The notes beneath the pieces were generated by a model. It saw only the letters and a list, made by a program, of their open reading frames with translations. It did no database searches and was not told the origin of the DNA. From Rhodospirillales bacterium (lineage in GTDB: Bacteria > Pseudomonadota > Alphaproteobacteria > Rhodospirillales > WMHbin7): 64,000 nucleotides of DNA. Position 1 is the stretch's first letter. The number at the start of each line of letters is the position of its first letter. Positions 1-64,000 of the stretch are shown one piece after another. A program made the translations under genes and the position numbers. The stretch covers positions 1 to 64,000 of the forward strand of contig JACRPC010000006.1 of assembly GCA_016214125.1 (NCBI GenBank), given 5' to 3'.

Positions 1-987
1 GACCCGGCGGCGCAATTCCGGAACCAGACGGGCGCCGCCGCTGGTCAGAACCTTGAGCGACGACAGATCGAGACGGTTGCTTTCCAAGGCCGCCAGCCAG
101 GCCACCACCAAAGGCGGCGCCGTCGCCACCAGGGTCACCCGCTCGCGCGCGATCAGGGGAAAGACGATGTCGGCCGAGGTGCCGGGCGACACCACCACCC
201 GCCCGCCGACCTGGAAGGTGCCGAGAAAGCCGGGCGCGATCAGGGTGTAGTTGTGCGCCATCTGCAACAGCGCCAGATAGACGGTTTGGGAATCGAGCCC
301 GATTTCCTCGCCGCTGATGCGGCAGATATAGACGTAATCGTCGTGGGTGCGCGGAATCATCTTGGGAATGCCGGTGGTGCCGCCCGACAGCAGCATCAGC
401 GCCACCTCGCCCGCGGGCGCGCGCCGCTCGGCCAGGATGGTCGCCGCCTCGTGGGGATCGGTGCGTTCGGCCCGGAGCGCCCGGAGATCGATCTGGTTCG
501 GCCCCGCCGGCTCGCCCAGCACGAAGATTTTGCGCAGGCTGGGGCATTTCGGCGCCAGCTCGGCCGCCATGGCGCGGTAATCGAAGTCCTTGAGCCGGTC
601 GGCGATGACATAGCCCACCGCCTCGGCATGGGCCAGGAAATGGCCGATCTCGGCTTGGCGATGGGCGGGCAGGCTCATCACCGGAATGACGCCCGCCCTG
701 AGCAGCGCCAAAAAGACGATCACCATCTCGGCGCTGTTGGGCATTTGGAAGACGACGCGCTCCCGGGGCGCCAGGCCCTGGCGCACCAGGGCGCAGGCCA
801 GATCGTCGATCGCCTGGCAAAGCTCGGCGTAGGTCAGGCGTCGCGCGCCATCGACCAGCGCCACCTTGTCGGGAAATTTGGCGGCGGAACGGGCGACCAT
901 CTCGGGCAGGGTGATGCCTTGCCAGTATCCTTTGGCGCGGTAGCGGGCGGCCAAATCGTCCGGCCAGGGAGTGCAGCCTTGCAGCAT
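1..987 (-). CDS. Aryl-acid AMP ligase (EntE/DhbE-like), 3' end outside window
   Basis: The visible 329 codons are the N-terminal part of an ANL-superfamily adenylating enzyme. They would activate a carboxylic acid with ATP to an acyl-AMP, and probably pass it to CoA or a carrier. The start reads MLQGCTPWPDDLAARYRAKG, and the phosphate-binding A3 motif LLSGGTTGIPK lies near residue 210. The reading frame runs off the left edge, so the C-terminal adenylation motifs are not visible. It is a clear paralogue of the complete ligase at 30169-31830, with the same N-terminal pattern GCTPWPxxxAARYRxKGYWxGITLPEMV. It reads away from the aldehyde dehydrogenase at 1019-2497, in the same direction and 31 bases downstream, so the two may share a transcript. 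Family assignment is firm; the aryl substrate (2,3-dihydroxybenzoate-like) is inferred. Confidence 0.85.
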   Translation of the reverse strand, partial: MLQGCTPWPDDLAARYRAKGYWQGITLPEMVARSAAKFPDKVALVDGARRLTYAELCQAIDDLACALVRQGLAPRERVVFQMPNSAEMVIVFLALLRAGVIPVMSLPAHRQAEIGHFLAHAEAVGYVIADRLKDFDYRAMAAELAPKCPSLRKIFVLGEPAGPNQIDLRALRAERTDPHEAATILAERRAPAGEVALMLLSGGTTGIPKMIPRTHDDYVYICRISGEEIGLDSQTVYLALLQMAHNYTLIAPGFLGTFQVGGRVVVSPGTSADIVFPLIARERVTLVATAPPLVVAWLAALESNRLDLSSLKVLTSGGARLVPELRRRV

Positions 988-1018
988 TAGCGCGAGTGCC
1001 TTTCCATAAGAGATTCGT

Positions 1019-2497
1019 TCAACGCATGATGAAGGGGTTGGCGGTCTTCGACCCGGTGTTGATCCAGACGCTCTTGGCCTGCAGATAGTCGTAGATGGCG
1101 TTCTGGCCGTTCTCGCGCCCGAGGCCGGAATCCTTGTAGCCGCCGAAGGGCGACATGAAACTGACGGCGCGGTAGGTGTTGATCCAAACCGTGCCCGCCG
1201 CGATGCCTTCGGCCATGCGGATCGCCCGGCCGATGTCGCGCGTCCAGACGCCCGAGGCGAGGCCGAACCGAACGTCGTTGGCCAGGCGGAGCGCATCGTC
1301 TTCGTCCTTGAAGGGAATCACCGACAGCACCGGCCCGAACACCTCTTCCTGGGCGATGCGCATCCGGTTGTCGACCTCGGTGAAGATGGTGGGTTCGACG
1401 AACCAGCCCGATCCGCATTCCGGCCGCTTGGCCGGGCCGCCGCCCAGGCGCAGCCGGGCGCCCTCCTTCTTGGCGATCTCGATGTAGGCGAGCACCTTGT
1501 CGTATTGCGGCCGGGTGGTGATCGGCCCCACCTGGGTCTCCAAGCTCATCGGATCGCCCATGCGCGCCGTGGCGGCCAGCGCCACCAGCCTCTCGACGAA
1601 GGCGTCGTGGATCGAATCCTGCAGCAAGAGACGCGAGCCGGCCAGGCAGGTCTGGCCGGTGGCGGCGAAGATGCCCGAGATGACGCCGTTGAGCGCGTCG
1701 TCGAGATCGGCGTCGGCAAAGACGATGTTGGGCGATTTGCCGCCCAGCTCCAGGCTCACTTTCTTGAAGCTGCGCGCCGCCCGCTCGTTGATCAGCCGGC
1801 CGGTGGCGTCCGAGCCGGTGAAGGCGATCTTGCGCACCAAAGGATGATCGACCAGCGCGCCGCCGACATCCTGGCCCAACCCGGTCACCACATTGACGAC
1901 GCCGGGCGGAAAGCCCGCCTCGGCCACCAGATGCATGAGTTCCAAAGCCGAGGCCGAGGTGAATTCGGAGGGCTTGATGACCACCGTGTTGCCGGCCGCC
2001 AAGGCCGGGGCGAGCTTCCAGATGGTGAGCAGAAGGGGCGAGTTCCAAGGCGCGATCGCCGCCACCACCCCCAGGGGCTCCCAGCGGGTGAAGTTGAAAT
2101 AGCCTTTCTTGTCGAGCGGCAACACGGCGCCCTCGATCTTGTCGGCCAGGCCGCCGAAATAATAGAACCATTGCGGACAGTAGCGAAGCTGGGCCAGCAT
2201 CTCGGCCAGCAGCTTGCCGTTGTCGGTAACCTCGATCCGCGCCAGCGGTTCGGCCTTGGCGGCCACCAGATCGCCCAGGCGGCGCAACAGGGCGCCGCGC
2301 TCGCTGGCGGTCATCGCCGGCCAAGGCCCCGAAACGAAGGCGGCGTGGGCGGCTTCGACGGTGCGGTCGGCGTCGTCCCGGTTGCCCTTGGGAATCCGCG
2401 CCCAGGCCTGGCCGGTGAAGGGATTGACGCTTTCCATCCACGCGCCGGAAAGCGGCGCCACCCACTCGCCGTTGCGGTACATCCGATAGGTCTGCAT
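1019..2497 (-). CDS. NAD(P)-dependent aldehyde dehydrogenase
   Basis: At 492 residues this is a full-length ALDH-superfamily enzyme oxidising an aldehyde to the carboxylic acid. Visible catalytic residues are Asn152 in the PWN motif, the general base Glu250 in ELGGKSP, and the nucleophile Cys284 in GQTC. The nucleotide-binding segment FTGSDATG is near 226. It resembles betaine, gamma-aminobutyraldehyde and aromatic aldehyde dehydrogenases, and the substrate cannot be chosen from sequence. The HTH-cupin regulator at 2552-3232 lies immediately upstream on the same strand and the AMP ligase follows 31 bases downstream. An aldehyde-to-acid-to-acyl-AMP relay is therefore plausible. Confidence 0.93.
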   Translation of the reverse strand: MQTYRMYRNGEWVAPLSGAWMESVNPFTGQAWARIPKGNRDDADRTVEAAHAAFVSGPWPAMTASERGALLRRLGDLVAAKAEPLARIEVTDNGKLLAEMLAQLRYCPQWFYYFGGLADKIEGAVLPLDKKGYFNFTRWEPLGVVAAIAPWNSPLLLTIWKLAPALAAGNTVVIKPSEFTSASALELMHLVAEAGFPPGVVNVVTGLGQDVGGALVDHPLVRKIAFTGSDATGRLINERAARSFKKVSLELGGKSPNIVFADADLDDALNGVISGIFAATGQTCLAGSRLLLQDSIHDAFVERLVALAATARMGDPMSLETQVGPITTRPQYDKVLAYIEIAKKEGARLRLGGGPAKRPECGSGWFVEPTIFTEVDNRMRIAQEEVFGPVLSVIPFKDEDDALRLANDVRFGLASGVWTRDIGRAIRMAEGIAAGTVWINTYRAVSFMSPFGGYKDSGLGRENGQNAIYDYLQAKSVWINTGSKTANPFIMR

Positions 2498-2551
2498 GGC
2501 GTGCTCTCCCGTATGCGGCGGCGTTCACTTCACCGCGCCGCCCCGACCCTG

Positions 2552-3232
2552 TCAAGCCAGGTTGAACACCCCGGGCGGCGGGCGGTGGCGGGGATCGTCG
2601 CTGCGGCGCAGGATGGTGAAGATGGCGATGGCCGGCTGATCGCCGATGGTCCACAGCCGATGCGGCGTTTGCGCGTCGAAGGATAGCGAATCGCCCGGCC
2701 CCAGCGCGTAGCGCTTCGACCCGATCTGAATGCCCAGCCGACCGCTCAGCACATAGCCATATTCCTGCCCGCCATGGCGGAACAGCGTGTCGGCCTCGCA
2801 GGAGGCGCCGCCGACATCGTAGACGACGTAGAGAAATTCGACCTCGTCGTCGGAATCGCGGCTTAAGCGCTCCCAGCGCACGCCGGTGCCGAGATGGATG
2901 ACCCGGCGGTCGCTCCGGCGCAAGATGGGTTCGGCCTTGCGCCGCGCGGCGCGGCCAGCGCCGGTCTTGAACAGCGCATCGACCACCAGCCCCAATTCGT
3001 TGGCGATGGCGAACAGGGTGCCGACCGAGGGCATCGCCTTGTCGTTCTCGATCTGCGAGATCAGGCTGGCGGAAACGGCGATCCGCCTTGCCAGCTCGCG
3101 CACGCTTACCCCGGCCTTCAGCCGGGCGGCGCGCAGCCGCCCGCCCAGGCCGCTGGTGCCGGCCTTCGCGGTCTCGTTCGGGCGGGGCGTGGGCGACGCT
3201 CGCTTGGCCATGCGCTCCTCGGGTTCGTTCAT
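2552..3232 (-). CDS. XRE-family HTH regulator with C-terminal cupin sensor
   Basis: A 226-residue two-domain regulator. An N-terminal Xre helix-turn-helix (about residues 30-90, with the typical segment ELARRIAVSASLISQIEND) is followed by a cupin_2 domain (about 140-215, with HGGQEYGYVLSGRLGIQIG). This is the architecture of PuuR, SutR and related regulators that control amine or aldehyde catabolism. It is divergent from the fused E1 gene and directly upstream of an aldehyde dehydrogenase. Control of both flanking units, and of itself, is the natural inference. The -35 box proposed for the E1 promoter starts on the first base of this gene's start codon, so a bound regulator would block both directions. 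Confidence 0.88.
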   Translation of the reverse strand: MNEPEERMAKRASPTPRPNETAKAGTSGLGGRLRAARLKAGVSVRELARRIAVSASLISQIENDKAMPSVGTLFAIANELGLVVDALFKTGAGRAARRKAEPILRRSDRRVIHLGTGVRWERLSRDSDDEVEFLYVVYDVGGASCEADTLFRHGGQEYGYVLSGRLGIQIGSKRYALGPGDSLSFDAQTPHRLWTIGDQPAIAIFTILRRSDDPRHRPPPGVFNLA

Positions 3233-3260
3233 TGACGTTGTACAGGGGGGCCGATAGAGT
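3232..3260 (+). promoter_or_regulatory. Sigma-70-type promoter for the fused E1 gene
   Basis: TTGACG (3232-3237), a 17-base spacer, and TAGAGT (3255-3260) face the E1 start at 3293, giving a leader of about 25 bases. The spacer contains TGTACA, a possible half of a regulator site, within the short divergent gap. Confidence 0.5.
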
Positions 3261-3292
3261 TGCCACCATACCAGCCGGATTTAGGGCCATCA

Positions 3293-5305
3293 ATGACCGG
3301 GATCGAGCGCGCGCCCGCGCCCAACAAGCAGCTCCCTGCCGACCGCCTGAAGGCGCTGCACGCGCTGATGCTGCGCATGCGCATCTTCGAGGAACGCACC
3401 GCCGAGCTGTTCGTCGAGGGCCTGGTCAAGGGCACCGCCCACAGCTATGTCGGCGAGGAGGCGGTGGCGGCGGCCATCGGTCCGGCGCTGTCGGCCGAGG
3501 ACTATGTCGGCAGCAACCATCGCGGCCACGGCCATCTGATCGCCAAGGGCGCCGATCTGGCGCGGATGATGGCCGAGCTGATGGGCAAGCGCGAGGGCTA
3601 TTGCGGCGGGCTGGGCGGCTCGATGCACATCGCCGATCTCGATCTGGGCATCCTGGGCTCGAACGGCATCGTCGGGGCCTCGATGCCGCTGGCCACCGGC
3701 GCCGCCCTGGTCGCCAAGCTGCGCCAGACCAAGCAGGTGGTGGTGTCGTTCTTCGGCGACGGCGCCGCCAACCAGGGCGTCTTTCACGAGGCGCTCAATC
3801 TGGCGGCGATCTGGACCTTGCCGGTGGTGTTCGTCTGCGAGAACAACAAATACGCCCTCACCACGCCGCAAGCGATGACCAGCGCCGGACCGGGCGTCGC
3901 CGAACGGGCGCGGGCCTACGGCATTCCCGGCACCCGGGTCGATGGCAACGACGTCGAAGACGTGTACTTCGCCTTCCAGAACGCGCTCGAACGCGCCCGC
4001 GCGGGCCAGGGCCCCTCGCTCATCGAGGCCGAAACCTACCGTTGGGGCCAGCATTCGATGCGCGCCAATCTGCGCGATCCGCGCCCGCCCGAGGAACTCA
4101 AGGCCTGGATCGCCCGCGACCCGATCAAGCATGTCGAAAGGCTGCTGGTCGAACGCGGCCAGATGAATGCGGCCGAGATCGAATTCGTCCGCGCCGAGGT
4201 CCGCAACGAGGTCGAGCGGGCGGTGGATTTCGCCAAGGCCGGCACCCTGCCCACGTCCGACGAAGCGCTCGACGCGGTCTACGCGCCCTTGAAGGACGCG
4301 ACCGAGCCCGCGAGCCAGGGCAGCCGCACGCTCGCCTTCACCGAGGCGATCGCCGAGGCGCTGCACCAGGAAATGGCCCAAGACGCCCGCGTCTTCGTGA
4401 TGGGCGAGGATGTCGGCGCCACCGGCGGCCTTTTCCAATGCACCAAGGGCCTGTTCGAGCGCTTCGGGGCCGAGCGGGTGCGCGACACGCCGATTTCCGA
4501 GGCCACCTTCACCGGCTGCGGCGTCGGCGCCGCCATCGCCGGCCTAAGGCCGGTGGTCGAGCTGCAAATCTTCGATTTCGTCACGCTGACCATGGACATG
4601 CTGGTCAACCAGGCGGCCAAGTTCCGCTTCATGCTGGGCGGCAAGCCGACCGTGCCCCTGGTGCTGCGCGGGCCCCAAGGCGGCGGCGTGCGGCTGGCGG
4701 CGCAGCACAGCCAATCGCTGGAAGCCTGGTTCACCCATGTGCCGGGACTGATCGTCGTCGCACCCGCGACGCCCTACGACGCCAAAGGCCTCTTGATCGC
4801 CGCCATCCGCGACGACAATCCGGTGATCTTCCTGGAAAGCAAACTGCTCTACGTCAATTCGAACGGTCCGGTGCCCGAGGCGTCCTACGCGATTCCGCTC
4901 GGCAAGGGCGACATCAAGCGCGCCGGCACCGACGTAACCGTGGTGGCGACCATGGCGATGGTGCCGCGCGCCCTGGCGGCGGCGGCGGACTTGGAGAAGG
5001 AAGGCATCGCGGTCGAAGTGGTCGATCCGCGCACGCTTTGGCCGCTCGACGAGGAGATGATCTTGGAATCGGTGCGTAAGACCCACCGGCTGGTGGTCGC
5101 CCACGAGGCCTGGACCCGCAACGGCTTCGGGGCCGAGATCACCGCGCTGGTGGTCGAGAAGGCCTTCGATTGGCTGGACGCGCCGATCCTTAGGGTCGGC
5201 GCGCCCGACACGCCGATGCCTTTCAACGACGAGCTCGAGCGCTGGGCGATTCCCTCGCAGGCCCGGATCGCCGAGGCGGTGCGCCAGGTCCTGCGCGAGG
5301 TCTAA
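3293..5305 (+). CDS. Fused alpha-beta E1 of a 2-oxoacid dehydrogenase (TPP enzyme)
   Basis: This thiamine-diphosphate enzyme decarboxylates a 2-oxo acid (pyruvate, acetoin or branched-chain type), with both E1 chains in one 670-residue protein. The alpha half carries the TPP motif starting GDGAANQG near residue 156 and ending in NNKYA. The beta half begins near 343 and contains GEDVGATGG and the subunit-interface region. The ATG at 3293 is chosen over an upstream TTG at 3260 because AGGG (3283-3286) sits six bases before it and the promoter's -10 would overlap the TTG. No E2, E3 or lipoate gene is present in the window, so partner subunits must be encoded elsewhere. It ends tail to tail with the importer ATPase gene, the two stop codons overlapping at 5302-5305. 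Confidence 0.9.
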   Translation: MTGIERAPAPNKQLPADRLKALHALMLRMRIFEERTAELFVEGLVKGTAHSYVGEEAVAAAIGPALSAEDYVGSNHRGHGHLIAKGADLARMMAELMGKREGYCGGLGGSMHIADLDLGILGSNGIVGASMPLATGAALVAKLRQTKQVVVSFFGDGAANQGVFHEALNLAAIWTLPVVFVCENNKYALTTPQAMTSAGPGVAERARAYGIPGTRVDGNDVEDVYFAFQNALERARAGQGPSLIEAETYRWGQHSMRANLRDPRPPEELKAWIARDPIKHVERLLVERGQMNAAEIEFVRAEVRNEVERAVDFAKAGTLPTSDEALDAVYAPLKDATEPASQGSRTLAFTEAIAEALHQEMAQDARVFVMGEDVGATGGLFQCTKGLFERFGAERVRDTPISEATFTGCGVGAAIAGLRPVVELQIFDFVTLTMDMLVNQAAKFRFMLGGKPTVPLVLRGPQGGGVRLAAQHSQSLEAWFTHVPGLIVVAPATPYDAKGLLIAAIRDDNPVIFLESKLLYVNSNGPVPEASYAIPLGKGDIKRAGTDVTVVATMAMVPRALAAAADLEKEGIAVEVVDPRTLWPLDEEMILESVRKTHRLVVAHEAWTRNGFGAEITALVVEKAFDWLDAPILRVGAPDTPMPFNDELERWAIPSQARIAEAVRQVLREV

Positions 5306-6033
5306 ACGCCGAGATAGTAGGAGCGCACCAGCTCGTTGGCCTCGATCGCGGCGCGGCTTTCACCGTGGAAGACGATCTTGCCATGCACGATGATGTAGCC
5401 GCGATCGGCGATGCGGATCGCCTGATGCAAATTCTGCTCGGCCATCAGCACGGTCAGGCCCTGGCTGTCCTTCAGCTCCTTGATCTTGGCGATCGTCTGG
5501 GTGACCAGCAGCGGCGACAACCCGACCGAGGGCTCGTCGACCAGCAACAGCCGAGGCCTCGACATCAGCGCCCGGGCGATGGCGACCATCTGCTGCTGGC
5601 CGCCCGACATCGAGCCCGCCGGCTGGCGCCGCCGTTCCTTTAGAACCGGAAAGGCCTGGTAGCAGAAGTCCAGCCCCTGGGCCAATTCCCGGCGCGCTTC
5701 CGGCCGAAAGGCGCCCAGGAACAGGTTTTCCTCGACGGTGAGTTTGGGAAACAGCCGCCGCCCCTCGGGCACCATGGCGACGCCGGCGCGCACGATCTCT
5801 TCGGTCGGCAGGCGGCACAGATCGAGCGTCTGGTCGTCGAGCTGCAGAGTGATGGCGCCCCGGCTGGGACGCACGATGCCCATGATGCATTTCATGAGCG
5901 TGCTCTTGCCGTTGCCGTTGGTGCCCAAGAGCGCCACCGTTTCGCCCTCGCCGACCGCGATCGACACCCCGTCGAGCGCGCGGACCGCGCCGTAGCCGGC
6001 ATCGATCCCCTCGACGGTGAGTTTAAGCGCCAA
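5302..6033 (-). CDS. LivF-like ABC transporter ATPase (importer 1)
   Basis: A 243-residue ATPase of the branched-chain amino-acid type importers (HAAT family), last gene of the 9887-5302 operon. Walker A is GTNGNGKS, the signature is MSGGQQQM, and Walker B ends in LLLVDEPSVGLSP. The start is a TTG, supported by GGAGGG six bases upstream, and it overlaps the end of the LivG-like gene. The substrate is set by the binding protein at 8643-9887 and may be an aromatic or organic acid rather than an amino acid. Confidence 0.93.
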   Translation of the reverse strand: MALKLTVEGIDAGYGAVRALDGVSIAVGEGETVALLGTNGNGKSTLMKCIMGIVRPSRGAITLQLDDQTLDLCRLPTEEIVRAGVAMVPEGRRLFPKLTVEENLFLGAFRPEARRELAQGLDFCYQAFPVLKERRRQPAGSMSGGQQQMVAIARALMSRPRLLLVDEPSVGLSPLLVTQTIAKIKELKDSQGLTVLMAEQNLHQAIRIADRGYIIVHGKIVFHGESRAAIEANELVRSYYLGV

Positions 6034-6754
6034 GGTACGCCCTCCGCACCTCGGGGTTCTCGACCATCTGGGTCGGCGTGCCTTCGGCGATGATCTTGCC
6101 GGCGTCGAGACAGATGACGCGCTGGGAGAAGCGCATCACCGCGCTCATGATGTGTTCGATCATGATCACCGTGATGCCGGTTTCGTTGAGCCGCCACAAG
6201 AGCGCCAGCACCTCCTCGATCTCGGCGCCCGAGAGCCCGGCCATCGCCTCGTCGGAGATCAGCAATTTGGGCCTGGCCGCCAGGGCGCGCGCCAACTCAA
6301 GCTTGCGCAGATCGACCTGGGTGAGCGAGCCGGCAAAGGCCTGGGCCTTTTCCGCCAGCCCCATCTGGGCCAAAAGCGCCATCGCTTCGTCCTGGGCGCC
6401 GGTGTCGCGCAACTGACCCCGGTGCGCCACGTAATCGAGCGGCACCATCAGATTTTCCAGGACCGACATGCTGCGGAACGGCCTGGGAATCTGGAAGCTG
6501 CGGGCGATGCCCAGGCGCGTGCGCTCGAAGGCCGGCATACGGGTGATCGCCCGCCCGTCATAGAGGATGGCGCCCTGCTCGGGGCGCAGCAGGCCGGAAA
6601 CGCAGTTGATCAGCGTCGTCTTGCCCGAGCCGTTGGGACCGATCAGCCCTAGCCGCTCGCCCGGCGCCACCGCGAGGCGGATCTCCGACAGCGCGACGAA
6701 GCCGGCGAAGCGCTTGACCAGACCCTCGACGGACAGAAGCGGCGCGCCGTTCAT
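6023..6754 (-). CDS. LivG-like ABC transporter ATPase (importer 1)
   Basis: A 243-residue HAAT-type ATPase that pairs with the LivF-like subunit to power importer 1. Walker A is GPNGSGKT near residue 37 and Walker B is KLLISDEAMAGLS. The ABC signature is degenerate (SLTQVDLRKLELARAL instead of an LSxGQ core), a variation also seen in some LivG proteins. The ATG at 6754 overlaps the stop of the upstream permease gene (ATGA), which argues for translational coupling and against the longer upstream frame. Confidence 0.92.
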   Translation of the reverse strand: MNGAPLLSVEGLVKRFAGFVALSEIRLAVAPGERLGLIGPNGSGKTTLINCVSGLLRPEQGAILYDGRAITRMPAFERTRLGIARSFQIPRPFRSMSVLENLMVPLDYVAHRGQLRDTGAQDEAMALLAQMGLAEKAQAFAGSLTQVDLRKLELARALAARPKLLISDEAMAGLSGAEIEEVLALLWRLNETGITVIMIEHIMSAVMRFSQRVICLDAGKIIAEGTPTQMVENPEVRRAYLGA

Positions 6755-7713
6755 GGCGATCCCGCTCCGGCCCGTTTGGCCGCCCATTTGCGCCAGAGGC
6801 CGACGATGCCGGCCGGCGCCCCGACCACGAAGACGATCAGCATGACGCCGATCACCAGGCGGTTCAGTTCGCTGGAGATGGTGGCCGACACCACCTGCTG
6901 GAGGGTGCCGAACAGCAGCGCCCCCAACACCGGCCCCGACCAGTGGGCGGTGCCGCCGACGATGGGCATGGCCAACGCCAAGATGGAATAGTTGAGCGAG
7001 AAGGCCGAGGCGGGCTCGATGTAGCTTTGATAGACCGCCATCGGCGCCCCAGCGGCTCCCATCAGCGCGCCCGAGATCGTGCAGGCGATCAGCTTGAGGC
7101 GAAGCGTCGGCACGCCGCAGGATTCGGCCGCTTCCTCGTTGTCGCGCACGGCGCGCAGGCCGCGGCCGATCCAGGAAATCTCCAGCGTGCGGGCGATGGC
7201 CGCCGCCGCCACCGACAGCCCCACCATGACCAGGAACAGCATCTTGGTGTAGGAGCCGAAGAGGCCGGTATCGACCGGGCGCAGAATCTGGATGCCGGTC
7301 GAACCGCCCACGAAGCGCCAATTGACGATGAAGGTCTCCAAGACGATGGCCACCGCGACGGTGGCGATCGAAAAGAAGATGCCGCGCAGGCGCAGTGTAA
7401 GCAGGCCGGTGGCGAAACCCAACAGGCCGGCGATGCCGGCGGCCAGCAGAATCTGGACCCCCAAGGGCGCCGCCAGCGCCTTGATGGCGACGATGGCTGC
7501 GTAGGTGCCGGCGCCGACGAAGGCCGAGGTGCCGAAATTGACGTAACCGGCATAGCCGCCCAGGATGTTCCAGGCGGTGGCGAGCACAACGAATTGCAGC
7601 ACGACGAACCCGGCGTAGAACCAGTACTCGTTCTTGAGAATCGCGGTTGCCGCCAGGGCGAGCAGCATGACCGCCGCCGCGCCAACCCAGAATTTTGCGC
7701 CGGCCCGGGTCAT
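6751..7713 (-). CDS. LivM-like permease (importer 1)
   Basis: A 320-residue integral membrane subunit of the importer, with about eight to ten hydrophobic segments. It carries the LivM signature region GYAGYVNFGTSAFVGAGTYA near residue 50 and the cytoplasmic coupling segment RGLRAVRDNEEAAESCGV near 205. The ATG at 7713 forms an ATGA overlap with the LivH-like stop, which fixes the start. Confidence 0.92.
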   Translation of the reverse strand: MTRAGAKFWVGAAAVMLLALAATAILKNEYWFYAGFVVLQFVVLATAWNILGGYAGYVNFGTSAFVGAGTYAAIVAIKALAAPLGVQILLAAGIAGLLGFATGLLTLRLRGIFFSIATVAVAIVLETFIVNWRFVGGSTGIQILRPVDTGLFGSYTKMLFLVMVGLSVAAAAIARTLEISWIGRGLRAVRDNEEAAESCGVPTLRLKLIACTISGALMGAAGAPMAVYQSYIEPASAFSLNYSILALAMPIVGGTAHWSGPVLGALLFGTLQQVVSATISSELNRLVIGVMLIVFVVGAPAGIVGLWRKWAAKRAGAGSP

Positions 7714-8615
7714 CGGCCGAACAGCCCTTGCGGGCGCAGGCCCAGCACGACCAGGAGCAGCCCGAAAGACACCGCCTGGGCCCAGGAGGCGCCGAACATG
7801 GTAAGCACGATCGATTCGGAAATGCCGAGAATGAGGCCGGCGATCAGGGTGCCGCCCATGCTGCCCGGCCCGGCCAGCACGACGACGCAGAAGGTGCGGC
7901 CGATATAGAGCCGGTAATAGTTGGGATCGACCGGGGTGATGACGATCAAGAGCGCCCCGGCCAAGGCGGTGGTGGCGGTGGCGATGCCGAAGGCCCATTG
8001 CTTGATCTTGACCGGATCGACGCCCATCAATTTCAGCGCGCCTTCATCCTGGGCGACGGCGCGGATCGCCCGGCCGGTGAAGGTCTTGGCGAGATACAAG
8101 ATGAGCCCGCCGGTGAAAAGCAGCGCCACCACGAACGCCACCACCATGCGGATGGGCAGCGGAATGTCGCCCACCGTGATGCTGGAGCCGATATAGGGCG
8201 CCTCGACGGCGCGCTGATCGACCCCGAAGACCATGATAAGCCCGACCTCGATGATCAGGGCGACGCCGAAGAAGAAGGCCAGGCTGCCGATGCCGGTCGC
8301 CTCGCCCCGCTTTTCGAAGATTTCGTGAAAGCCGCGATAGAGCGCCATGCCGAACAAAAAGAAGATCGGCATCAGGATCACGCCGGCCAGAAGCGGGTCG
8401 AGCCCCCACCGGCCCAGCAGATAGGTGCCGTAGGAGCCCAGCAGGAGCATCGCCGGATGGGCGACCTGGGGGACATCCAAGAGCCCGAAGGAAATGGACA
8501 GGCCGATGCTGACCGCGGCGTAAAAGCACCCGACCAGCATGCCCAAGACAATGGCGTCCAGCAGCAACTCGAACGACAACGCGTCACCCCCCGTATCGGT
8601 CCCGGCCTGGATCAT
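7710..8615 (-). CDS. LivH-like permease (importer 1)
   Basis: A membrane subunit of up to 301 residues that forms the translocation pore with the LivM-like protein. The LivH hallmarks SIGLSISFGLLDVPQVAHPA and RAVAQDEGALKLMGVD are visible. The ATG at 8615 has little ribosome-binding sequence. A TTG twelve codons further in (8579) is preceded by GGGGGG at seven bases and could be the true start. It follows the binding-protein gene by about 27 bases. Confidence 0.9.
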   Translation of the reverse strand: MIQAGTDTGGDALSFELLLDAIVLGMLVGCFYAAVSIGLSISFGLLDVPQVAHPAMLLLGSYGTYLLGRWGLDPLLAGVILMPIFFLFGMALYRGFHEIFEKRGEATGIGSLAFFFGVALIIEVGLIMVFGVDQRAVEAPYIGSSITVGDIPLPIRMVVAFVVALLFTGGLILYLAKTFTGRAIRAVAQDEGALKLMGVDPVKIKQWAFGIATATTALAGALLIVITPVDPNYYRLYIGRTFCVVVLAGPGSMGGTLIAGLILGISESIVLTMFGASWAQAVSFGLLLVVLGLRPQGLFGR

Positions 8616-8642
8616 GCCATGCCGGGACCGAGCCGGTTAAGC

Positions 8643-9887
8643 CTATTTCTTGCGCGCCTTCTCGAAGGGCACCACCGCCTCGCCCGACTTCAGTTCGGGC
8701 GGCGCAACGATGACCATCTTTCCGGGCTGGCGGAACTGCTCCATGTTCTTGTCGGCCACGTTCTGGAACTGCACCATCGGCACGCTGGGCTTGGCCCGTT
8801 CGCCCAGCGCGTCGAAGGCGATCGAGCCCACGATGGTCTTCATCTCGTTCTTGTGCAGATGGGCGGCCAGCACCTTGTGATCGAGGCTCTTGGTCGCCGT
8901 CACCGCCTGCTCCAGCATCTGGCCGATGGCGTAGCTGAAGGGCGGCAGGTAGTAGCCCAGGGGATCGACCTTCTCCTCGTCGGCACGCTTGGTGTAGCGG
9001 GCCAGGAAGTCGCGCACGCCCGGATAGTCCATGGTCTTTTCCGGCACGTAGCTGGTGAAGTTGATCACCCCGTTCATCAGCGAGCCCAGATTTTCCATCA
9101 CCGGGCCGAATTGCAGCCCGATCATGGCGCCGCCGAACACCTTGACCGAATCGCCGACGCCGATCTCGTTGACGCCGCGAAGGATCACCGCCGATTCGTT
9201 GGGGTAGGAGGCGACGAAGACGATGTCGGGCTTGGCGGCGCGGATGGCGCGGATCATCGCCGAGAAATCGACGTTGCCCGGCGGATAGATCTGCTCGTAC
9301 ACCGTTTCCAGATTGAGCCGCTTGGCGATGCGCTTGGCGCCGGCGGTGACGTTCTGGGTGAATTCCTGGTCGGCGGCCAGGAAGGCCACCTTCTTGGCCC
9401 CCGCCTTGACGGCGATGTCGAACATGCCGCCGGTCAGGTTTTCGGCGTTGGTCCAGGGCGCGTTGTTGAACACCTTGTCGTGCTTGAGATCGCGGTTAAG
9501 CTCGAAGGTGAAGTTGCTCATCAGCAACAAATCGCGCTGCTTGATGATCGGCATGATCGGCGCGGTGGGCACCGAGGCGTAGGGGCCGATCAAGAGGTCG
9601 ACCTTGTCGACGTCCAAGAGCTTGGTGTAGAGCGTGGGCGTCGTCGAGGGTTGCGACTGGTCGTCATAGGCGATCAGCTCGACCTTGCGGCCCAGCAGCC
9701 CGCCCTTGGCGTTGACGTCCTCGACCCACATCTTGACGCCCAAAAGCGCGGCGCGGCCGCCGCCGCCCAGCGTGCCGGTCTGCGACACCGCCATGCCGAT
9801 CTTGATCGGCTGCTGCGCCTGGGCCGGCGCCAGCGTTCCCAGCACGGCCAGGCCGGCCAACAGAATCGCCCGAAGAATTGATTTCAT
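8643..9887 (-). CDS. Periplasmic substrate-binding protein (importer 1)
   Basis: A 414-residue type I periplasmic binding protein (peripla_BP_6 / LivJ-like) that captures the ligand for importer 1. A signal peptide is evident: MKSILRAILLAGLAVLG followed by an Ala-Gln-Ala cleavage region near residue 25. The mature start PIKIGMAVSQTGTLGGG is typical. The ATG at 9887 is preferred to a GTG three codons upstream because GGGAG lies eight bases before it. Ligand unknown; many HAAT binding proteins beside CoA ligases and hydrolases bind aromatic or aliphatic acids. Confidence 0.92.
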   Translation of the reverse strand: MKSILRAILLAGLAVLGTLAPAQAQQPIKIGMAVSQTGTLGGGGRAALLGVKMWVEDVNAKGGLLGRKVELIAYDDQSQPSTTPTLYTKLLDVDKVDLLIGPYASVPTAPIMPIIKQRDLLLMSNFTFELNRDLKHDKVFNNAPWTNAENLTGGMFDIAVKAGAKKVAFLAADQEFTQNVTAGAKRIAKRLNLETVYEQIYPPGNVDFSAMIRAIRAAKPDIVFVASYPNESAVILRGVNEIGVGDSVKVFGGAMIGLQFGPVMENLGSLMNGVINFTSYVPEKTMDYPGVRDFLARYTKRADEEKVDPLGYYLPPFSYAIGQMLEQAVTATKSLDHKVLAAHLHKNEMKTIVGSIAFDALGERAKPSVPMVQFQNVADKNMEQFRQPGKMVIVAPPELKSGEAVVPFEKARKK

Positions 9888-9939
9888 CTGCGTCACTCCC
9901 TGAGATGTTCTTGCGGCTCCCGAAGAGCCTTTGGACCCA

Positions 9940-10875
9940 TTATAGCTTCTCGATCAGCCATTCACGATACCAGTTTGCCGCCTCGGTGGCAGCCACCGCC
10001 AGATGCGACAGGTTGCTGTACATGCTCATATGGGTGCTGGCCCGCTGCACGAACAATTTCTTGTTCTGGGTGGCGATGTCGGAGAAGGCCGGCACCTCCT
10101 GTTCCCACATTGTCAGATCGTCGCCCTCGGCGACGATCATCAGGGTGGGGGTGTCCAGGATGCGCGGCAGATAGGGCCGCACGTTGTAGGCCCAGACATG
10201 CTCGACCGACTGGATGGTGCTGAAATGCTCGTGCCGGGGCGCGCTTTCCTTCTTGATCTTCATGAAGACCGGCTTGGTTTCCGGATGCGGCCAGGTGACG
10301 ACCTCCTTCTTGGGGTCGCCGGAATGGGGAATGGTCTTGTGCTTGCCGGTGCGGTAGCGGTTCTTGCGCTCCTCGGCCACCAGGGCGGTAAGCTCGCGGA
10401 AGCCGACCGAGCCGTGCGCCCGCATCGAATTGTACCAGCCGTCGATGATCGGGATCTGGGAAACGACCGCCCGCACCCGGGGATCCAGGGCGCCGACCAC
10501 CAGCGAATGGCCGCCCGAATAGGAAATGCCCCAGACGCCGATACGGCCGGGATCGACGATGCCCTTGAAAGCGTCGCGGTAGCAGACGGCGTCGATCGAC
10601 GAGCGGTAATCGGCGATCTGCCGCCAGGGGTCGAGATGCTGGCGCGGCTCGCCGTCGCTGGCGCCCAGATGGCGGTAATCGAAGATCAAGGCCGCCATGC
10701 CCTGGCGGACGAAAAACTCGGCGTATTCGGGCATGATCAGTTCCTTGACGTAGCACCAGCCGCCGCCCATCACCACCACCGGCCAGGGTCCCTTGCCCTT
10801 CGAGGGCGTGTAGAGATCGGCGCGGATGATCTCCTTCGGATTTTCGCTCGGATATTCGACGGCTTTGCATTTCAT
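9940..10875 (-). CDS. Alpha/beta hydrolase, dienelactone/acyl-peptide hydrolase type
   Basis: A 311-residue cytoplasmic alpha/beta-hydrolase without a signal peptide. The oxyanion-hole region reads VVVMGGGWCYVKE. The nucleophile elbow is GISYSGG, the GxSYxG form seen in YcjY, CocE and peptidase S15 relatives. A probable acid is in IVAEGDD near residue 260, and the catalytic histidine is in ASTHMSMY near 285. The ATG at 10875 has GGGAGG seven bases upstream. It reads into the importer operon with only a 52-base gap to the binding-protein gene, so it is probably co-transcribed and may hydrolyse the imported ester, lactone or amide. Confidence 0.8.
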   Translation of the reverse strand: MKCKAVEYPSENPKEIIRADLYTPSKGKGPWPVVVMGGGWCYVKELIMPEYAEFFVRQGMAALIFDYRHLGASDGEPRQHLDPWRQIADYRSSIDAVCYRDAFKGIVDPGRIGVWGISYSGGHSLVVGALDPRVRAVVSQIPIIDGWYNSMRAHGSVGFRELTALVAEERKNRYRTGKHKTIPHSGDPKKEVVTWPHPETKPVFMKIKKESAPRHEHFSTIQSVEHVWAYNVRPYLPRILDTPTLMIVAEGDDLTMWEQEVPAFSDIATQNKKLFVQRASTHMSMYSNLSHLAVAATEAANWYREWLIEKL

Positions 10876-11060
10876 GGCACGGCCTCCCGGGTTGCCCTTT
10901 TGGGCTAGTAATCCTTGGCCGAGGGCGAGTGTCAAGTGCCGTTTAACAGGGCGGCGCGCGGGGGCTTGGCCAAACCGCCGGCCGACGTCCCTTGGACCCG
11001 GCCTTGCCGACCGCGTATACTCACGAGCCGCAAGGAAACCGGATCGGGAGTGGTGAACGC

Positions 11061-11828
11061 ATGCGTCTTACCGGCGAACAGAAAAAGGCCTTCGACACCC
11101 AGGGCTTCCTGGTCTTGAAGAATTTTTACGCGCCGGCCGAGATGGCGGCGGTGTCCGCCTTTCTCGATCGCCTGCGCGACACCAAGGCCGAGCCCGGAAA
11201 GGAAGCCAAATATTACGAAAAGAGCCCGGTGAGCGGCGAAACGCTCCTGGTGCGGGTCGAGAATCTGTTCGGCGGCCTCAATCCCGACATGGAGGCGCTG
11301 CTGATCAACGGCCGCGTTCAGGCCCTTTTGAACGACCTGTTCGGCGAGCCCGGCCGGCTGTTCAAGGAGAAGGTCAATTACAAGGTGCCCGGCTGCCGTC
11401 CCGACAAGCTGCACCAGGACCAGGCGGCGGGATGGAACGCCTACGCCGATTTCTTCATCACCCTGTGCGTCGCGGTTGACGCCAACCGCAAGGAAAACGC
11501 CGCCTTAAGCTTTCTGTCGTCGGGCAATTACAAAAAGGCGCTGATGGGGCCGGAATGGCAGGTGCTGAGCGACGACGATCCGCCCTACCAGCCGGCCAGC
11601 GAATACAGCCTGATCGAGGCCGATCCCGGCGATGTCATCGTTTTCGATTCCTACGTTCCCCACGGCTCGCCTTCCAACACCAGCGCCCAGGCGCGGCGCA
11701 ATCTGTTCCTCACCTTCAACCGCGCCTCGGCCGGCGATTTGCGGATGCGTTACTACCAGGACAAGTGGAAGAGCTACGCCCCCAACAAGGCCGAAGACGC
11801 CCGTTCGGACAACAGCTATCGGGTTTAG
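11061..11828 (+). CDS. Phytanoyl-CoA dioxygenase (PhyH) family Fe(II)/2-oxoglutarate oxygenase
   Basis: A 255-residue mononuclear iron oxygenase that would hydroxylate a small organic substrate using 2-oxoglutarate and O2. The iron facial triad is visible as His118 and Asp120 (LHQDQ) and His201 (VPHGSPSNT), with Arg212 or Arg213 as the 2-oxoglutarate-binding residue. The ATG at 11061 follows GGGAG by ten bases. It stands alone between the divergent hydrolase gene and the tRNA, and a hairpin follows the stop. The substrate cannot be inferred. Confidence 0.85.
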   Translation: MRLTGEQKKAFDTQGFLVLKNFYAPAEMAAVSAFLDRLRDTKAEPGKEAKYYEKSPVSGETLLVRVENLFGGLNPDMEALLINGRVQALLNDLFGEPGRLFKEKVNYKVPGCRPDKLHQDQAAGWNAYADFFITLCVAVDANRKENAALSFLSSGNYKKALMGPEWQVLSDDDPPYQPASEYSLIEADPGDVIVFDSYVPHGSPSNTSAQARRNLFLTFNRASAGDLRMRYYQDKWKSYAPNKAEDARSDNSYRV

Positions 11829-11869
11829 GTTGCGCAAGGCCCGACCCGCCGGGCCGGACGCGCCGCGCA

Positions 11870-11894
11870 ACACAGAGGGCTTCGTCCTCTGTGT
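11870..11894 (+). terminator. Hairpin after the PhyH-family gene
   Basis: A perfect nine-base stem, ACACAGAGG / CCTCTGTGT, with a seven-base loop is followed by a T-rich run (TTCTCTCTTTT). It lies between the oxygenase gene and the convergent tRNA and could end transcription of the former. Confidence 0.55.
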
Positions 11895-11920
11895 CCGAGG
11901 TTCTCTCTTTTGCTCAGAAA

Positions 11921-12006
11921 TGGTGCCCCAGGTCGGACTCGAACCAACACGACCTTGCGGTCAACAGATTTTGAGTCTGCCGCGTCTACCATTCCGCCAC
12001 TGGGGC
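11921..12006 (-). tRNA. tRNA-Leu (anticodon CAA)
   Basis: Read on the minus strand, the 86-base sequence folds as a class II tRNA. It has acceptor GCCCCAG / CTGGGGC, D-arm GCGGAATGGTAGACGC, anticodon loop CTCAAAA with CAA at positions 34-36, and a long variable arm (TTGACCGCAAGGTCGT). The T-loop is TTCGAGT, the discriminator is A, and the CCA end is genomically encoded. It reads UUG leucine codons. Its own promoter lies at 12027-12054. Confidence 0.97.
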
Positions 12007-12026
12007 ACCGGGGGTATGGCCCGGGG

Positions 12027-12054
12027 ATCATAGCGGCCAAATGGGCCCGGTCAA
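12027..12054 (-). promoter_or_regulatory. Promoter of tRNA-Leu
   Basis: On the minus strand TTGACC (12054-12049), a 16-base spacer, and TATGAT (12032-12027) lie about 20 bases before the mature tRNA 5' end. This is a good sigma-70-type promoter at the expected distance for a single tRNA gene. Confidence 0.7.
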
Positions 12055-12207
12055 CCGCCGGATTGGCGTTCCCGCCCAGGCGGCTGCCCGCGCTTTACGG
12101 TCGAGTGAAAACATGCGCTTGCGAAACCGGCCCCGCCCGTGGGACGATCTCGGTCAAGAACCGTCGGGTCCAACCCGCTATTGCAAAGACCAGGGGAGAA
12201 CGTTGCC

Positions 12208-13074
12208 ATGAGCCGCAAGGTCATACTTACCGTCGCGCCAACCAGCAATTTCCACGGCAAGGAAGCCAATCCGGCCCTGCCGATCCAGCCCGACGAGGTC
12301 GCCCAGTCGGTCTATGAATGCTGGAACGCCGGGGCCTCGATCGTCCATCTGCACGCCCGCGACAAGAACGGCGTGCAGACCAACGACGCCAACGTCTTCA
12401 AGGAAATGAACCGCTTGGTGCGCGAACGCTGCGACATCGTCTTGCAAAACAGCATCGCCCCGGCCTTGAAGCCGGGCGGCTCGACCGCCGAGGACGGGCT
12501 GCAGACCCTGGACGCGATGCCCGAGATGGCCTCGCTCGACATGGGCATTTGCGTCGTCAATTTCCGCAATATGGAATTGATCATCGAATGGACGCGCTCC
12601 TTCCTGCGCCGGGCGGCCAAGATGATGCTCGAGCGCGGCATCAAGCCCGAGATGGAGGTCTACAACAATTCGAACATGGACGACGTGCAGATGCTGATCG
12701 ACGAGGGGCTGCTCACCAAGCCCTATTACGTCAGTTGCGTCTTGGGCATGAACAAGGTCAATCAGGGCGGCACCGTCTATTCGCCCAAGCATCTCATGCA
12801 TTACGTCGATCTGATGCCCCAGGATTCGATGTTCTCGGCCTTGGGCATCGGCCCCAACCAGTTGGCGGCCAACATGCAATCGATCCTTCTGGGCGGCCAC
12901 GCCCGCACCGGCTTCGAGGACAACATCTTCTTCCGCAAGGGCGAACTGGCCACCAGCAACGCGCAATTGGTCGAACGGCTGGCCCGCTTCGTGCGCGATC
13001 TCGGGCTCGAGGTCGCCAGCCCCGAGGAAGCCCGCGCCATGCTGGGCATTCCCTCGCTCAAGGCCAAGAAATAA
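12208..13074 (+). CDS. Beta-keto acid cleavage enzyme (BKACE/Kce family, DUF849)
   Basis: A 288-residue TIM-barrel enzyme of the BKACE family. Known members condense a beta-keto acid with acetyl-CoA and cleave it to acetoacetate plus a new acyl-CoA. The founding member, Kce, acts on 3-keto-5-aminohexanoate in lysine fermentation. The zinc ligands His47 and His49 lie in IVHLHARD, and the C-terminal GFEDNIF segment is typical. The ATG at 12208 follows a GGGGAG ribosome-binding site. It heads a run with a TRAP transporter, an FAH-family hydrolase and a cyclase-family hydrolase. No acetoacetyl-CoA-forming transferase or thiolase is nearby, and the actual beta-keto acid is unknown. Confidence 0.9.
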   Translation: MSRKVILTVAPTSNFHGKEANPALPIQPDEVAQSVYECWNAGASIVHLHARDKNGVQTNDANVFKEMNRLVRERCDIVLQNSIAPALKPGGSTAEDGLQTLDAMPEMASLDMGICVVNFRNMELIIEWTRSFLRRAAKMMLERGIKPEMEVYNNSNMDDVQMLIDEGLLTKPYYVSCVLGMNKVNQGGTVYSPKHLMHYVDLMPQDSMFSALGIGPNQLAANMQSILLGGHARTGFEDNIFFRKGELATSNAQLVERLARFVRDLGLEVASPEEARAMLGIPSLKAKK

Positions 13075-13102
13075 TCCGCATCATTTCGCACAGGGAGGAA
13101 CC

Positions 13103-14185
13103 ATGAAACCCCTTCGTTTCCGCACCCGACTTTTCGCCGCCGCCGCTCTGATCGCCGGATTGGCGCTGGCGCCCGCCACCCAGGCCCAGGAGGCGATCAA
13201 GCTCACCTTGGTCTCCGGCCATCCGCCGGCCTTTCTCTGGGTCAAGCACCTGCAGGAAACCTTCGCGCCGGCGGTCGAGAAGGAGCTGGCGAAGACCGGC
13301 AAATACAAGATCGAATGGAACCACGCCTATGGCGGCACGCTGGCCAAGGTGGGCGGCGAATTGGAGACGATCGAGGAGGGCCTGGCCGATATGGGCACCT
13401 CGTGGAGCCTGTTCAGCGCCGCCAAGATGCCGCTGCAGAACGTCTCCTACATGGCGCCGTTCAATTCCGACCAGCCCAAGCTGATCGTCGCCATCATCGA
13501 GGATCTGCAAAAGAAGATTCCGGCGATGGGCGCCCAGTGGGACAAGTACAACCAGGTCTATCTGGGCGGCGGCGTCGCCATCGATCCCTACCATCTCTTC
13601 ACCAACTTCCCGATCAACAAGATCGAGGACATGAACGGCCACAAGATCGGCGCCCCCGGCCCCTCGGCCAATTGGCTGAAGGGCACCGGCGCGGTGGGCG
13701 TGGCGGGCGATCTCACCACCTATTACAACTCGATCAAGACCAACGTCTTCGACGGCGCCATCGTGTTCGCCACCGCCGCCGTTCCCGCCAAGCTGGTCGA
13801 GGTGGCGCCGCACGTCACCAAGATCAATTTCGGCTCGCCCTATGCCGGCGGCCTCACCTTTAACAAGACGCGCTGGGCCAAGATGCCCCCCGAGGTCCAG
13901 GCCGCCATCCGGACCGGCGTCGCCGCCTACGAGGAATGGTACTATGTCAGCCTCGACCAGCGGGTGGCCGGCGGCTACGAGGCGATGGAGAAGGCGGGCG
14001 CCAAGATCGTCGCCTTCCCCGAGGACCAGCGCCAGAAATGGGCCAAGCAGATGCCCAACGTCGCCAAGGAATGGGCGGAAGCCCAGGAGGCCAAGGGTCT
14101 GCCCGGCAAGGCGGTGCTGGCCGGATTCATGGAGGGGCTGCGCGCCCGGGGTCTCAAGCCCCTGCGCGACTGGGACAAGGAATAG
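13103..14185 (+). CDS. TRAP transporter substrate-binding protein (DctP-like)
   Basis: A 360-residue periplasmic binding protein of a tripartite ATP-independent transporter, importing a carboxylate. A signal peptide ends near residue 28 (APATQAQ). The DctP fold is indicated by the GGTLAKVGGELETIEEG helix and the central segment HKIGAPGPSANWLKG. GGGAGG precedes the ATG. It sits 28 bases after the BKACE gene and 3 bases before the small permease gene, so the import step is tied to this catabolic operon. Confidence 0.92.
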   Translation: MKPLRFRTRLFAAAALIAGLALAPATQAQEAIKLTLVSGHPPAFLWVKHLQETFAPAVEKELAKTGKYKIEWNHAYGGTLAKVGGELETIEEGLADMGTSWSLFSAAKMPLQNVSYMAPFNSDQPKLIVAIIEDLQKKIPAMGAQWDKYNQVYLGGGVAIDPYHLFTNFPINKIEDMNGHKIGAPGPSANWLKGTGAVGVAGDLTTYYNSIKTNVFDGAIVFATAAVPAKLVEVAPHVTKINFGSPYAGGLTFNKTRWAKMPPEVQAAIRTGVAAYEEWYYVSLDQRVAGGYEAMEKAGAKIVAFPEDQRQKWAKQMPNVAKEWAEAQEAKGLPGKAVLAGFMEGLRARGLKPLRDWDKE

Positions 14186-14188
14186 CCG

Positions 14189-14785
14189 ATGGTGGGTGAG
14201 TTCCGCCCACCGGACATCGCGTCCAGCCACGACGGAGCGGGCCCCAAGGGTCCGCTTCGTTTGCTGGGGGCCGGCTTCGATGGCGCCATCGCGGTGCTGA
14301 ACGCCATCGGCACCGCCGGCATTTTCCTTCTGATGATCCTGATCAACGCCGACGTGATCCGCCGCGGCCTGATCAACGCGCCCATCCGCGGCGTCGAAGA
14401 GATCGTCAGCCTCACCATCGTCGCCATCGTCTTTCTTCAAGCCGGCCACACCCTGGCGACCGGGCGACTCACCCGCTCGGACGCCTTCTTCGATGCCTTG
14501 AACCGCCGCCAACCCCGCCTGGCCGCCGGGCTGGGGGCCGTGTTCGATCTCACCGGCGCGGCGCTGTTCGCCATTCTCTTCTGGGCCAGCTACCCGCTGT
14601 TCACCCGCGCCTGGCGCGATGATCTGTTCATCGGTGCCCAGGGCGATTTCACCGCGCCGATCTGGCCGGTCAAACTGGTGGTGCTGATCGGCTGCGTCGC
14701 GCTCACCCTTCAATTCCTGGTCTTCGCCGGTCGGGGGTTGGCGATCCTGTCTGGCCTTCGCCGGCCTAAGCGCGGCACGCCATGA
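14189..14785 (+). CDS. TRAP transporter small permease (DctQ-like)
   Basis: A 198-residue membrane protein with four hydrophobic segments and the DctQ-like region RGVEEIVSLTIVAIVFLQAGH. An N-terminal hydrophilic extension of about 35 residues precedes the first membrane segment. It partners the large permease, whose start overlaps its stop (ATGA at 14782-14785). Confidence 0.9.
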   Translation: MVGEFRPPDIASSHDGAGPKGPLRLLGAGFDGAIAVLNAIGTAGIFLLMILINADVIRRGLINAPIRGVEEIVSLTIVAIVFLQAGHTLATGRLTRSDAFFDALNRRQPRLAAGLGAVFDLTGAALFAILFWASYPLFTRAWRDDLFIGAQGDFTAPIWPVKLVVLIGCVALTLQFLVFAGRGLAILSGLRRPKRGTP

Positions 14786-16098
14786 CCGACATCGGCGTCG
14801 GCTTCGCCTCGATCGGGGTGATGGTGCTGCTCATCTACGCCGGCATGTATGTGCCGGTGGCGCTTTCGCTCATCTCCTTCCTGGGCGTCTGGTGGATGAA
14901 GGGCAACGTCGTGCTGGCCTCGAAGCTGCTGGCCTTCGCCGCCGCCAACACCATTTCCAGCTACCTGTTCGGCGTGGTGCCTCTCTTCGTGCTGATGGGG
15001 CTCTTGGTCAGCGTCTCCGACATCGGCAAGGACACCTTCGAGGTCGCCAACCAGCTCTTCCGCCGCATCAAGGGGGGCTTGGGCATCGCCACGGTGGCCG
15101 CCAACACGGTGTTTGCCGCCATCACCGGCATCTCGATCGCCTCGGCCGCCGTCTTCACCAAGGTGGCGGTGCCGGAAATGACCCGGCACGGCTACAACCC
15201 GCGCTTCGCGGTCGGCATCGTGGCGGGCAGCTCGGTGCTGGGGATGCTGATTCCGCCCTCGCTGCTGCTGATCATCTACGGCGTGCTGTCGGAACAATCG
15301 GTGGGCGATCTCTTCCTGGCCGGCGTCCTGCCCGGCCTGGTGCTGGCCGCCGCCTACGCGATCGCCATTCCCGCCTTCTTCCGCTGGTGGCCAAGCTTCA
15401 CCGGCTTGGCGTTGGAGGAGGCCGGCGCCGACGCGCCGCGGATGAGCAATCTCGAAATGCTTTGGAAGCTGGGCCCGGTGGTGGCGCTGGTCGCCCTGGT
15501 GCTGGGCGGCATCTATGGCGGACTCTTCACCCCCACCGAGGCCGGCGCGGTCGGCGCCCTTGGCTCCTTTCTGTTGGCCTTGACCAAGCGCCGTCTCACC
15601 TGGCCCAGCTTCTGGCGGGTGCTGGTGGAAAGCGGCCACATCACGGCGGCCATCTGCCTGCTGATCATCGCCGCCAGCATGTACAGCCAGATGCTGACCC
15701 TGTCGGGCATCACCTCCTATCTCGGCAACTGGATCGCCTCGGGTGGATTGTCGTTCCCGGTCCTACTCACCGCCTTCGTCGTCGTGGTGCTGGCGCTGGG
15801 CACCATTCTCGATTCGAGCTCGATCATGTTGATCACGCTTCCCCTGGTGCTGCCGGTGATCGCCAAATTCGGCGTCGATCTGGTGTGGTTCGGCATCGTC
15901 ACCGTGATCGCGGTCGAGATCGGCTTGCTAACGCCGCCTTTCGGCATCTCGGTCTATGTCATCAAGGCGACGCTCGACGATCAGCGAATGAGCCTTAACG
16001 AGATCTTCGCCGGCGCGCTGCCCTTTGCGGCAATCATGTTCCTGGTGCTGTTGCTGGTGATCTTCGTGCCCTGGCTCAGCTTGGCCCTTATCCGTTAG
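14782..16098 (+). CDS. TRAP transporter large permease (DctM-like)
   Basis: A 438-residue, roughly twelve-segment membrane protein of the DctM/ion-transporter superfamily. It provides the sodium-driven translocation step of the TRAP system. Typical segments are GLGIATVAANTVFAAITGIS, GSSVLGMLIPPSLLLIIYG and LTPPFGISVYVIK. It overlaps the DctQ-like gene by four bases and is followed nine bases later by the FAH-family gene. Confidence 0.93.
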   Translation: MTDIGVGFASIGVMVLLIYAGMYVPVALSLISFLGVWWMKGNVVLASKLLAFAAANTISSYLFGVVPLFVLMGLLVSVSDIGKDTFEVANQLFRRIKGGLGIATVAANTVFAAITGISIASAAVFTKVAVPEMTRHGYNPRFAVGIVAGSSVLGMLIPPSLLLIIYGVLSEQSVGDLFLAGVLPGLVLAAAYAIAIPAFFRWWPSFTGLALEEAGADAPRMSNLEMLWKLGPVVALVALVLGGIYGGLFTPTEAGAVGALGSFLLALTKRRLTWPSFWRVLVESGHITAAICLLIIAASMYSQMLTLSGITSYLGNWIASGGLSFPVLLTAFVVVVLALGTILDSSSIMLITLPLVLPVIAKFGVDLVWFGIVTVIAVEIGLLTPPFGISVYVIKATLDDQRMSLNEIFAGALPFAAIMFLVLLLVIFVPWLSLALIR

Positions 16099-16107
16099 GA
16101 GACGCCG

Positions 16108-17097
16108 ATGCGGTTGGTGACCTTCGAACACGATCGGGTGGCGCGTTTGGGCGCTCTGATCGACGGCGACGCCACGGTGGTCGATCTCGACCGCGCGCAT
16201 GGCATGGCGACCAAGCGCCACGATCCCAGGCTGGCCTCGATGCTGGCGCTGATCGAGGGCGGTGACGAGGCGCTGGTTCTGGCGCGCCAGACGCTGGCCT
16301 TCGCCGATGGCCGCCGCCCGCCCGGCGCGGTGCTGCCCGCCACCGAGGTTCGGCTTTTGGCGCCCCTGCCCCGCCCCACCCAGTTGCGCGACGGCCTGTT
16401 CTTCGAGAAGCATTTGCAGCAGGCCTTCGCCGCTTCGCGCCGCTTGAAAGCCCGGCGCGATCCCGCCGCCGCCGGCCAACCGCCCAAGGAGGGCGGCAGC
16501 TTCGCCATTCCGCCGATCTGGTACGAGCGCCCGCTTTATTACAAGAGCAACCGCATGTCGGTGATCGGGCCGGGCGCCGACATCCACTGGCCGGCTTACG
16601 CCGAATTGCTCGATTACGAGCTGGAATTCGCCTGCGTCATCGGCCGGCCGACCAAGGATGCCCATCGCGACCATGCGCGAAGCGCCATCTTCGGCTACAC
16701 GATCTTCAACGACGTCAGCGCCCGCGACACCCAGGTGATCGAGATGCCGGGCATGCTGGGCCCCACCAAATGCAAGGATTTCGACACCGGCAACGTGCTG
16801 GGGCCCTGCCTGGTCACCGCCGATGAAATCCCCGATCCCTACAACCTCACCATGACGGCGCGGGTCAACGGCCAGGAATGGTCGCGCGGCAGCAGCGCCA
16901 CCATGCATTGGAAATTCGAAGACGCCATCGCCACCATCACCCAATCGGAAACGCTGTATCCGGGCGAGGTGATCGGCTCAGGCACGGTCGGCGACGGCTG
17001 CGGGCTCGAGCAGGACCGATTCCTGAAGCCGGGCGACATCGTCGAGCTTGAAGTCGAGAAGATCGGCGTTCTTCGCAACCGCATCGTCAAACCCTAG
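16108..17097 (+). CDS. Fumarylacetoacetate hydrolase (FAH) family protein
   Basis: A 329-residue member of the FAH superfamily, which cleaves C-C bonds of acylpyruvates, hydrates 2-oxo-pent-4-enoates or decarboxylates oxaloacetate. The metal-binding ExE pair is in LDYELEFACVIG and the third acidic ligand in FNDVSARD. KDFDTGNVLGPCLV and GSGTVGDGCG are family hallmarks. It is co-directional and tightly packed with the TRAP genes and the following cyclase-family gene, as expected for late steps of the same carboxylate pathway. Confidence 0.88.
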   Translation: MRLVTFEHDRVARLGALIDGDATVVDLDRAHGMATKRHDPRLASMLALIEGGDEALVLARQTLAFADGRRPPGAVLPATEVRLLAPLPRPTQLRDGLFFEKHLQQAFAASRRLKARRDPAAAGQPPKEGGSFAIPPIWYERPLYYKSNRMSVIGPGADIHWPAYAELLDYELEFACVIGRPTKDAHRDHARSAIFGYTIFNDVSARDTQVIEMPGMLGPTKCKDFDTGNVLGPCLVTADEIPDPYNLTMTARVNGQEWSRGSSATMHWKFEDAIATITQSETLYPGEVIGSGTVGDGCGLEQDRFLKPGDIVELEVEKIGVLRNRIVKP

Positions 17098-17116
17098 TCA
17101 GCCGACGGAGGATCGC

Positions 17117-17893
17117 ATGGCCCGCCGCTTCATCGACATCTCGGTCAAGTTGCAAGACGACATCCAGTCCGATCCGCCCGGCTTCGGGCCGCAGATCGAG
17201 TATGTCGATCACAAGACCACGGCGCCGCAGATGGCGCAGTTCTTCCCCGGCCTGCCGCCCTCCGATCTTCCCGACGGCGAAGGCTGGTCGATCGAGCTGA
17301 TCAAGCTCACCACCCACAACGGCACTCATCTCGACGCGCCCTATCACTTCGCCTCGACCATGGATGGCGGCAAGCGGGCCATCACCGTCGACGAAGTGCC
17401 GCTGGAATGGTGCTTCGCGCCCGGCGTCAAGCTCGACTTCCGCCATTTCGCCGACGGCTATGTCGCCACCGCCGCCGATGTCGAGGCCGAGCTGAAGCGG
17501 ATCGGCCACACGCTCAAACCGCTCGACATCGTGCTCGTCAACACCCGCGCCGGCGCGCGCTACGGGCAGGACGATTACATCAATTCCGGCTGCGGCGTCG
17601 GGCGCGAGGCGACGCTTTATCTGTTGGAGAAGGGCGTGCGCGTCACCGGCACCGACGGCTGGAGCTGGGACGCGCCCTTCAGCTTCACCAAAGGGGTCTA
17701 TGAGAAGACCGGCAATCCCAAGGTGATCTGGGAAGGCCACAAGGCCGGGCGCGAGATCGGCTATTGCCACCTGGAAAAGCTCTCCAACCTGGAGGCGCTG
17801 CCGCCCTACGGCTTCACCGTGTCTTGCTTCCCGGTCAAGATCAAGGCGGCCTCGGCCGGCTGGACGCGCGCGGTGGCGATCGTCGAGTCCTAA
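17117..17893 (+). CDS. Cyclase-family metal-dependent hydrolase (kynurenine formamidase-like)
   Basis: A 258-residue member of the cyclase family (PF04199), whose characterised members include kynurenine formamidase and isatin hydrolase. The metal-binding motif THNGTHLDAPYHF is present near residue 72. The ATG at 17117 follows GGAG by six bases, and an earlier in-frame start inside the FAH gene is unlikely. It probably hydrolyses an amide, lactam or lactone formed in the BKACE/TRAP operon. A formamidase role in tryptophan breakdown is not supported by neighbours. Confidence 0.87.
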   Translation: MARRFIDISVKLQDDIQSDPPGFGPQIEYVDHKTTAPQMAQFFPGLPPSDLPDGEGWSIELIKLTTHNGTHLDAPYHFASTMDGGKRAITVDEVPLEWCFAPGVKLDFRHFADGYVATAADVEAELKRIGHTLKPLDIVLVNTRAGARYGQDDYINSGCGVGREATLYLLEKGVRVTGTDGWSWDAPFSFTKGVYEKTGNPKVIWEGHKAGREIGYCHLEKLSNLEALPPYGFTVSCFPVKIKAASAGWTRAVAIVES

Positions 17894-17900
17894 GCGCCGC

Positions 17901-19268
17901 CTAGACCGTCATCGCCTGGGCCACCTGGTCGAGCGCCCGGCCGAAGCGCTCCAGCATCTCCTCGATCTCGCCCTTGCTGATCACCAAAGGCGGCGAGAAG
18001 GCGATGGCGTCGCCCGCCATGGCGCGCAGGATGACGCCGTGCCGTTCGGCCGCCGCCACCACCTGGGCGCCGACGCCCAATTTCGGATCGAAATTGGCCC
18101 GGCTGGTCTTGTCGGCCACCAGTTCAATGGCGCCGATCAGCCCGATGCCGCGCACCTCACCCACCATTGGATGGTTGGCGAAGCGACGAAGCCCGGCCTG
18201 CAAGACTGGCCCGACCTGGCGAACATGGCCCAAGAGGTCGCGCTCCTCATAGATCGCCAGGGTCTCCAAGGCGATCGCCGCCGACAGCGGGTGGGCGGAG
18301 TAGGTGAAGCCGTGGCCGAAAGTGCCGATCTTGGCGCTTTGCGCGACCAGCGCCTGGAAGATGCGCTCGTTAATCAGCAGCGCCGAGATCGGCGCGTAGC
18401 CCGAAGACAGCGCCTTGGCCAGCGTCATCATGTCAGGCACAAGCTGGAAGGTCTGGCTGCCGAACCGGTTGCCGGTGCGGAAGAAGCCGCAGATGATCTC
18501 GTCGGCGATGAACAGCACGTCGTGCTTCTTCAACACCGCCTGGATCTTCTCGAAATAGCCGGCGGGCGGCACGATGACCCCGCCGGCGCCCATCACCGGT
18601 TCGGCGATGAAGGCGGCCACCGTTTCCGGCCCCTCGGCCTCGATCTGGCGGTCAAGCTCCTCGGCCAGGCGGGTGGCGAAATCCTCCTCGCTCTCGCCCG
18701 GGCGGCCGAAGCGGTAATGGTGCGGGCAGGCGGCGGCCAGGAAACCCGGCAGCGGCAGATCGAAATCGCGCTGGTTGTTGGGCAGATGGGTGAGGCTGGC
18801 GGTGGCGATGGTGACGCCGTGATAGCCCTTGGTGCGCGAGATGATCTTCTTCTTTTGTGGCCGGCCCAGCGCGTTGTTGACGTACCAGGCCAGCTTGATG
18901 GCGGTGTCGTTGGCCTCGGACCCCGAATTGGCGAAGAAGACCTTCGACATCGGCACCGGCGCCAGCGCCAAGAGCTTCTCGGCCAGTTCGATGCCCGGCC
19001 CGTGGCTCTTGTGGTTGAAGAGATGGGCGAAGGGCAGGCGCTCCATTTGCCGCTTGGCGGCTTCGGCCAGACGCGTCTCGCCGAAACCGAGCGAGGCGCA
19101 CCACAGCCCGGCCATGCCCTCGATATAGGCTTGACCGGATTCGTCGAACACCCGCACGCCCTCGCCCCGGACGATCACCAAGGGCCCCTTCTCGGGATGG
19201 AGCTTCAAGTTGGTGTAGGGATGGAGGACCGAGGCGATGTCGGCGTCACGAAGGGAATTCGAGCGCAT
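17901..19268 (-). CDS. Class III PLP-dependent omega-aminotransferase
   Basis: A 455-residue fold-type I aminotransferase that moves an amino group from an omega-amino acid, amine or similar donor. Lys285 in MTLAKALSSG should bind PLP. Asp256 in IADEIICGF contacts the cofactor, and the phosphate cup is NSGSEANDTA near 114. It converges on the cyclase-family gene with an eight-base gap. The pairing with a BKACE suggests that an amino-containing substrate is deaminated to the keto acid that BKACE cleaves. Specificity (beta-alanine, GABA, putrescine, taurine type) cannot be read from sequence. Confidence 0.92.
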   Translation of the reverse strand: MRSNSLRDADIASVLHPYTNLKLHPEKGPLVIVRGEGVRVFDESGQAYIEGMAGLWCASLGFGETRLAEAAKRQMERLPFAHLFNHKSHGPGIELAEKLLALAPVPMSKVFFANSGSEANDTAIKLAWYVNNALGRPQKKKIISRTKGYHGVTIATASLTHLPNNQRDFDLPLPGFLAAACPHHYRFGRPGESEEDFATRLAEELDRQIEAEGPETVAAFIAEPVMGAGGVIVPPAGYFEKIQAVLKKHDVLFIADEIICGFFRTGNRFGSQTFQLVPDMMTLAKALSSGYAPISALLINERIFQALVAQSAKIGTFGHGFTYSAHPLSAAIALETLAIYEERDLLGHVRQVGPVLQAGLRRFANHPMVGEVRGIGLIGAIELVADKTSRANFDPKLGVGAQVVAAAERHGVILRAMAGDAIAFSPPLVISKGEIEEMLERFGRALDQVAQAMTV

Positions 19269-19278
19269 GCGGATCTTC

Positions 19279-19668
19279 CTAGCTGGTGGGACGGCAATTG
19301 TCGCCCAGCCAGTGGGCGAACGCCACCTCGTCGATCTCGCCGGCGGCCAACTGGAGCACGGCGATCGTGGCTTCCGCCTCGCCGGCCGTCAGTTGGTAGC
19401 CGTCGGTCTCCAGGAAGATCGCCGCCGCCATGAAGGCGATGCGCTTGTTGCCGTCGATGAACGGGTGATTCTTCGCCAGGCCGAAGGCGTAGCTCGCCGC
19501 CAAGGCCACAATGTCGGCGCTTTCATAGGTATAACGATTGCGCGGCCGCTCGAGCGCCGATTCCAACAAGCCCGGATCGCGCAGGCCGCTCGCGCCCCCA
19601 TGTTCCGCCAAAACCCGCTCATGCACGGCAAGAACAAGCTTGAGCGACAGCCAAAGCGGCTCGCTCAT
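19279..19668 (-). CDS. doc: Doc-type toxin of a type II toxin-antitoxin pair
   Basis: A 129-residue Fic/Doc-fold protein. The Doc active-site motif is intact: His68, Asp72, Asn74, Lys75 and Arg76 in HPFIDGNKR. Phage P1 Doc phosphorylates elongation factor Tu and stops translation; this activity is inferred from the family. The start overlaps the antitoxin stop (ATGA at 19665-19668), the usual coupling of such pairs. It sits 10 bases beyond the aminotransferase start on the same strand, so read-through from the module into the aminotransferase is possible. Confidence 0.9.
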   Translation of the reverse strand: MSEPLWLSLKLVLAVHERVLAEHGGASGLRDPGLLESALERPRNRYTYESADIVALAASYAFGLAKNHPFIDGNKRIAFMAAAIFLETDGYQLTAGEAEATIAVLQLAAGEIDEVAFAHWLGDNCRPTS

Positions 19669-19892
19669 TTCGACAGTTCGCGCAAGGTGTTGCGATAGCG
19701 GCGCATCAGCCCGTCGGCGGCGTCCATCTGACGGTCGAAGGTATCGTCGAAGGGCGTGAGCGAAATGCTATCGGGTCCACGGATGATGACCAGCTTGTCG
19801 CCTTCGCCCACCCCCATGGCCTGCAATTCGGCCTTGCCGAGTATGACGCCCAGCGAATTGCCGATCCGGCGCACGGTGACTCTTTTGGTCAT
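19665..19892 (-). CDS. AbrB/MazE-type antitoxin partner of Doc
   Basis: A 75-residue protein with an N-terminal swapped-hairpin AbrB DNA-binding domain, recognisable as VTVRRIGNSLGVILGKAELQ. The acidic and helical C-terminal tail (about 50-75) should neutralise Doc. The ATG at 19892 is set by a strong AAAGGAG six bases upstream, and longer upstream frames lack this. The canonical Doc partner is Phd; an AbrB-type partner is a known alternative. Autoregulation through the palindrome at 19930-19947 is likely. Confidence 0.87.
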   Translation of the reverse strand: MTKRVTVRRIGNSLGVILGKAELQAMGVGEGDKLVIIRGPDSISLTPFDDTFDRQMDAADGLMRRYRNTLRELSK

Positions 19893-19929
19893 GGCGGACT
19901 CCTTTCGAGACTCATGGGCCTTCGATGGC

Positions 19930-19947
19930 TTATAACATATGTTATAA
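19930..19947. promoter_or_regulatory. Palindromic operator of the antitoxin-toxin operon
   Basis: A perfect 18-base palindrome, TTATAACATATGTTATAA, lies 38 bases upstream of the antitoxin start. It is strikingly AT-rich in this GC-rich sequence. On the minus strand a TTGACG (19967-19962) precedes it and a -10-like TATAAC lies inside it. Binding of the AbrB-type antitoxin here would cover the -10 region. Confidence 0.75.
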
Positions 19948-19977
19948 CTCGTTGGCCGCGACGTCAACGCCCACGAA

Positions 19978-20005
19978 AAACCCCCGGGGTTGCCCCCGGG
20001 GGTTT
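19978..20005 (-). terminator. Rho-independent terminator of icd
   Basis: A 12-base stem (AAACCCCCGGGG on the plus strand paired with CCCCGGGGGTTT) with loop TTGC is followed on the minus strand by a short T run. It lies 29 bases beyond the icd stop codon and ahead of the toxin-antitoxin promoter. Confidence 0.85.
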
Positions 20006-20033
20006 CGCGGCATCTCTCGCTCGGCGAGGAGAT

Positions 20034-21251
20034 TTACATCCCCATCGCCTTGCGCAAATTGGCGTCCAGCGTGTCGAGGAACTTGGTGGTGGTGAGCCAA
20101 GGCTGATCGGGCCCGATCAGGATCGCCAGATCCTTGGTCATCTGGCCGGATTCGACCGTCTCGACGCAGACCCGCTCCAGGGTCTCGGCGAAGCGCGCCA
20201 CCTCGGGGGTGTCGTCGAACTTGGCGCGGTAGATGAGGCCCTGGGTCCAGGCGAAGATCGAGGCGATCGGGTTGGTCGAGGTCGCCTTGCCCTTCTGGTG
20301 CTCGCGGTAATGGCGGGTCACCGTGCCGTGCGCGGCCTCGGCCTCGACGGTCTTGCCGTCGGGCGAGAGCAGCACCGAGGTCATCAGGCCCAAGGAGCCG
20401 AAGCCCTGGGCCACGGTGTCCGACTGCACGTCGCCGTCATAGTTCTTGCACGCCCAGACGAAATTGCCCGACCATTTCAGGGCCGAGGCCACCATGTCGT
20501 CGATCAGCCGGTGCTCGTAGGTGATACCCTTGCCGTCGAACTGGGCCTTGAACTCCTTGTTGAAGACCTCTTCGAACAGATCCTTGAAGCGGCCGTCATA
20601 GGCCTTGAGGATGGTGTTCTTGGTCGACAGATAGACCGGCCAGCCCTTCATCAGCCCGTAATTGAAGCAGGCCCGGGCGAAGCCGCGGATCGATTCGTCC
20701 AGATTGTACATGCCCATGGCGACGCCCGAGCCCGGGAAATCGAACACCTCGTGCTCGATGGGGGCGCCGCCATCCTTGGGCACGAATTTGATGGTGAGCT
20801 TGCCGGGGCCGGGAATCTTGAAATCGGTGGCGCGGTACTGGTCGCCGAAGGCGTGGCGGCCAATCACGATCGGCTGGGTCCAGCCGGGCACCAGGCGCGG
20901 CACGTTCTTGCAGATGATGGGGGCGCGAAACACGGTGCCGTCCAGAATGTTGCGGATGGTGCCGTTGGGCGACTTCCACATCTTCTTCAGATTGAATTCC
21001 TTCACCCGCGCTTCGTCGGGCGTGATGGTGGCGCATTTCACGCCGACGCCGTACTTCTTGATGGCGTTGGCGGACTCGATGGTCACCTGATCGTCGGTCT
21101 TGTCGCGGTATTCGATGCCGAGATCGTAGTATTTCAGGTCGATGTCGAGATAAGGCAGGATCAGCTTGTCCTTGATGAACTGCCAGATGATGCGGGTCAT
21201 CTCGTCGCCGTCAAGCTCGACGACCGGATTCTTCACCTTGATCTTCTTCAT
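20034..21251 (-). CDS. icd: NADP-dependent isocitrate dehydrogenase
   Basis: A 405-residue isocitrate dehydrogenase of the homodimeric, eukaryote-like type usual in Alphaproteobacteria. It oxidatively decarboxylates isocitrate to 2-oxoglutarate in the TCA cycle. Clear family segments are [20 protein letters not shown], the isocitrate-binding [16 protein letters not shown], and [16 protein letters not shown]. The ATG at 21251 is preferred to a TTG two codons upstream because GAGGAG is eight bases before it. It is a single-gene unit with its own promoter and terminator. Confidence 0.97.
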
Positions 21252-21340
21252 TCCCAACTCTCCTCGGAAGGCCGTAAGGCGGATGAATGTCCGCTGGGGA
21301 GCGCCCCAGCCACGCGCGAAGTCCGGCGACGGACCGCGGC

Positions 21341-21369
21341 AAAATAGGCAGTTCCCCGCCCGAAAGCAA
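21341..21369 (-). promoter_or_regulatory. Promoter and leader hairpin upstream of icd
   Basis: On the minus strand TTGCTT (21369-21364), a 17-base spacer, and TATTTT (21346-21341) form a plausible promoter. The resulting leader of about 80 bases contains a seven-base hairpin, GCTGGGG / CCCCAGC, at 21293-21310. Confidence 0.5.
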
Positions 21370-21418
21370 GAGGGCGAACCTACCCGGTCCGGCCCGTTTC
21401 CCTGACCGGCTTGGCCGC

Positions 21419-21796
21419 TTAGACCCGGTTGCTGATTTCGATCAGATTGCCGTCGGGATCGCGCAGATAGATCGAGCGCAGCGGTCCGGTGGCGCCGGTG
21501 CGCGCGACCGGCCCTTCGATGATGGGAATCCCTTTATTTTTCAAATCATTAACTACGGCATCGAGCGGCCTTCCAGTCAGGAAGCACAGATCGGCCGAGC
21601 CCGGCGTCGGGCGGGCCGCCTTGGGTTCAAACTCGGCGCCCGCCTGATGCAGGTTGATCTTCTGCGTGCCAAAGGCCAGGGCCTTGCGCCCGCCGGCGAA
21701 CGCCACCGGCCGCATGCCCAGCGCGTCCTGGTAAAAAGCGAGGCTGGCCTCGACATCCCGAACGGTCAGAACGAGGTGATCGAGCCCCTCGATCAC
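21419..21796 (-). CDS. VOC-family (glyoxalase/bleomycin-resistance fold) protein
   Basis: A 125-residue single-domain vicinal-oxygen-chelate protein. It begins [20 protein letters not shown] with a likely metal-binding His7. The C-terminal [14 protein letters not shown] is the standard second half, with a Glu ligand. The GTG start at 21796 overlaps the stop of the MFS gene (GTGA), indicating coupling. It may be a small lyase, dioxygenase or resistance protein acting on the same compound the transporter handles; the substrate is unknown. Confidence 0.85.
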
Positions 21797-22995
21797 GCCG
21801 CCGCCTCGGCCGCCACCGCGCCACCGGGCTTGTCTTGGGGCAAAAGCAGGCTCATGGCGGCCACGAAGCCCGCCATCACCGCCAGCATGACGAACACCCA
21901 AAGGAAATCGCCGGTGGCTTTCAAGATGATCGCCATCAGCGGCACACCCAGCCCGCTCACCCCGAAGGAGAGGATGAATTTGAGGCCGAAGGCGGTGCCC
22001 CGCCAGCGGGCCGGCGTGTAGCGGGCCAACAGGCTGTTTTCGGTCGGGATGCCGGCATGGTTGAAGGCCACCATGGCCAGCGCCACCGCGAACAGGGGCG
22101 GCCCGCCCAGGATGGCGGCCATCGCCAAGAGCGGCACTTGGGCCAGATAGACCAGCCCATAGACGTTGCGCAAGGGATAGCGATCGGCCCAATGGCCGGC
22201 CACCACCTGGAACAGCCCGGCCGAGGCATAGATGACCGTCACCATCAAGCCGACGCCCAGCAGCCCTTCGCCCAGATAATTGCCCAGCCGGGCCTCGAAC
22301 AGCTTGGGCAGCGCCGGCATCGTCACCTGATAGACCATGCCAGTGCAGAGCATGGTGAGCGTCAGGATGATTCCGGCCCGCCAAGTCTCGCCGCGCGAGG
22401 GCGGCGGCGTCGGTTTCAGATCCTCTTTGATCTCGACCACCTGACGCCTCGCCAGGCTCACGCAGAACACCAGCCCGGTCGCCAGCACCAGCAGTCCCGG
22501 CACCAGGAAGGCGGCCTGCCAGCCAAAGGCGTCCGCCAAGGCGCCGGCGACGATGCCGCCCAAAGCCGAGCCCAAGCCGCCGAAGATGCCGTTGATGCCC
22601 AGCACCTTGCCGCGATTGTGGGCGTTGCGCACCAGCCAGGCGGTGCCGACCGGGTGATAGATCGAGCCGAAGAAGCCCAACCCGGCTAGGCCCAGCGCCA
22701 ATTGGAAGGGCGTGGTGGCGAAGCCGGTGGCCACCGCCGCCAGACCAAGCCCGAAGAAATAGACCACCATCATGCCGACCGCGCTCCAGCGGTCGCCCAA
22801 AAGCCCGGCCACCGGCGCCAGCACGCCATAAAGCAGCTTGCCGGCGATGATCAGCATCAGCGCGTCTTCATAGGGAATGCCCATCGCCTTGGGGAGCGCC
22901 AGGGCCACCACGAAGAAGATCGGCTCGAACAGATGCGAATAGACATGGCCGACGCAGGAATAGGCAAGGGCGGCGCGGGCGGTGGCCTGGGACAT
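21793..22995 (-). CDS. Major facilitator superfamily transporter
   Basis: A 400-residue protein with about twelve membrane segments and a GDRWS-type loop between segments 2 and 3. The central cytoplasmic loop (about residues 180-200) is charged, and family repeats are visible in both halves (VAGLLGDRWSAVG, VVAGHWADRYPLRN). It is coupled to the VOC gene downstream. Substrate and direction are not predictable. Confidence 0.88.
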   Translation of the reverse strand: MSQATARAALAYSCVGHVYSHLFEPIFFVVALALPKAMGIPYEDALMLIIAGKLLYGVLAPVAGLLGDRWSAVGMMVVYFFGLGLAAVATGFATTPFQLALGLAGLGFFGSIYHPVGTAWLVRNAHNRGKVLGINGIFGGLGSALGGIVAGALADAFGWQAAFLVPGLLVLATGLVFCVSLARRQVVEIKEDLKPTPPPSRGETWRAGIILTLTMLCTGMVYQVTMPALPKLFEARLGNYLGEGLLGVGLMVTVIYASAGLFQVVAGHWADRYPLRNVYGLVYLAQVPLLAMAAILGGPPLFAVALAMVAFNHAGIPTENSLLARYTPARWRGTAFGLKFILSFGVSGLGVPLMAIILKATGDFLWVFVMLAVMAGFVAAMSLLLPQDKPGGAVAAEAAA

Positions 22996-23156
22996 GGGCG
23001 GGTTCCGTTGGGTTCGCGATCTCCAGCTAACCCTTGGATAACGTCCGCGTCAACCGCGGCAAATCCCCTGGGCGCCAAGGGAATAGGCCGGCTTCCCAGG
23101 CGGGCGCAAAGCGGTTAAAGTTGGAACAACGACAAGGATGGGGGAACGAAGAGGCT

Positions 23157-25649
23157 ATGGACACACCGTCGTCGGCCCTGGCGACGTCGGACAGCGACGT
23201 CGAATCCTTCAAGCGGCGCCTGCTCGACCATCTCGTCCACACGGTGGGCAAGGATCAGGTCACCTGTACACCCCGCGACTGGTATCACGCGCTGGCCCGC
23301 ACGGTGCGCGATCTTCTGGTCGAGATGTGGATGGATTCGACCCGCGCCACCTATCGCGGCGACGTCAAGCGCATCTACTACCTGTCCTTGGAATTCCTGA
23401 TCGGCCGCTCGCTCATCAACAATCTGTTGAACATCGGCTTCGTCGACATCTGCCGCCAGGCCCTGGCCGATTTGAAGCTCGATCTCGACGTCATCGCCGA
23501 GGAGGAGCCCGAGGCGGCGCTCGGCAATGGCGGGCTGGGACGGCTGGCCGCCTGCCTGATCGATTCGATGGCCACGGTGGGGATTCCCGGCTACGGCTAC
23601 GGCATCCGCTACGATTACGGCATGTTTTCGCAGGTGATCGAGAACGGCTTTCAGACCGAGCTTCCGGAAAACTGGCTGCGCTTCGGCAATCCCTGGGAAT
23701 TCGCACGGCCGGAAGTGGTCTATACGGTCAAGTTCTTCGGCCGATCGGTGCCCTACCACGAGCCCGACGGGCGGCTGTCCTACGATTGGACGGACGCCGA
23801 GGAAGTGTTGGCGATGGCCTACGACCAGCCGGTGCCGGGCTACGGCGCCTGGACGGTCAACAACATCCGTCTGTGGGCCTCGAAATCGTCGCGCGCCTTC
23901 GATTTGAAGCGCTTCAATCAGGGCGACTATATGGCCGCCATCCGCGACCAGGGCGAATCGGAAAACCTCTCCAAGGTGCTCTATCCCGACGATTCCACCT
24001 CGATGGGCAAGGCGCTGCGCTTGAAGCAGGAATATTTCTTCGTCTCCGCCTCGCTGCAAGACATCCTGCGCCGCTACCTCTCGCAGCATAAGGGCTTCGG
24101 CGAAATGCCGAACAAGGTGGCGATCCAGCTCAACGACACCCACCCCTCGATGGCGGTGGCCGAGATGATGCGCCTGCTTCTCGACCAATATGGGCTGGAT
24201 TGGGACGAAGCCTGGGCGACCTCGGTCGGCGTTTTCAGCTACACCAACCACACGCTTCTCCCCGAGGCGCTGGAGACCTGGCCGCTGCCCTTGGTCGAGA
24301 CCATGCTGCCGCGGCTGATGCAGATCATCTTCGAGATCAACCGCCGTTTCTTGGACGAAGTGAGCCACCGTTTCCCCGGCGACGACGATCTGGTGCGCCG
24401 GGTTTCGCTGATCGACGAGGCGGGCGAGCGCCGGGTGCGCATGGCCCATCTGGCCTTCGTCGGCTCGCACCGGGTGAACGGGGTGGCGCGCATCCACACC
24501 GACCTGATGAAGACCACCATCTTCGCCGATTTCCAGCGCATCTATCCCGATCGCATCGTCAACAAGACCAACGGCGTCACGCCCCGGCGCTGGCTCAACC
24601 AGGCCAACCGCGATCTGTCGACGCTCATCACCCAGGAGGTGGGCGAGGATTGGACCGCCGATCTCGATCAGCTTCGCAAGCTGGTGGGCGTCGCCGAGGA
24701 TCGCGGCTTCCAGGATGCCTTCCGCACCATCAAGAAGGACAACAAGCAACGCCTGGCCAAGCTGGTCAAGGACCGGCTCGGCCTTGTCTTGGACGAGAAA
24801 TCGCTGTTCGACGTGCATGTCAAGCGCATCCACGAATACAAGCGCCAGCTTCTCAACGTGCTGCACGTCATCTCGCGCTACAACCGCCTGCGCGCCGGCG
24901 GCAAGGGCGCCAACCTGCCGCCGCGCACCGTCCTCTTCGCCGGCAAGGCGGCCCCCGGTTATTGGATGGCGAAACTGATCATCACCCTGATCAACGACGT
25001 CGCCAAGGTGGTTAATGCCGATCCGGCGGTCAAGGATCGCTTGAAGGTGGTGTTTTTGCCCAACTACAACGTCTCGCTCGCCCAGCGGATCATTCCGGCC
25101 GCCGACCTCTCCGAGCAGATTTCCACCGCCGGCACCGAGGCCTCGGGCACCGGCAACATGAAGCTGGCCCTGAACGGCGCGCTCACCATCGGCACCCGCG
25201 ACGGCGCCAACATCGAGATCGCCGAGGAAGTGGGCGAAGAGAACGTCTTCTTCTTCGGCCTGTTGGCCGATCAGGTGATGGCGCTGCACCAATCGGGCAG
25301 CTACGATCCCACCGCGCTGGTGCGGGCCAACGCCGAACTGGCCGAGGTGATCGACATGATCGGCAACGGCTTCTTTTCGCCCGATCAGCGCGACCGTTAC
25401 CGCCCGATCGTCGACACCCTCACCACGCACGGCGATTTCTACCTTCTTGTTGCCGATTACCCGGATTACCTGGCCAGCCACGCCAAGGTCGACGCGCTGT
25501 GGAAGACCAGCCGCGACTGGACCGCCAAGGCGATCCTCAACGTCGCCCGCATGGGCAAGTTCTCAAGCGATCTCACCGTGCTCGACTACGCCACCGACAT
25601 CTGGAACGTCCGCCCCTACCGGCCGGCGCCGGGCACCCACCGTCATTGA
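23157..25649 (+). CDS. glgP: Glycogen phosphorylase
   Basis: An 830-residue glycosyltransferase family 35 enzyme that releases glucose 1-phosphate from glycogen. The PLP-binding Lys669 is in the signature GTGNMKLALNG. The active-site region includes EEPEAALGNGGLGRLAACLI near 120 and NDTHPSMAVAEMM near 330. The ATG at 23157 gives the usual family length, while an in-frame start 41 codons earlier adds a low-complexity basic stretch without homology. No other glycogen gene is in the window. Confidence 0.96.
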   Translation: MDTPSSALATSDSDVESFKRRLLDHLVHTVGKDQVTCTPRDWYHALARTVRDLLVEMWMDSTRATYRGDVKRIYYLSLEFLIGRSLINNLLNIGFVDICRQALADLKLDLDVIAEEEPEAALGNGGLGRLAACLIDSMATVGIPGYGYGIRYDYGMFSQVIENGFQTELPENWLRFGNPWEFARPEVVYTVKFFGRSVPYHEPDGRLSYDWTDAEEVLAMAYDQPVPGYGAWTVNNIRLWASKSSRAFDLKRFNQGDYMAAIRDQGESENLSKVLYPDDSTSMGKALRLKQEYFFVSASLQDILRRYLSQHKGFGEMPNKVAIQLNDTHPSMAVAEMMRLLLDQYGLDWDEAWATSVGVFSYTNHTLLPEALETWPLPLVETMLPRLMQIIFEINRRFLDEVSHRFPGDDDLVRRVSLIDEAGERRVRMAHLAFVGSHRVNGVARIHTDLMKTTIFADFQRIYPDRIVNKTNGVTPRRWLNQANRDLSTLITQEVGEDWTADLDQLRKLVGVAEDRGFQDAFRTIKKDNKQRLAKLVKDRLGLVLDEKSLFDVHVKRIHEYKRQLLNVLHVISRYNRLRAGGKGANLPPRTVLFAGKAAPGYWMAKLIITLINDVAKVVNADPAVKDRLKVVFLPNYNVSLAQRIIPAADLSEQISTAGTEASGTGNMKLALNGALTIGTRDGANIEIAEEVGEENVFFFGLLADQVMALHQSGSYDPTALVRANAELAEVIDMIGNGFFSPDQRDRYRPIVDTLTTHGDFYLLVADYPDYLASHAKVDALWKTSRDWTAKAILNVARMGKFSSDLTVLDYATDIWNVRPYRPAPGTHRH

Positions 25650-25680
25650 TGCCGCCCTCACCGCCCTTGTTGCCCCGGCC

Positions 25681-26493
25681 ATGACCTTCATCGATCAAAG
25701 CGCCCTGCCCACCACCGGCAACCGCGAAATCGACCGCGATCACAACGAGATCGCCGATCGCGTCAACGCCATCTACGCCGCCTGGCAGACCGACGGCACC
25801 TGCCGGCTCTTGCGGCCGCATCTGGAAGCGCTTCTGGAAACGCTGCGCGGCCATTTCGCCAAGGAGATCACCATCGCCCGGGGCGCCGGCTACAAGGCCT
25901 GGGTGGAGCACCACACCCGCCACGCCGAATTCCTCGCCCGCCTGCAGCGCTTCATCGACACCTGCGAGAACTGCGATTCCGGCCATCCGCTCGACATCAG
26001 CCTCTTCCGCATCCTGGAGACCCATCTCTACGAGCATGAGATGACCCTGGACCAGGACATGTGGGCGCTGTGGAGCGAACCCGACGCCGGTTCCGACCAA
26101 CCGCTGATCCTCTGGCGGCCCGAATTCTCGGTAGGAGTCGAGCAGATCGATCAGCAGCACCGTTTCCTCATTCGGATGCTGAACGATTTCTTCCTCAGCC
26201 TCGACGGTCCGGCGGCGCTCGCCGATCATCACCAGCGCCTGAAGGCGATCCTGAACGAAACCGAGCGCCATTTCCGCTCCGAGGAGCAGTATTTCTCCCA
26301 CCTGCCGGCGGAAGAGGCCGAACGCCATCGCCTGGCGCACGACCAGCTTCTCAAGGAACTGATGCTGGCGATCAAGGACCGCGAGGCGTTCGGCGCCGAC
26401 GATCTCAAAGCGCTGTTGGCCGGCTTCCTGCGCTATTGGCTGATCGACCACATCGTCAACATCGATGCCAAATTGCGTGACTTCCTCCGCTAA
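25681..26493 (+). CDS. Tandem (two-domain) bacteriohemerythrin
   Basis: A 270-residue protein built of two complete hemerythrin domains, each expected to bind a di-iron site and O2. Domain 1 (about 5-130) has His21, His58, Glu62, His77, His81, His119 and Asp124. Domain 2 (about 145-268) has His160, His197, Glu201, His216, His220, His257 and Asp262. All seven classical ligands are thus present in both. Most bacteriohemerythrins have one domain of about 130 residues. There is no signal peptide or membrane segment, so it is cytoplasmic. The ATG at 25681 follows glgP by 31 bases, and its 3' end overlaps the next gene by 29 bases. Confidence 0.9.
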   Translation: MTFIDQSALPTTGNREIDRDHNEIADRVNAIYAAWQTDGTCRLLRPHLEALLETLRGHFAKEITIARGAGYKAWVEHHTRHAEFLARLQRFIDTCENCDSGHPLDISLFRILETHLYEHEMTLDQDMWALWSEPDAGSDQPLILWRPEFSVGVEQIDQQHRFLIRMLNDFFLSLDGPAALADHHQRLKAILNETERHFRSEEQYFSHLPAEEAERHRLAHDQLLKELMLAIKDREAFGADDLKALLAGFLRYWLIDHIVNIDAKLRDFLR

Positions 26494-27256
26494 CGTCGTT
26501 CAACCCTATGAACTGGCGAACCCCGAGGGCCGGGCGCCGCTGCTCCTGGTCTGCGATCACGCCGCCAATTACGTTCCGGCGGCGCTCGACGGTTTGGGTT
26601 TGGCGCCCGCCGATCTCGCCCGCCACATCGCTCTCGATTTGGGGGCCGGCGAGCTGACCCGCCGGCTGGCCCGCCGCCTCGACGCGCCGGCGGTGCTGGC
26701 CACCGTCTCGCGGCTGGTCATCGATCTCAACCGCCATCCGACCGAGGCCGATTCCATTCCCGAGATCAGCGACGGCACCGCCATCCCCGGCAACCAAGGT
26801 CTGGCGGCGCGCGACCGCACCCGGCGCGTCGAAGCGATCTTTCGCCCCTATCATGGCGCCATCGGCCGGGCGCTCGATCGGCTGCGCCGCCTGGGCCCAC
26901 CGCCGCTTTTGGTCGCCCTGCACAGCTTCACGCCCAGCCTGAACGGCATCGCCCGGCCCTGGCCGGTGGGCATTCTGTGGAACCAGGACGATCGCCTGGC
27001 GCGATTCCTGATCGATGGGCTTGGCCGGGCCGGCGCCGGCCCGGTCGGCGACAACCAACCCTATTCGGGTCAGATGATCGCCTATACGATGAACACCCAC
27101 GCCGGTCAGGCCGGGCTGGCGCATGCCGGCATCGAGGTTCGCCAGGACGAGTTGGCCGACGAGGCAGGTCTGGCGCGTTGGACCGATCGTTTGGCGCCGC
27201 TTCTGGCCTTGGCGGCGGATCAGGCCGCGTTCCATCGCTGGGAGGCCTTCGGATGA
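26465..27256 (+). CDS. N-formylglutamate amidohydrolase family protein
   Basis: A protein of up to 263 residues of the FGase family (PF05013), whose characterised members hydrolyse N-formylglutamate in histidine breakdown. Family segments are LLVCDHAANYVP near 30, LVIDLNRHPTEADSIPEISD near 85, and VALHSFTP near 155. No histidine-utilisation gene is nearby, so another N-acyl or formyl substrate is possible. The start overlaps the hemerythrin gene in a different frame; a GTG at 26477 is an alternative start. Its stop overlaps the tam start (ATGA). Confidence 0.85.
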   Translation: MPNCVTSSANVVQPYELANPEGRAPLLLVCDHAANYVPAALDGLGLAPADLARHIALDLGAGELTRRLARRLDAPAVLATVSRLVIDLNRHPTEADSIPEISDGTAIPGNQGLAARDRTRRVEAIFRPYHGAIGRALDRLRRLGPPPLLVALHSFTPSLNGIARPWPVGILWNQDDRLARFLIDGLGRAGAGPVGDNQPYSGQMIAYTMNTHAGQAGLAHAGIEVRQDELADEAGLARWTDRLAPLLALAADQAAFHRWEAFG

Positions 27257-28020
27257 GTTGGGACCCCGATCTTTACACCCGCTTTGCCGATCACCGTTTG
27301 CGGCCGGCTCTCGACCTCATGGCCCGCCTGCCGCTGGAAGCGCCCGGCCGCGTCGTCGATCTGGGCAGCGGCACCGGCAACGTCACCGCGCTTCTGGCGG
27401 CGCGCTGGCCCGCTGCCGAAATCGCCGGCGTTGATTCCTCGCCCGACATGCTGGCCAAGGCCCAGGCCCGGCCCGAGCGCATTGCCTGGACCCAGGCACC
27501 TATCGAGAACTGGCGGGCCGCGGAGCCGGTCGATCTGGTCTTTTCCAACGCCGCCCTGCATTGGCTCGACCATCACGAGCGCCTGTTTCCGTCCTTGATC
27601 GGCAATCTGGCGCCGGGCGGCGTTCTGGCGGTGCAGATGCCGCGCAATCACGGTGCGCCCTCGCATCGCCGCCTGGTCGAAATCGTGCGCGGCGGCCCCT
27701 GGCGCAAGCGGCTCGAGCCCCTGTTGCGCGAGCATCCGGTGGCCGAGCCCGCCCGCTATTACGATTGGCTGGCGCCCTTGGCCCGCGATCTCGATATCTG
27801 GGAAACCGAGTACCAGCATGTCCTTGAGGGCGAGGACGCGGTGTTGACCTGGATTCGCGGCACCCTGTTGCGCCCCTTCCTCGATGCCCTGACCGACGCC
27901 GAGCGCCCAGCCTTCCTGGCCGATCTGGCAAAGCGGCTTGGCGCCGATTATCCGCGCCGCGCCGATGGCCGCACGCTCTTTGCCTTTCGCCGCCTTTTCC
28001 TGGTGGCGGTGCGGACGTGA
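27253..28020 (+). CDS. tam: Trans-aconitate 2-methyltransferase
   Basis: A 255-residue class I SAM-dependent methyltransferase. The SAM-binding motif I is VVDLGSGTGNVTALL near residue 35. The opening SWDPDLYTRFADHRLRPALD and segments such as FSNAALHWLDHHE and GGVLAVQMPRN match E. coli Tam throughout. Tam esterifies trans-aconitate, a spontaneous isomer that inhibits the TCA cycle. It is the last gene of the glgP-hemerythrin-amidohydrolase-tam run and is coupled by ATGA. Confidence 0.92.
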   Translation: MSWDPDLYTRFADHRLRPALDLMARLPLEAPGRVVDLGSGTGNVTALLAARWPAAEIAGVDSSPDMLAKAQARPERIAWTQAPIENWRAAEPVDLVFSNAALHWLDHHERLFPSLIGNLAPGGVLAVQMPRNHGAPSHRRLVEIVRGGPWRKRLEPLLREHPVAEPARYYDWLAPLARDLDIWETEYQHVLEGEDAVLTWIRGTLLRPFLDALTDAERPAFLADLAKRLGADYPRRADGRTLFAFRRLFLVAVRT

Positions 28021-28030
28021 CGATGGGGCG

Positions 28031-29245
28031 CTAGGCGCCTTTGCGAGCCAGAAGGTCCTTGGCGATGGTGTTGCGCTGGACCTCGCTGGTGCCGGCCAGC
28101 ACGCGGTACATGCGCAGCATGCGGAAGATCCACTCGACCCGGCCGCCTTGGATGATCCCTTCGCCGCCATGAATCTGCACCGCCCGGTCGGCCACCCGGA
28201 AGGCGGCTTCCGAGCAGAAGAGCTTGGCCATCGCGGCCTCGGCGCGCCCGTCGCCGCCCGCGTCCAGCGTGCGCGCCACGCTCAGCATCAGCGCCCGGGC
28301 GGCGGCCAGATCGATGGCCATATCGGCCAACATGTGCTGGACCGCCTGAAAGGCGCCGATCGGCTGGCCGAACTGGCGCCGCTTCGTGGCATGGGCAAGC
28401 GAATCGTTCAAGGCCGCGGTGGCCAGGCCGGTCATCGTCGGGCAGAGCAACAAGCGGGTCTGGGTGATGCGGCCCAGCGCCAGCGCCAGACCGCGTCCGG
28501 TCGCGCCGATCTGATTCGAGGCGGGAATGCGGCAGTTCTCCAGCACGATGTCGGCGGTGTGCGATTGACCGGCCATCGTCTTGTAGCCGCCCTCGACGCG
28601 ATAACCCGGCCGGTCGGCCTCGACGAAGAAGGCGGTGATCTGGCGTTCGGCGGGATCGGCGCTGGTCGAGGCCAGGACCACCGCGATGTCGGCGAAGGGC
28701 GAGCCCGAGATGAAGCGCTTGCGCCCGTCGAGCACGAAGGCGTCGTGGTCGCGCACCGCCTTGGTCTGCAGCGCGCCGGCGTCCGACCCGGCGTCGGCCT
28801 CGGTGATGGCCAGGCATATCGCCTTGTCCGCCCGCACCACCGGCAGGATGAAGCGCTCCATCTGATCGGGCGTGACCTGGTCGATCAAGCCGACGACCCG
28901 CGGCGGCCCGGTGAGGTCGCCCAGAATATGGGGCGCCAAGGGCGACCCGGTGGCGTAGACGAATTCCTTGATCAGCGCCTGATCGAGCAGGTTAAAGCCG
29001 GCGCCCCCCATGCTCTCGGGCAAGGTCATGCCGTAGAAACCGAGCGCGTTGGCGCGCCGCCAGACCTGTTCGTACAGGGCGCGCTCGCCGCCCGGCTCCT
29101 CGGTCGGACGGCGCGCCGATTCCAGCGCCGCCAGTTCGTCGCGCGCGAAGCGGTCAATGCGTTCGATCATCGCCTGGGCCTTCGCCGATCCCTCGAAAGG
29201 GGCGGCGGTCGGGGCCGCCTCGCGGCGTGCGGTTTCGTTCGCCAT
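28031..29245 (-). CDS. Acyl-CoA dehydrogenase family protein
   Basis: A 404-residue flavoprotein of the acyl-CoA dehydrogenase fold, introducing a double bond into, or otherwise oxidising, an acyl-CoA. Visible are AITEADAGSDAGAL near 155, KRRQFGQPIGAFQAVQHMLA near 285, and the near-terminal IHGGEGI. At the place of the usual catalytic Glu (YEGTSxIQR) this protein has LAGTSEVQR, with Ala at about residue 384. The base must therefore sit elsewhere, as in isovaleryl- or long-chain-type enzymes, or the chemistry differs. GGGAAGG precedes the ATG. The TetR gene upstream ends two bases before this start, so the two are one operon. Confidence 0.88.
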   Translation of the reverse strand: MANETARREAAPTAAPFEGSAKAQAMIERIDRFARDELAALESARRPTEEPGGERALYEQVWRRANALGFYGMTLPESMGGAGFNLLDQALIKEFVYATGSPLAPHILGDLTGPPRVVGLIDQVTPDQMERFILPVVRADKAICLAITEADAGSDAGALQTKAVRDHDAFVLDGRKRFISGSPFADIAVVLASTSADPAERQITAFFVEADRPGYRVEGGYKTMAGQSHTADIVLENCRIPASNQIGATGRGLALALGRITQTRLLLCPTMTGLATAALNDSLAHATKRRQFGQPIGAFQAVQHMLADMAIDLAAARALMLSVARTLDAGGDGRAEAAMAKLFCSEAAFRVADRAVQIHGGEGIIQGGRVEWIFRMLRMYRVLAGTSEVQRNTIAKDLLARKGA

Positions 29246-29247
29246 CG

Positions 29248-29913
29248 TTACCTTCCCGTGACGTTGCGGCGGTCGGATCGTTTCAAAAAGGCCTGGCGCA
29301 AGAGCGCAATCATGCGGTTGACGAATTCGGCATCGGGTGCGACGGGGTTGATCATCAGACGGAAGACGATCGGGCCGTAAAGGCAATCGATGGCGGCCTC
29401 GGTGTCAAGATCGCCACGGAATTCTCCGCTGGCGATGCCGCGCTCGATCACCTTGCGGGCGTCGGCCCGCCGCACCGAGAAATAATGGGCGCGCATGGCG
29501 GCGGCGAGTTCGGCGTTGGCCTGACTGTCGGCGATCAGGGTTCGCAGCATGCGGCCGATGTCGCTCTGGCAGACCTCGGCGACGCGGCCAAGATGCACCC
29601 GCAAATCCTCCATCGCCGAATCCGTCTCGGGGAACCGGGTGTGGGGCGCCACCATCTCCAGGAACGCCTCCATGACGATCGCCGATTTGTTGGGCCACCA
29701 GCGGTAGATGGTTGCCTTGCTCACCCCCGCCCGTTCGGCGATGGCGTCGGCCGAAATGGCCGGAAGGTCGTTCGTCTTCAGCAAGGCGATGGCGGCCTTG
29801 AGGATCGACCGGCGCGAATCCTCGCAGCGTGGCCGCCCCAGGCGCCGTTGCGGCGCCTCGCCTTGGTCCGAGGATGGTGAAGGCCGCGACGTTCGCCGAA
29901 GGGTCACCGTCAT
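29248..29913 (-). CDS. TetR-family regulator
   Basis: A 221-residue regulator. Its N-terminal helix-turn-helix (about 35-80, SADAIAERAGVSKATIYRWW) is typical of TetR. The C-terminal domain resembles TetR_C groups found beside catabolic genes. It is transcribed with the acyl-CoA dehydrogenase and divergent from the AMP ligase at 30169. Inverted repeats in the 255-base divergent gap are candidate operators for both directions. Confidence 0.9.
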   Translation of the reverse strand: MTVTLRRTSRPSPSSDQGEAPQRRLGRPRCEDSRRSILKAAIALLKTNDLPAISADAIAERAGVSKATIYRWWPNKSAIVMEAFLEMVAPHTRFPETDSAMEDLRVHLGRVAEVCQSDIGRMLRTLIADSQANAELAAAMRAHYFSVRRADARKVIERGIASGEFRGDLDTEAAIDCLYGPIVFRLMINPVAPDAEFVNRMIALLRQAFLKRSDRRNVTGR

Positions 29914-30001
29914 CCGCTCGCCTCGTCCTTTCGGCCCATGAACACGTCCCGCCGATGGCCGTCACCAGAAGGCCATTGACGCCCAGGCCATTGGTACATA
30001 C

Positions 30002-30045
30002 GATACGCCTAGTATCATATATCGGGTGGCTTGTCGATTGAAGCC
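30002..30045. promoter_or_regulatory. Candidate operators between tetR and the AMP ligase
   Basis: The gap 29914-30168 has a locally AT-rich stretch holding two inverted repeats. One is GATAC-5-GTATC (30002-30016) and the other is GGCTT-8-AAGCC (30028-30045). The latter's spacer, GTCGATTG, resembles the TTCGATTGA element found at 39.9 and 45.07 kb with one mismatch. No clear promoter for the ligase is seen nearer its start. Confidence 0.45.
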
Positions 30046-30168
30046 TAACGGCGCCATGAGGGGCCATCGATCCGTTCGCAATGGCCACGATCACGCCGCG
30101 TGCTTTGCCGAGTTTGCCTAAGCCGAACGATCGAAAACAAACGTCAACAAAGTCATTGGGGGGACGTC

Positions 30169-31830
30169 ATGCTTGCTGGATGCACTCCTTGGCCCGAGGA
30201 ATTCGCGGCCCGATATCGGCAAAAGGGCTATTGGCTGGGCATTACCCTGCCCGAGATGGTCGAACGGACGGCGGCGCGTTTTCCCGACAAGACGGCGCTC
30301 GTCTACGGCGACCGGCGCCTCACCTACACCGAATTGGTTCGGGCGGTCGACAGTCTGGCCTGCGGTTTTGTTCAGCATGGCTTGAAGCCGCTTGATCGGG
30401 TGGTCCTTCACCTTCCCAACAGCGCCGATTTTGTGATCGTGTTCCTGGGGCTGATCAAGGCCGGGGTCATTCCGGTGATGGCCCTGCCGGCGCACCGTCA
30501 TGGCGAGATCGGTCATTTTATCGCGCACGCCCAGGCGGTGGCCTATCTCATCCCCGATCGGACCAAGGATTTCGACTACCGCGCCATGGCCGCTGAATTG
30601 GCGCCCGCCTCTCCCAGTCTGCGCAAGGTCTTCGTGCTGGGCGAGCCTGGAGCCGGCCAGATCGATCTGCGGGCGATGCTGGCGGCCAAGGTCGAGGCCG
30701 CCCAGGCCGCCACGATTCTGGCGCCCCTTCGGCCCCCGGCCAGCGAGGTTGCGCTGATGCTGCTGTCGGGCGGCACCACCGGAATGCCCAAACTCATTCC
30801 GCGCACCCACGACGATTACGTCTACAATTGCCGGGCCAGCGCCGCCGCCTACAATCTTGACGACAAGACCGTTTATCTGGCGGTGTTGCTGCTGGCCCAC
30901 AATTACACCCTGATCGCGCCCGGCTTTCTCGGCATGATGGCGGTGGGCGGGACCACCGTCATCGCCAGCAACATGACGGCGGAACACGCCTTCGCGCTGA
31001 TCGAACGCGAGCGCGTCACCATGGCTGCATTGGTTCCGCCGCTGGCGATGGCGTGGCTGGCGGCCTGCGACGCCAACCGCCACAATCTGTCGTCGCTCCA
31101 GTTCGCCACCTGCGGCGCCGCCCGGCTTAGTCCGGAAATGCGGGCCGAGTTCGAGGCGCGCATCGGCTGCACCTACATCGAGGAATTCGGCACCGGCGAG
31201 GGCTTTCTCTGCCAGACCCCCCGCAACGCGGCCCTTGAGGTGCGCATGAACGGATCGGGCAAACCGATTTCCGAAGCCGACGAGGTCCGCATCGTCGACG
31301 AGAATGACCACGACGTCGCCGAGGGCGAGCGCGGGGAGATCCTGGCGCGCGGCCCCTACACCATCCGCGGCTACTACAACGCCCCGGCCATCAACGCGTC
31401 GTCCTTCACCGCCGACGGCTTTTACCGCATGGGCGACATGGCGCGCCTTAAGGACGGCACCATCTATGTCGAGGGGCGCAAGAAGGACTTGATCAACCGG
31501 GGCGGGGAGAAGATCAGTTCCGAGGAAGTCGAGGATCTGGTCCGGACCCATCCCGCCATCGCCAACGTCTGCGTCGTCGCCATGCCCGACGATTATTATG
31601 GCGAGAAGGCCTGCGCCTTCGTCATCCTCAAACCGGGCGAACGGCTGGCCTTCTCGGATTTGGTGGCATTTATGGAAAGCACCCGCATCGCCCGCTTCAA
31701 ATTTCCCGAGCGCCTGGAGGTGGTCGAATCGTTTCCGATGAGTCCGGTCGGCAAGATTCTCCGGCACGAATTGCGAAAGACCATCGCCGCCCGTCTGGCC
31801 GAGGAAAAGGCGACAACGGTCGGACGATGA
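30169..31830 (+). CDS. Aryl-acid AMP ligase (EntE/DhbE-like)
   Basis: A 553-residue ANL-superfamily ligase, complete paralogue of the gene at the left edge of the window. The A3 phosphate loop is LLSGGTTGMPKLIPR near 210, the A5 region is EEFGTGEGFLC, the hinge motif is GRKKDLINRGGEKIS near 435, and the catalytic lysine region is GKILRHELRK near the end. It most resembles 2,3-dihydroxybenzoate-AMP ligases, but no siderophore synthetase is nearby. The neighbours are a molybdenum hydroxylase and CoA enzymes, so activation of an aromatic acid for degradation is more likely. The ATG at 30169 follows a GGGGGG ribosome-binding site. Confidence 0.88.
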   Translation: MLAGCTPWPEEFAARYRQKGYWLGITLPEMVERTAARFPDKTALVYGDRRLTYTELVRAVDSLACGFVQHGLKPLDRVVLHLPNSADFVIVFLGLIKAGVIPVMALPAHRHGEIGHFIAHAQAVAYLIPDRTKDFDYRAMAAELAPASPSLRKVFVLGEPGAGQIDLRAMLAAKVEAAQAATILAPLRPPASEVALMLLSGGTTGMPKLIPRTHDDYVYNCRASAAAYNLDDKTVYLAVLLLAHNYTLIAPGFLGMMAVGGTTVIASNMTAEHAFALIERERVTMAALVPPLAMAWLAACDANRHNLSSLQFATCGAARLSPEMRAEFEARIGCTYIEEFGTGEGFLCQTPRNAALEVRMNGSGKPISEADEVRIVDENDHDVAEGERGEILARGPYTIRGYYNAPAINASSFTADGFYRMGDMARLKDGTIYVEGRKKDLINRGGEKISSEEVEDLVRTHPAIANVCVVAMPDDYYGEKACAFVILKPGERLAFSDLVAFMESTRIARFKFPERLEVVESFPMSPVGKILRHELRKTIAARLAEEKATTVGR

Positions 31831-31894
31831 TCGCGTTTGATCGAACGGTAAGAACCGGCGCCGCGCGGGCGCCGAAGCAGAGCAGGGAGGATCG

Positions 31895-32802
<908 letters not shown>

Positions 32803-32806
<4 letters not shown>

Positions 32807-33297
32807 CCAAGCCCCTCGTTCCCGTCACCCTGATGGTCAATGGCGAACGCTACGACGTGAGCATTCCGCCCTGGCGGACGCTGTTGGAAGTGCTGCGCGA
32901 GACCCTGAACCTCACCGGCACCAAGCGCTCGTGCGGCGAGGGCCAGTGCGGCACCTGCACGGTGCTGATCGACGGCAAGGCGGTCAATTCCTGCCTGTAT
33001 CTGGCGATCGAGGCCCAAGGCAAGGCCATCCAGACCATCGAGGGCCCGGCGGCGGGCGATCCGGTGGTCGAGCGCATCCAGCACGCCTTCGCCAACAAGG
33101 GCGCGATCCAGTGCGGCTTCTGCACGCCGGGCATGATCATCGCCACCAAATCGCTGTTGCAGGACAATCCCAAGCCCAGCGAAGACGAGATCCGCGAGGC
33201 GCTGGTCGGCCATCTTTGCCGCTGCACCGGCTATGTCCAGATCGTCGAGGCCATCCAGGATGCCGCCGGCGCCCTGGCCGCCAAGGAAGGGGCGTGA
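32803..33297 (+). CDS. Molybdenum hydroxylase, 2Fe-2S small subunit (CoxS-like)
   Basis: A 164-residue subunit with two [2Fe-2S] clusters. The plant-type N-terminal cluster uses Cys in SCGEGQCGTC plus a downstream Cys in VNSCLY. The C-terminal helical cluster uses CGFCTPGM and CRCTGY. It transfers electrons between the molybdenum centre and FAD, and its length is normal. It is translationally coupled to the medium-subunit gene and two bases from the large-subunit gene. Confidence 0.95.
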
Positions 33298-33299
33298 TC

Positions 33300-35615
33300 A
33301 TGAGCGACGCCAGCCACAAGCCCAATTACGATTTCCAGGTTCTGGGCAAGCCGCAACCGAAGAAGGACGCCCTGCAAAAGGCCACCGGTCGGGCCGAATA
33401 CGCCGACGATCTCAACTTCCCCGGCATGCTGCACGGCAAGCTTCTGCGCAGCCCCTTCGCGCACGCCCGCATCAAGCGGATCGACATCAGCAAGGCCTTG
33501 GCCCTGCCAGGCGTGCGCGCCATCGTGACCGGCAAGGATTTTCCCGACGTGCTCTACGGCAACCTGCCGAAGACGCGGGACTATCGGGCGCTGGCGCTTG
33601 ATCGAGTGCGCTACATCGGCGAGGAGGTGGCGGCGGTTGCGGCGATCGACGAGGACACCGCCGAGGACGCGCTCGACCTGATCGAAGTCGAGTACGAGGA
33701 GCTGCCGGCGGTGTTCGACATCGATGCCGCCCGGGCGCCCGGGGCGCCGCAATTGCACGACAAGGCGCCCGGCAACGTCTCGACCCATTCGAAAAGCCAA
33801 TTCGGCGACGTCGAGGCGGCCTTCGCCACCGCCCACCATGTGCGCGAGGACGTGTTCGAAACCCAGCCGATCAAGCACGGCATGCTGGAGCCGCACGCCT
33901 GCGTCGGTATCTGGGAGCCGTACGGCAAGGCGACGCTGTGGTCGTGCAAGATGAGCCCCTATGTGGTGTGGCGCCAGCTCGCCATGGGGCTGGGCGTGCG
34001 GCCCAGCGACGTGCGGGTCATCCAGACCTTCATCGGCGGCGGCTTTTCGGGCGGCAAGCAAGAAGCGATGCCGATGGATTTCTGCGCGCTGCTGCTGTCG
34101 AAGAAGACCGGGCGGCCGGTGAAGTTCGTCCACACTATGGACGAGGTGCTGACCATCGGCCACATGCGTCACCCGATGCGCATCTGGCTTCGGACCGGCG
34201 TCGACAAGGAGGGCCGCATCGTTGCCCAGCATTGCAAGCTGTTGGCCAATGGCGGCGCCTATTCCTCGATCGGCGGGCTCAGCATCTATCTGGCGGGGGC
34301 CATGCTCAACCTGCCCTATCGGGTGGCCAACATCCGCTACGACGGCGAACGCATTTACACCAACAACGGCTTTTGCGGCGCGTTGCGCGGCCACACGGTG
34401 GTGCAGATCTGCTTTGCCCGCGATTCGCAGTTGGAGATGATCGCCGACGATCTCGGAATCGACCCGATCGAGATTCGCAAGCGCAACGCCATCGAGGAAG
34501 GCGACGTCACCGCCAACGGCCTGCGCATCGGCACCTTCGCCTTCCGGGAATGCATCGAACGGGTGGTCAACGAATCGGGCTGGCGCGACAAGCGCGGCAA
34601 GCTGCCGAAATACCGCGGCATCGGCATCGGTTGCGGCGGCCATCTGTCGGGCGCCCGCCTGATGGGCCATTCGGCGTCGGCGGCGGAGATTCGCTTGCAG
34701 GAGGACGGCACGGTCAACCTCACCACCGGCTCGACCGACGTCGGCCAGGGGGTGGAAACGGTGATGGCAATGATCGCCGCCGAGGTGCTGGGCATCGAGA
34801 CCGACGACATCTCCTACACCATGGTCGACAGCGAGACGACGCCGGTCGATCCCGGCACCTTCAGCTCACGGGTCACCTTGTTCACCGGCCATGCGGTGAA
34901 GCGCGCCGCCGAGGACGCGCGCGACCAGATCGCCGCCATCGCCGGCGAGAAGCTGGGCGTCGACCCCAAGGATTTCATCTTCAAGGGGCGCGAGGTCATC
35001 AACCGCAAGAACGACAAGCAGCGCGCCAAGCTGAAGGACATCGTGCGTTGGGGCAGCTTCCAGCTTGGCCGGATGGTGACCGGGCGCGGCGCCTACACTC
35101 CGGCCGAGGAGAAGATCGATTTCGAAACCGGGCACGGCAATCTGTCGCCCGCCTACAACCCCACCGCCTGCGTCATCGAGGTCGAAATCGATCCGGAAAC
35201 CGGCTTCGTCGACGTGGTCGGCGTCTGGGGCGCCGACGACAGCGGCACGCCGCTCAATCCGCTGGCGGTCAAAGGCCAGGTGATCGGCGCCACCGTGATG
35301 TCGATCGGCCAGGCGCTCTACGAGAATCTGATTCGCGTCGACGGCAAGGTGATGAACCCCTCGCTGCGCGACTACAAGATGCCCTTGGCGACCGATCTGC
35401 CGAAGCTCGCCAACTTCCGGCACAGCAGCATCATCACCTGGGAGCCCGAGGGCCCCTTCGGCGCCAAGGAGGCCGGCCAAAGCGCCGGCACCGCCGTGGT
35501 TGCCGCCATGGCCAGCGCCATCTACGACGCCACCGGCCTGCGCCTCACCCGCCTGCCGATGAGCCCGGAAGACATCCTTTTTGGCTTGAAGGCCGCCGAA
35601 GCGGCGAAGAAATAG
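33300..35615 (+). CDS. Molybdenum hydroxylase, molybdopterin-binding large subunit
   Basis: A 771-residue xanthine-oxidase-family catalytic subunit. Cofactor-binding segments include TFIGGGFSGGKQE near 245 and GALRGHTVVQ near 358. It has no CO-dehydrogenase active-site loop (VAYRCSFR type). Length and the GPFGAKEAG segment resemble 4-hydroxybenzoyl-CoA reductase alpha subunits. At the position of the invariant catalytic glutamate (GxGE) the sequence reads KEAGQSAG, with Gln727 encoded by CAA at 35478-35480. Substrate hydroxylation or dehydroxylation would thus need an altered mechanism. The preceding AMP ligase and following MarR gene suggest action on an aromatic acid or its CoA ester. Confidence 0.9.
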   Translation: MSDASHKPNYDFQVLGKPQPKKDALQKATGRAEYADDLNFPGMLHGKLLRSPFAHARIKRIDISKALALPGVRAIVTGKDFPDVLYGNLPKTRDYRALALDRVRYIGEEVAAVAAIDEDTAEDALDLIEVEYEELPAVFDIDAARAPGAPQLHDKAPGNVSTHSKSQFGDVEAAFATAHHVREDVFETQPIKHGMLEPHACVGIWEPYGKATLWSCKMSPYVVWRQLAMGLGVRPSDVRVIQTFIGGGFSGGKQEAMPMDFCALLLSKKTGRPVKFVHTMDEVLTIGHMRHPMRIWLRTGVDKEGRIVAQHCKLLANGGAYSSIGGLSIYLAGAMLNLPYRVANIRYDGERIYTNNGFCGALRGHTVVQICFARDSQLEMIADDLGIDPIEIRKRNAIEEGDVTANGLRIGTFAFRECIERVVNESGWRDKRGKLPKYRGIGIGCGGHLSGARLMGHSASAAEIRLQEDGTVNLTTGSTDVGQGVETVMAMIAAEVLGIETDDISYTMVDSETTPVDPGTFSSRVTLFTGHAVKRAAEDARDQIAAIAGEKLGVDPKDFIFKGREVINRKNDKQRAKLKDIVRWGSFQLGRMVTGRGAYTPAEEKIDFETGHGNLSPAYNPTACVIEVEIDPETGFVDVVGVWGADDSGTPLNPLAVKGQVIGATVMSIGQALYENLIRVDGKVMNPSLRDYKMPLATDLPKLANFRHSSIITWEPEGPFGAKEAGQSAGTAVVAAMASAIYDATGLRLTRLPMSPEDILFGLKAAEAAKK

Positions 35616-35630
35616 GGCGCTTGGAGCCGA

Positions 35631-35676
35631 TTGTCATCAAGGTTGATGCGTGCAATTATTGCCCGCATCAACCTTG
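35631..35676 (+). promoter_or_regulatory. Nested operator and promoter of the marR gene
   Basis: A perfect 13-base inverted repeat, CAAGGTTGATGCG (35638-35650) and CGCATCAACCTTG (35664-35676), has a 13-base spacer. The spacer region holds the smaller palindrome GCAATTATTGC. The left arm overlaps a second palindrome, ATCAAGGTTGAT (35636-35647), typical of MarR operators. TTGTCA (35631-35636), 17 bases, AATTAT (35654-35659) can serve as promoter, so the repressor would cover it completely. Confidence 0.7.
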
Positions 35677-35691
35677 TTCGGCCCTGGTCCC

Positions 35692-36168
35692 ATGCCCTCG
35701 CGCGCTCCCACCTCCGCCAAGTCGTCCCCGAAAACCTTGCCCCGCCCCTACGAAACCCTGCCGCCCCTGATCAACCGGGTGATGGAGAAGGTGGTGGCGG
35801 TCGGCAACAAGGATTACCAGGCCTTCGGCCTCAACGTCCGCGGCGCCCGGGTGATGCTGGCCCTGGCCGACGGCGAAGCGCTCCGGGTGTTCGAGATCAT
35901 CGCCCGCTGCGGCATCGAGCCCTCGACCTTCTCCCATCTGCTCACCCGCTTGGCCAAGCTGGGTTACGTTACCCGCCAGCGGCCCGAAGAGGATAACCGC
36001 GCCGTGCTGGTGCGGCTTACCGCCCGAGGCCGTCAGGTGGCGCGCCAATGCCGCGTGCTGGTCGACCGCCACCACCATCTCATTGCCGATCGGCTTTCGG
36101 CCGGCGAGGTCGAGAGCCTGCGCAAGCTGATGCTGAAGCTCTACAAGGGGCTCGGTCAGCCCGAATAA
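35692..36168 (+). CDS. MarR-family regulator
   Basis: A 158-residue winged-helix regulator. The DNA-binding helix and wing are seen in IEPSTFSHLLTRLAKLGYV and RQRPEEDNRAVLVRLTARGR. MarR proteins often sense phenolic acids or aryl-CoA thioesters, fitting the molybdenum hydroxylase and ligases around it. The nested palindromes directly upstream point to autoregulation. Its 3' end overlaps the end of the convergent cupin gene by 13 bases. Confidence 0.9.
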   Translation: MPSRAPTSAKSSPKTLPRPYETLPPLINRVMEKVVAVGNKDYQAFGLNVRGARVMLALADGEALRVFEIIARCGIEPSTFSHLLTRLAKLGYVTRQRPEEDNRAVLVRLTARGRQVARQCRVLVDRHHHLIADRLSAGEVESLRKLMLKLYKGLGQPE

Positions 36169-36692
36169 TCGGCGTCGATCAGGATGGCGATCAGAAGCGC
36201 CGGCTCGGTGCCGCGATTGATCCAGGCGTGGTTGGTGCCGCGCTGGATCACCACGTCGAAGGGCTTGAGCGTCCGCTCCTCGCCCTCAAGAAGCAGCGTC
36301 ACCTCGCCCGCGAGCACGATGATGTAGTCGATCGTCTTGGTCTTGTGCATCCAGGGGCTGATCGAGGTGTCGGGCCGGGCGGCGTCGGCGCCGTAGGAGG
36401 CGAAGGCGGCGGCGGCGCGCGCCTTGGCGGTTTCGTCGTCGCCGTCGGCCGATTCGGGCGCCACGGCGAAGAACAAGAACTTGCTGCCGCCCGGTTTGGG
36501 GATCAGCTCGAAGGGCAGGTTCACCGGGTCGGCGAAGGCCTGGGAATCGATCGGCCGCGGGTCGGTGTTCCAGACCTCGGTCACCCCGCGCGAGGCCGAC
36601 CCCTTGCGCTTGGCGAGCACCGCATCGTCGAGCACCACCGAGCGCCCCTGGGCGTCGTGGCCGGTGACGATGCGGCGCAACTTGTCGAGCAT
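36156..36692 (-). CDS. Cupin-domain protein
   Basis: A 178-residue protein with one cupin_2 domain in its C-terminal half (IIVLAGEVTLLLEGEERTLK, then IQRGTNHAWINRG). The N-terminal half ends in an FFAVAPES segment, as in cupin proteins of aromatic catabolism clusters. A single His (NHAW) in motif 2 leaves metal binding uncertain. It is the last gene of the minus-strand operon, and its ATG shares one base with the hydratase stop. It may be a small isomerase, decarboxylase or non-catalytic sensor; I cannot choose. Confidence 0.8.
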   Translation of the reverse strand: MLDKLRRIVTGHDAQGRSVVLDDAVLAKRKGSASRGVTEVWNTDPRPIDSQAFADPVNLPFELIPKPGGSKFLFFAVAPESADGDDETAKARAAAAFASYGADAARPDTSISPWMHKTKTIDYIIVLAGEVTLLLEGEERTLKPFDVVIQRGTNHAWINRGTEPALLIAILIDADYSG

Positions 36693-37453
36693 CAACCCTT
36701 CCGGCGATCGAGGAAGGCGTCGATCAGCGCCACCGTCTCCGGGGTGTGCAGCAGGCGATGGTTGGCCATCATCTCGCGGTCGAAGCCGTTGCGGCCGTGA
36801 TCGCCCTGGGCGGCGATGCAGCCCTTGATCTCGGCCAGGGTGTTGACGGGGAAGGTGGCGACGCGCTCGGCAATCGCCCGGGCCTTGGCCGGCAAGTCCG
36901 CCTTCGGCACCGACCATTGCACCATGCCCAGTTGGCGGGCCTCGGCGCCCGAGACCGATTCGCACCCCAAGATGAGGCGCGCCGCGACGCCCGGCCCGCA
37001 CAGCCGGGTCAGCCTTTGCGTGCCGCCGGCGCCCGGCACCTGGCCCAGATTGGCCTCGGGCAGGCCGATCATCGCCTCGTCGGCGGCGATGCGCAGATCG
37101 CCGGAAAGGGCGAGTTCGAAGCCGCCGCCCAAGGCGGCGCCGCCGATTTCGCACAGCACGACCTTGGGCAGGCGGGCGATGCGGAAATTGAGGTTCTGCA
37201 AATCGAGCGTGTCGTCGATCTGGGTCTGGGGCCCGCCGCGCTGGCGCAGATTGTCGCGCATCCAGGCAATGTCGTAACCGGCGCAAAACACTTTGTGGGC
37301 GCTGCGGATGTGCAGAACGCTGATCGCCGGATCGCGCTCGATGGCGTCCAGCACCTGATGGAAGCGGGCCATCCATTCCGGATGGATGGCGTTGACCGGC
37401 GCCCGGTTGAGGGTGGCGATCGCGATTTCGCCTTGGCGCTCGAGATCGATCAT
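36692..37453 (-). CDS. Enoyl-CoA hydratase/isomerase (crotonase family, classical active site)
   Basis: A 253-residue crotonase. Both catalytic glutamates of classical hydratases are present, in GGGFELALS and GLPEANLG, followed by VPGAGGTQRLTRL. The oxyanion-hole segment is VFCAGYDIAW near residue 58. It should add water to a 2-enoyl-CoA. It is coupled by ATGA to the SRPBCC gene upstream and by one shared base to the cupin gene downstream. Confidence 0.92.
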   Translation of the reverse strand: MIDLERQGEIAIATLNRAPVNAIHPEWMARFHQVLDAIERDPAISVLHIRSAHKVFCAGYDIAWMRDNLRQRGGPQTQIDDTLDLQNLNFRIARLPKVVLCEIGGAALGGGFELALSGDLRIAADEAMIGLPEANLGQVPGAGGTQRLTRLCGPGVAARLILGCESVSGAEARQLGMVQWSVPKADLPAKARAIAERVATFPVNTLAEIKGCIAAQGDHGRNGFDREMMANHRLLHTPETVALIDAFLDRRKG

Positions 37454-37857
37454 GGCTCGACGAACCTTTTCAGCGCCTTCAGGCCCGAGCCGTAGATGGC
37501 CTCGGCCAGCTTGGCGACCTTTTCCTCGGGCCCCTTGGGCGTGAAGCGGCCCACCCAGCGCACCTGGCATCCCGAGCCCTTGGGCAGCACGGTCATCGTC
37601 GCTTGGTAATCGGCGAAGGGCATCGGACCCTCGACGATGACGTAGGAAAGCGTCATCGCCGCCTCGTCGCGGAAGACCTCGTCCTCGATGATCAGCTTGC
37701 CGTCGGGCAGATGGACGTGGCGGCGCTTGTTTTGGTTGGCGGCCTCGATGCGGGCGATGCCGGGCAGCCATTGGCCGACCCCGCAGAAATCGCGCACCAC
37801 GGCCCAGATCGTGTCGGCCGGGGATTGGAATTCGCCGGTCACGGTTACTTCGGTCAT
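37450..37857 (-). CDS. SRPBCC (START/polyketide cyclase-like) family protein
   Basis: A 135-residue SRPBCC-fold protein. The opening TVTGEFQSPADTIWAVVRDF and central YVIVEGPMPFADYQATMTV are typical of the polyketide-cyclase/dehydrase-2 group, which bind hydrophobic ligands in a deep pocket. No catalytic motif can be defined. Position inside the CoA-transferase/SDR/hydratase operon suggests it binds or transforms a cyclic intermediate. Confidence 0.82.
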   Translation of the reverse strand: MTEVTVTGEFQSPADTIWAVVRDFCGVGQWLPGIARIEAANQNKRRHVHLPDGKLIIEDEVFRDEAAMTLSYVIVEGPMPFADYQATMTVLPKGSGCQVRWVGRFTPKGPEEKVAKLAEAIYGSGLKALKRFVEP

Positions 37858-37889
37858 GCGGTCGGTCCTTTCGTTGGCAAAGGCGTTCG

Positions 37890-38672
37890 TTACTGGGCGG
37901 AAAGCCCGCCATCGAGAATGATTTCGGTGCCGGTGATGAAGCGCGATTCCGGCCCGGCCAGAAACAGGATGGCGTAGGCGACGTCAAGCGGCTCGCCGAT
38001 GATGCCCAGGGGAATCTGGCGGCCCAGCTTGGCGTAGGCCTCGTCCTCGCCGAAGCGCCGAACATGGTCGGCCAGGATCGGCGTTTTGACGAAGGCCGGA
38101 TGCACCGAATTGCAGCGGATGTTGTATTCCTGCTTGGCGCAATGCAGCGCCACCGATTTCGACAGATGGCGCACCGCCGCCTTGGCCGAATTGTAGGCGG
38201 CCAGATTGTGACCGGCGACGATGCCGGCCACCGAGGAGACGTTGACGATGGCGCCGCCGCCGCTTTGGGCGATCCGGGGCACGGCGTGCTTGCAGCCCAG
38301 AAAGACGCTGTCGAGATCGATGCGGTGCACCTTCTGCCAGAAGGCGTAGTCGATCTCCTCGATCGAGCCGCGCCCGGGAATGCCGGCGTTGTTGACCAGG
38401 ATGGTCAGCCCGCCGAAGCGCGCCGCCACGGCGTCCAGGGCGGACTGCCATTGCGCCTCGAGGGCGACGTCGTGGGCGAGGGCCAGCGCCTGGCCGGGAT
38501 GTTTGGCCTCGATCGCGGCCGCCGTCTCTTGCGCCGCCGCGAGATCGACATCGGTGGCCGCCACCTTGGCGCCTTCTTCGGCGAAGAGCAGGGCGGTGGC
38601 CCGCCCGATCCCCGAGCCGGCGCCGGTGATCAAGGCGATCTGGTTGGCAAGTCTTGGCGCACCCATACTCAC
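37890..38672 (-). CDS. Short-chain dehydrogenase/reductase
   Basis: A classical SDR of about 260 residues oxidising or reducing a hydroxyl/keto group with NAD(P). The nucleotide motif is TGAGSGIG near 16, the NNAG motif near 93, the catalytic Ser in VNVSSVAG, and the YNSAK pair near 160. The GTG start at 38672 overlaps the CoA-transferase stop (GTGA); an ATG two codons later (38666) is an alternative. Asp in AATDVD after beta-2 favours NAD over NADP. It would act on the hydroxyacyl intermediate made by the neighbouring hydratase. Confidence 0.92.
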
Positions 38673-39853
38673 ACCACCTTCTTGTCGCGCAGCGTTGCGA
38701 TCGCGGCCGCATCATAGCCGAGTTCGGCCAGAATGGCGTCGGTGTGCTCGCCCAGCGTGGGCGGGCGGGCGCGAATGCGGCCCGGCGTGCGCGACAGGCG
38801 CACCGGCACGTTGGGCACCGGCGCCGGCTTGGGCAGGCCCGGATACTCGATCGGTTTAAGAAACTGCGCCGCCACCGCTTGCGGATCGTCGATCGCCTGC
38901 TGCGGCGACAGGATCGGCGCCGCCGGCAGGCCGGCCTTCTCCAGTTCCGCCAGCGCCTGGGCGGCGTGGCGCTGGCCGCACCAAAGGGCCATGCGTTCGC
39001 TTAAAACCGAGCCATGATCGCCGCGGCCCTGATCGTCCTTGAAGCGCGGATCGTCCAGCCATTGCGGCTCGCCGATCAGCTTGGTCCAGCGGCGAAACAG
39101 CGGATCGCCCACCGTCATCACGGTGATCCATCCGTCTTTGCACTTGAACACATCGGCGGGGCCGGTCTGCTGGCTACGGCTGCCCTGGGCGATGCGGTTG
39201 GGCGCCCGCACCCCTTGCTCGATCAGATAGGTGCCGAGGAAGGAAAGGCCGGTGGCCATCAGGGCGCCCTCGACCATCTGGCCCTGGCCGGATTTCTGCC
39301 GCTCCATCAGGGCGGCCATGACGCCGAAGGCCAGGAACATGGCGGTGCCGTAATCGGAATAGGTGGCCATGGCGCGCTGCGGCCGGTCTTGGGTGCCGGT
39401 GAGATACATGGCGCCCGACATCGCCTGGCCGATGGCGTCGAAGCCCAGCTTGTGGGCGTAGGGGCCGGTGCTGCCAAAGGCGGTGGCGAGCGCCAGGATG
39501 ATGTCGGGCTTTTCCGCTTTCAACGAATCGTAATCGAGCCCCATCGACGCCAAAGCCGGGGCCGGCATGTTGACGACCACGACGTCGGCGGTGCGCACGA
39601 GGCGGCGCACGATCTCGCGGCCCTCGGGGGTCATCGGATCAAGGGTGAGGCCGCGCTTGTTGCGGCTCATGGCGAGAAACATGGCGCCGTCGCCCGCCTC
39701 GCCCACCGGCACCAGGAAGCGGTCTTCGCCGCCGCCCACCCGTTCGATGCGGATGACGTCGGCGCCGAAATCGCCCAGCAGGGTGGCGCAATAGGGGCCG
39801 GCCACGTAGCGGCCGAAATCGAGCACCCGGATGCCGGCCAGAACGTCGGACAC
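38669..39853 (-). CDS. Class III (CaiB/BaiF) CoA-transferase
   Basis: A 394-residue family III CoA-transferase that moves CoA between carboxylic acids, probably from a CoA-ester product to the incoming acid. The catalytic aspartate is Asp167 in YSDYGTAMF, matching the Asp of formyl-CoA transferase. The N-terminal [20 protein letters not shown] is typical. The GTG start is preceded by a GGGGGG stretch. It is first gene of the minus-strand operon and is driven by the divergent promoter with the TTCGATTGACA element. Confidence 0.93.
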
Positions 39854-39883
39854 CGTCCCCCCCTTATAGCTTTTTGTGCGGCC

Positions 39884-39966
39884 ATCTTATTTTCCGCCGC
39901 CCGCCCTTGTCAATCGAAGTGCCGCCACCCGCTTCGATTGACAACAATTCGATATGAAACTATACC
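39884..39966. promoter_or_regulatory. Divergent promoters sharing a palindromic operator
   Basis: A perfect 13-base inverted repeat, TTGTCAATCGAAG (39907-39919) and CTTCGATTGACAA (39932-39944), is separated by 12 bases. Each arm contains a consensus -35. Plus strand: TTGACA (39938-39943), 17 bases, TATACC (39961-39966), towards the crotonase. Minus strand: TTGACA (39913-39908), 18 bases, TAAGAT (39889-39884), towards the CoA-transferase. A dimeric regulator on this site would switch both operons together. The same TTCGATTGAC core recurs at 45065-45074. Confidence 0.8.
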
Positions 39967-39978
39967 CAGAACGAGCGA

Positions 39979-40104
39979 GGCGCCTCCTCGCGTAGGGTCG
40001 GCCGCAAGGCGGCCGCGCGCCGCATGGCGCGGGAGCCAAGCGAGCGGAGGCGAGCGCCCGGCGATTGAGGGCCTAATAAAGAATCACGACACCGTTGGGT
40101 GTCG
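39979..40104 (+). promoter_or_regulatory. Branched, structured leader RNA of the crotonase operon
   Basis: The predicted leader (about 39973-40131) can fold into a closing helix with two internal hairpins. The closing helix pairs GGCGC (39979-39983) with GCGCC (40054-40058), CTCC with GGAG, and TCGC with GCGA. Inside it are CGGCCGC/GCGGCCG (39999-40015) and CGCGCC/GGCGCG (40016-40031). A separate hairpin, CGACACC/GGTGTCG (40087-40104), sits just before the ribosome-binding site. The pairing is read by eye; I do not recognise a known riboswitch class. Confidence 0.45.
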
Positions 40105-40131
40105 GAAACCCAAAGACAGGGAGGGTGCGTC

Positions 40132-40959
40132 ATGTCCGTCTTCAAGGAAGTCCAGGCCGCCACATGGAAACCCCAGCATTTCCTGTGGAAGGTCGAGAAC
40201 AAGGTGGCGACCGTCACCATCAATCGGCCGGAAAAGAAAAACCCCTTGAGCTTCCAAAGCTACGGCGAATTGCGCGACACCTTCCGCGAATTGCAATACG
40301 CCACCGACGTCAAGGCGGTGGTGATCACCGGCGCCGGGGGCAATTTCTGCTCGGGCGGCGACGTGCACGAGATCATCGGTCCCCTCTTGCAGATGAAGAT
40401 GCCCGAGATCATCGCCTTCAACCGCATGGCCGGCGATCTGGTGCGCGCCATGCGCAACTGCCCGCAGCCGATCGTGGCGGCGATCGACGGCGTTTGCGCC
40501 GGCGCCGGCGCCATTCTGGCGATGTCGTCCGATCTGCGCTACGGCACGGCGCGCTCCAAGGTGGCGTTCCTCTTTGCCCGCGTCGGCCTGCCCGGCTGCG
40601 ACATGGGCGCCTGCGCCCTTCTGCCGCGCATCATCGGCCATGGCCGGGCTTCGGAATTGCTCTATCGCGGCCGGGCGATCGGCGGCGAGGAGGCGCTGCG
40701 CATCGGCTTCTACAACGAGCTGATGGAGCCGGAACGGGTTCTGGCCGGCGCCAGCGAGGTGGCGGCGGAACTGGCCAACGGTCCCTCCTTCGCCCACGGC
40801 GTCACCAAGCGCATGCTGCACAAGGAATGGGACATGGGCCTGGACGAGGCGATCGAATCCGAGGGCCAGGCGATGGCGATCAGCATGTTCACCGGCGATT
40901 ACCGGCGCGCCTACGAGGCCTTCATCAACAAGAAGACACCGAAATTCGAAGGCGATTGA
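40132..40959 (+). CDS. Crotonase-family protein lacking both classical catalytic glutamates
   Basis: A 275-residue crotonase-fold enzyme acting on a CoA thioester. The CoA-binding and oxyanion-hole features are present ([41 protein letters not shown]). The two hydratase glutamates are replaced, the first by Ile in GAGAILAM and the second by Phe in [12 protein letters not shown]. An aspartate in [14 protein letters not shown] aligns with the position of the nucleophilic Asp of 4-chlorobenzoyl-CoA dehalogenase, but that enzyme's His and Trp are not evident. GGGAGGG precedes the ATG. It is first gene of an operon with two aryl-CoA ligases. Confidence 0.88.
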
Positions 40960-40984
40960 TCGGCCCCGGAAGAGGTCCTCATTT

Positions 40985-40993
40985 TCAATCGAA
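40985..40993. promoter_or_regulatory. Single TCAATCGAA site before the first ligase
   Basis: This nine-base core, identical to the half-site of the divergent operator at 39910-39918, lies in the 72-base gap between the crotonase and ligase genes. No matching -10 is seen in either direction, so it may be an accessory binding site rather than a promoter. Confidence 0.4.
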
Positions 40994-41031
40994 CCGGGCG
41001 CCCAAGCCCGGGCGGCAAGGGAGCGACAGGC

Positions 41032-42630
41032 ATGGCCGGCAGGCGCGATCCGCGAGGCGGACCCCAGGGGAACTGCGTCGATTATCTGTTCGAACACGCG
41101 CTGGAGCCCCAAAACCGCAACCGGGTCTATCTCCGGCTTGATGACGGCGCCGTCACCTTCGAGGAGCAGCATCGGCGCGTCTGCCAGGCCGGCCATTATC
41201 TGAAATCGATCGGGCTCAAACCCGGCGAGCGGATGCTGATGAGCGTCATGGACGGCAAGGATTTCGTCGCCCTCTTCCTGGGCGCCTTGAAGATCGGCGT
41301 CGTTGCCGTGCCCTTAAGCACCTTCCAGAAGGCCAAGGATTACCGGCACAATCTGAACGACAGCGGCGCGGCGGCGATCTTCGTCGATCGCAGTTTGGCC
41401 GGGACCATCGCCGAAATCCGCCCCGAGGTGAAGGCCTGCCGCCATTGGGGCGTGCTGGGCGGCAGCGCACCCGGCTTCGTGCCCTTCGAACCCGGCGCCG
41501 ACGCCCAGCCGGAAACGCTGGAGACGCGTCCCTGTTCGGCCGACGAGGTCGCCTTCTGGCTCTACAGCTCGGGCTCGACCGGGGCGCCCAAGGGCGTGGT
41601 GCACACCCACGCCCACATCTACTGGGCGACCGAGCTGACCGGCATCGGCGCCTTGGGCATCAACAAGGACGACGTCGTGTCCTGCCCGCCCAAGATGTTC
41701 TTCGCCCTTGGCCTGGGCGGCGAGGTCTATATGCCGCTGCGCGCCTGCGCCGAAACGCTGGTCAGCCCCACCGCCATCACGCCCCCGCGGGTGTGGGCGC
41801 AATGGATCAAGAACCGGCCAACCGTCACCATGGTGGTGCCGACGCTGTGCAGCGGCATGCTGCAACTGGCCGAAAAGGAATTCGGCCAAGCGGTGGCGCG
41901 CCAGGCTTGCGGGCGCCTGCGCTTCGCCTTCTCCTCGGGCGAGGTCTTGCCGCCCACCCTGATGCATCGCTGGCACGATTACACCGGCGTCGAATGCCTG
42001 AACGGCTTCGGCACCACCGAAATGACCCACATGTTCATCTTCAACCGGCCCGGCCATCCGGTCGAGCATAGCTGCGGGCGCATCGTCGAGGGCTATCGCT
42101 ACGAGATCCTCGATCCCCAGGGCAACCGGGTGCCGGTGGGCGAGGTCGGCAACCTGCATGTCTACGGCCCCACCTCGGCGGTCGAATATTGGAACAACCC
42201 CGAGAAGACCGCGATCGTGATGGGCAAGGGCGGCGTGCTCACCGGCGACATGGTCTATGAGGACAAGGAGGGCAATCTGTTCATGGCCGGGCGCTCCGAC
42301 GACATGCTGCGGGTCGGCGCCATCTGGGTTTCGCCGGCCGAGGTCGAAGGCGCCCTGGTCACCCATCCGGCGGTGCTGGAGGCCGCCGTGATCGGCGCCC
42401 CCGACGAGGGCGGGCTTACCAAGCCCAGGGCCTATGTGACGCTGCGCGACCCCGTCGATCCGGCCCACTGGCCGGCGCTGGAGGCGGAATTGAAGAAACA
42501 TGTGCATGGCCAATTGCCGGCCTTCAAGACTCCGCACCGCATCGAGGCGATGGAAGAACTGCCGAAGACCGCAACCGGCAAGATCCAACGGTTCCGTCTT
42601 CGCGCGCTGGCCCTCGAAACGGGCGCTTGA
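41032..42630 (+). CDS. Benzoate-CoA ligase family protein, copy 1
   Basis: A 532-residue acyl/aryl-CoA synthetase making a CoA thioester from a carboxylic acid and ATP. Motifs are YSSGSTGAPKGVVHTHAH near 180, FGTTEMTH near 325, the hinge GRSDDMLRVGAIWVSPAEVEG near 420, and the catalytic lysine in TATGKIQRFRLR near the end. The closest recognised relatives are benzoate- and 4-hydroxybenzoate-CoA ligases. A tandem copy of identical length follows 93 bases later, sharing the unusual opening RDPxGxPQGNCVDYLFExAL. AAGGGAG precedes the ATG. Confidence 0.92.
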   Translation: MAGRRDPRGGPQGNCVDYLFEHALEPQNRNRVYLRLDDGAVTFEEQHRRVCQAGHYLKSIGLKPGERMLMSVMDGKDFVALFLGALKIGVVAVPLSTFQKAKDYRHNLNDSGAAAIFVDRSLAGTIAEIRPEVKACRHWGVLGGSAPGFVPFEPGADAQPETLETRPCSADEVAFWLYSSGSTGAPKGVVHTHAHIYWATELTGIGALGINKDDVVSCPPKMFFALGLGGEVYMPLRACAETLVSPTAITPPRVWAQWIKNRPTVTMVVPTLCSGMLQLAEKEFGQAVARQACGRLRFAFSSGEVLPPTLMHRWHDYTGVECLNGFGTTEMTHMFIFNRPGHPVEHSCGRIVEGYRYEILDPQGNRVPVGEVGNLHVYGPTSAVEYWNNPEKTAIVMGKGGVLTGDMVYEDKEGNLFMAGRSDDMLRVGAIWVSPAEVEGALVTHPAVLEAAVIGAPDEGGLTKPRAYVTLRDPVDPAHWPALEAELKKHVHGQLPAFKTPHRIEAMEELPKTATGKIQRFRLRALALETGA

Positions 42631-42723
42631 TCGCCGCCGCGTCCTTCCCTACACTTGTGTCAAATTTCGTGCGCGGACGTCGTTGGGGCGTCAAAGGACC
42701 GCGCCGGCACAGGGGAGGATAGG

Positions 42724-44322
42724 ATGGCCAACGAACGCGATCCCAAGGGCGCGCCGCAAGGCAATTGCGTCGATTATCTGTTCGAGCGGGCGCTCAGGCC
42801 CGAGAACCGCAACCGGGTTTTCCTCAGGCTCGATGACGGCGCCGTCACCTTCGATCAGCAATACCGGCGGGTCTGCCAGGTCGGCCATTACCTGAAGGCG
42901 ATCGGCTTGAAGCCGGGCGAGCGCATGCTGATGGCGGTGATGGACGGGCCCGATTTCGTCGCCCTGTTCCTGGGCGCCATGAAGGTGGGGGTGGTGGTCA
43001 TTCCGCTTTCCACCTACCAGAATCCCAAGGATTACCTGCACAATCTGAACGACAGCGCCGCCGCCGCCCTGTTCGTCGATCACAGCCTGGTCGGCGCCAT
43101 CGATCAGATCCGTCCCCAGGCCAAGAGCTGCCGCTTCTGGGGCGTCTTGGGCGGCAAGGCGCCGGGCTACGAGGCTTTCGAGCCGGCGGTGGCCGGCCTG
43201 CCCGAGGAGTTGGAAACCCGGGCCTGCGGCGCCGACGAGATCGCCTATTGGCAATACAGTTCCGGCTCGACCGGCGCGCCCAAGGGCGTTCTTCACACCC
43301 ACGCCCATCTTTATTGGGCGACCGAACTGGGCGGCATCGGCACGCTCGGCATCCACCGCGACGACGTCATCACCTGTCCGCCCAAGATGTTCTTCGCCTT
43401 CGGGCTGGGCGGCGAAATCTATTTCCCGCTTCGGGTGGCCGCCGAAACCCTGGTCAGCGCCACCCCGATCACCCCCAAGCGGGTGTGGGAGCAATGGATC
43501 AAGAACCGGCCCACCGTTTCGATGGCGGTGCCGACGCTCTACAACGGCATGCTGCAATACGCCGAAAAGGAATTGGGCCAAGAGGTGGCGCGCCAGGCCT
43601 GCGCCCGCATGCGCTTCGTGCTGTCGGCGGGCGAAATCCTGCCGCCGTCCCTCATGCATCGCTGGAAGGACTACACCGGCATCGAATGCCTGGACGGCGT
43701 CGGCACCACCGAGATGACGCATGTCTTCCTGATGAACCGGCCTGGCCATCCGATCGAGCAAAGCTGCGGTCGCATCAGCGACGGCTACCGTTACGAAATC
43801 CTCGATTCCGAAGGCAAGCCGGTGAAGAAGGGCGAGACCGGCAATTTGCATGTCTACGGCCCCTCGGCGGCCACCCAATATTGGAACAATCCGGAAAAGA
43901 CCAAGCAGGTGATGGGCCGAGGCGGCGTGCTCACCGGCGACATGGTCTATGAGGACAACGAAGGCAATCTCTACATGGTCGGGCGCTCCGACGACATGCT
44001 GCGCGTCGGCGCCATCTGGGTTTCGCCGGCCGAGGTCGAGGGGTCGCTGGTCACCCATGCCGCCGTGCTCGAGGCCGCGGTGATCGGCGCCGCCGACGCC
44101 GAGGGCCTCACCAAGCCGATGGCCTACGTCACCCTGCGCGAGCCGGCCCAGCACCCGGACCGCAAGGCCCTGGAGGCCGAATTGCAGGCGCACGTCCACA
44201 AGACCCTGCCCAGCTTCAAGGTGCCGCGCAAGATCGCCTTTATGGATGAGCTGCCGAAGACGGCGACCGGCAAGATCCAGCGCTTCCGCCTGCGCGGTCT
44301 GGCGGCGGGATCGGGGTCGTAA
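42724..44322 (+). CDS. Benzoate-CoA ligase family protein, copy 2
   Basis: A 532-residue paralogue of the preceding ligase. Corresponding motifs are YSSGSTGAPKGVLHTHAH, VGTTEMTH, the same hinge, and TATGKIQRFRLR. Differences cluster in the N-terminal substrate-binding part (for example LSTYQNPKDYLHN against LSTFQKAKDYRHN), as expected for divergence of acid specificity after duplication. GGGGAGG lies just before the ATG at 42724. The short gap to the TetR gene (20 bases) suggests one transcript. Confidence 0.92.
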   Translation: MANERDPKGAPQGNCVDYLFERALRPENRNRVFLRLDDGAVTFDQQYRRVCQVGHYLKAIGLKPGERMLMAVMDGPDFVALFLGAMKVGVVVIPLSTYQNPKDYLHNLNDSAAAALFVDHSLVGAIDQIRPQAKSCRFWGVLGGKAPGYEAFEPAVAGLPEELETRACGADEIAYWQYSSGSTGAPKGVLHTHAHLYWATELGGIGTLGIHRDDVITCPPKMFFAFGLGGEIYFPLRVAAETLVSATPITPKRVWEQWIKNRPTVSMAVPTLYNGMLQYAEKELGQEVARQACARMRFVLSAGEILPPSLMHRWKDYTGIECLDGVGTTEMTHVFLMNRPGHPIEQSCGRISDGYRYEILDSEGKPVKKGETGNLHVYGPSAATQYWNNPEKTKQVMGRGGVLTGDMVYEDNEGNLYMVGRSDDMLRVGAIWVSPAEVEGSLVTHAAVLEAAVIGAADAEGLTKPMAYVTLREPAQHPDRKALEAELQAHVHKTLPSFKVPRKIAFMDELPKTATGKIQRFRLRGLAAGSGS

Positions 44323-44342
44323 GGCGGGCCTGGGCCCGGCCG

Positions 44343-45152
44343 ATGACCAAGCGCACCCGCAAGGGCGAAATCTTCCGCGCCGCCATCATCGACGCGGCGG
44401 CACGGTTGTTCATCGAGCGCGGTTTCCTCGGCACCAACATCCAAGACGTGGCGAACGCGCTGGGCGTGACGCGCACCGCCGTCTATTACTACTTCAAGAA
44501 CAAGGGGGCGATCCTCGACGCGATCACCGAGGACACCACCTTCGCCGCCAAGACGATGGCGGCGCGGCTGTCGGCCGATCGCGGGCGCGATCCCACTCAG
44601 GCGCTGCGCGGCCTGATGGCCCAGCAAATCGATCTCATTCTTGCCAGCCCGATGCGCTTTCGGGTCTCCGACCGCGACGCCGTCAACCTCTCGCCCAAGA
44701 AGTGGGCCGAGGTGCGGGCGGCCTGGCGCGGCATTCTGGAAAGCTTCACCCAAGTGATCGAGCGCGGCGTCGCCCAAGGCCAGTTCGACGTCGTCAACGC
44801 CCGCGTCGCCGCTTTCGCCGTCCTCGGCATGTGCAATTGGACGGCGCGCTGGTACAAGCCGGGTGGCGGGCTCGGCACTTCCGACATCATCGCCATGATG
44901 ACCGACATGGCGCTCAAGGCCGTGCGGCGACCGGGGGCCTCGCACCCGGCCGCGCCCAGCCTGGCCGACCGTTTCCGTCTCTTGCACGCCGACGTCAACG
45001 CCCTCGAACGGTTGTTGACGGCGGGCGGCGATTCCACCGCGCCTCGGCCGATCCGCCCGGCGGGTTCGATTGACGCAGGCGTGAAAAAGTCGTCTAATCT
45101 GACGAACAAACGACAACGTCCACGCACACCACGACAACAGGGGGAGACATGA
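44343..45152 (+). CDS. TetR-family regulator with long C-terminal tail
   Basis: A 269-residue regulator, longer than the usual 190-220. The N-terminal DNA-binding domain (about 10-60, IQDVANALGVTRTAVYYYFKNKG) is clear. The ligand domain ends near residue 200, followed by a tail rich in Ser, Arg, Lys and Gln without recognisable domain. The stop overlaps the binding-protein ATG (ATGA at 45149-45152). The DNA of the tail carries the importer promoter and a TTCGATTGAC site, so this protein is the nearest candidate to bind that element. An aryl-CoA ligand is plausible but unproven. Confidence 0.88.
   Translation: MTKRTRKGEIFRAAIIDAAARLFIERGFLGTNIQDVANALGVTRTAVYYYFKNKGAILDAITEDTTFAAKTMAARLSADRGRDPTQALRGLMAQQIDLILASPMRFRVSDRDAVNLSPKKWAEVRAAWRGILESFTQVIERGVAQGQFDVVNARVAAFAVLGMCNWTARWYKPGGGLGTSDIIAMMTDMALKAVRRPGASHPAAPSLADRFRLLHADVNALERLLTAGGDSTAPRPIRPAGSIDAGVKKSSNLTNKRQRPRTPRQQGET
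45065..45098 (+). promoter_or_regulatory. Importer-2 promoter overlapping a TTCGATTGAC operator element
   Basis: TTGACG (45070-45075), a 17-base spacer, and TCTAAT (45093-45098) form a strong sigma-70-type promoter inside the 3' end of the TetR gene. The element TTCGATTGAC (45065-45074) overlaps the -35 exactly as at 39933-39942. It would give the binding-protein mRNA a leader of about 45 bases. Confidence 0.7.
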
Positions 45153-46324
45153 TCCGGAAATCGTTTTGGGCCGCGTTGGCGGCCGCGACGCTCGTCACCA
45201 CCGGCGGCGCTTTGGCGCAGCAGGGCCCGGTGAAGATCGGCTTCGTCACCACGCTCACCACGCCGTCCGGCTATATCGGCGAGGAGACGCGCGACGGCTT
45301 CACCATCGCCATGGACCAGGAAGGCGGCAACAAGCTGGGCGGCGTCGCCGTCGAGCTGATGATCGCCGATGACGGCGTCAAGCCCGACGTCGCCAAGCAA
45401 CTCGTCGAACGGATGATGCAGAAGGATGGCGCCAAGATCATCTCGGGCGTCATCTTTTCCAACATCGTCGCCGCGGTGGCGCCCGACGTCGTCAAGGCCG
45501 GCGGCTTCTATGTCGGTCCCAACGGCGCCCCCAACAACATGGCCGGCGCCGATTGCCATCCCAACTATTTCATCGCCTCGTGGCAGGCCGGCACCCAAAG
45601 CGACATGGCCGGCCTGTTGGCCGACAAGATCAAGGCCAACAACGTGGTGCTGGTGGCGCCCGACTATGTGGCGGGCAAGGACCAGATCGCCGGCTTCAAG
45701 CGCTACTTCAAGGGCACCATCTCCGGCGAGATTCTCACCAAGCTGGGCCAGACCGACTACGCCGCCGAGATTACCCGCATCCGTTCGCTCAAGCCCGACG
45801 CGGTCTTCTTCTTCCTGCCGGGCGGCATGGGGGTGAGCTTCATCAAGCAGGTCAAGGAATCCGGCCTGCAGAACACGGCGCTCTTGGCGCCCCTGACGGT
45901 CGATGACCGCATCGTCGAATCCTTGGGCGACAAGGCGATGGGCATTCGCAGCACCACCTTCTGGAACTGGGATTACGACAACGCGGCGAGCAAGAAGTTC
46001 GTCGAAGACTTCAAGAAGAAGCATGGCAGGGTGCCCACCACCTACGCCGCCCAGGGCTACGACACGGCCCGGCTGATTGCCAGCGCGCTCAAGGCGGTGG
46101 GCGGCGACGTCTCCAAGACGGACGCCTTCCGCGCCGCCCTCAAGAAAGCCGATTTCGTCTCCATCCGCGGTTCCTTCAAATTCGCCAACAACAACCATCC
46201 GATCCAAACCTGGCACGCCCGCGACGTGGTGAAGAACGCCGACGGCACCTACGCCACCAAGACGGCCGAACTGCTGTTCAAGGATTACAAGGATCCCTAT
46301 TCGGCCGAGTGCAAGCAGCCCTAG
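45149..46324 (+). CDS. Periplasmic substrate-binding protein (importer 2)
   Basis: A 391-residue type I periplasmic binding protein. The signal peptide MIRKSFWAALAAATLVTTGG ends at ALA near 24. The mature sequence begins VKIGFVTTLTTPSGYIGEE, and the second-domain segment LVAPDYVAGKDQIAGFKRYF is typical. It resembles binding proteins beside aromatic-acid clusters (the PF13458 group), and its placement after two aryl-CoA ligases supports an aromatic or alicyclic acid as ligand. GGGGAG precedes the ATG. A strong hairpin follows before the permease genes. Confidence 0.92.
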   Translation: MIRKSFWAALAAATLVTTGGALAQQGPVKIGFVTTLTTPSGYIGEETRDGFTIAMDQEGGNKLGGVAVELMIADDGVKPDVAKQLVERMMQKDGAKIISGVIFSNIVAAVAPDVVKAGGFYVGPNGAPNNMAGADCHPNYFIASWQAGTQSDMAGLLADKIKANNVVLVAPDYVAGKDQIAGFKRYFKGTISGEILTKLGQTDYAAEITRIRSLKPDAVFFFLPGGMGVSFIKQVKESGLQNTALLAPLTVDDRIVESLGDKAMGIRSTTFWNWDYDNAASKKFVEDFKKKHGRVPTTYAAQGYDTARLIASALKAVGGDVSKTDAFRAALKKADFVSIRGSFKFANNNHPIQTWHARDVVKNADGTYATKTAELLFKDYKDPYSAECKQP

Positions 46325-46343
46325 GGACATCTCCGGAGGTCGT

Positions 46344-46371
46344 CCCGGACCGGGTTTAGGCCCGGTCCGGG
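46344..46371 (+). other. Strong intercistronic stem-loop after the binding-protein gene
   Basis: A perfect 11-base inverted repeat, CCCGGACCGGG / CCCGGTCCGGG, with loop TTTAGG lies between the binding-protein and LivH-like genes. It lacks a T run. Such hairpins commonly stabilise the upstream mRNA or attenuate read-through, keeping the binding protein in excess over the membrane subunits. Confidence 0.7.
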
Positions 46372-46404
46372 CGGCGACGGCGCCACGACCAGCCAGGCCA
46401 GCCG

Positions 46405-47325
46405 ATGGATTTCGCCCTCTTTGCCGAGCAGATACTGAACGGGCTGCAAGCCGGGGTGACCCTGTTCCTCACCGCCGCCGGCTTGACGCTCGTCTTCGGC
46501 ATCGTCGGCTTCATCAATCTCAATCACGGCACCCTGGTGATGGCCGGGGCCTACATCGCCGCCAAGATCGCTACCGTCACCGGCTCCTTCTGGCTGGGCC
46601 TTGCGGTGGCGGTGCCGTCGGTGGTCGTCCTCGGCCTGCTCTTGGAAACCTCGGTCTTTCGCCGCCTTTATCACCGCGACCATCTCGATCAGGTGCTGGC
46701 CACCTTTTCCCTCATCCTCTTCTTCAACGAACTGGCCCGCATTGTCTTCGGCCGCCTGCCCTATCAGATCGACAAGCCGGCGCTGCTGGCGGGCGCCGTC
46801 CATCTGTTCGGCGATCTCTATTACCCGATCTACCGCTTGGCGGTGATCGGGGTCGGCGTCGCGGTGGCGATCGGGCTTTGGTATCTCACCGCCAAGACCA
46901 AGCTCGGCATGTTGATCCGCGCCGGCTCGACGCATCGCAACCTGGTGGGCGCCTTGGGAGTCAATGTCGGCCGCCTGTTCCTGGCGATCTTCGCCTTAGG
47001 CGCGCTGTTGGCCGGCTTGGCCGGGGCGATCATCGGCCCGATGCAGGCGGTCGAGGTCGGCATGGGCGAGAACATCATCATCCTCGCCCTGGTGGTGATC
47101 GTCATCGGCGGCGTCGGCTCGATCCGCGGCGCCCTGGTGGCCTCGGTCTTCGTCGGCATCGCCGAATCGCTGGGCCGCACCCTGGTCCCTTATCTGTTCG
47201 AGAAGGTGGTCGACACCTCGACGGTGACCTTCCTGAGCGGCATGTTCGCCTCGACCAGCGCCTATGTGATCCTGGCCGCCGTGCTGATCGTTCGGCCCCA
47301 GGGCCTGTTTGCGGGCAAGGTCTAA
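46405..47325 (+). CDS. LivH-like permease (importer 2)
   Basis: A 306-residue membrane subunit. LivH hallmarks are TAAGLTLVFGIVGFINLNHG near 25 and the coupling segment IRAGSTHRNLVGALGVNVGR near 170. It is followed three bases later by the LivM-like gene. Importer-1 subunits at 7710-8615 are distant paralogues, so the two importers are not recent duplicates. Confidence 0.93.
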   Translation: MDFALFAEQILNGLQAGVTLFLTAAGLTLVFGIVGFINLNHGTLVMAGAYIAAKIATVTGSFWLGLAVAVPSVVVLGLLLETSVFRRLYHRDHLDQVLATFSLILFFNELARIVFGRLPYQIDKPALLAGAVHLFGDLYYPIYRLAVIGVGVAVAIGLWYLTAKTKLGMLIRAGSTHRNLVGALGVNVGRLFLAIFALGALLAGLAGAIIGPMQAVEVGMGENIIILALVVIVIGGVGSIRGALVASVFVGIAESLGRTLVPYLFEKVVDTSTVTFLSGMFASTSAYVILAAVLIVRPQGLFAGKV

Positions 47326-47328
47326 GGC

Positions 47329-48324
47329 ATGACGTTCTGGCCGCCGTCGCGCCCGACCCTGATCGTCCTCATCGGGGCCGTCCTGTTGCTGCTCTTGCCG
47401 CCGATCGCCGAGGCGCTACGCCAACCCTTCGTCATCTCGGTCGCCACCCGGGTGGTGATCCTGGCCTTGGTGACGGTGAGTCTCGATCTTCTGATCGGCT
47501 TCGGCGGCATGGTGAGTTTGGGCCACGCCGCCTTCTTCGGCGCCGGCGCCTACGCCACCGCGCTGCTCACCCAATTGGCAGCGGCCGGCAAGCCGCTGGT
47601 CTGGGGCTGGGTGCCGCCGGTCGAGGGCCTGGCGGTGTGGACGATCGCCATTGTCGTCGCCGCCCTGTTCGGTCTGGTGATCGGCGCCTTGGCGCTGCGC
47701 ACCAGCGGCTTCAACTTCATCATGATCACGCTTGCCTTCGCCCAGATGGTGCTCTTCCTGGCGTCGCTGCGCGAACTGGGCGGCGACGACGGCTTGCGCA
47801 TTCCGGTGCGCAACACGGTCGTCGGGTTTTCCATCGAAAGCCAGACCGCCCTTTATTACGTCAGTCTGGTGGCGCTGGCGCTTTACCTGTTCTTGTGCGA
47901 CCGCATCGTCCATTCGCGCTTCGGCTTGGTCCTGCAGGCGATCGCCCAGAATCCCCGGCGCGCCCACGCGCTCGGCTATCGCGTCTATTCCTACCGGTTG
48001 GTGACCTTCGTCATCGGCGCCGCCGGCGCCGGCTTGGCCGGGGCGCTGATCGCCAACCACGCCCGCTATGTCAGCCCCGACCTCTTGATGTGGACCCGCT
48101 CGGCGGAAATCATGATCATGGTCATCCTGGGCGGCAAGGGCACGCTTTTTGGCGCGGTGCTGGGGGCGGCGGTGCTGCTCTTGCTCGAGGAGTTCCTGAT
48201 CGGCCTGACCGAGCATTGGCAGGTGATCCTGGGCCCGATCCTCTTGGTGGTGGTGCTGACGGCCCGGCGCGGCCTGTTCGGGCTATTGGCCGGGTCGAGG
48301 GGCGGCGGAGGCGGGCATGGCTAG
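47329..48324 (+). CDS. LivM-like permease (importer 2)
   Basis: A 331-residue membrane protein. It carries LIGFGGMVSLGHAAFFGAGA near 50 and the coupling region QAIAQNPRRAHALGYRVYSY near 205, and ends in a Gly/Arg-rich tail. Its stop overlaps the LivG-like start by eight bases. Confidence 0.93.
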   Translation: MTFWPPSRPTLIVLIGAVLLLLLPPIAEALRQPFVISVATRVVILALVTVSLDLLIGFGGMVSLGHAAFFGAGAYATALLTQLAAAGKPLVWGWVPPVEGLAVWTIAIVVAALFGLVIGALALRTSGFNFIMITLAFAQMVLFLASLRELGGDDGLRIPVRNTVVGFSIESQTALYYVSLVALALYLFLCDRIVHSRFGLVLQAIAQNPRRAHALGYRVYSYRLVTFVIGAAGAGLAGALIANHARYVSPDLLMWTRSAEIMIMVILGGKGTLFGAVLGAAVLLLLEEFLIGLTEHWQVILGPILLVVVLTARRGLFGLLAGSRGGGGGHG

Positions 48325-49064
48325 GCCGCTGCTGGTCATCGAGGATTTGAACAAATCCTTCGGCGCTCTCAAGGTCACCGATCAGTTGAACGTCGAGGTC
48401 GAGGAAGGCGAATGCCACGCGCTCATCGGCCCCAACGGTGCCGGCAAGACGACGCTGATCGGCCAGTTGATGGGCGAGTTGAAGCCCAATCGCGGCCGCA
48501 TTCTTTTCGACGGTCACGACATCACCGGCCTGTCGCAGGCGCGCCGGGTCGAGCTTGGCATCGCGCGCTCCTTCCAGATCACCTCGGTCTTTCTCGATTT
48601 CACCGCGCAGGACAACGTCATCCTCGCCGCCCAGGCGGCGCAGGATCATAATTTCCGTTTCTGGGGCCGGGCGCGCCGCCACCCCGATCTGCGCGCCGCC
48701 AGCCAACGCTATCTCGATCGGGTCGGTCTGGGGGCGGCGGCCCAATCGCGCGCCGCCGATCTGGCGCACGGCGCGTTGCGCCAGCTCGAACTGGCGATGG
48801 CCCTAGCGCTGGAGCCCAAACTCCTGCTGCTCGACGAGCCGATGGCCGGCATGAGCGTCCAGGAATCGCGGACCATGACCGATCTCTTGAAATCGCTGGC
48901 CGGCACCAAGACCATGCTGCTGATCGAGCACGACATGGACGCCGTCTTCCGCCTGGCCGACCGCATCACCGTGCTGATCGGCGGCCGGGCGCTGGCCACC
49001 GACCGGCCGGACGCGATCCGCTCGAACCAAGACGTTCGCACCGCCTATCTGGGAGAGGGCGACC

Positions 49065-49078
<14 letters not shown>
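48317..49078 (+). CDS. LivG-like ABC transporter ATPase (importer 2)
   Basis: A 253-residue ATPase. Walker A is GPNGAGKT near residue 37, the signature region is LAHGALRQLELAMAL, Walker B is LLLLDEPMAGM, and the H-loop is LLIEHDMD. It powers importer 2 together with the LivF-like subunit, whose start overlaps its end by 14 bases. Confidence 0.94.
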
Positions 49079-49766
<688 letters not shown>

Positions 49767-49812
49767 GCTGTTTCTATCAGCGAAAAAGGCCGGGCGTCTT
49801 TCCGTAGGATAA

Positions 49813-49888
49813 AACCACCAAGACACCGAGGCCCCAAGAGGCACAGCCCGGTATATTTTTGGCTTGGTGCCTTTGTGCCTTGGTGGCT
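49813..49888. repeat. Imperfect 26-base inverted repeat of the CTTGGTG...CTTGGTGGTT type
   Basis: The arms AACCACCAAG...CCCCAAG (49813-49838) and CTTGGTGCCT...TGGTGGCT (49863-49888) match at 21 of 26 positions and flank an AT-containing loop (GGTATATTTTTGG). Each arm contains internal CCAAG/CTTGG repeats. From memory, similar sequences are scattered between genes in many bacterial phyla without an assigned function. Here it lies between convergent genes and may act as a bidirectional terminator. Confidence 0.65.
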
Positions 49889-49957
49889 CTCACCCATTCT
49901 TATCAACCGCCGGCCTTCGGTGATCGACGAGCCGCCATCTTGCCCGGAATGAGCCGC

Positions 49958-50368
49958 CTAATCCTTGGCCGGCTGGAAGATTTCCACCTGCACGCCGTTC
50001 AGCGATTTCGGATGGATGAAGTTGACGGCGCCGAAATCGCCCGCCACCGTTTCCGGCAGCACGAACTGCATGCCCTTGGCCTTCAAGGCCGGCACGTCCT
50101 GGTCGATGGCGTCGACGGCGACCGATAGCAGGAACACGCCCTCGCCCTTGCGTTCCAGGAAGCCGGCGACCGAGGTGTTGGGCTGGGTCGAGGCGATCAG
50201 GTTGATGTGAAAGCCCTTGATGTCGAGGGTGGCGCCGATCAGCCCCGGAAAGGCGAAATCGCCTTCGCCCAGGGGCGTCGCCTTGACGCCGAACAGGCCT
50301 TCATAGGTCTTGGTCGCCGCCGCCAAATCCTTGACCGCGATGTTCATGCCGTAGATGCCGGTGATCAT
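49958..50368 (-). CDS. VOC-family protein, methylmalonyl-CoA-epimerase-like
   Basis: A 136-residue vicinal-oxygen-chelate protein. The sequence starts ITGIYGMNIAVKDLAAATKT, has a central GFHINLIAS with a possible His ligand, and ends in HPKSLNGVQVEIFQP, a pattern seen in methylmalonyl-CoA epimerases and their relatives. The N-terminal His of true epimerases is replaced here by Asn (MNIAV), so epimerase activity is doubtful. It is a stand-alone gene facing the importer. Confidence 0.78.
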   Translation of the reverse strand: MITGIYGMNIAVKDLAAATKTYEGLFGVKATPLGEGDFAFPGLIGATLDIKGFHINLIASTQPNTSVAGFLERKGEGVFLLSVAVDAIDQDVPALKAKGMQFVLPETVAGDFGAVNFIHPKSLNGVQVEIFQPAKD

Positions 50369-50506
50369 GCCGATTCCTCATTCCTGCCGTTTCGCTCGGG
50401 GGATTGTCGGGCTTTTGGCCGATGCGGTCCAGGCCCGCGATGGGGGGGGAAGCGGCGGCGGATTTCTGCTACTCTTGGCGGTAGCGTAATGGCGGAGGGG
50501 CGTGGC

Positions 50507-51487
50507 ATGCGACGGAATCTTTCGGCGATCGGTGTCGGTCTTTTGGCGCTTGTCGGCGCGGCCGCCGGGGCCACGGCCCAAGAGGCGGCTTCGCCCTTCA
50601 CGATCTTCAAGGTTCCCGCCGGCGCCCATCCGCACGATGTGGCGGCCGATCGCGACGGCCGCACCGTCTGGTACACCGCCCAACATCAGGGCGCGCTGGG
50701 CCGGCTCGATTCCCGGACCGGTGCCGTGCGTCAAATTGCACTCGGCAACGGTTCCAGCCCGCACGGGGTGATCGTCGGGCCCGACGGTGCCGCCTGGGTC
50801 ACCGATTCCGGCCTGAACGCCATCGTCCGCGTTGACTACAAGACCGAGGCGGTCACCGTCTTTCCACTGCCCGCCGGCACGCCCTACGCCAATCTCAACA
50901 CGGCGGCCTTCGACGGCGCCGGCGTCTTGTGGTTCACCGGCCAGAGCGGCTATTTCGGCCGGCTCGATCCCGGCCAGCCGATGGCGAAGATCTTTCCGGC
51001 GCCCAAGGGGCGCGGCCCCTATGGCATCGCGGCGACGCCCAAGGGCGAGGTCTATTACGTCTCGCTGGCCGGCAGCTATCTGGCCCATCTCGATTCCGTC
51101 ACCTCGCAGGCCCGCGTCATCGAGCCGCCCACGCCCAACCAAGGAGCAAGGCGGGTCTGGTCGGATTCCAAGGGCCGGCAATGGATCAGCGAATGGCTGT
51201 CGGGCGATCTTTCCCGTTACGATCCCGCCGAGCGAAGCTGGAAGCGCTGGCGCCTGCCCGGCGCCAAGCCCAGCCCCTATGCGGTCTATGTCGATGAGGC
51301 CGACATCGTCTGGATCACCGATTTCTCCGCCAATGCCCTGGTGCGCTTCGATCCGGCGAATGAAACGTTCCAATCCTTCACCTTTCCCCATCGCGGCGCC
51401 GAGGTCCGGCAAATCCTTGGAATACCCGGAGAAGTTTGGTTGCCAGCCTCCGGCGCCGATCACCTGTACCTGTTGAAAACCCGGTAA
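50507..51487 (+). CDS. Secreted Vgb-like (virginiamycin B lyase family) beta-propeller protein
   Basis: A 326-residue protein with a signal peptide (RRNLSAIGVGLLALVGAAAG, cleavage near 26). It then has six or seven repeats of the type GPDGAAWVTDSG/DEADIVWITDFS that fit an NHL/Vgb beta-propeller. Vgb linearises streptogramin B, but most family members in non-producers are of unknown role. The ATG at 50507 is chosen because GGAGGGG lies six bases upstream, and an ATG at 50489 lacks this. No neighbour indicates a pathway. Confidence 0.8.
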   Translation: MRRNLSAIGVGLLALVGAAAGATAQEAASPFTIFKVPAGAHPHDVAADRDGRTVWYTAQHQGALGRLDSRTGAVRQIALGNGSSPHGVIVGPDGAAWVTDSGLNAIVRVDYKTEAVTVFPLPAGTPYANLNTAAFDGAGVLWFTGQSGYFGRLDPGQPMAKIFPAPKGRGPYGIAATPKGEVYYVSLAGSYLAHLDSVTSQARVIEPPTPNQGARRVWSDSKGRQWISEWLSGDLSRYDPAERSWKRWRLPGAKPSPYAVYVDEADIVWITDFSANALVRFDPANETFQSFTFPHRGAEVRQILGIPGEVWLPASGADHLYLLKTR

Positions 51488-51558
51488 GGCCGCAAAGGAT
51501 TCAATAGAAAGTTTAGGTTCCGCCTGAATTTCCCAGCATTGATTGGGTGAGCGGAAGA

Positions 51559-51612
51559 TTAACGGCTGTTACGTTAAACATCACAATATAAGAATATCCG
51601 CCAGAAGGGCGG
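51559..51612 (+). promoter_or_regulatory. Regulatory region upstream of the HD-GYP pair
   Basis: The 167-base gap 51488-51654 is AT-rich for this sequence. It contains the inverted repeat TTAACG-7-CGTTAA (51559-51577), a -10-like TATAAG about ten bases later, and a hairpin CCGCC/GGCGG (51598-51612) before the AAGGA ribosome-binding site. Confidence 0.45.
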
Positions 51613-51654
51613 AGGCTCTGGGAAAGCCGGTTCGCCTTTGGTTAAGGAAAACGA

Positions 51655-52761
51655 ATGACGCCGGACGTTTCCCGCAAGGTTCTGGTCGTCGTGGTCGGCG
51701 GCTCGGAGCGCCAACGCACCGAGATCGAACGGGCCCTGATGTCCTTTTACAAGGTGCAAAGCTTCGCCGAGGCCGAGGCGGCCAAAGCGATGCTGGCCAA
51801 GACCACGCCCGCCCTGGTGCTGATCGACGAAGAGGTGCCGCCCAAGGGCGGCTACAAGCTGCTGATCAATCTCCTGCTGCTGCCCTCGCTGCAGGGCGTG
51901 CCTTTCGTCGGCTTAAGCGGGCGGCCGCAATCCGATCTCCTGGATTTCATCGAGGCCAAGAAATTGGGGGTGGCGCTGGCCAAGCCCTTTCTGCGCAGCC
52001 GCCTGTTGAAATCGATTTCCGGCCTCATCAACAAGTCGGTCGAGCAGGGCTGGGAGAAGATCGAGCCGGTGCAGCGCCAGGCGCTCACCAAGACCGTCGC
52101 CCTGTTCAACGACATTTCCGACAATCTGGAAAGCGGCGAGCCGATTCCCTTTGCCTCGGTGCGGGAAAGCTGCAAGCCCCTGGCGCAAGCGATCGCCACC
52201 CAGTCCTACCGCGACATCCTGAAGGGCGTGAAGGGGCACGACAACTACTCCTACGTCCATTCGCTCAGGGTGGCGACCTTCCTGTCGCTGTTCGGCACCA
52301 CCATCGGCATGAAGGGCGACGAGCTTCTGCTGCTCGCCTCGGGCGGCATGCTGCACGACATCGGCAAGATGACCATTCCGCACGACGTGCTGAACAAGCC
52401 GGGCAAGCTTTCGTCCGAGGAATTCACGGTGATGAAAAGCCACGTCACCAATTCGGTGGCGCTGCTCAACAGTGGCCTGGAAATTCCCAAGGGGGTGATC
52501 GTGATCGCCGAGCAGCATCACGAGAAGCTCGACGGCACCGGCTATCCGAACGGCATCAAGGGCGGCCAGTTGAACGAGCTGGCGCGCATGGCGGCGATCG
52601 TCGACATCTTCGGCGCGCTGACTGACCGGCGGGTCTACAAGGACCCGATGCCGCCCGAAAAGGCCCTGGGCATCATGGCCGAGATGACCGACGGGCTCGA
52701 CCAGAATTTCCTGGCCCTCTTCCGCCACGTCCTGCTCGACGCGGCGCTTGAGGCGGCCTAG
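51655..52761 (+). CDS. Receiver-like plus HD-GYP domain protein, copy 1
   Basis: A 368-residue protein. The N-terminal receiver-like domain (about 8-125) keeps the phospho-acceptor Asp (VLIDEE), Ser (GLSG) and Lys (LAKPF). It has Gly-Gly-Ser-Glu in place of the acidic pair after beta-1. The C-terminal HD-GYP domain (about 195-345) is complete: GHDNYSYVHS, LHDIGKMTIP, the HH pair in AEQHHEKLDG and GTGYPNGIKGG. Active HD-GYP domains hydrolyse cyclic di-GMP, so a role in motility or biofilm control is likely. A close paralogue follows 38 bases downstream. Confidence 0.88.
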   Translation: MTPDVSRKVLVVVVGGSERQRTEIERALMSFYKVQSFAEAEAAKAMLAKTTPALVLIDEEVPPKGGYKLLINLLLLPSLQGVPFVGLSGRPQSDLLDFIEAKKLGVALAKPFLRSRLLKSISGLINKSVEQGWEKIEPVQRQALTKTVALFNDISDNLESGEPIPFASVRESCKPLAQAIATQSYRDILKGVKGHDNYSYVHSLRVATFLSLFGTTIGMKGDELLLLASGGMLHDIGKMTIPHDVLNKPGKLSSEEFTVMKSHVTNSVALLNSGLEIPKGVIVIAEQHHEKLDGTGYPNGIKGGQLNELARMAAIVDIFGALTDRRVYKDPMPPEKALGIMAEMTDGLDQNFLALFRHVLLDAALEAA

Positions 52762-52799
52762 GGCGAAAAGGGGGTACGGGTGAGGGGGGACGACAAGGC

Positions 52800-53921
52800 A
52801 TGACGGTTTCCGGCGATTTCCTGGCGCACAAAACCCTGATCGGCCTTATCGGCGGCTCCGACAAGCATCGGGCGGTCATTACCGAATCGCTGATGCCCTA
52901 CTACCGCATCTACACCTTTGCCGATTCGGAAAAAGGCCTCGACTGGCTGCGCACCGACCGGCCGGTGCTGGTCATTCTCGACGAGGACACCAAACCGCTG
53001 GGCGGTCTCAGCACCTTGGAGGCCCTGATCCGCCTGCCGGCGGCGCGCCGCCCGCAGATTCTGGCGCTGGGCGCCAAGGCCGAGTCGCCGTTCCTTGAAA
53101 TGGCGGTGAAGCGTGGCGTCGGCGCCACCCTGGTCAAGCCCTTCAAGCACAGCCATCTTCTCCGCGCGGTCTCGGCGCTGATCAACCGCGTCGTCGAAAC
53201 GCGCTGGAAGACGGTGTCGCCGCTGGTGGCGGCGCCGCTCCTGCGGGTCACCGAGATGTTCGAGACCCTAGCCGATCTGGTCGGGCTGCCGGCGGCGCTG
53301 CCCACCGCCGAGGCGCTGGCGGCCGGGCGCGAACTGGCCGAGGTGGCGCGCCAGGGCCTGTTGCCCGAATTGCTGGATGCGCTCGACGGTCACGACAATT
53401 ATCTCCTTAGCCACTCGATCCGGGTTGCCGGCCATCTCGCCCGGTTCGGCCAAACCGTGGGTCTCAAGGACGACAGTCTGGTGGCGCTGTCGGTGGCCGG
53501 CCTGCTCCACGACATCGGCAAGATGGAGATTCCTTTCACCATCCTGAACAAGCCGGGCGAGCTGACGCCCGACGATCGTCAGGTCATGAATAGCCACGTC
53601 GCCCGTAGCCTCAATCTGATGGCGCGCACGCCCGATCTGCCGCCGGCGATCTTAGCAATCACCGCCACCCACCACGAACGCCTGGACGGTTCGGGCTATC
53701 CGCGCGGCTTGAAGGGCGAGGCACTCAACAAGCTGTCGCGCCTGGTCGGGGTGGTCGATGTCTATTGCGCGCTCACCGAGCGGCGGCCTTATCGCCCTCC
53801 GCTCGGGTCCGAGGCGGCGCTCGATCGGATGGGCGCCATGAACGCCGCGCTCGATCCGGGGCTGGTGGCGACCTTCCGCGGCCTGGTCCTCGACGGCCTT
53901 GGCCGTCGCGTCGCCGCCTGA
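52800..53921 (+). CDS. Receiver-like plus HD-GYP domain protein, copy 2
   Basis: A 373-residue paralogue of the preceding gene with the same architecture. The receiver-like domain has GGSD after beta-1, retains Asp (VILDED) and Lys (LVKPF), but has Gly for the conserved Thr/Ser (LALGAK). The HD-GYP domain is complete (LHDIGKMEIP, ATHHERLDGSGYPRG). The two probably form one operon and may heterodimerise. It ends four bases from the stop of the convergent kup gene. Confidence 0.88.
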   Translation: MTVSGDFLAHKTLIGLIGGSDKHRAVITESLMPYYRIYTFADSEKGLDWLRTDRPVLVILDEDTKPLGGLSTLEALIRLPAARRPQILALGAKAESPFLEMAVKRGVGATLVKPFKHSHLLRAVSALINRVVETRWKTVSPLVAAPLLRVTEMFETLADLVGLPAALPTAEALAAGRELAEVARQGLLPELLDALDGHDNYLLSHSIRVAGHLARFGQTVGLKDDSLVALSVAGLLHDIGKMEIPFTILNKPGELTPDDRQVMNSHVARSLNLMARTPDLPPAILAITATHHERLDGSGYPRGLKGEALNKLSRLVGVVDVYCALTERRPYRPPLGSEAALDRMGAMNAALDPGLVATFRGLVLDGLGRRVAA

Positions 53922-53925
53922 GAGT

Positions 53926-55827
53926 TTAGATTTCCACCTGGGTGCCCAGCTCGAACACCCGGTCGGGCGGCAGGTGGAAGAATTCCATGGCGTTGGTCGA
54001 GCTGCGCACCATCCAGGCGAACAGGTTCTGGCGCCACTCCGCCATCTCGTAACCCGGGGTGGGCAAGATGGTGACGCGCGACAGAAAATAGGTGATCGAC
54101 ATCGGCTCGTAAAAGAAGCCCAACTGGTCGGCGCGGGCGTTGGCCAGCGTCTTGGGGATGTTGGTGTCTTGCATGTAGCCGAAGCGCAGATTGATCCGGA
54201 AGATGGTGTGGCCGAGATCGAGCGATTCCACCCGGCGCGCCTCCCGCACATAGGGAATATCCTCGACCAGCACGGTGAGCAGCACCATGCGCTCGTGCCG
54301 CACCCGGTTGTGGCGGATGTTGCGTTGGAGCGAAACCGGAATGTCGGTCTGCGGGCCGGTGAGGAAGATGGCGGTGCCGGGCACGGTGGTGATGTCGGTG
54401 GGCAAGGTGGCGAGATAGTCGGCCAAGGAGCCGGCCTTCTCGACCCGCTTGGCGAGAATGCGGTCGCGGCCGTCCTTCCAGGTGACGAGGAGCACGAAGA
54501 CGGCCAACGCCACCGCCAGCGGAAACCAGCCGCCATGCGGGATCTTGACCGCGTTGGCCAGGAAGAAGGCGAGATCGACGAGCAGAAAGAGTCCGACCAA
54601 AACGCGCCAGCGCATTGGCGGCCAGCGCCAGACCATCGCCATGACGATGGCGATCAGCAAGGTGTCGATCAGCATGGTGCCGGTGACGGCGACGCCGTAG
54701 GCGGCGGCCAGATTGCTTGAGCTTTGGAAGCCCAGCACCAGCACCGTCACCATCACCAGAAGGGCGCCGTTGAGAATCGGAATGTAGATCTGCCCCATCT
54801 CGGTTTCCGAAGTGTGGCGGATCGAGACTCGCGGCAGATAGCCCAACTGCACCGCCTGGCGGGTGACCGAAAAGGCGCCGGAGATTACGGCTTGCGAGGC
54901 GATGACGGTGGCGATGGTCGCCAGCACCACCAGGGGCAGGCCGGCCCAGTCGGGCGCCAGACGGAAGAAGGGATTCTCGACGGTCTCCGGACGGGCGAGC
55001 AACAGCGCGCCCTGGCCGAAATAATTCAGCAGCAGGGCCGGAAGGACCAGGAGATACCAGGCGAGCCGGATCGGCAGCCGACCGAAGTGGCCCATGTCGG
55101 AATAAAGCGCCTCGGCGCCGGTAACCGCCAAGACCACCGAACCCATGGCGAGAAAGCCGTTAAGCCCGTTGTTGACCAGAAACAGGGCGGCGTGGTGCGG
55201 ACTGAGCGCCCACAGCACCCCCGGCATGAGCGCGATGCTGCGGATGCCCAGCACCGCCAGAACCAGGAACCAGATCACCATCACCGGCCCGAACAGCGCG
55301 CCCACCGCCGCCGTGCCCTTGCGCTGGATCAGGAAGAGGCCGAACAGGATCAGGACGGTAATGGGGATGATGAAATCCTCCAGCTCCGGCCGCACGACCT
55401 TCAAGCCCTCGACGGCGCTCAAGACCGAAATCGCCGGAGTGATCATGCTGTCGCCGTAAAAGAGGGCGGCGGCGAAGATGCCCAAAGCGCCCACCAAGGT
55501 CATCAGCTTGGCCTTGCCCTCGGCGGCGCGCGCCGCGATCGCCAGCAGCGCCAGGCTGCCGCCCTCGCCCCGGTTGTCGGCCCGCATGACGACGATAACG
55601 TATTTGAGCGAGACGATGCAGGTGATCGACCAGAAGACCAGCGACAGCACGCCCAGAACATGGGCGCGGTCGAGCGGCAGCGGATGCGGCCCGGCGAAGG
55701 TCTCTTTCATGGTGTAAAGCGGGCTGGTGCCGATGTCGCCAAACACAATGCCGATGGCGCCCAGCATCAAGGCGGATACCGATCGTCCGATCGGATCGGG
55801 TTCCGAGGGCATCGTGGTGGGGGCCAT
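53926..55827 (-). CDS. kup: Low-affinity potassium transporter Kup
   Basis: A KUP/HAK-family K+ symporter of about 633 residues (E. coli Kup has 622). It has twelve predicted membrane segments and the family signature GDIGTSPLYTMKE near 30. Further conserved parts are ADNRGEGGSLALLA near 85 and YGDSMITPAISVLSAVEG near 125. The C-terminal 170 residues are cytoplasmic. The ATG at 55827 gives the normal length although no strong ribosome-binding site is visible; the longer upstream frame is unlikely. Confidence 0.95.
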   Translation of the reverse strand: MAPTTMPSEPDPIGRSVSALMLGAIGIVFGDIGTSPLYTMKETFAGPHPLPLDRAHVLGVLSLVFWSITCIVSLKYVIVVMRADNRGEGGSLALLAIAARAAEGKAKLMTLVGALGIFAAALFYGDSMITPAISVLSAVEGLKVVRPELEDFIIPITVLILFGLFLIQRKGTAAVGALFGPVMVIWFLVLAVLGIRSIALMPGVLWALSPHHAALFLVNNGLNGFLAMGSVVLAVTGAEALYSDMGHFGRLPIRLAWYLLVLPALLLNYFGQGALLLARPETVENPFFRLAPDWAGLPLVVLATIATVIASQAVISGAFSVTRQAVQLGYLPRVSIRHTSETEMGQIYIPILNGALLVMVTVLVLGFQSSSNLAAAYGVAVTGTMLIDTLLIAIVMAMVWRWPPMRWRVLVGLFLLVDLAFFLANAVKIPHGGWFPLAVALAVFVLLVTWKDGRDRILAKRVEKAGSLADYLATLPTDITTVPGTAIFLTGPQTDIPVSLQRNIRHNRVRHERMVLLTVLVEDIPYVREARRVESLDLGHTIFRINLRFGYMQDTNIPKTLANARADQLGFFYEPMSITYFLSRVTILPTPGYEMAEWRQNLFAWMVRSSTNAMEFFHLPPDRVFELGTQVEI

Positions 55828-55952
55828 GGCGGCGGAGATTAGCCCAAGACCAAGGGCAAATCGACGAAAAACGGGGGGATCGGCCCCGCCGCCCCGCCTG
55901 GACTTTTCCACAGCTTGGCCCCATGCTAAGGCCCGGTTCGAGGGAGGGAGCC

Positions 55953-56807
55953 ATGGCGGCAAGCGGCGGCGCGCTCACCTACCATGCGGGCGACTGGCAT
56001 GAGGGCAATCCGGCCCTGATGGGGCCGCTCACCCATGGCGTCTGGCTGGCCTCGACGGTGTTCGACGGCGCCCGCGCGGTGGCGGGCTTGGTGCCCGATC
56101 TCGATCGCCATTGCACGCGGGTGGTGCAATCGGCCCGCGCGATGGGGCTCGATCCGATGCTGACGCCGGGCGAGATCGAGGAGCTGGCCTGGGAGGGCAT
56201 CCGGCGCTTCCCGCCCGCAGCCGAACTTTACATCTGCCCGATGTTCTGGGCGGAAAGCGGCTTCGTCTATCCCGATCCGGCCTCCACCCGCTTCTGCCTG
56301 TCGGTCTACGAATTGCCCCTGCCGCCCTTCGCCGGCTTCTCGGCCTGCCGCTCCAGCTACCGGCGCGCGGCGCGCGACATGGCGCCCACCGATTGCAAGG
56401 CCTCGTGCCTGTATCCCAACATCGCGCGCATCGGCCGCGAGGCCAAGGCGCGCGGCTTCGAATCGGCGGTGGTGCTCGACGCCAACGGCAACGTCGCCGA
56501 ATTCGCCTTCACCAACCTGTTCATGGTCAAGGACGGCACCGTGCACACGCCGGCGCCCACCGGCACCTTCTTGAACGGCATCACCCGCCAGCGGGTGATC
56601 GCCCTTTTGCGCCAGGCCGACATCGGGGTGGTCGAGCGCGCCATCGGCTTCGAGGAACTGCTCACCGCCGACGAATTGTTCGCCACCGGCAATTACGCCA
56701 AGGTGCAGCCCTGCACGCGGCTGGAGGAAATCCATTACCCGGTGGGGCCAACGGCCAGCCTGGCCCGCACGCTCTATTGGGACTTTGCCCGGCGCCATGC
56801 CGGTTAA
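55953..56807 (+). CDS. Class IV aminotransferase (branched-chain aminotransferase-like)
   Basis: A 284-residue fold-type IV PLP enzyme. The PLP lysine is Lys149 (DCKASCLYPN), the cofactor-binding Glu is in VAEFAFTNLF, and TGTFLNGITRQRV is the family phosphate-binding loop. The opening HAGDWHEGNPALMGPLTHG and FDGARAV are typical of branched-chain aminotransferase-like proteins annotated IlvE or D-amino-acid aminotransferase. GGGAGGGAG lies directly before the ATG. A biosynthetic branched-chain role is plausible but not proven by context. Confidence 0.9.
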   Translation: MAASGGALTYHAGDWHEGNPALMGPLTHGVWLASTVFDGARAVAGLVPDLDRHCTRVVQSARAMGLDPMLTPGEIEELAWEGIRRFPPAAELYICPMFWAESGFVYPDPASTRFCLSVYELPLPPFAGFSACRSSYRRAARDMAPTDCKASCLYPNIARIGREAKARGFESAVVLDANGNVAEFAFTNLFMVKDGTVHTPAPTGTFLNGITRQRVIALLRQADIGVVERAIGFEELLTADELFATGNYAKVQPCTRLEEIHYPVGPTASLARTLYWDFARRHAG

Positions 56808-56826
56808 CCAAAAAACCAATTATAGA

Positions 56827-56855
56827 TTGACATCTTAACCCGTTCCCGCCATTTT
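56827..56855 (+). promoter_or_regulatory. Promoter of rpsD
   Basis: A consensus TTGACA (56827-56832) is followed after 17 bases by CATTTT (56850-56855) in the 164-base gap before rpsD, leaving a leader of about 110 bases. The -10 is weak. Confidence 0.5.
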
Positions 56856-56953
56856 CCCGGCCATTCCCGGGAACGTGGGAGGCAAGGCCAAAGGCCCGCC
56901 CGCCCCGTCCGCCCCTAAAGGGGGATGGACCTACCAGGACATGACGGAACAAC

Positions 56954-56971
56954 GGAAGCAAGGAACCTTCC
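56954..56971 (+). promoter_or_regulatory. Hairpin presenting the rpsD ribosome-binding site
   Basis: GGAAG (56954-56958) can pair with CTTCC (56967-56971) directly before the ATG, placing the AGGAA ribosome-binding sequence in the loop. S4 autoregulates its mRNA in E. coli by a pseudoknot, and this small structure may serve a similar purpose. Confidence 0.45.
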
Positions 56972-57586
56972 ATGACCAAACGCGCGGAATCCAAATACAA
57001 GATCAATCGGCGTCTCAACGCCAATTTGTGGGGTCGGGCCAAGAGCCCGCTCAACAAGCGGGAATACGGTCCCGGCCAGCACGGCCAGCGGCGCAAGAAG
57101 CCCTCCGACTTCGGCACCCAGTTGATGGCCAAGCAGAAGCTCAAGGGCTATTACGGCAACATCGGCGAACGCCAGTTCCGCAAGCTTTACGATGAGGCGT
57201 CGCGCCGCAAGGGCGACACCTCGGAGAATCTGATCGAGCTTCTCGAGCGGCGGCTGGACGCCATCGTCTATCGCCTGAAATTCGCGCCCACCGTCTTCTC
57301 GGCCCGCCAGATCGTCAATCACGGCCATATCGACGTCAACGGCCGGCGCGTCACCATCCCCTCCTATCGGGTGAAGGATGGCGACGTGATTTCCATGCGC
57401 AAGAAGGGCAAGGAGATGGCGCTGGTGATCGGCTCGCTCGATTCGCAGGAGCGCGACGTGCCCGATTATCTCGAATGCGACGTCAAGGCGATGAGCGGCA
57501 AATTCATCCGTGCTCCCAAGCTGGCCGATGTGCCCTATCCGGTGCAGATGGAACCCAATCTGGTGGTCGAGTTCTACTCGCGCTAA
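56972..57586 (+). CDS. rpsD: 30S ribosomal protein S4
   Basis: A 204-residue primary 16S rRNA-binding protein and assembly initiator. The S4 N-terminal domain ([20 protein letters not shown]) and the S4 RNA-binding domain ([20 protein letters not shown] then [20 protein letters not shown]) are intact. It is a single-gene unit, as is common in Alphaproteobacteria, with a terminator downstream. Confidence 0.98.
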
Positions 57587-57610
57587 ATCGGGCGTCTTTG
57601 AAAACCGCGC

Positions 57611-57631
57611 GGGCCGCCCCTGGGGCGGCCC
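57611..57631 (+). terminator. Terminator of rpsD
   Basis: A ten-base GC stem, GGGCCGCCCC / GGGGCGGCCC, around a single T is followed by GTTGCGTTTTCGCTTT. The actual loop must open two or three pairs. It is placed 24 bases after the rpsD stop. Confidence 0.8.
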
Positions 57632-57646
57632 GTTGCGTTTTCGCTT

Positions 57647-57970
57647 TCAACCGCTGCTCCAGGCGCGCGGGCGTTTCATGCCGGCTATTTTGCAGGCCTG
57701 CTGGACATAGCCATAGGGGAACAGCTCGAACAGCCGGTTGCGGGTTGCGCCCAGCGTCTTGGTCAGATGCTTAATGACGTGACGGGAGTCGGGCGCCGTG
57801 CGGTGCTCGTCCAGCCAGGCGCGCATGAAGCGGATCGCCGCCCAATGCTCGTCGGTGAGCACGATCGTCTCTTTGGCGGCCAGCGCCAAGGCCACCGCCT
57901 CGCTCCAGTCGGCGGGGTCGATCAGATAGCCCTCGGGATCGAGGCGAAGCGCGGGCAGGTCGTCAGCCAT
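57647..57970 (-). CDS. DsrC/TusE-family sulfur-carrier-like protein with one conserved cysteine
   Basis: A 107-residue DsrC/TusE-family protein, recognised by DPEGYLIDPADWSEAVALAL, LTDEHWAAIRFMRAWL and the C-terminal arm LFELFPYGYVQQACKIAG. DsrC carries two cysteines on this arm. TusE keeps only the near-terminal one, which relays sulfur for tRNA thiolation. Here the inner cysteine (Cys93) is kept but the near-terminal position is Trp104. A TusE-like persulfide relay is therefore unlikely, and a DsrC-related or regulatory role is possible. No dsr or tus genes are nearby. Confidence 0.85.
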   Translation of the reverse strand: MADDLPALRLDPEGYLIDPADWSEAVALALAAKETIVLTDEHWAAIRFMRAWLDEHRTAPDSRHVIKHLTKTLGATRNRLFELFPYGYVQQACKIAGMKRPRAWSSG

Positions 57971-58059
57971 GGTCCCGCCAGCCTAGCCGGCCGGCCCACA
58001 GCCGCCTTGCCGCCGGTCAAGAGAATGGCGTCGAATCCCGGTTGATGCTAGGATCGGGC

Positions 58060-58269
58060 ATGGCGACAATTTTGACCATCGAAAGCGAACGCGAGACGGA
58101 CGGCCGCTGGATCGCCGAGGTTCCCGCCCTTCCCGGCGTGTTGGCCTACGGCGAAAATCGTGACGACGCCATCGCCAAGGCGGAAGCCCTGGCCCTGCGC
58201 GTGCTGGCCGAGCGCCTGGAAAACGGCGAGTCCGTTCCCGAGCTTGGCGCCCTATTTCGCGCGGCATGA
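58060..58269 (+). CDS. HicB-like short antitoxin
   Basis: A 69-residue partial-RNaseH-fold HicB/UPF0150 protein (TDGRWIAEVPALPGVLAYGE, then DAIAKAEALALRVLAERLE). It lacks the C-terminal DNA-binding domain of longer HicB proteins, so autoregulation is uncertain. The ATG at 58060 is preferred to one at 58045 because GGA precedes it. The stop overlaps the start of the HicA-like gene (ATGA), giving an antitoxin-first order. Confidence 0.85.
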   Translation: MATILTIESERETDGRWIAEVPALPGVLAYGENRDDAIAKAEALALRVLAERLENGESVPELGALFRAA

Positions 58270-58481
58270 GCGCTTGGCCGTCGGTCAAAGCGCGAAGGCT
58301 TTTGGCGGCGCTGTTGCGGCAGGGGTGGGCAATCAAACGGCAGACGGGATCGCTTCGAACCTTGGCCAAGGCGGGTTGGCCCGATGTGGTCTTTGCCTTC
58401 CACGATTCGGACGAAATCGGCCCGCGCATGGTGGCGCGGGTCGCCCGCCATACCGGCCTTGAGAGGGATGACTTGACTTAA
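58266..58481 (+). CDS. HicA-like toxin with altered active-site position
   Basis: A 71-residue HicA-family (double-stranded-RNA-binding fold) protein. HicA toxins cut mRNA using a histidine in a GSH motif. Here the motif reads QTGSLRTLAKAGWPD, with Leu30 in place of His (codon CTT, one base from CAT). The rest of the family pattern (FAFHDSDEIGPRMVARVARHTGL) is well kept. It may be an inactivated toxin retained with its antitoxin. Confidence 0.82.
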   Translation: MSAWPSVKARRLLAALLRQGWAIKRQTGSLRTLAKAGWPDVVFAFHDSDEIGPRMVARVARHTGLERDDLT

Positions 58482-58485
58482 CGCC

Positions 58486-58821
58486 CTACCCTTTGGCGGC
58501 GATGCCCTTGTCCTTGAGCAGGGTTTGCAGCTCGCCCGATTCCATCATTTCGCTGACGATGTCGCAGCCGCCGACGAACTCGCCCTTGACGTAGAGCTGC
58601 GGCAGGGTCGGCCAGTTGGCGAAGGCCTTGATGCCGTCGCGCAAGGAAGGGTCGGTGAGCACGTCGACGCCTTTGAACCCCACCCCCAGGGTGGAGAGGA
58701 TCTGCACCACCCGGGCCGAGAAGCCGCATTGGGGGAACATCGGCGTGCCCTTCATGTAGAGCACCACCGGGTTGTCGGTGATTTCCTGGCGGATGCGGGC
58801 GGCGACGGCGTTGTCGTTCAT
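58486..58821 (-). CDS. grxD: Monothiol glutaredoxin (CGFS type)
   Basis: A 111-residue single-domain Grx with the active-site motif CGFS (Cys32) and glutathione-binding segments WPTLPQLYVKGEFVGGCDI. Such proteins bind a bridging [2Fe-2S] cluster, often with BolA, and deliver iron-sulfur clusters. GAGGAAAA precedes the ATG. The BolA-like gene is nearby in the same operon, separated by the RarD-like permease gene. Confidence 0.96.
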   Translation of the reverse strand: MNDNAVAARIRQEITDNPVVLYMKGTPMFPQCGFSARVVQILSTLGVGFKGVDVLTDPSLRDGIKAFANWPTLPQLYVKGEFVGGCDIVSEMMESGELQTLLKDKGIAAKG

Positions 58822-58885
58822 CGGTTTTCCTCGTAAGCCGTGGTCAAAGACATGGCAAAGCATATGGGGATGCGGCCCCGGCCTG

Positions 58886-59788
58886 TCAACGGCGCAACTG
58901 GCGCAGCGTATCCCAGGAATAGAGCGCCAGGCCGGTCCAGATGCCGGCAAAGGCCAGGCCGTAGGCGGCGTTGAAGGCCTCGCCGAAAAGGAACACCGCC
59001 AACAGCACATGCATGGTGGGGTTGACGTATTGCAACAGGCCCACCGTGGCCAGCCGGATGCGCTTGGCGCCGAAGGCGAACAGGATCAGCGGCACCGAGG
59101 AGACGACGCCGGAAAAGGCCAAGAGGGCGTCCATCTTCGGGTTGCCGACCAGGAAGGCGCCCTGGCCGCTGGCGTATTGATAAACGATGAAGCCCAACGC
59201 CAAGGGGGTCACCATCAGGGTCTCGGCCAACAGGCCGGTAAGCGGATCGGCCGGAGCCTGCTTGCGCACCAGCCCGTAATGGCCGAAAGCCAGCGCCAGG
59301 GCAAGCGCGATCCAGGGCACCTGGCCTTGCTTGACCACCAGCACCGCCACCCCGGCCCCCACCAGAAGCAGGGCGGCCAATTGGCGACGGCTCATCCGTT
59401 CCTTGAGCCACAGGGCGCCCAAGGCCACGGCGACCAGCGGGTTGAGGAAATAGCCCATGCCGGCATCGATGATATGGCCGTTGGTGCTGGCCCAGATGAA
59501 GACGCCCCAATTGATCGAGATGAAGAAGCCGCTCAACAGGAACATCCACAGCCGGCGGATCGAACCCAGCACCAGGGCCACCGCGCCCCAGCGCCCCATC
59601 AGGCTGATGAGGATCGAGACGAAGACCACCGACCAGACCACCCGGTGCGCCAGCACCTCCCAGGCCGAGACGCCGGTGAAGAGATAGAAGTAGAGTGGGA
59701 AGCAGCCCCACATCACATAGGCGGCGAACATCACCAGCCCGCCGGTGCGGGCCTGGGCGACCTCCGCCGGGGCTGGGGGCTGGGTCAC
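58886..59788 (-). CDS. rarD: RarD-like EamA-family permease
   Basis: A 300-residue drug/metabolite transporter family protein with ten predicted membrane segments in two EamA repeats. The opening MFAAYVMWGCFPLYFYLFTG and INWGVFIWASTNGHIIDAGM match RarD (E. coli, 296 residues), which has no firm substrate. The GTG start at 59788 overlaps the BolA-like stop (GTGA), so it is co-translated with that gene. Its insertion between bolA and grxD is unusual. Confidence 0.88.
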   Translation of the reverse strand: MTQPPAPAEVAQARTGGLVMFAAYVMWGCFPLYFYLFTGVSAWEVLAHRVVWSVVFVSILISLMGRWGAVALVLGSIRRLWMFLLSGFFISINWGVFIWASTNGHIIDAGMGYFLNPLVAVALGALWLKERMSRRQLAALLLVGAGVAVLVVKQGQVPWIALALALAFGHYGLVRKQAPADPLTGLLAETLMVTPLALGFIVYQYASGQGAFLVGNPKMDALLAFSGVVSSVPLILFAFGAKRIRLATVGLLQYVNPTMHVLLAVFLFGEAFNAAYGLAFAGIWTGLALYSWDTLRQLRR

Positions 59789-60024
59789 GCCCCGTCGGGA
59801 ACGGCGGTCTGAAGCGAGAGGGCGTGCAGCTCGCCGCCCATGCGGCCCTTCAAGGCCGCGTAGACCATCTGATGCTGCTGGACGCGGCTCTTGCCCTGGA
59901 AGGCCTTGGAGACCACCAGGGCGGCGTAATGGTCGTTGTCGGCGGCCAGTTCCTCGATGGTCACTTCGGCGTCGGGGAAGGCTTCCTTGATCAGCGCGAC
60001 GATCGCGTGGGCTTCCATCGGCAT
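59785..60024 (-). CDS. BolA-family protein
   Basis: A 79-residue BolA/IbaG-like protein, with HYAALVVSKAFQGKSRVQQHQ and the C-terminal ELHALSLQT typical of the group. BolA proteins form iron-sulfur heterodimers with CGFS glutaredoxins, which fits the grxD gene downstream. It lies 10 bases after purL in the conserved alphaproteobacterial purL-bolA-grxD order. Confidence 0.94.
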   Translation of the reverse strand: MPMEAHAIVALIKEAFPDAEVTIEELAADNDHYAALVVSKAFQGKSRVQQHQMVYAALKGRMGGELHALSLQTAVPDGA

Positions 60025-60034
60025 CGGGCACCTC

Positions 60035-62235
<2,201 letters not shown>

Positions 62236-62239
<4 letters not shown>

Positions 62240-62934
62240 GACAGGGCCTCCAGCAGGCTTTCGAACATCGGCACCCCGTCGGTGCCGCCCAAGGCCGGAT
62301 CGGCCAGCCGCTCGGGATGCGGCATCAGCCCCAGCACGGTGGCGGTTTCGTTGTAGAGGCCGGCGATGGCGCGGGCCGAGCCGTTGGGGTTGGCGCGGTC
62401 GTCGAGATTGCCGGCCTCGTCGACATAGCGGAAGGCCACCTGGCCGTTGTCCTCGATGCGCTCCAGCGTGTCGTCGTCGGCGAAGAAATTGCCGTCGGCG
62501 TGGGCGATGGGAATGCGGATCACCTGATGCTTGCGGTAGCGCCTGGTGAAATCGGTGTCGGCGCGCAGGACCGACAGATGCACGTCCTTGCAGACGAACT
62601 TAAGGCCGCGGTTGCGCATCAAGGCGCCGGGCAAAAGGCCCGCCTCGGTGAGGATCTGGAAGCCGTTGCAGATGCCGAGCACCCTTGTGCCTTTGGCGGC
62701 GGCCTCCTTGACCGAGCGCAGGATCGGCGAGTGCGCCGCCATGGCGCCCGAGCGCAGATAGTCGCCATAGGAGAAGCCGCCCGGCACCACGACCAGATCG
62801 ACCTTGGGAAGCTGGGCGTCGCGGTGCCAGACCATGAGGGGCGGCCGGCCCATGATGTGAGCCAGCGACACCGCCACGTCGCGGTCGCAGTTGGAGCCGG
62901 GGAAGACGATGACGGCGGCCTGCACGGACAACAA
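62236..62934 (-). CDS. purQ: Phosphoribosylformylglycinamidine synthase glutaminase subunit PurQ
   Basis: A 232-residue class I glutamine amidotransferase supplying ammonia to PurL. The triad is visible as Cys89 in LGICNGFQ, His206 and Glu208 in MPHPERL. The N-terminal [12 protein letters not shown] is typical of PurQ. It starts 13 bases after purS. Confidence 0.98.
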
Positions 62935-62947
62935 CCCCCGAAACGGA

Positions 62948-63187
62948 TCAGACGATTTCGACGGTGAAGTTCTCGATCACCGTGTTGGCGAGAAGCTGCT
63001 TGCCCATGTCGGTGACCGCCGCCTTGGCCTTGGCGGGATCGGTCTCGGCCAGCTCGATCTCGATGTACTTGCCCACCCGAACGTCGCCGACGCCTTGGAA
63101 GCCCAGCGATTCGAGGGCGTGGCCGACCGCCTTGCCCTGGGGGTCGAGCACCCCGTTCTTCAGCGTCACATGCACCTTGGCTTTCAC
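62948..63187 (-). CDS. purS: Phosphoribosylformylglycinamidine synthase subunit PurS
   Basis: A 79-residue small subunit that assembles the PurLQS complex and helps channel ammonia. The whole sequence fits PurS ([20 protein letters not shown], then [17 protein letters not shown]). It lies between purC and purQ in the same operon. Confidence 0.97.
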
Positions 63188-63208
63188 GTCAGCGGCTCCG
63201 TCCTTCGC

Positions 63209-63973
63209 TCATTGCATCGTCGCCGGACCCTTGAGGTCGCGCGGCCCGCCCTCGGGCAGGATGCCCAGGCGCCGCGCCACCTCCTGATACGCCTCCTCGA
63301 CGTTGCCGAGGTCGCGGCGGAAGCGGTCCTTGTCCATCTTCTCGTTGGTCTTCAGATCCCACAGCCGGCAGGAATCGGGGCTGATCTCGTCGGCCAGCAC
63401 GATGCGCATTTCCTCGCCTTCCCACAGCCGGCCGAATTCGATCTTGAAATCGACCAGCCGAATGCCGATGCCGAGGAAGAGGCCGGTCAGGAAATCGTTG
63501 ATCCGAAGCGCCAGACCCATGATGTCGTCGAGGTCGTGCACGTTGGCCCAGCCGAAGGCGGTGATGTGCTCCTCGCTCACCATGGGGTCGCCCAGCTCGT
63601 CGTTCTTGTAGTAGTACTCGATGATCGAGCGCGGCAGGGCGGTGCCCTCGGCCACCCCGAAGCGCTGGGAGAGCGAGCCGGCGGCGACGTTGCGGATCAC
63701 CACCTCGAGGGGGATGATCTCGACCTCGCGCACCAACTGCTCGCGCATGTTGAGCCGGCGCACGAAATGGGTGGGGATGCCGATCTCGCCCAGCCGCATC
63801 ATCAGATATTCCGAGATGCGGTTGTTCAAGACCCCCTTGCCGGTGATGACGCCGCGCTTCTTGTTGTTGAAGGCGGTGGCGTCGTCCTTGAAGTACTGGA
63901 CGAGCGTGCCGGGCTCGGGGCCCTCGAACAGCACCTTCGCCTTGCCCTCGTAGATCTGTCGGCGTCTGGCCAT
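63209..63973 (-). CDS. purC: SAICAR synthetase
   Basis: A 254-residue phosphoribosylaminoimidazole-succinocarboxamide synthase, which joins aspartate to CAIR in purine synthesis. Conserved segments are [39 protein letters not shown] and [12 protein letters not shown]. It is first gene of the visible purine operon, and a GGGGGA stretch precedes the ATG. The promoter lies outside the window or in its last 27 bases. Confidence 0.98.
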
Positions 63974-64000
63974 GCATCGTCCCCCGAAAGGAAGGGCCGG

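Follow-up and report, generated by a model that had tools for sequence, protein, structure and literature searches.

The 13-mer TTGTCRATYGAAG and its core TCAATCGA are concentrated in the non-coding DNA of one gene cluster of the 64,000-nt window that we analyzed (contig JACRPC010000006.1, GCA_016214125.1, positions 1 to 64,000), where the element lies over three good -35 candidates and probably also over a weak promoter of a second TetR gene. Judged from its letters and setting, it is probably a repressor docking site, a gene switch of a kind usual in bacteria. We lean towards reading it as the operator of one local repressor, most likely the TetR-family protein encoded at 44343, in an aryl-CoA catabolic island (Table 1). 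The letters and coordinates that the original prediction gave for the elements were all right, including those of a fourth core at 40985-40993.

Table 1. Predicted regulatory features and genes of the island (positions in the window).
Feature	Position	Strand	Remarks
Candidate operator, perfect 13-nt inverted repeat TTGTCAATCGAAG-N12-CTTCGATTGACAA	39907..39944	.	covers both divergent -35 boxes
Promoter candidate, crotonase/ligase/ligase/TetR operon, TTGACA-17-TATACC	39938..39966	+	sequence
Promoter candidate, CoA-transferase operon, TTGACA-18-TAAGAT	39884..39913	-	promoter search
Promoter candidate, importer, TTCGATTGACG on -35, TTGACG-17-TCTAAT	45065..45098	+	sequence; TetR frame tail non-coding-like
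Additional site TTGTCGATTGAAG	30031..30043	+	divergent region, second TetR gene/first ligase
Fourth core TCAATCGAA	40985..40993	+	crotonase-ligase gap; function doubtful
Palindromes before MarR gene (likely start 35692): CATCAAGGTTGATG, exact; CATCAACCTTGTTC, two mismatches	35635..35679	+	
Palindrome ATACGATAC-GCCTA-GTATCATAT before second TetR gene (29248-29913, minus)	29998..30020	.	
TetR-family regulator (TetR_N + TetR_C_24), candidate binder	44343..45152	+	coding signature ends near 45060
Crotonase/enoyl-CoA hydratase family, PRK08258 type	40132..40959	+	
Benzoate-CoA ligase family protein 1	41032..42630	+	
Benzoate-CoA ligase family protein 2	42724..44322	+	74% identity to ligase 1
CoA-transferase family III	38669..39853	-	first gene of divergent operon
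Short-chain dehydrogenase	37890..38672	-	divergent operon
Second enoyl-CoA hydratase	36692..37462	-	divergent operon; start approximate
Periplasmic binding protein, urea/branched-chain-type ABC importer	45149..46324	+	3' of the 45065 promoter candidate
Importer permeases and ATPases, four genes	46405..49766	+	

A perfect 13-base inverted repeat with TTGACA as the -35 hexamer on both sides had been proposed for 39907-39944 and is indeed present. Its arms, TTGTCAATCGAAG (39907-39919) and CTTCGATTGACAA (39932-39944), stand 12 nt apart, are 100% complementary and put TTCGATTGACA over the -35 box of each of two divergent promoters. On the plus strand, TTGACA (39938-39943) is followed after 17 nt by TATACC (39961-39966), and on the minus strand TTGACA (39913-39908) is followed after 18 nt by TAAGAT. 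By manual count, both promoters, like that of the importer, match the consensus at 10 of 12 positions; a stricter promoter search, which yielded 3 promoter-like sites in 10.9 kb where 1.2 were expected, lists only the minus-strand promoter among the three. Perfect 13-nt arms separated by no more than 30 nt occur twice in the window, here and before the MarR gene, vs. a mean of 0.3 in 60 order-4 Markov simulations, and arms with at least six A/T were seen in 0 of the 60. The 39907-39944 palindrome occurs at one place in its own genome, which argues against its being part of a mobile repeat, as a dispersed repeat of ~75 nt just downstream (39998-40071) might suggest. A hairpin acting as terminator or attenuator is the related reading, and the RNA of 39900-39975 does fold well (-21.9 kcal/mol, z -6.0); however, no T run follows the repeat, the flanking genes on both sides are directed away from it, and the hairpin, sitting at the -35 position, would be left out of transcripts from both promoter candidates. 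We regard both of these explanations as very improbable.

The importer promoter was likewise found as predicted, with TTGAC inside its -35 box: TTCGATTGACG (45065-45075) contributes TTGACG, followed after 17 nt by TCTAAT (45093-45098), and the site equals TTGTCRATYGAAG at 10 of 13 letters. A paralogous fragment of the importer gene on contig 40 (88% DNA identity) resembles it only downstream of the promoter. The expectation that all sites are intergenic or at a gene end held in part, since the importer site falls inside the open TetR frame (44343-45152), although the coding signature is gone from the final 90 nt of this frame (GC3 0.43, codon score -1.22, vs. GC3 of 0.77-0.97 and codon scores of about 0 or above in its earlier stretches). 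The copy at 30031, a site absent from the original prediction, overlaps a weak -35 box on the minus strand, recognized by eye (TTCAAT-17-TATGAT). An inverted partner within 45 nt, allowing one mismatch, was found neither there nor at 45065. No promoter was seen at the fourth core, which may be accidental.

The core TCAATCGA has five copies in the window, four intergenic and one within the non-coding-like end of the TetR frame; the 3.99-Mb genome has 58. All five lie in the cluster's 1.8-kb non-coding set, of which it is the commonest 8-mer; this set was drawn by hand with the sites already known and takes in the final 110 nt of the TetR frame as well as ~250 nt that probably belong to a minus-strand gene (49958-50206). 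In only 3 of 1000 order-2 Markov sequences did any 8-mer with three or more A/T reach five copies. When the whole genome was scanned, with the contig-6 array treated as one event and the genome as a single line, five copies within 15 kb gave p ~0.003, or p 0.05 with the inverted repeat counted once. The 13-mer TTGTCRATYGAAG, chosen after the sites were known, has three exact genomic copies, each in one of two divergent intergenic regions of the island, and is therefore cleaner than the 10-mer TTCGATTGAC, which is not diagnostic alone because 7 of the 10 others among its 13 genome copies lie in likely coding frames. The original interpretation is partly supported, in that the exact element is concentrated in the cluster's non-coding DNA, whereas the candidate regulon is weakly supported, on the evidence of one genome.

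These figures also bear on a simpler account, to which we give little credence, whereby promoter letters and chance, without a dedicated binder, brought TTCGA in front of TTGAC at three good -35 boxes. The -35 consensus itself supplies 6 of the 13 arm letters, the 10-mer and the higher of the two genome-wide p values fit such an account, and looser matches are at chance level in the window, with no excess of TTCGATTGAC at up to one mismatch (7 vs. 3.96 expected) or of TTGTCRATYGAAG at up to three (33 vs. 35.7). Against it, TTCGA precedes TTGAC in 3 of 9 cases in the non-coding set vs. 0 of 105 elsewhere (Fisher p 3.5e-4, although two of the three are arms of one repeat and so not independent), the exact 13-mer copies all fall in one island, and the 30031 copy is not over a strong -35 box. 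The exact element is thus unlikely to be a chance word.

The TetR protein encoded at 44343, with matches to TetR_N (1.5e-16) and TetR_C_24 (3.7e-27), is our best guess for the binder by gene position and elimination, since its predicted operon begins at the repeat and different palindromes stand before the genes of the other two local regulators. Its gene is the fourth frame past the repeat on the plus strand, and the importer gene begins where the TetR frame ends. The palindromes before the MarR gene and the one before the second TetR gene are each the probable own operator of the regulator concerned. Alternatively, the element could be a real operator bound by the MarR protein (35692), the second TetR protein (29248) or an unlinked regulator, which we consider rather unlikely. 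The layout resembles that of the MarR-type regulator BadR, the letters TCAA/TTGA are common to the MarR palindrome and the core, and the 30031 site lies within the second TetR gene's own promoter region. However, both regulators have a separate palindrome at their own start, the TCAA-N2-TTGA spacing of the MarR palindrome is unlike that of TCAATCGA, and the BadR operator CAATnnATTG is absent from the sites, with no exact copy in the window and none of its eight one-mismatch copies at a site.

If the TetR protein encoded at 44343 is indeed the repressor, the two TTGTCRATYGAAG copies that face each other at 39907-39944, one per divergent -35 box, would let bound protein obstruct RNA polymerase at the CoA-transferase operon as well as at the crotonase/ligase/ligase/TetR operon, so that TetR would repress its own operon. 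The single copies would block the importer promoter (45065) and, probably, the second-TetR/first-ligase region (30031). With 24-25 bp between their centers, the arms are too widely spaced for a single TetR dimer, so each is best taken as a dimer site of its own. The inducer that releases the repressor would presumably be an aryl-CoA thioester or an aromatic acid that the island produces or takes up. More tentatively, we can picture an almost-orphan TetR protein whose word TTGTCRATYGAAG coincides with the -35 box and which, as dimers or dimer pairs, might jointly set four units of the 15-kb island, its frame spanning the importer promoter that it would control. The units in this doubtful extension could be the ligase with a hydroxybenzoyl-CoA-reductase-like enzyme, the CoA-transferase, the crotonase/ligases, and the importer.

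Relatives were searched in overlapping samples of order, class and phylum genomes. The 39907-39944 palindrome was found in 0 of 288 other class genomes searched. The TetR protein encoded at 44343 is nearly an orphan: it had no further match at E <= 1e-40 in 248 order genomes (own included), one match, of 35% identity, at E <= 1e-35 in 385 class genomes (own included), and none at E <= 1e-30 in 294 phylum genomes (own included). The crotonase is common (62 of the 385 class genomes, own included), and no TetR match lay beside it in the 44 crotonase loci compared, which are part of the matches, mainly the best-ranked, and include one own-genome paralogue and one locus chosen for its TetR. Most of these loci have the order short-chain dehydrogenase, crotonase, acyl-CoA dehydrogenase, ligase, and we take such loci to be probably of the salicylyl/2-aminobenzoyl-CoA type. 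Relatives of the ligase pair at 54-55% identity occur in 2 of 384 other class genomes, both of one other genus (G600 and G523), where TTGACGTAAACGTAAA, a TTGAC-containing element that we take to resemble LiuR-type sites, stands before the ligase homologue instead of the island's word; since it differs in sequence, regulation does not appear to be common to the two. No orthologue of the pair was found in four other family genomes (best 40%), and ligase 1 had no plasmid match at E <= 1e-100. The large searches scored the top few candidates per genome, so relatives may have been missed. Conservation of the element before orthologous genes was not seen, but because close orthologues of the operon were not found in the sampled relatives, this negative carries little weight.

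If the favored reading is true, the island, a multi-operon aromatic-acid cluster that has a pair of similar CoA ligases and three regulators, would come with a ready, testable operator, each of the three regulators would be assigned its own distinct palindrome, and a large regulator family would gain one operator more; to our knowledge, most binding words of the TetR family are unknown. The general picture of gene control would be unchanged.

Searches of the open-licence literature, by title and start of abstract, returned no description of TTGTCRATYGAAG and no fitting operator for TTCGATTGAC or TCAATCGA, and no TetR operator with an inverted repeat was found there for a benzoate-CoA ligase. 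The layout has a parallel in BadR of Aromatoleum sp. CIB, whose predicted operators in the bad-ali system lie over the two -35 boxes of divergent promoters, at least one of which has been shown to be bound (PMC9795900). Here, too, the -35 boxes of two divergent catabolic promoters are both covered, a likeness of layout only, and a repressor recognizing the first CoA thioester would be a further one; yet BadR, as described there, is of MarR type with the operator CAATnnATTG, whereas the local candidate is a TetR protein. The TetR-type MbdR of Azoarcus sp. CIB (mbd system) acts at several promoters, including that of a CoA-ligase gene and its own, has 3-methylbenzoyl-CoA as inducer and recognizes ATACN10GTAT (PMC4424350). 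The shared trait would be one TetR protein serving several promoters of an aromatic CoA-ligase cluster, among them its own, in some cases via the -35 region, and the MbdR PDB entry matches the TetR protein encoded at 44343 (E 6e-6, residues 12-66 only) and is absent from the 54 matches of the second TetR protein. The reported MbdR operator is, however, not TTGTCRATYGAAG, and the only exact ATACN10GTAT copy in the window (29998-30015) lies before the second TetR gene, not at the element. TetR proteins of the QacR type, named for a multidrug regulator, bind as paired dimers on one long operator, and dimer pairs of this kind would account for 13-nt arms with centers 24-25 bp apart.

Re-reading of the sequence confirmed the letters, coordinates and spacings in the original prediction for the copies of a short element in an apparent aryl-CoA catabolic gene cluster (the island). 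The central inverted repeat has perfectly complementary 13-nt arms, 12 nt apart, and paired well when folded as RNA. The fourth core, in the crotonase-ligase gap at 40985-40993, was present as claimed; no promoter was seen when its surroundings were inspected, and its sole inverted partner, 33 bp off and with one mismatch, is formed by the crotonase gene's end and has the opposite arrangement. Judging from gene families, the island looks like one for aromatic acid uptake and a CoA-thioester pathway; its two benzoate-CoA-ligase family proteins are 74% alike. A G+C-rich dispersed repeat of ~75 nt lies in the crotonase leader (39998-40071), and among the stretches compared has three tandem copies on contig 2 (L166, 1541-1801) and one on contig 34 (L174, 2221-2302).

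Features of the island and of its candidate control sites
Feature	Position	Strand	Sequence or content
Inverted repeat	39907-39944		between divergent CoA-transferase and crotonase/ligase/ligase/TetR operons
Promoter candidate at repeat		+	TTGACA-17 nt-TATACC
Promoter candidate at repeat		-	TTGACA-18 nt-TAAGAT
Importer promoter candidate		+	TTGACG-17 nt-TCTAAT
Additional site	30031-30043		between second TetR gene (29248-29913, minus) and aryl-acid ligase gene
Aryl-acid ligase gene	30100-31830 (frame); start probably at 30169		genes for two molybdenum-hydroxylase subunits come next
Palindrome by second TetR gene	29998-30020		ATACGATAC-GCCTA-GTATCATAT, between second TetR and first ligase
Palindrome at MarR gene start	35635; 35666		CATCAAGGTTGATG, exact; second copy, two mismatches
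Island genes		-	CoA-transferase III, short-chain dehydrogenase, enoyl-CoA hydratase, cupin protein
Island genes		+	crotonase, two benzoate-CoA-ligase family proteins, TetR, urea/branched-chain-type ABC importer

All four sites had been placed between genes or at a gene end. The importer site (45065-45075) in fact sits within the open frame of the TetR-family regulator at 44343-45152, TetR(44343), although the last 90 nt of this frame lack a coding signature. Codon score and third-position G+C were sustained to ~45060 and then collapsed (45063-45152: -1.22 per codon, GC3 0.43), and the recognised TetR domain stops at residue 194. Since the signature collapses and the domain ends at that residue, the frame most likely simply continues across the candidate importer promoter. 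The protein as read would have some 30 extra residues, probably meaningless.

Three tests speak against chance, each with weaknesses. Repeats with 13-nt arms and a gap of at most 30 nt numbered two in the window, against 0.3 on average across 60 order-4 Markov simulations, none of which (0/60) gave arms with at least six A/T; the other such repeat (35638-35676) lies ahead of the MarR gene. TTCGA directly precedes TTGAC in three of 114 occurrences on both strands of the window, 3/9 in the non-coding set versus 0/105 elsewhere (p 3.5e-4), two of the three cases being arms of one repeat. The top 8-mer of the non-coding set, TCAATCGA, has five copies there and none in the rest of the window; 3 of 1000 order-2 Markov sequences contained five copies of some 8-mer having three or more A/T. 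Considering its 58 copies in 3,986,285 genomic bases, the scan probability of five copies in 15 kb is ~0.003, or 0.05 with the repeat counted once. Among 25 of the 53 copies outside the window that were inspected, 14 were in likely coding frames and 11 were not, five of the latter forming a single tandem array. On contig 6, 74804-74867 (L188-L192) consists of tandem 14-bp units, each with GTCAATCGA and giving five exact cores; it lies outside any likely coding frame and, read by eye, adjoins the end of an apparent ABC ATPase gene. Looser searches of the window were at chance level for TTCGATTGAC with up to one mismatch (7 vs 3.96 expected), and, with up to three, for TTGTCRATYGAAG (33 vs 35.7) and TTGTCAATCGAAG (13 vs 10.9).

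Genome-wide, the 10-mer is by itself not a good marker: it has 13 copies (none when read backwards), and by open frame and third-position G+C 7 of the 10 outside the cluster are in likely coding frames, leaving C1:61974, C28:43848 and C36:35318. The longer TTGTCRATYGAAG, in which the core's two mirror-image positions are opened, is a much cleaner marker. Its exact copies number three, all in the island, and the 12 with one mismatch are all on other contigs; it was built after the sites were seen, and its score is descriptive.

The original prediction had overlooked a further site, TTGTCGATTGAAG, which is the repeat arm with the core's two mirror positions swapped; with it, the candidate regulon grows from three to four units. 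By eye, a weak minus-strand promoter, TTCAAT-17-TATGAT, has its -35 position within this site. The closest match of the large molybdenum-hydroxylase subunit encoded nearby is 4-hydroxybenzoyl-CoA reductase alpha, under that model's cut-off.

TetR(44343) is the natural candidate binder because its apparent operon begins at the repeat, and it is favoured by elimination because the MarR and second TetR genes have other palindromes. The MarR repeat comprises two CATCAA-N2-TTGATG-like palindromes with centres 31 bp apart, of which one is exact and the other has two mismatches; they surround a candidate promoter for the MarR gene, which probably starts at 35692, and 35635-35679 is a strong candidate for MarR's own operator. 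The palindrome by the second TetR gene contains an exact ATACN10GTAT at 29998-30015, overlapped by another copy that differs at one position; ATACN10GTAT is the published MbdR operator (PMC4424350). In a search of solved structures, MbdR (4uds) matched TetR(44343) at E 6e-6 across residues 12-66 only, and was absent from the match list of the second TetR, so that this operator match cuts both ways. In a 152-residue alignment, TetR(44343) and the second TetR are 24% alike. From gene position and elimination, a reasoned guess, we lean slightly towards TetR(44343) as binder of the candidate operator.

Conservation ahead of orthologues in relatives, the original prediction's own test, could not be passed: the palindrome pattern occurred in one of 289 genomes, this one, which is the only member of its genus among them. 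TetR(44343) is nearly an orphan in the sampled genomes, and the closest ligase homologues, which come from two genomes belonging to a single other genus, are preceded by TTGACGTAAACGTAAA. Ahead of these homologues, the two genomes (L153, L154) share ATGTTGACGTAAACGTAAAA, in a region ~88% alike overall, so that the sharing alone is no sign of selection. We take ATGTTGACGTAAACGTAAAA to resemble a LiuR-type site, and it is perhaps the operator of another regulator. Contig 40 of the island's own genome carries relatives of parts of the island (~177259-180395, L162): an importer-gene copy with 88% DNA identity beginning at 45111, the match stopping after 115 of 391 residues and leaving the promoter outside; a second binding protein (38%); and, where the contig ends, a ligase segment that matches the end of the first ligase at 74% DNA identity. 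The conservation results do not refute a local candidate operator, and they make the regulon a one-genome hypothesis.

The element is a locally concentrated candidate operator, with one site added here and a binder that we infer. In the simplest reading, the binder would cover the -35 box and repress. The arm centres are 24-25 bp apart (the 8-mer cores 24), and given TetR protein geometry this spacing makes two dimers, one on each arm, more likely than one. Among published cases, MbdR acts as repressor at several promoters within one cluster, with the first CoA thioester as the releasing ligand (PMC4424350), and in the BadR system two predicted operators each lie on a predicted -35 box of one divergent promoter pair (PMC9795900), a layout like that of the candidate operator here.
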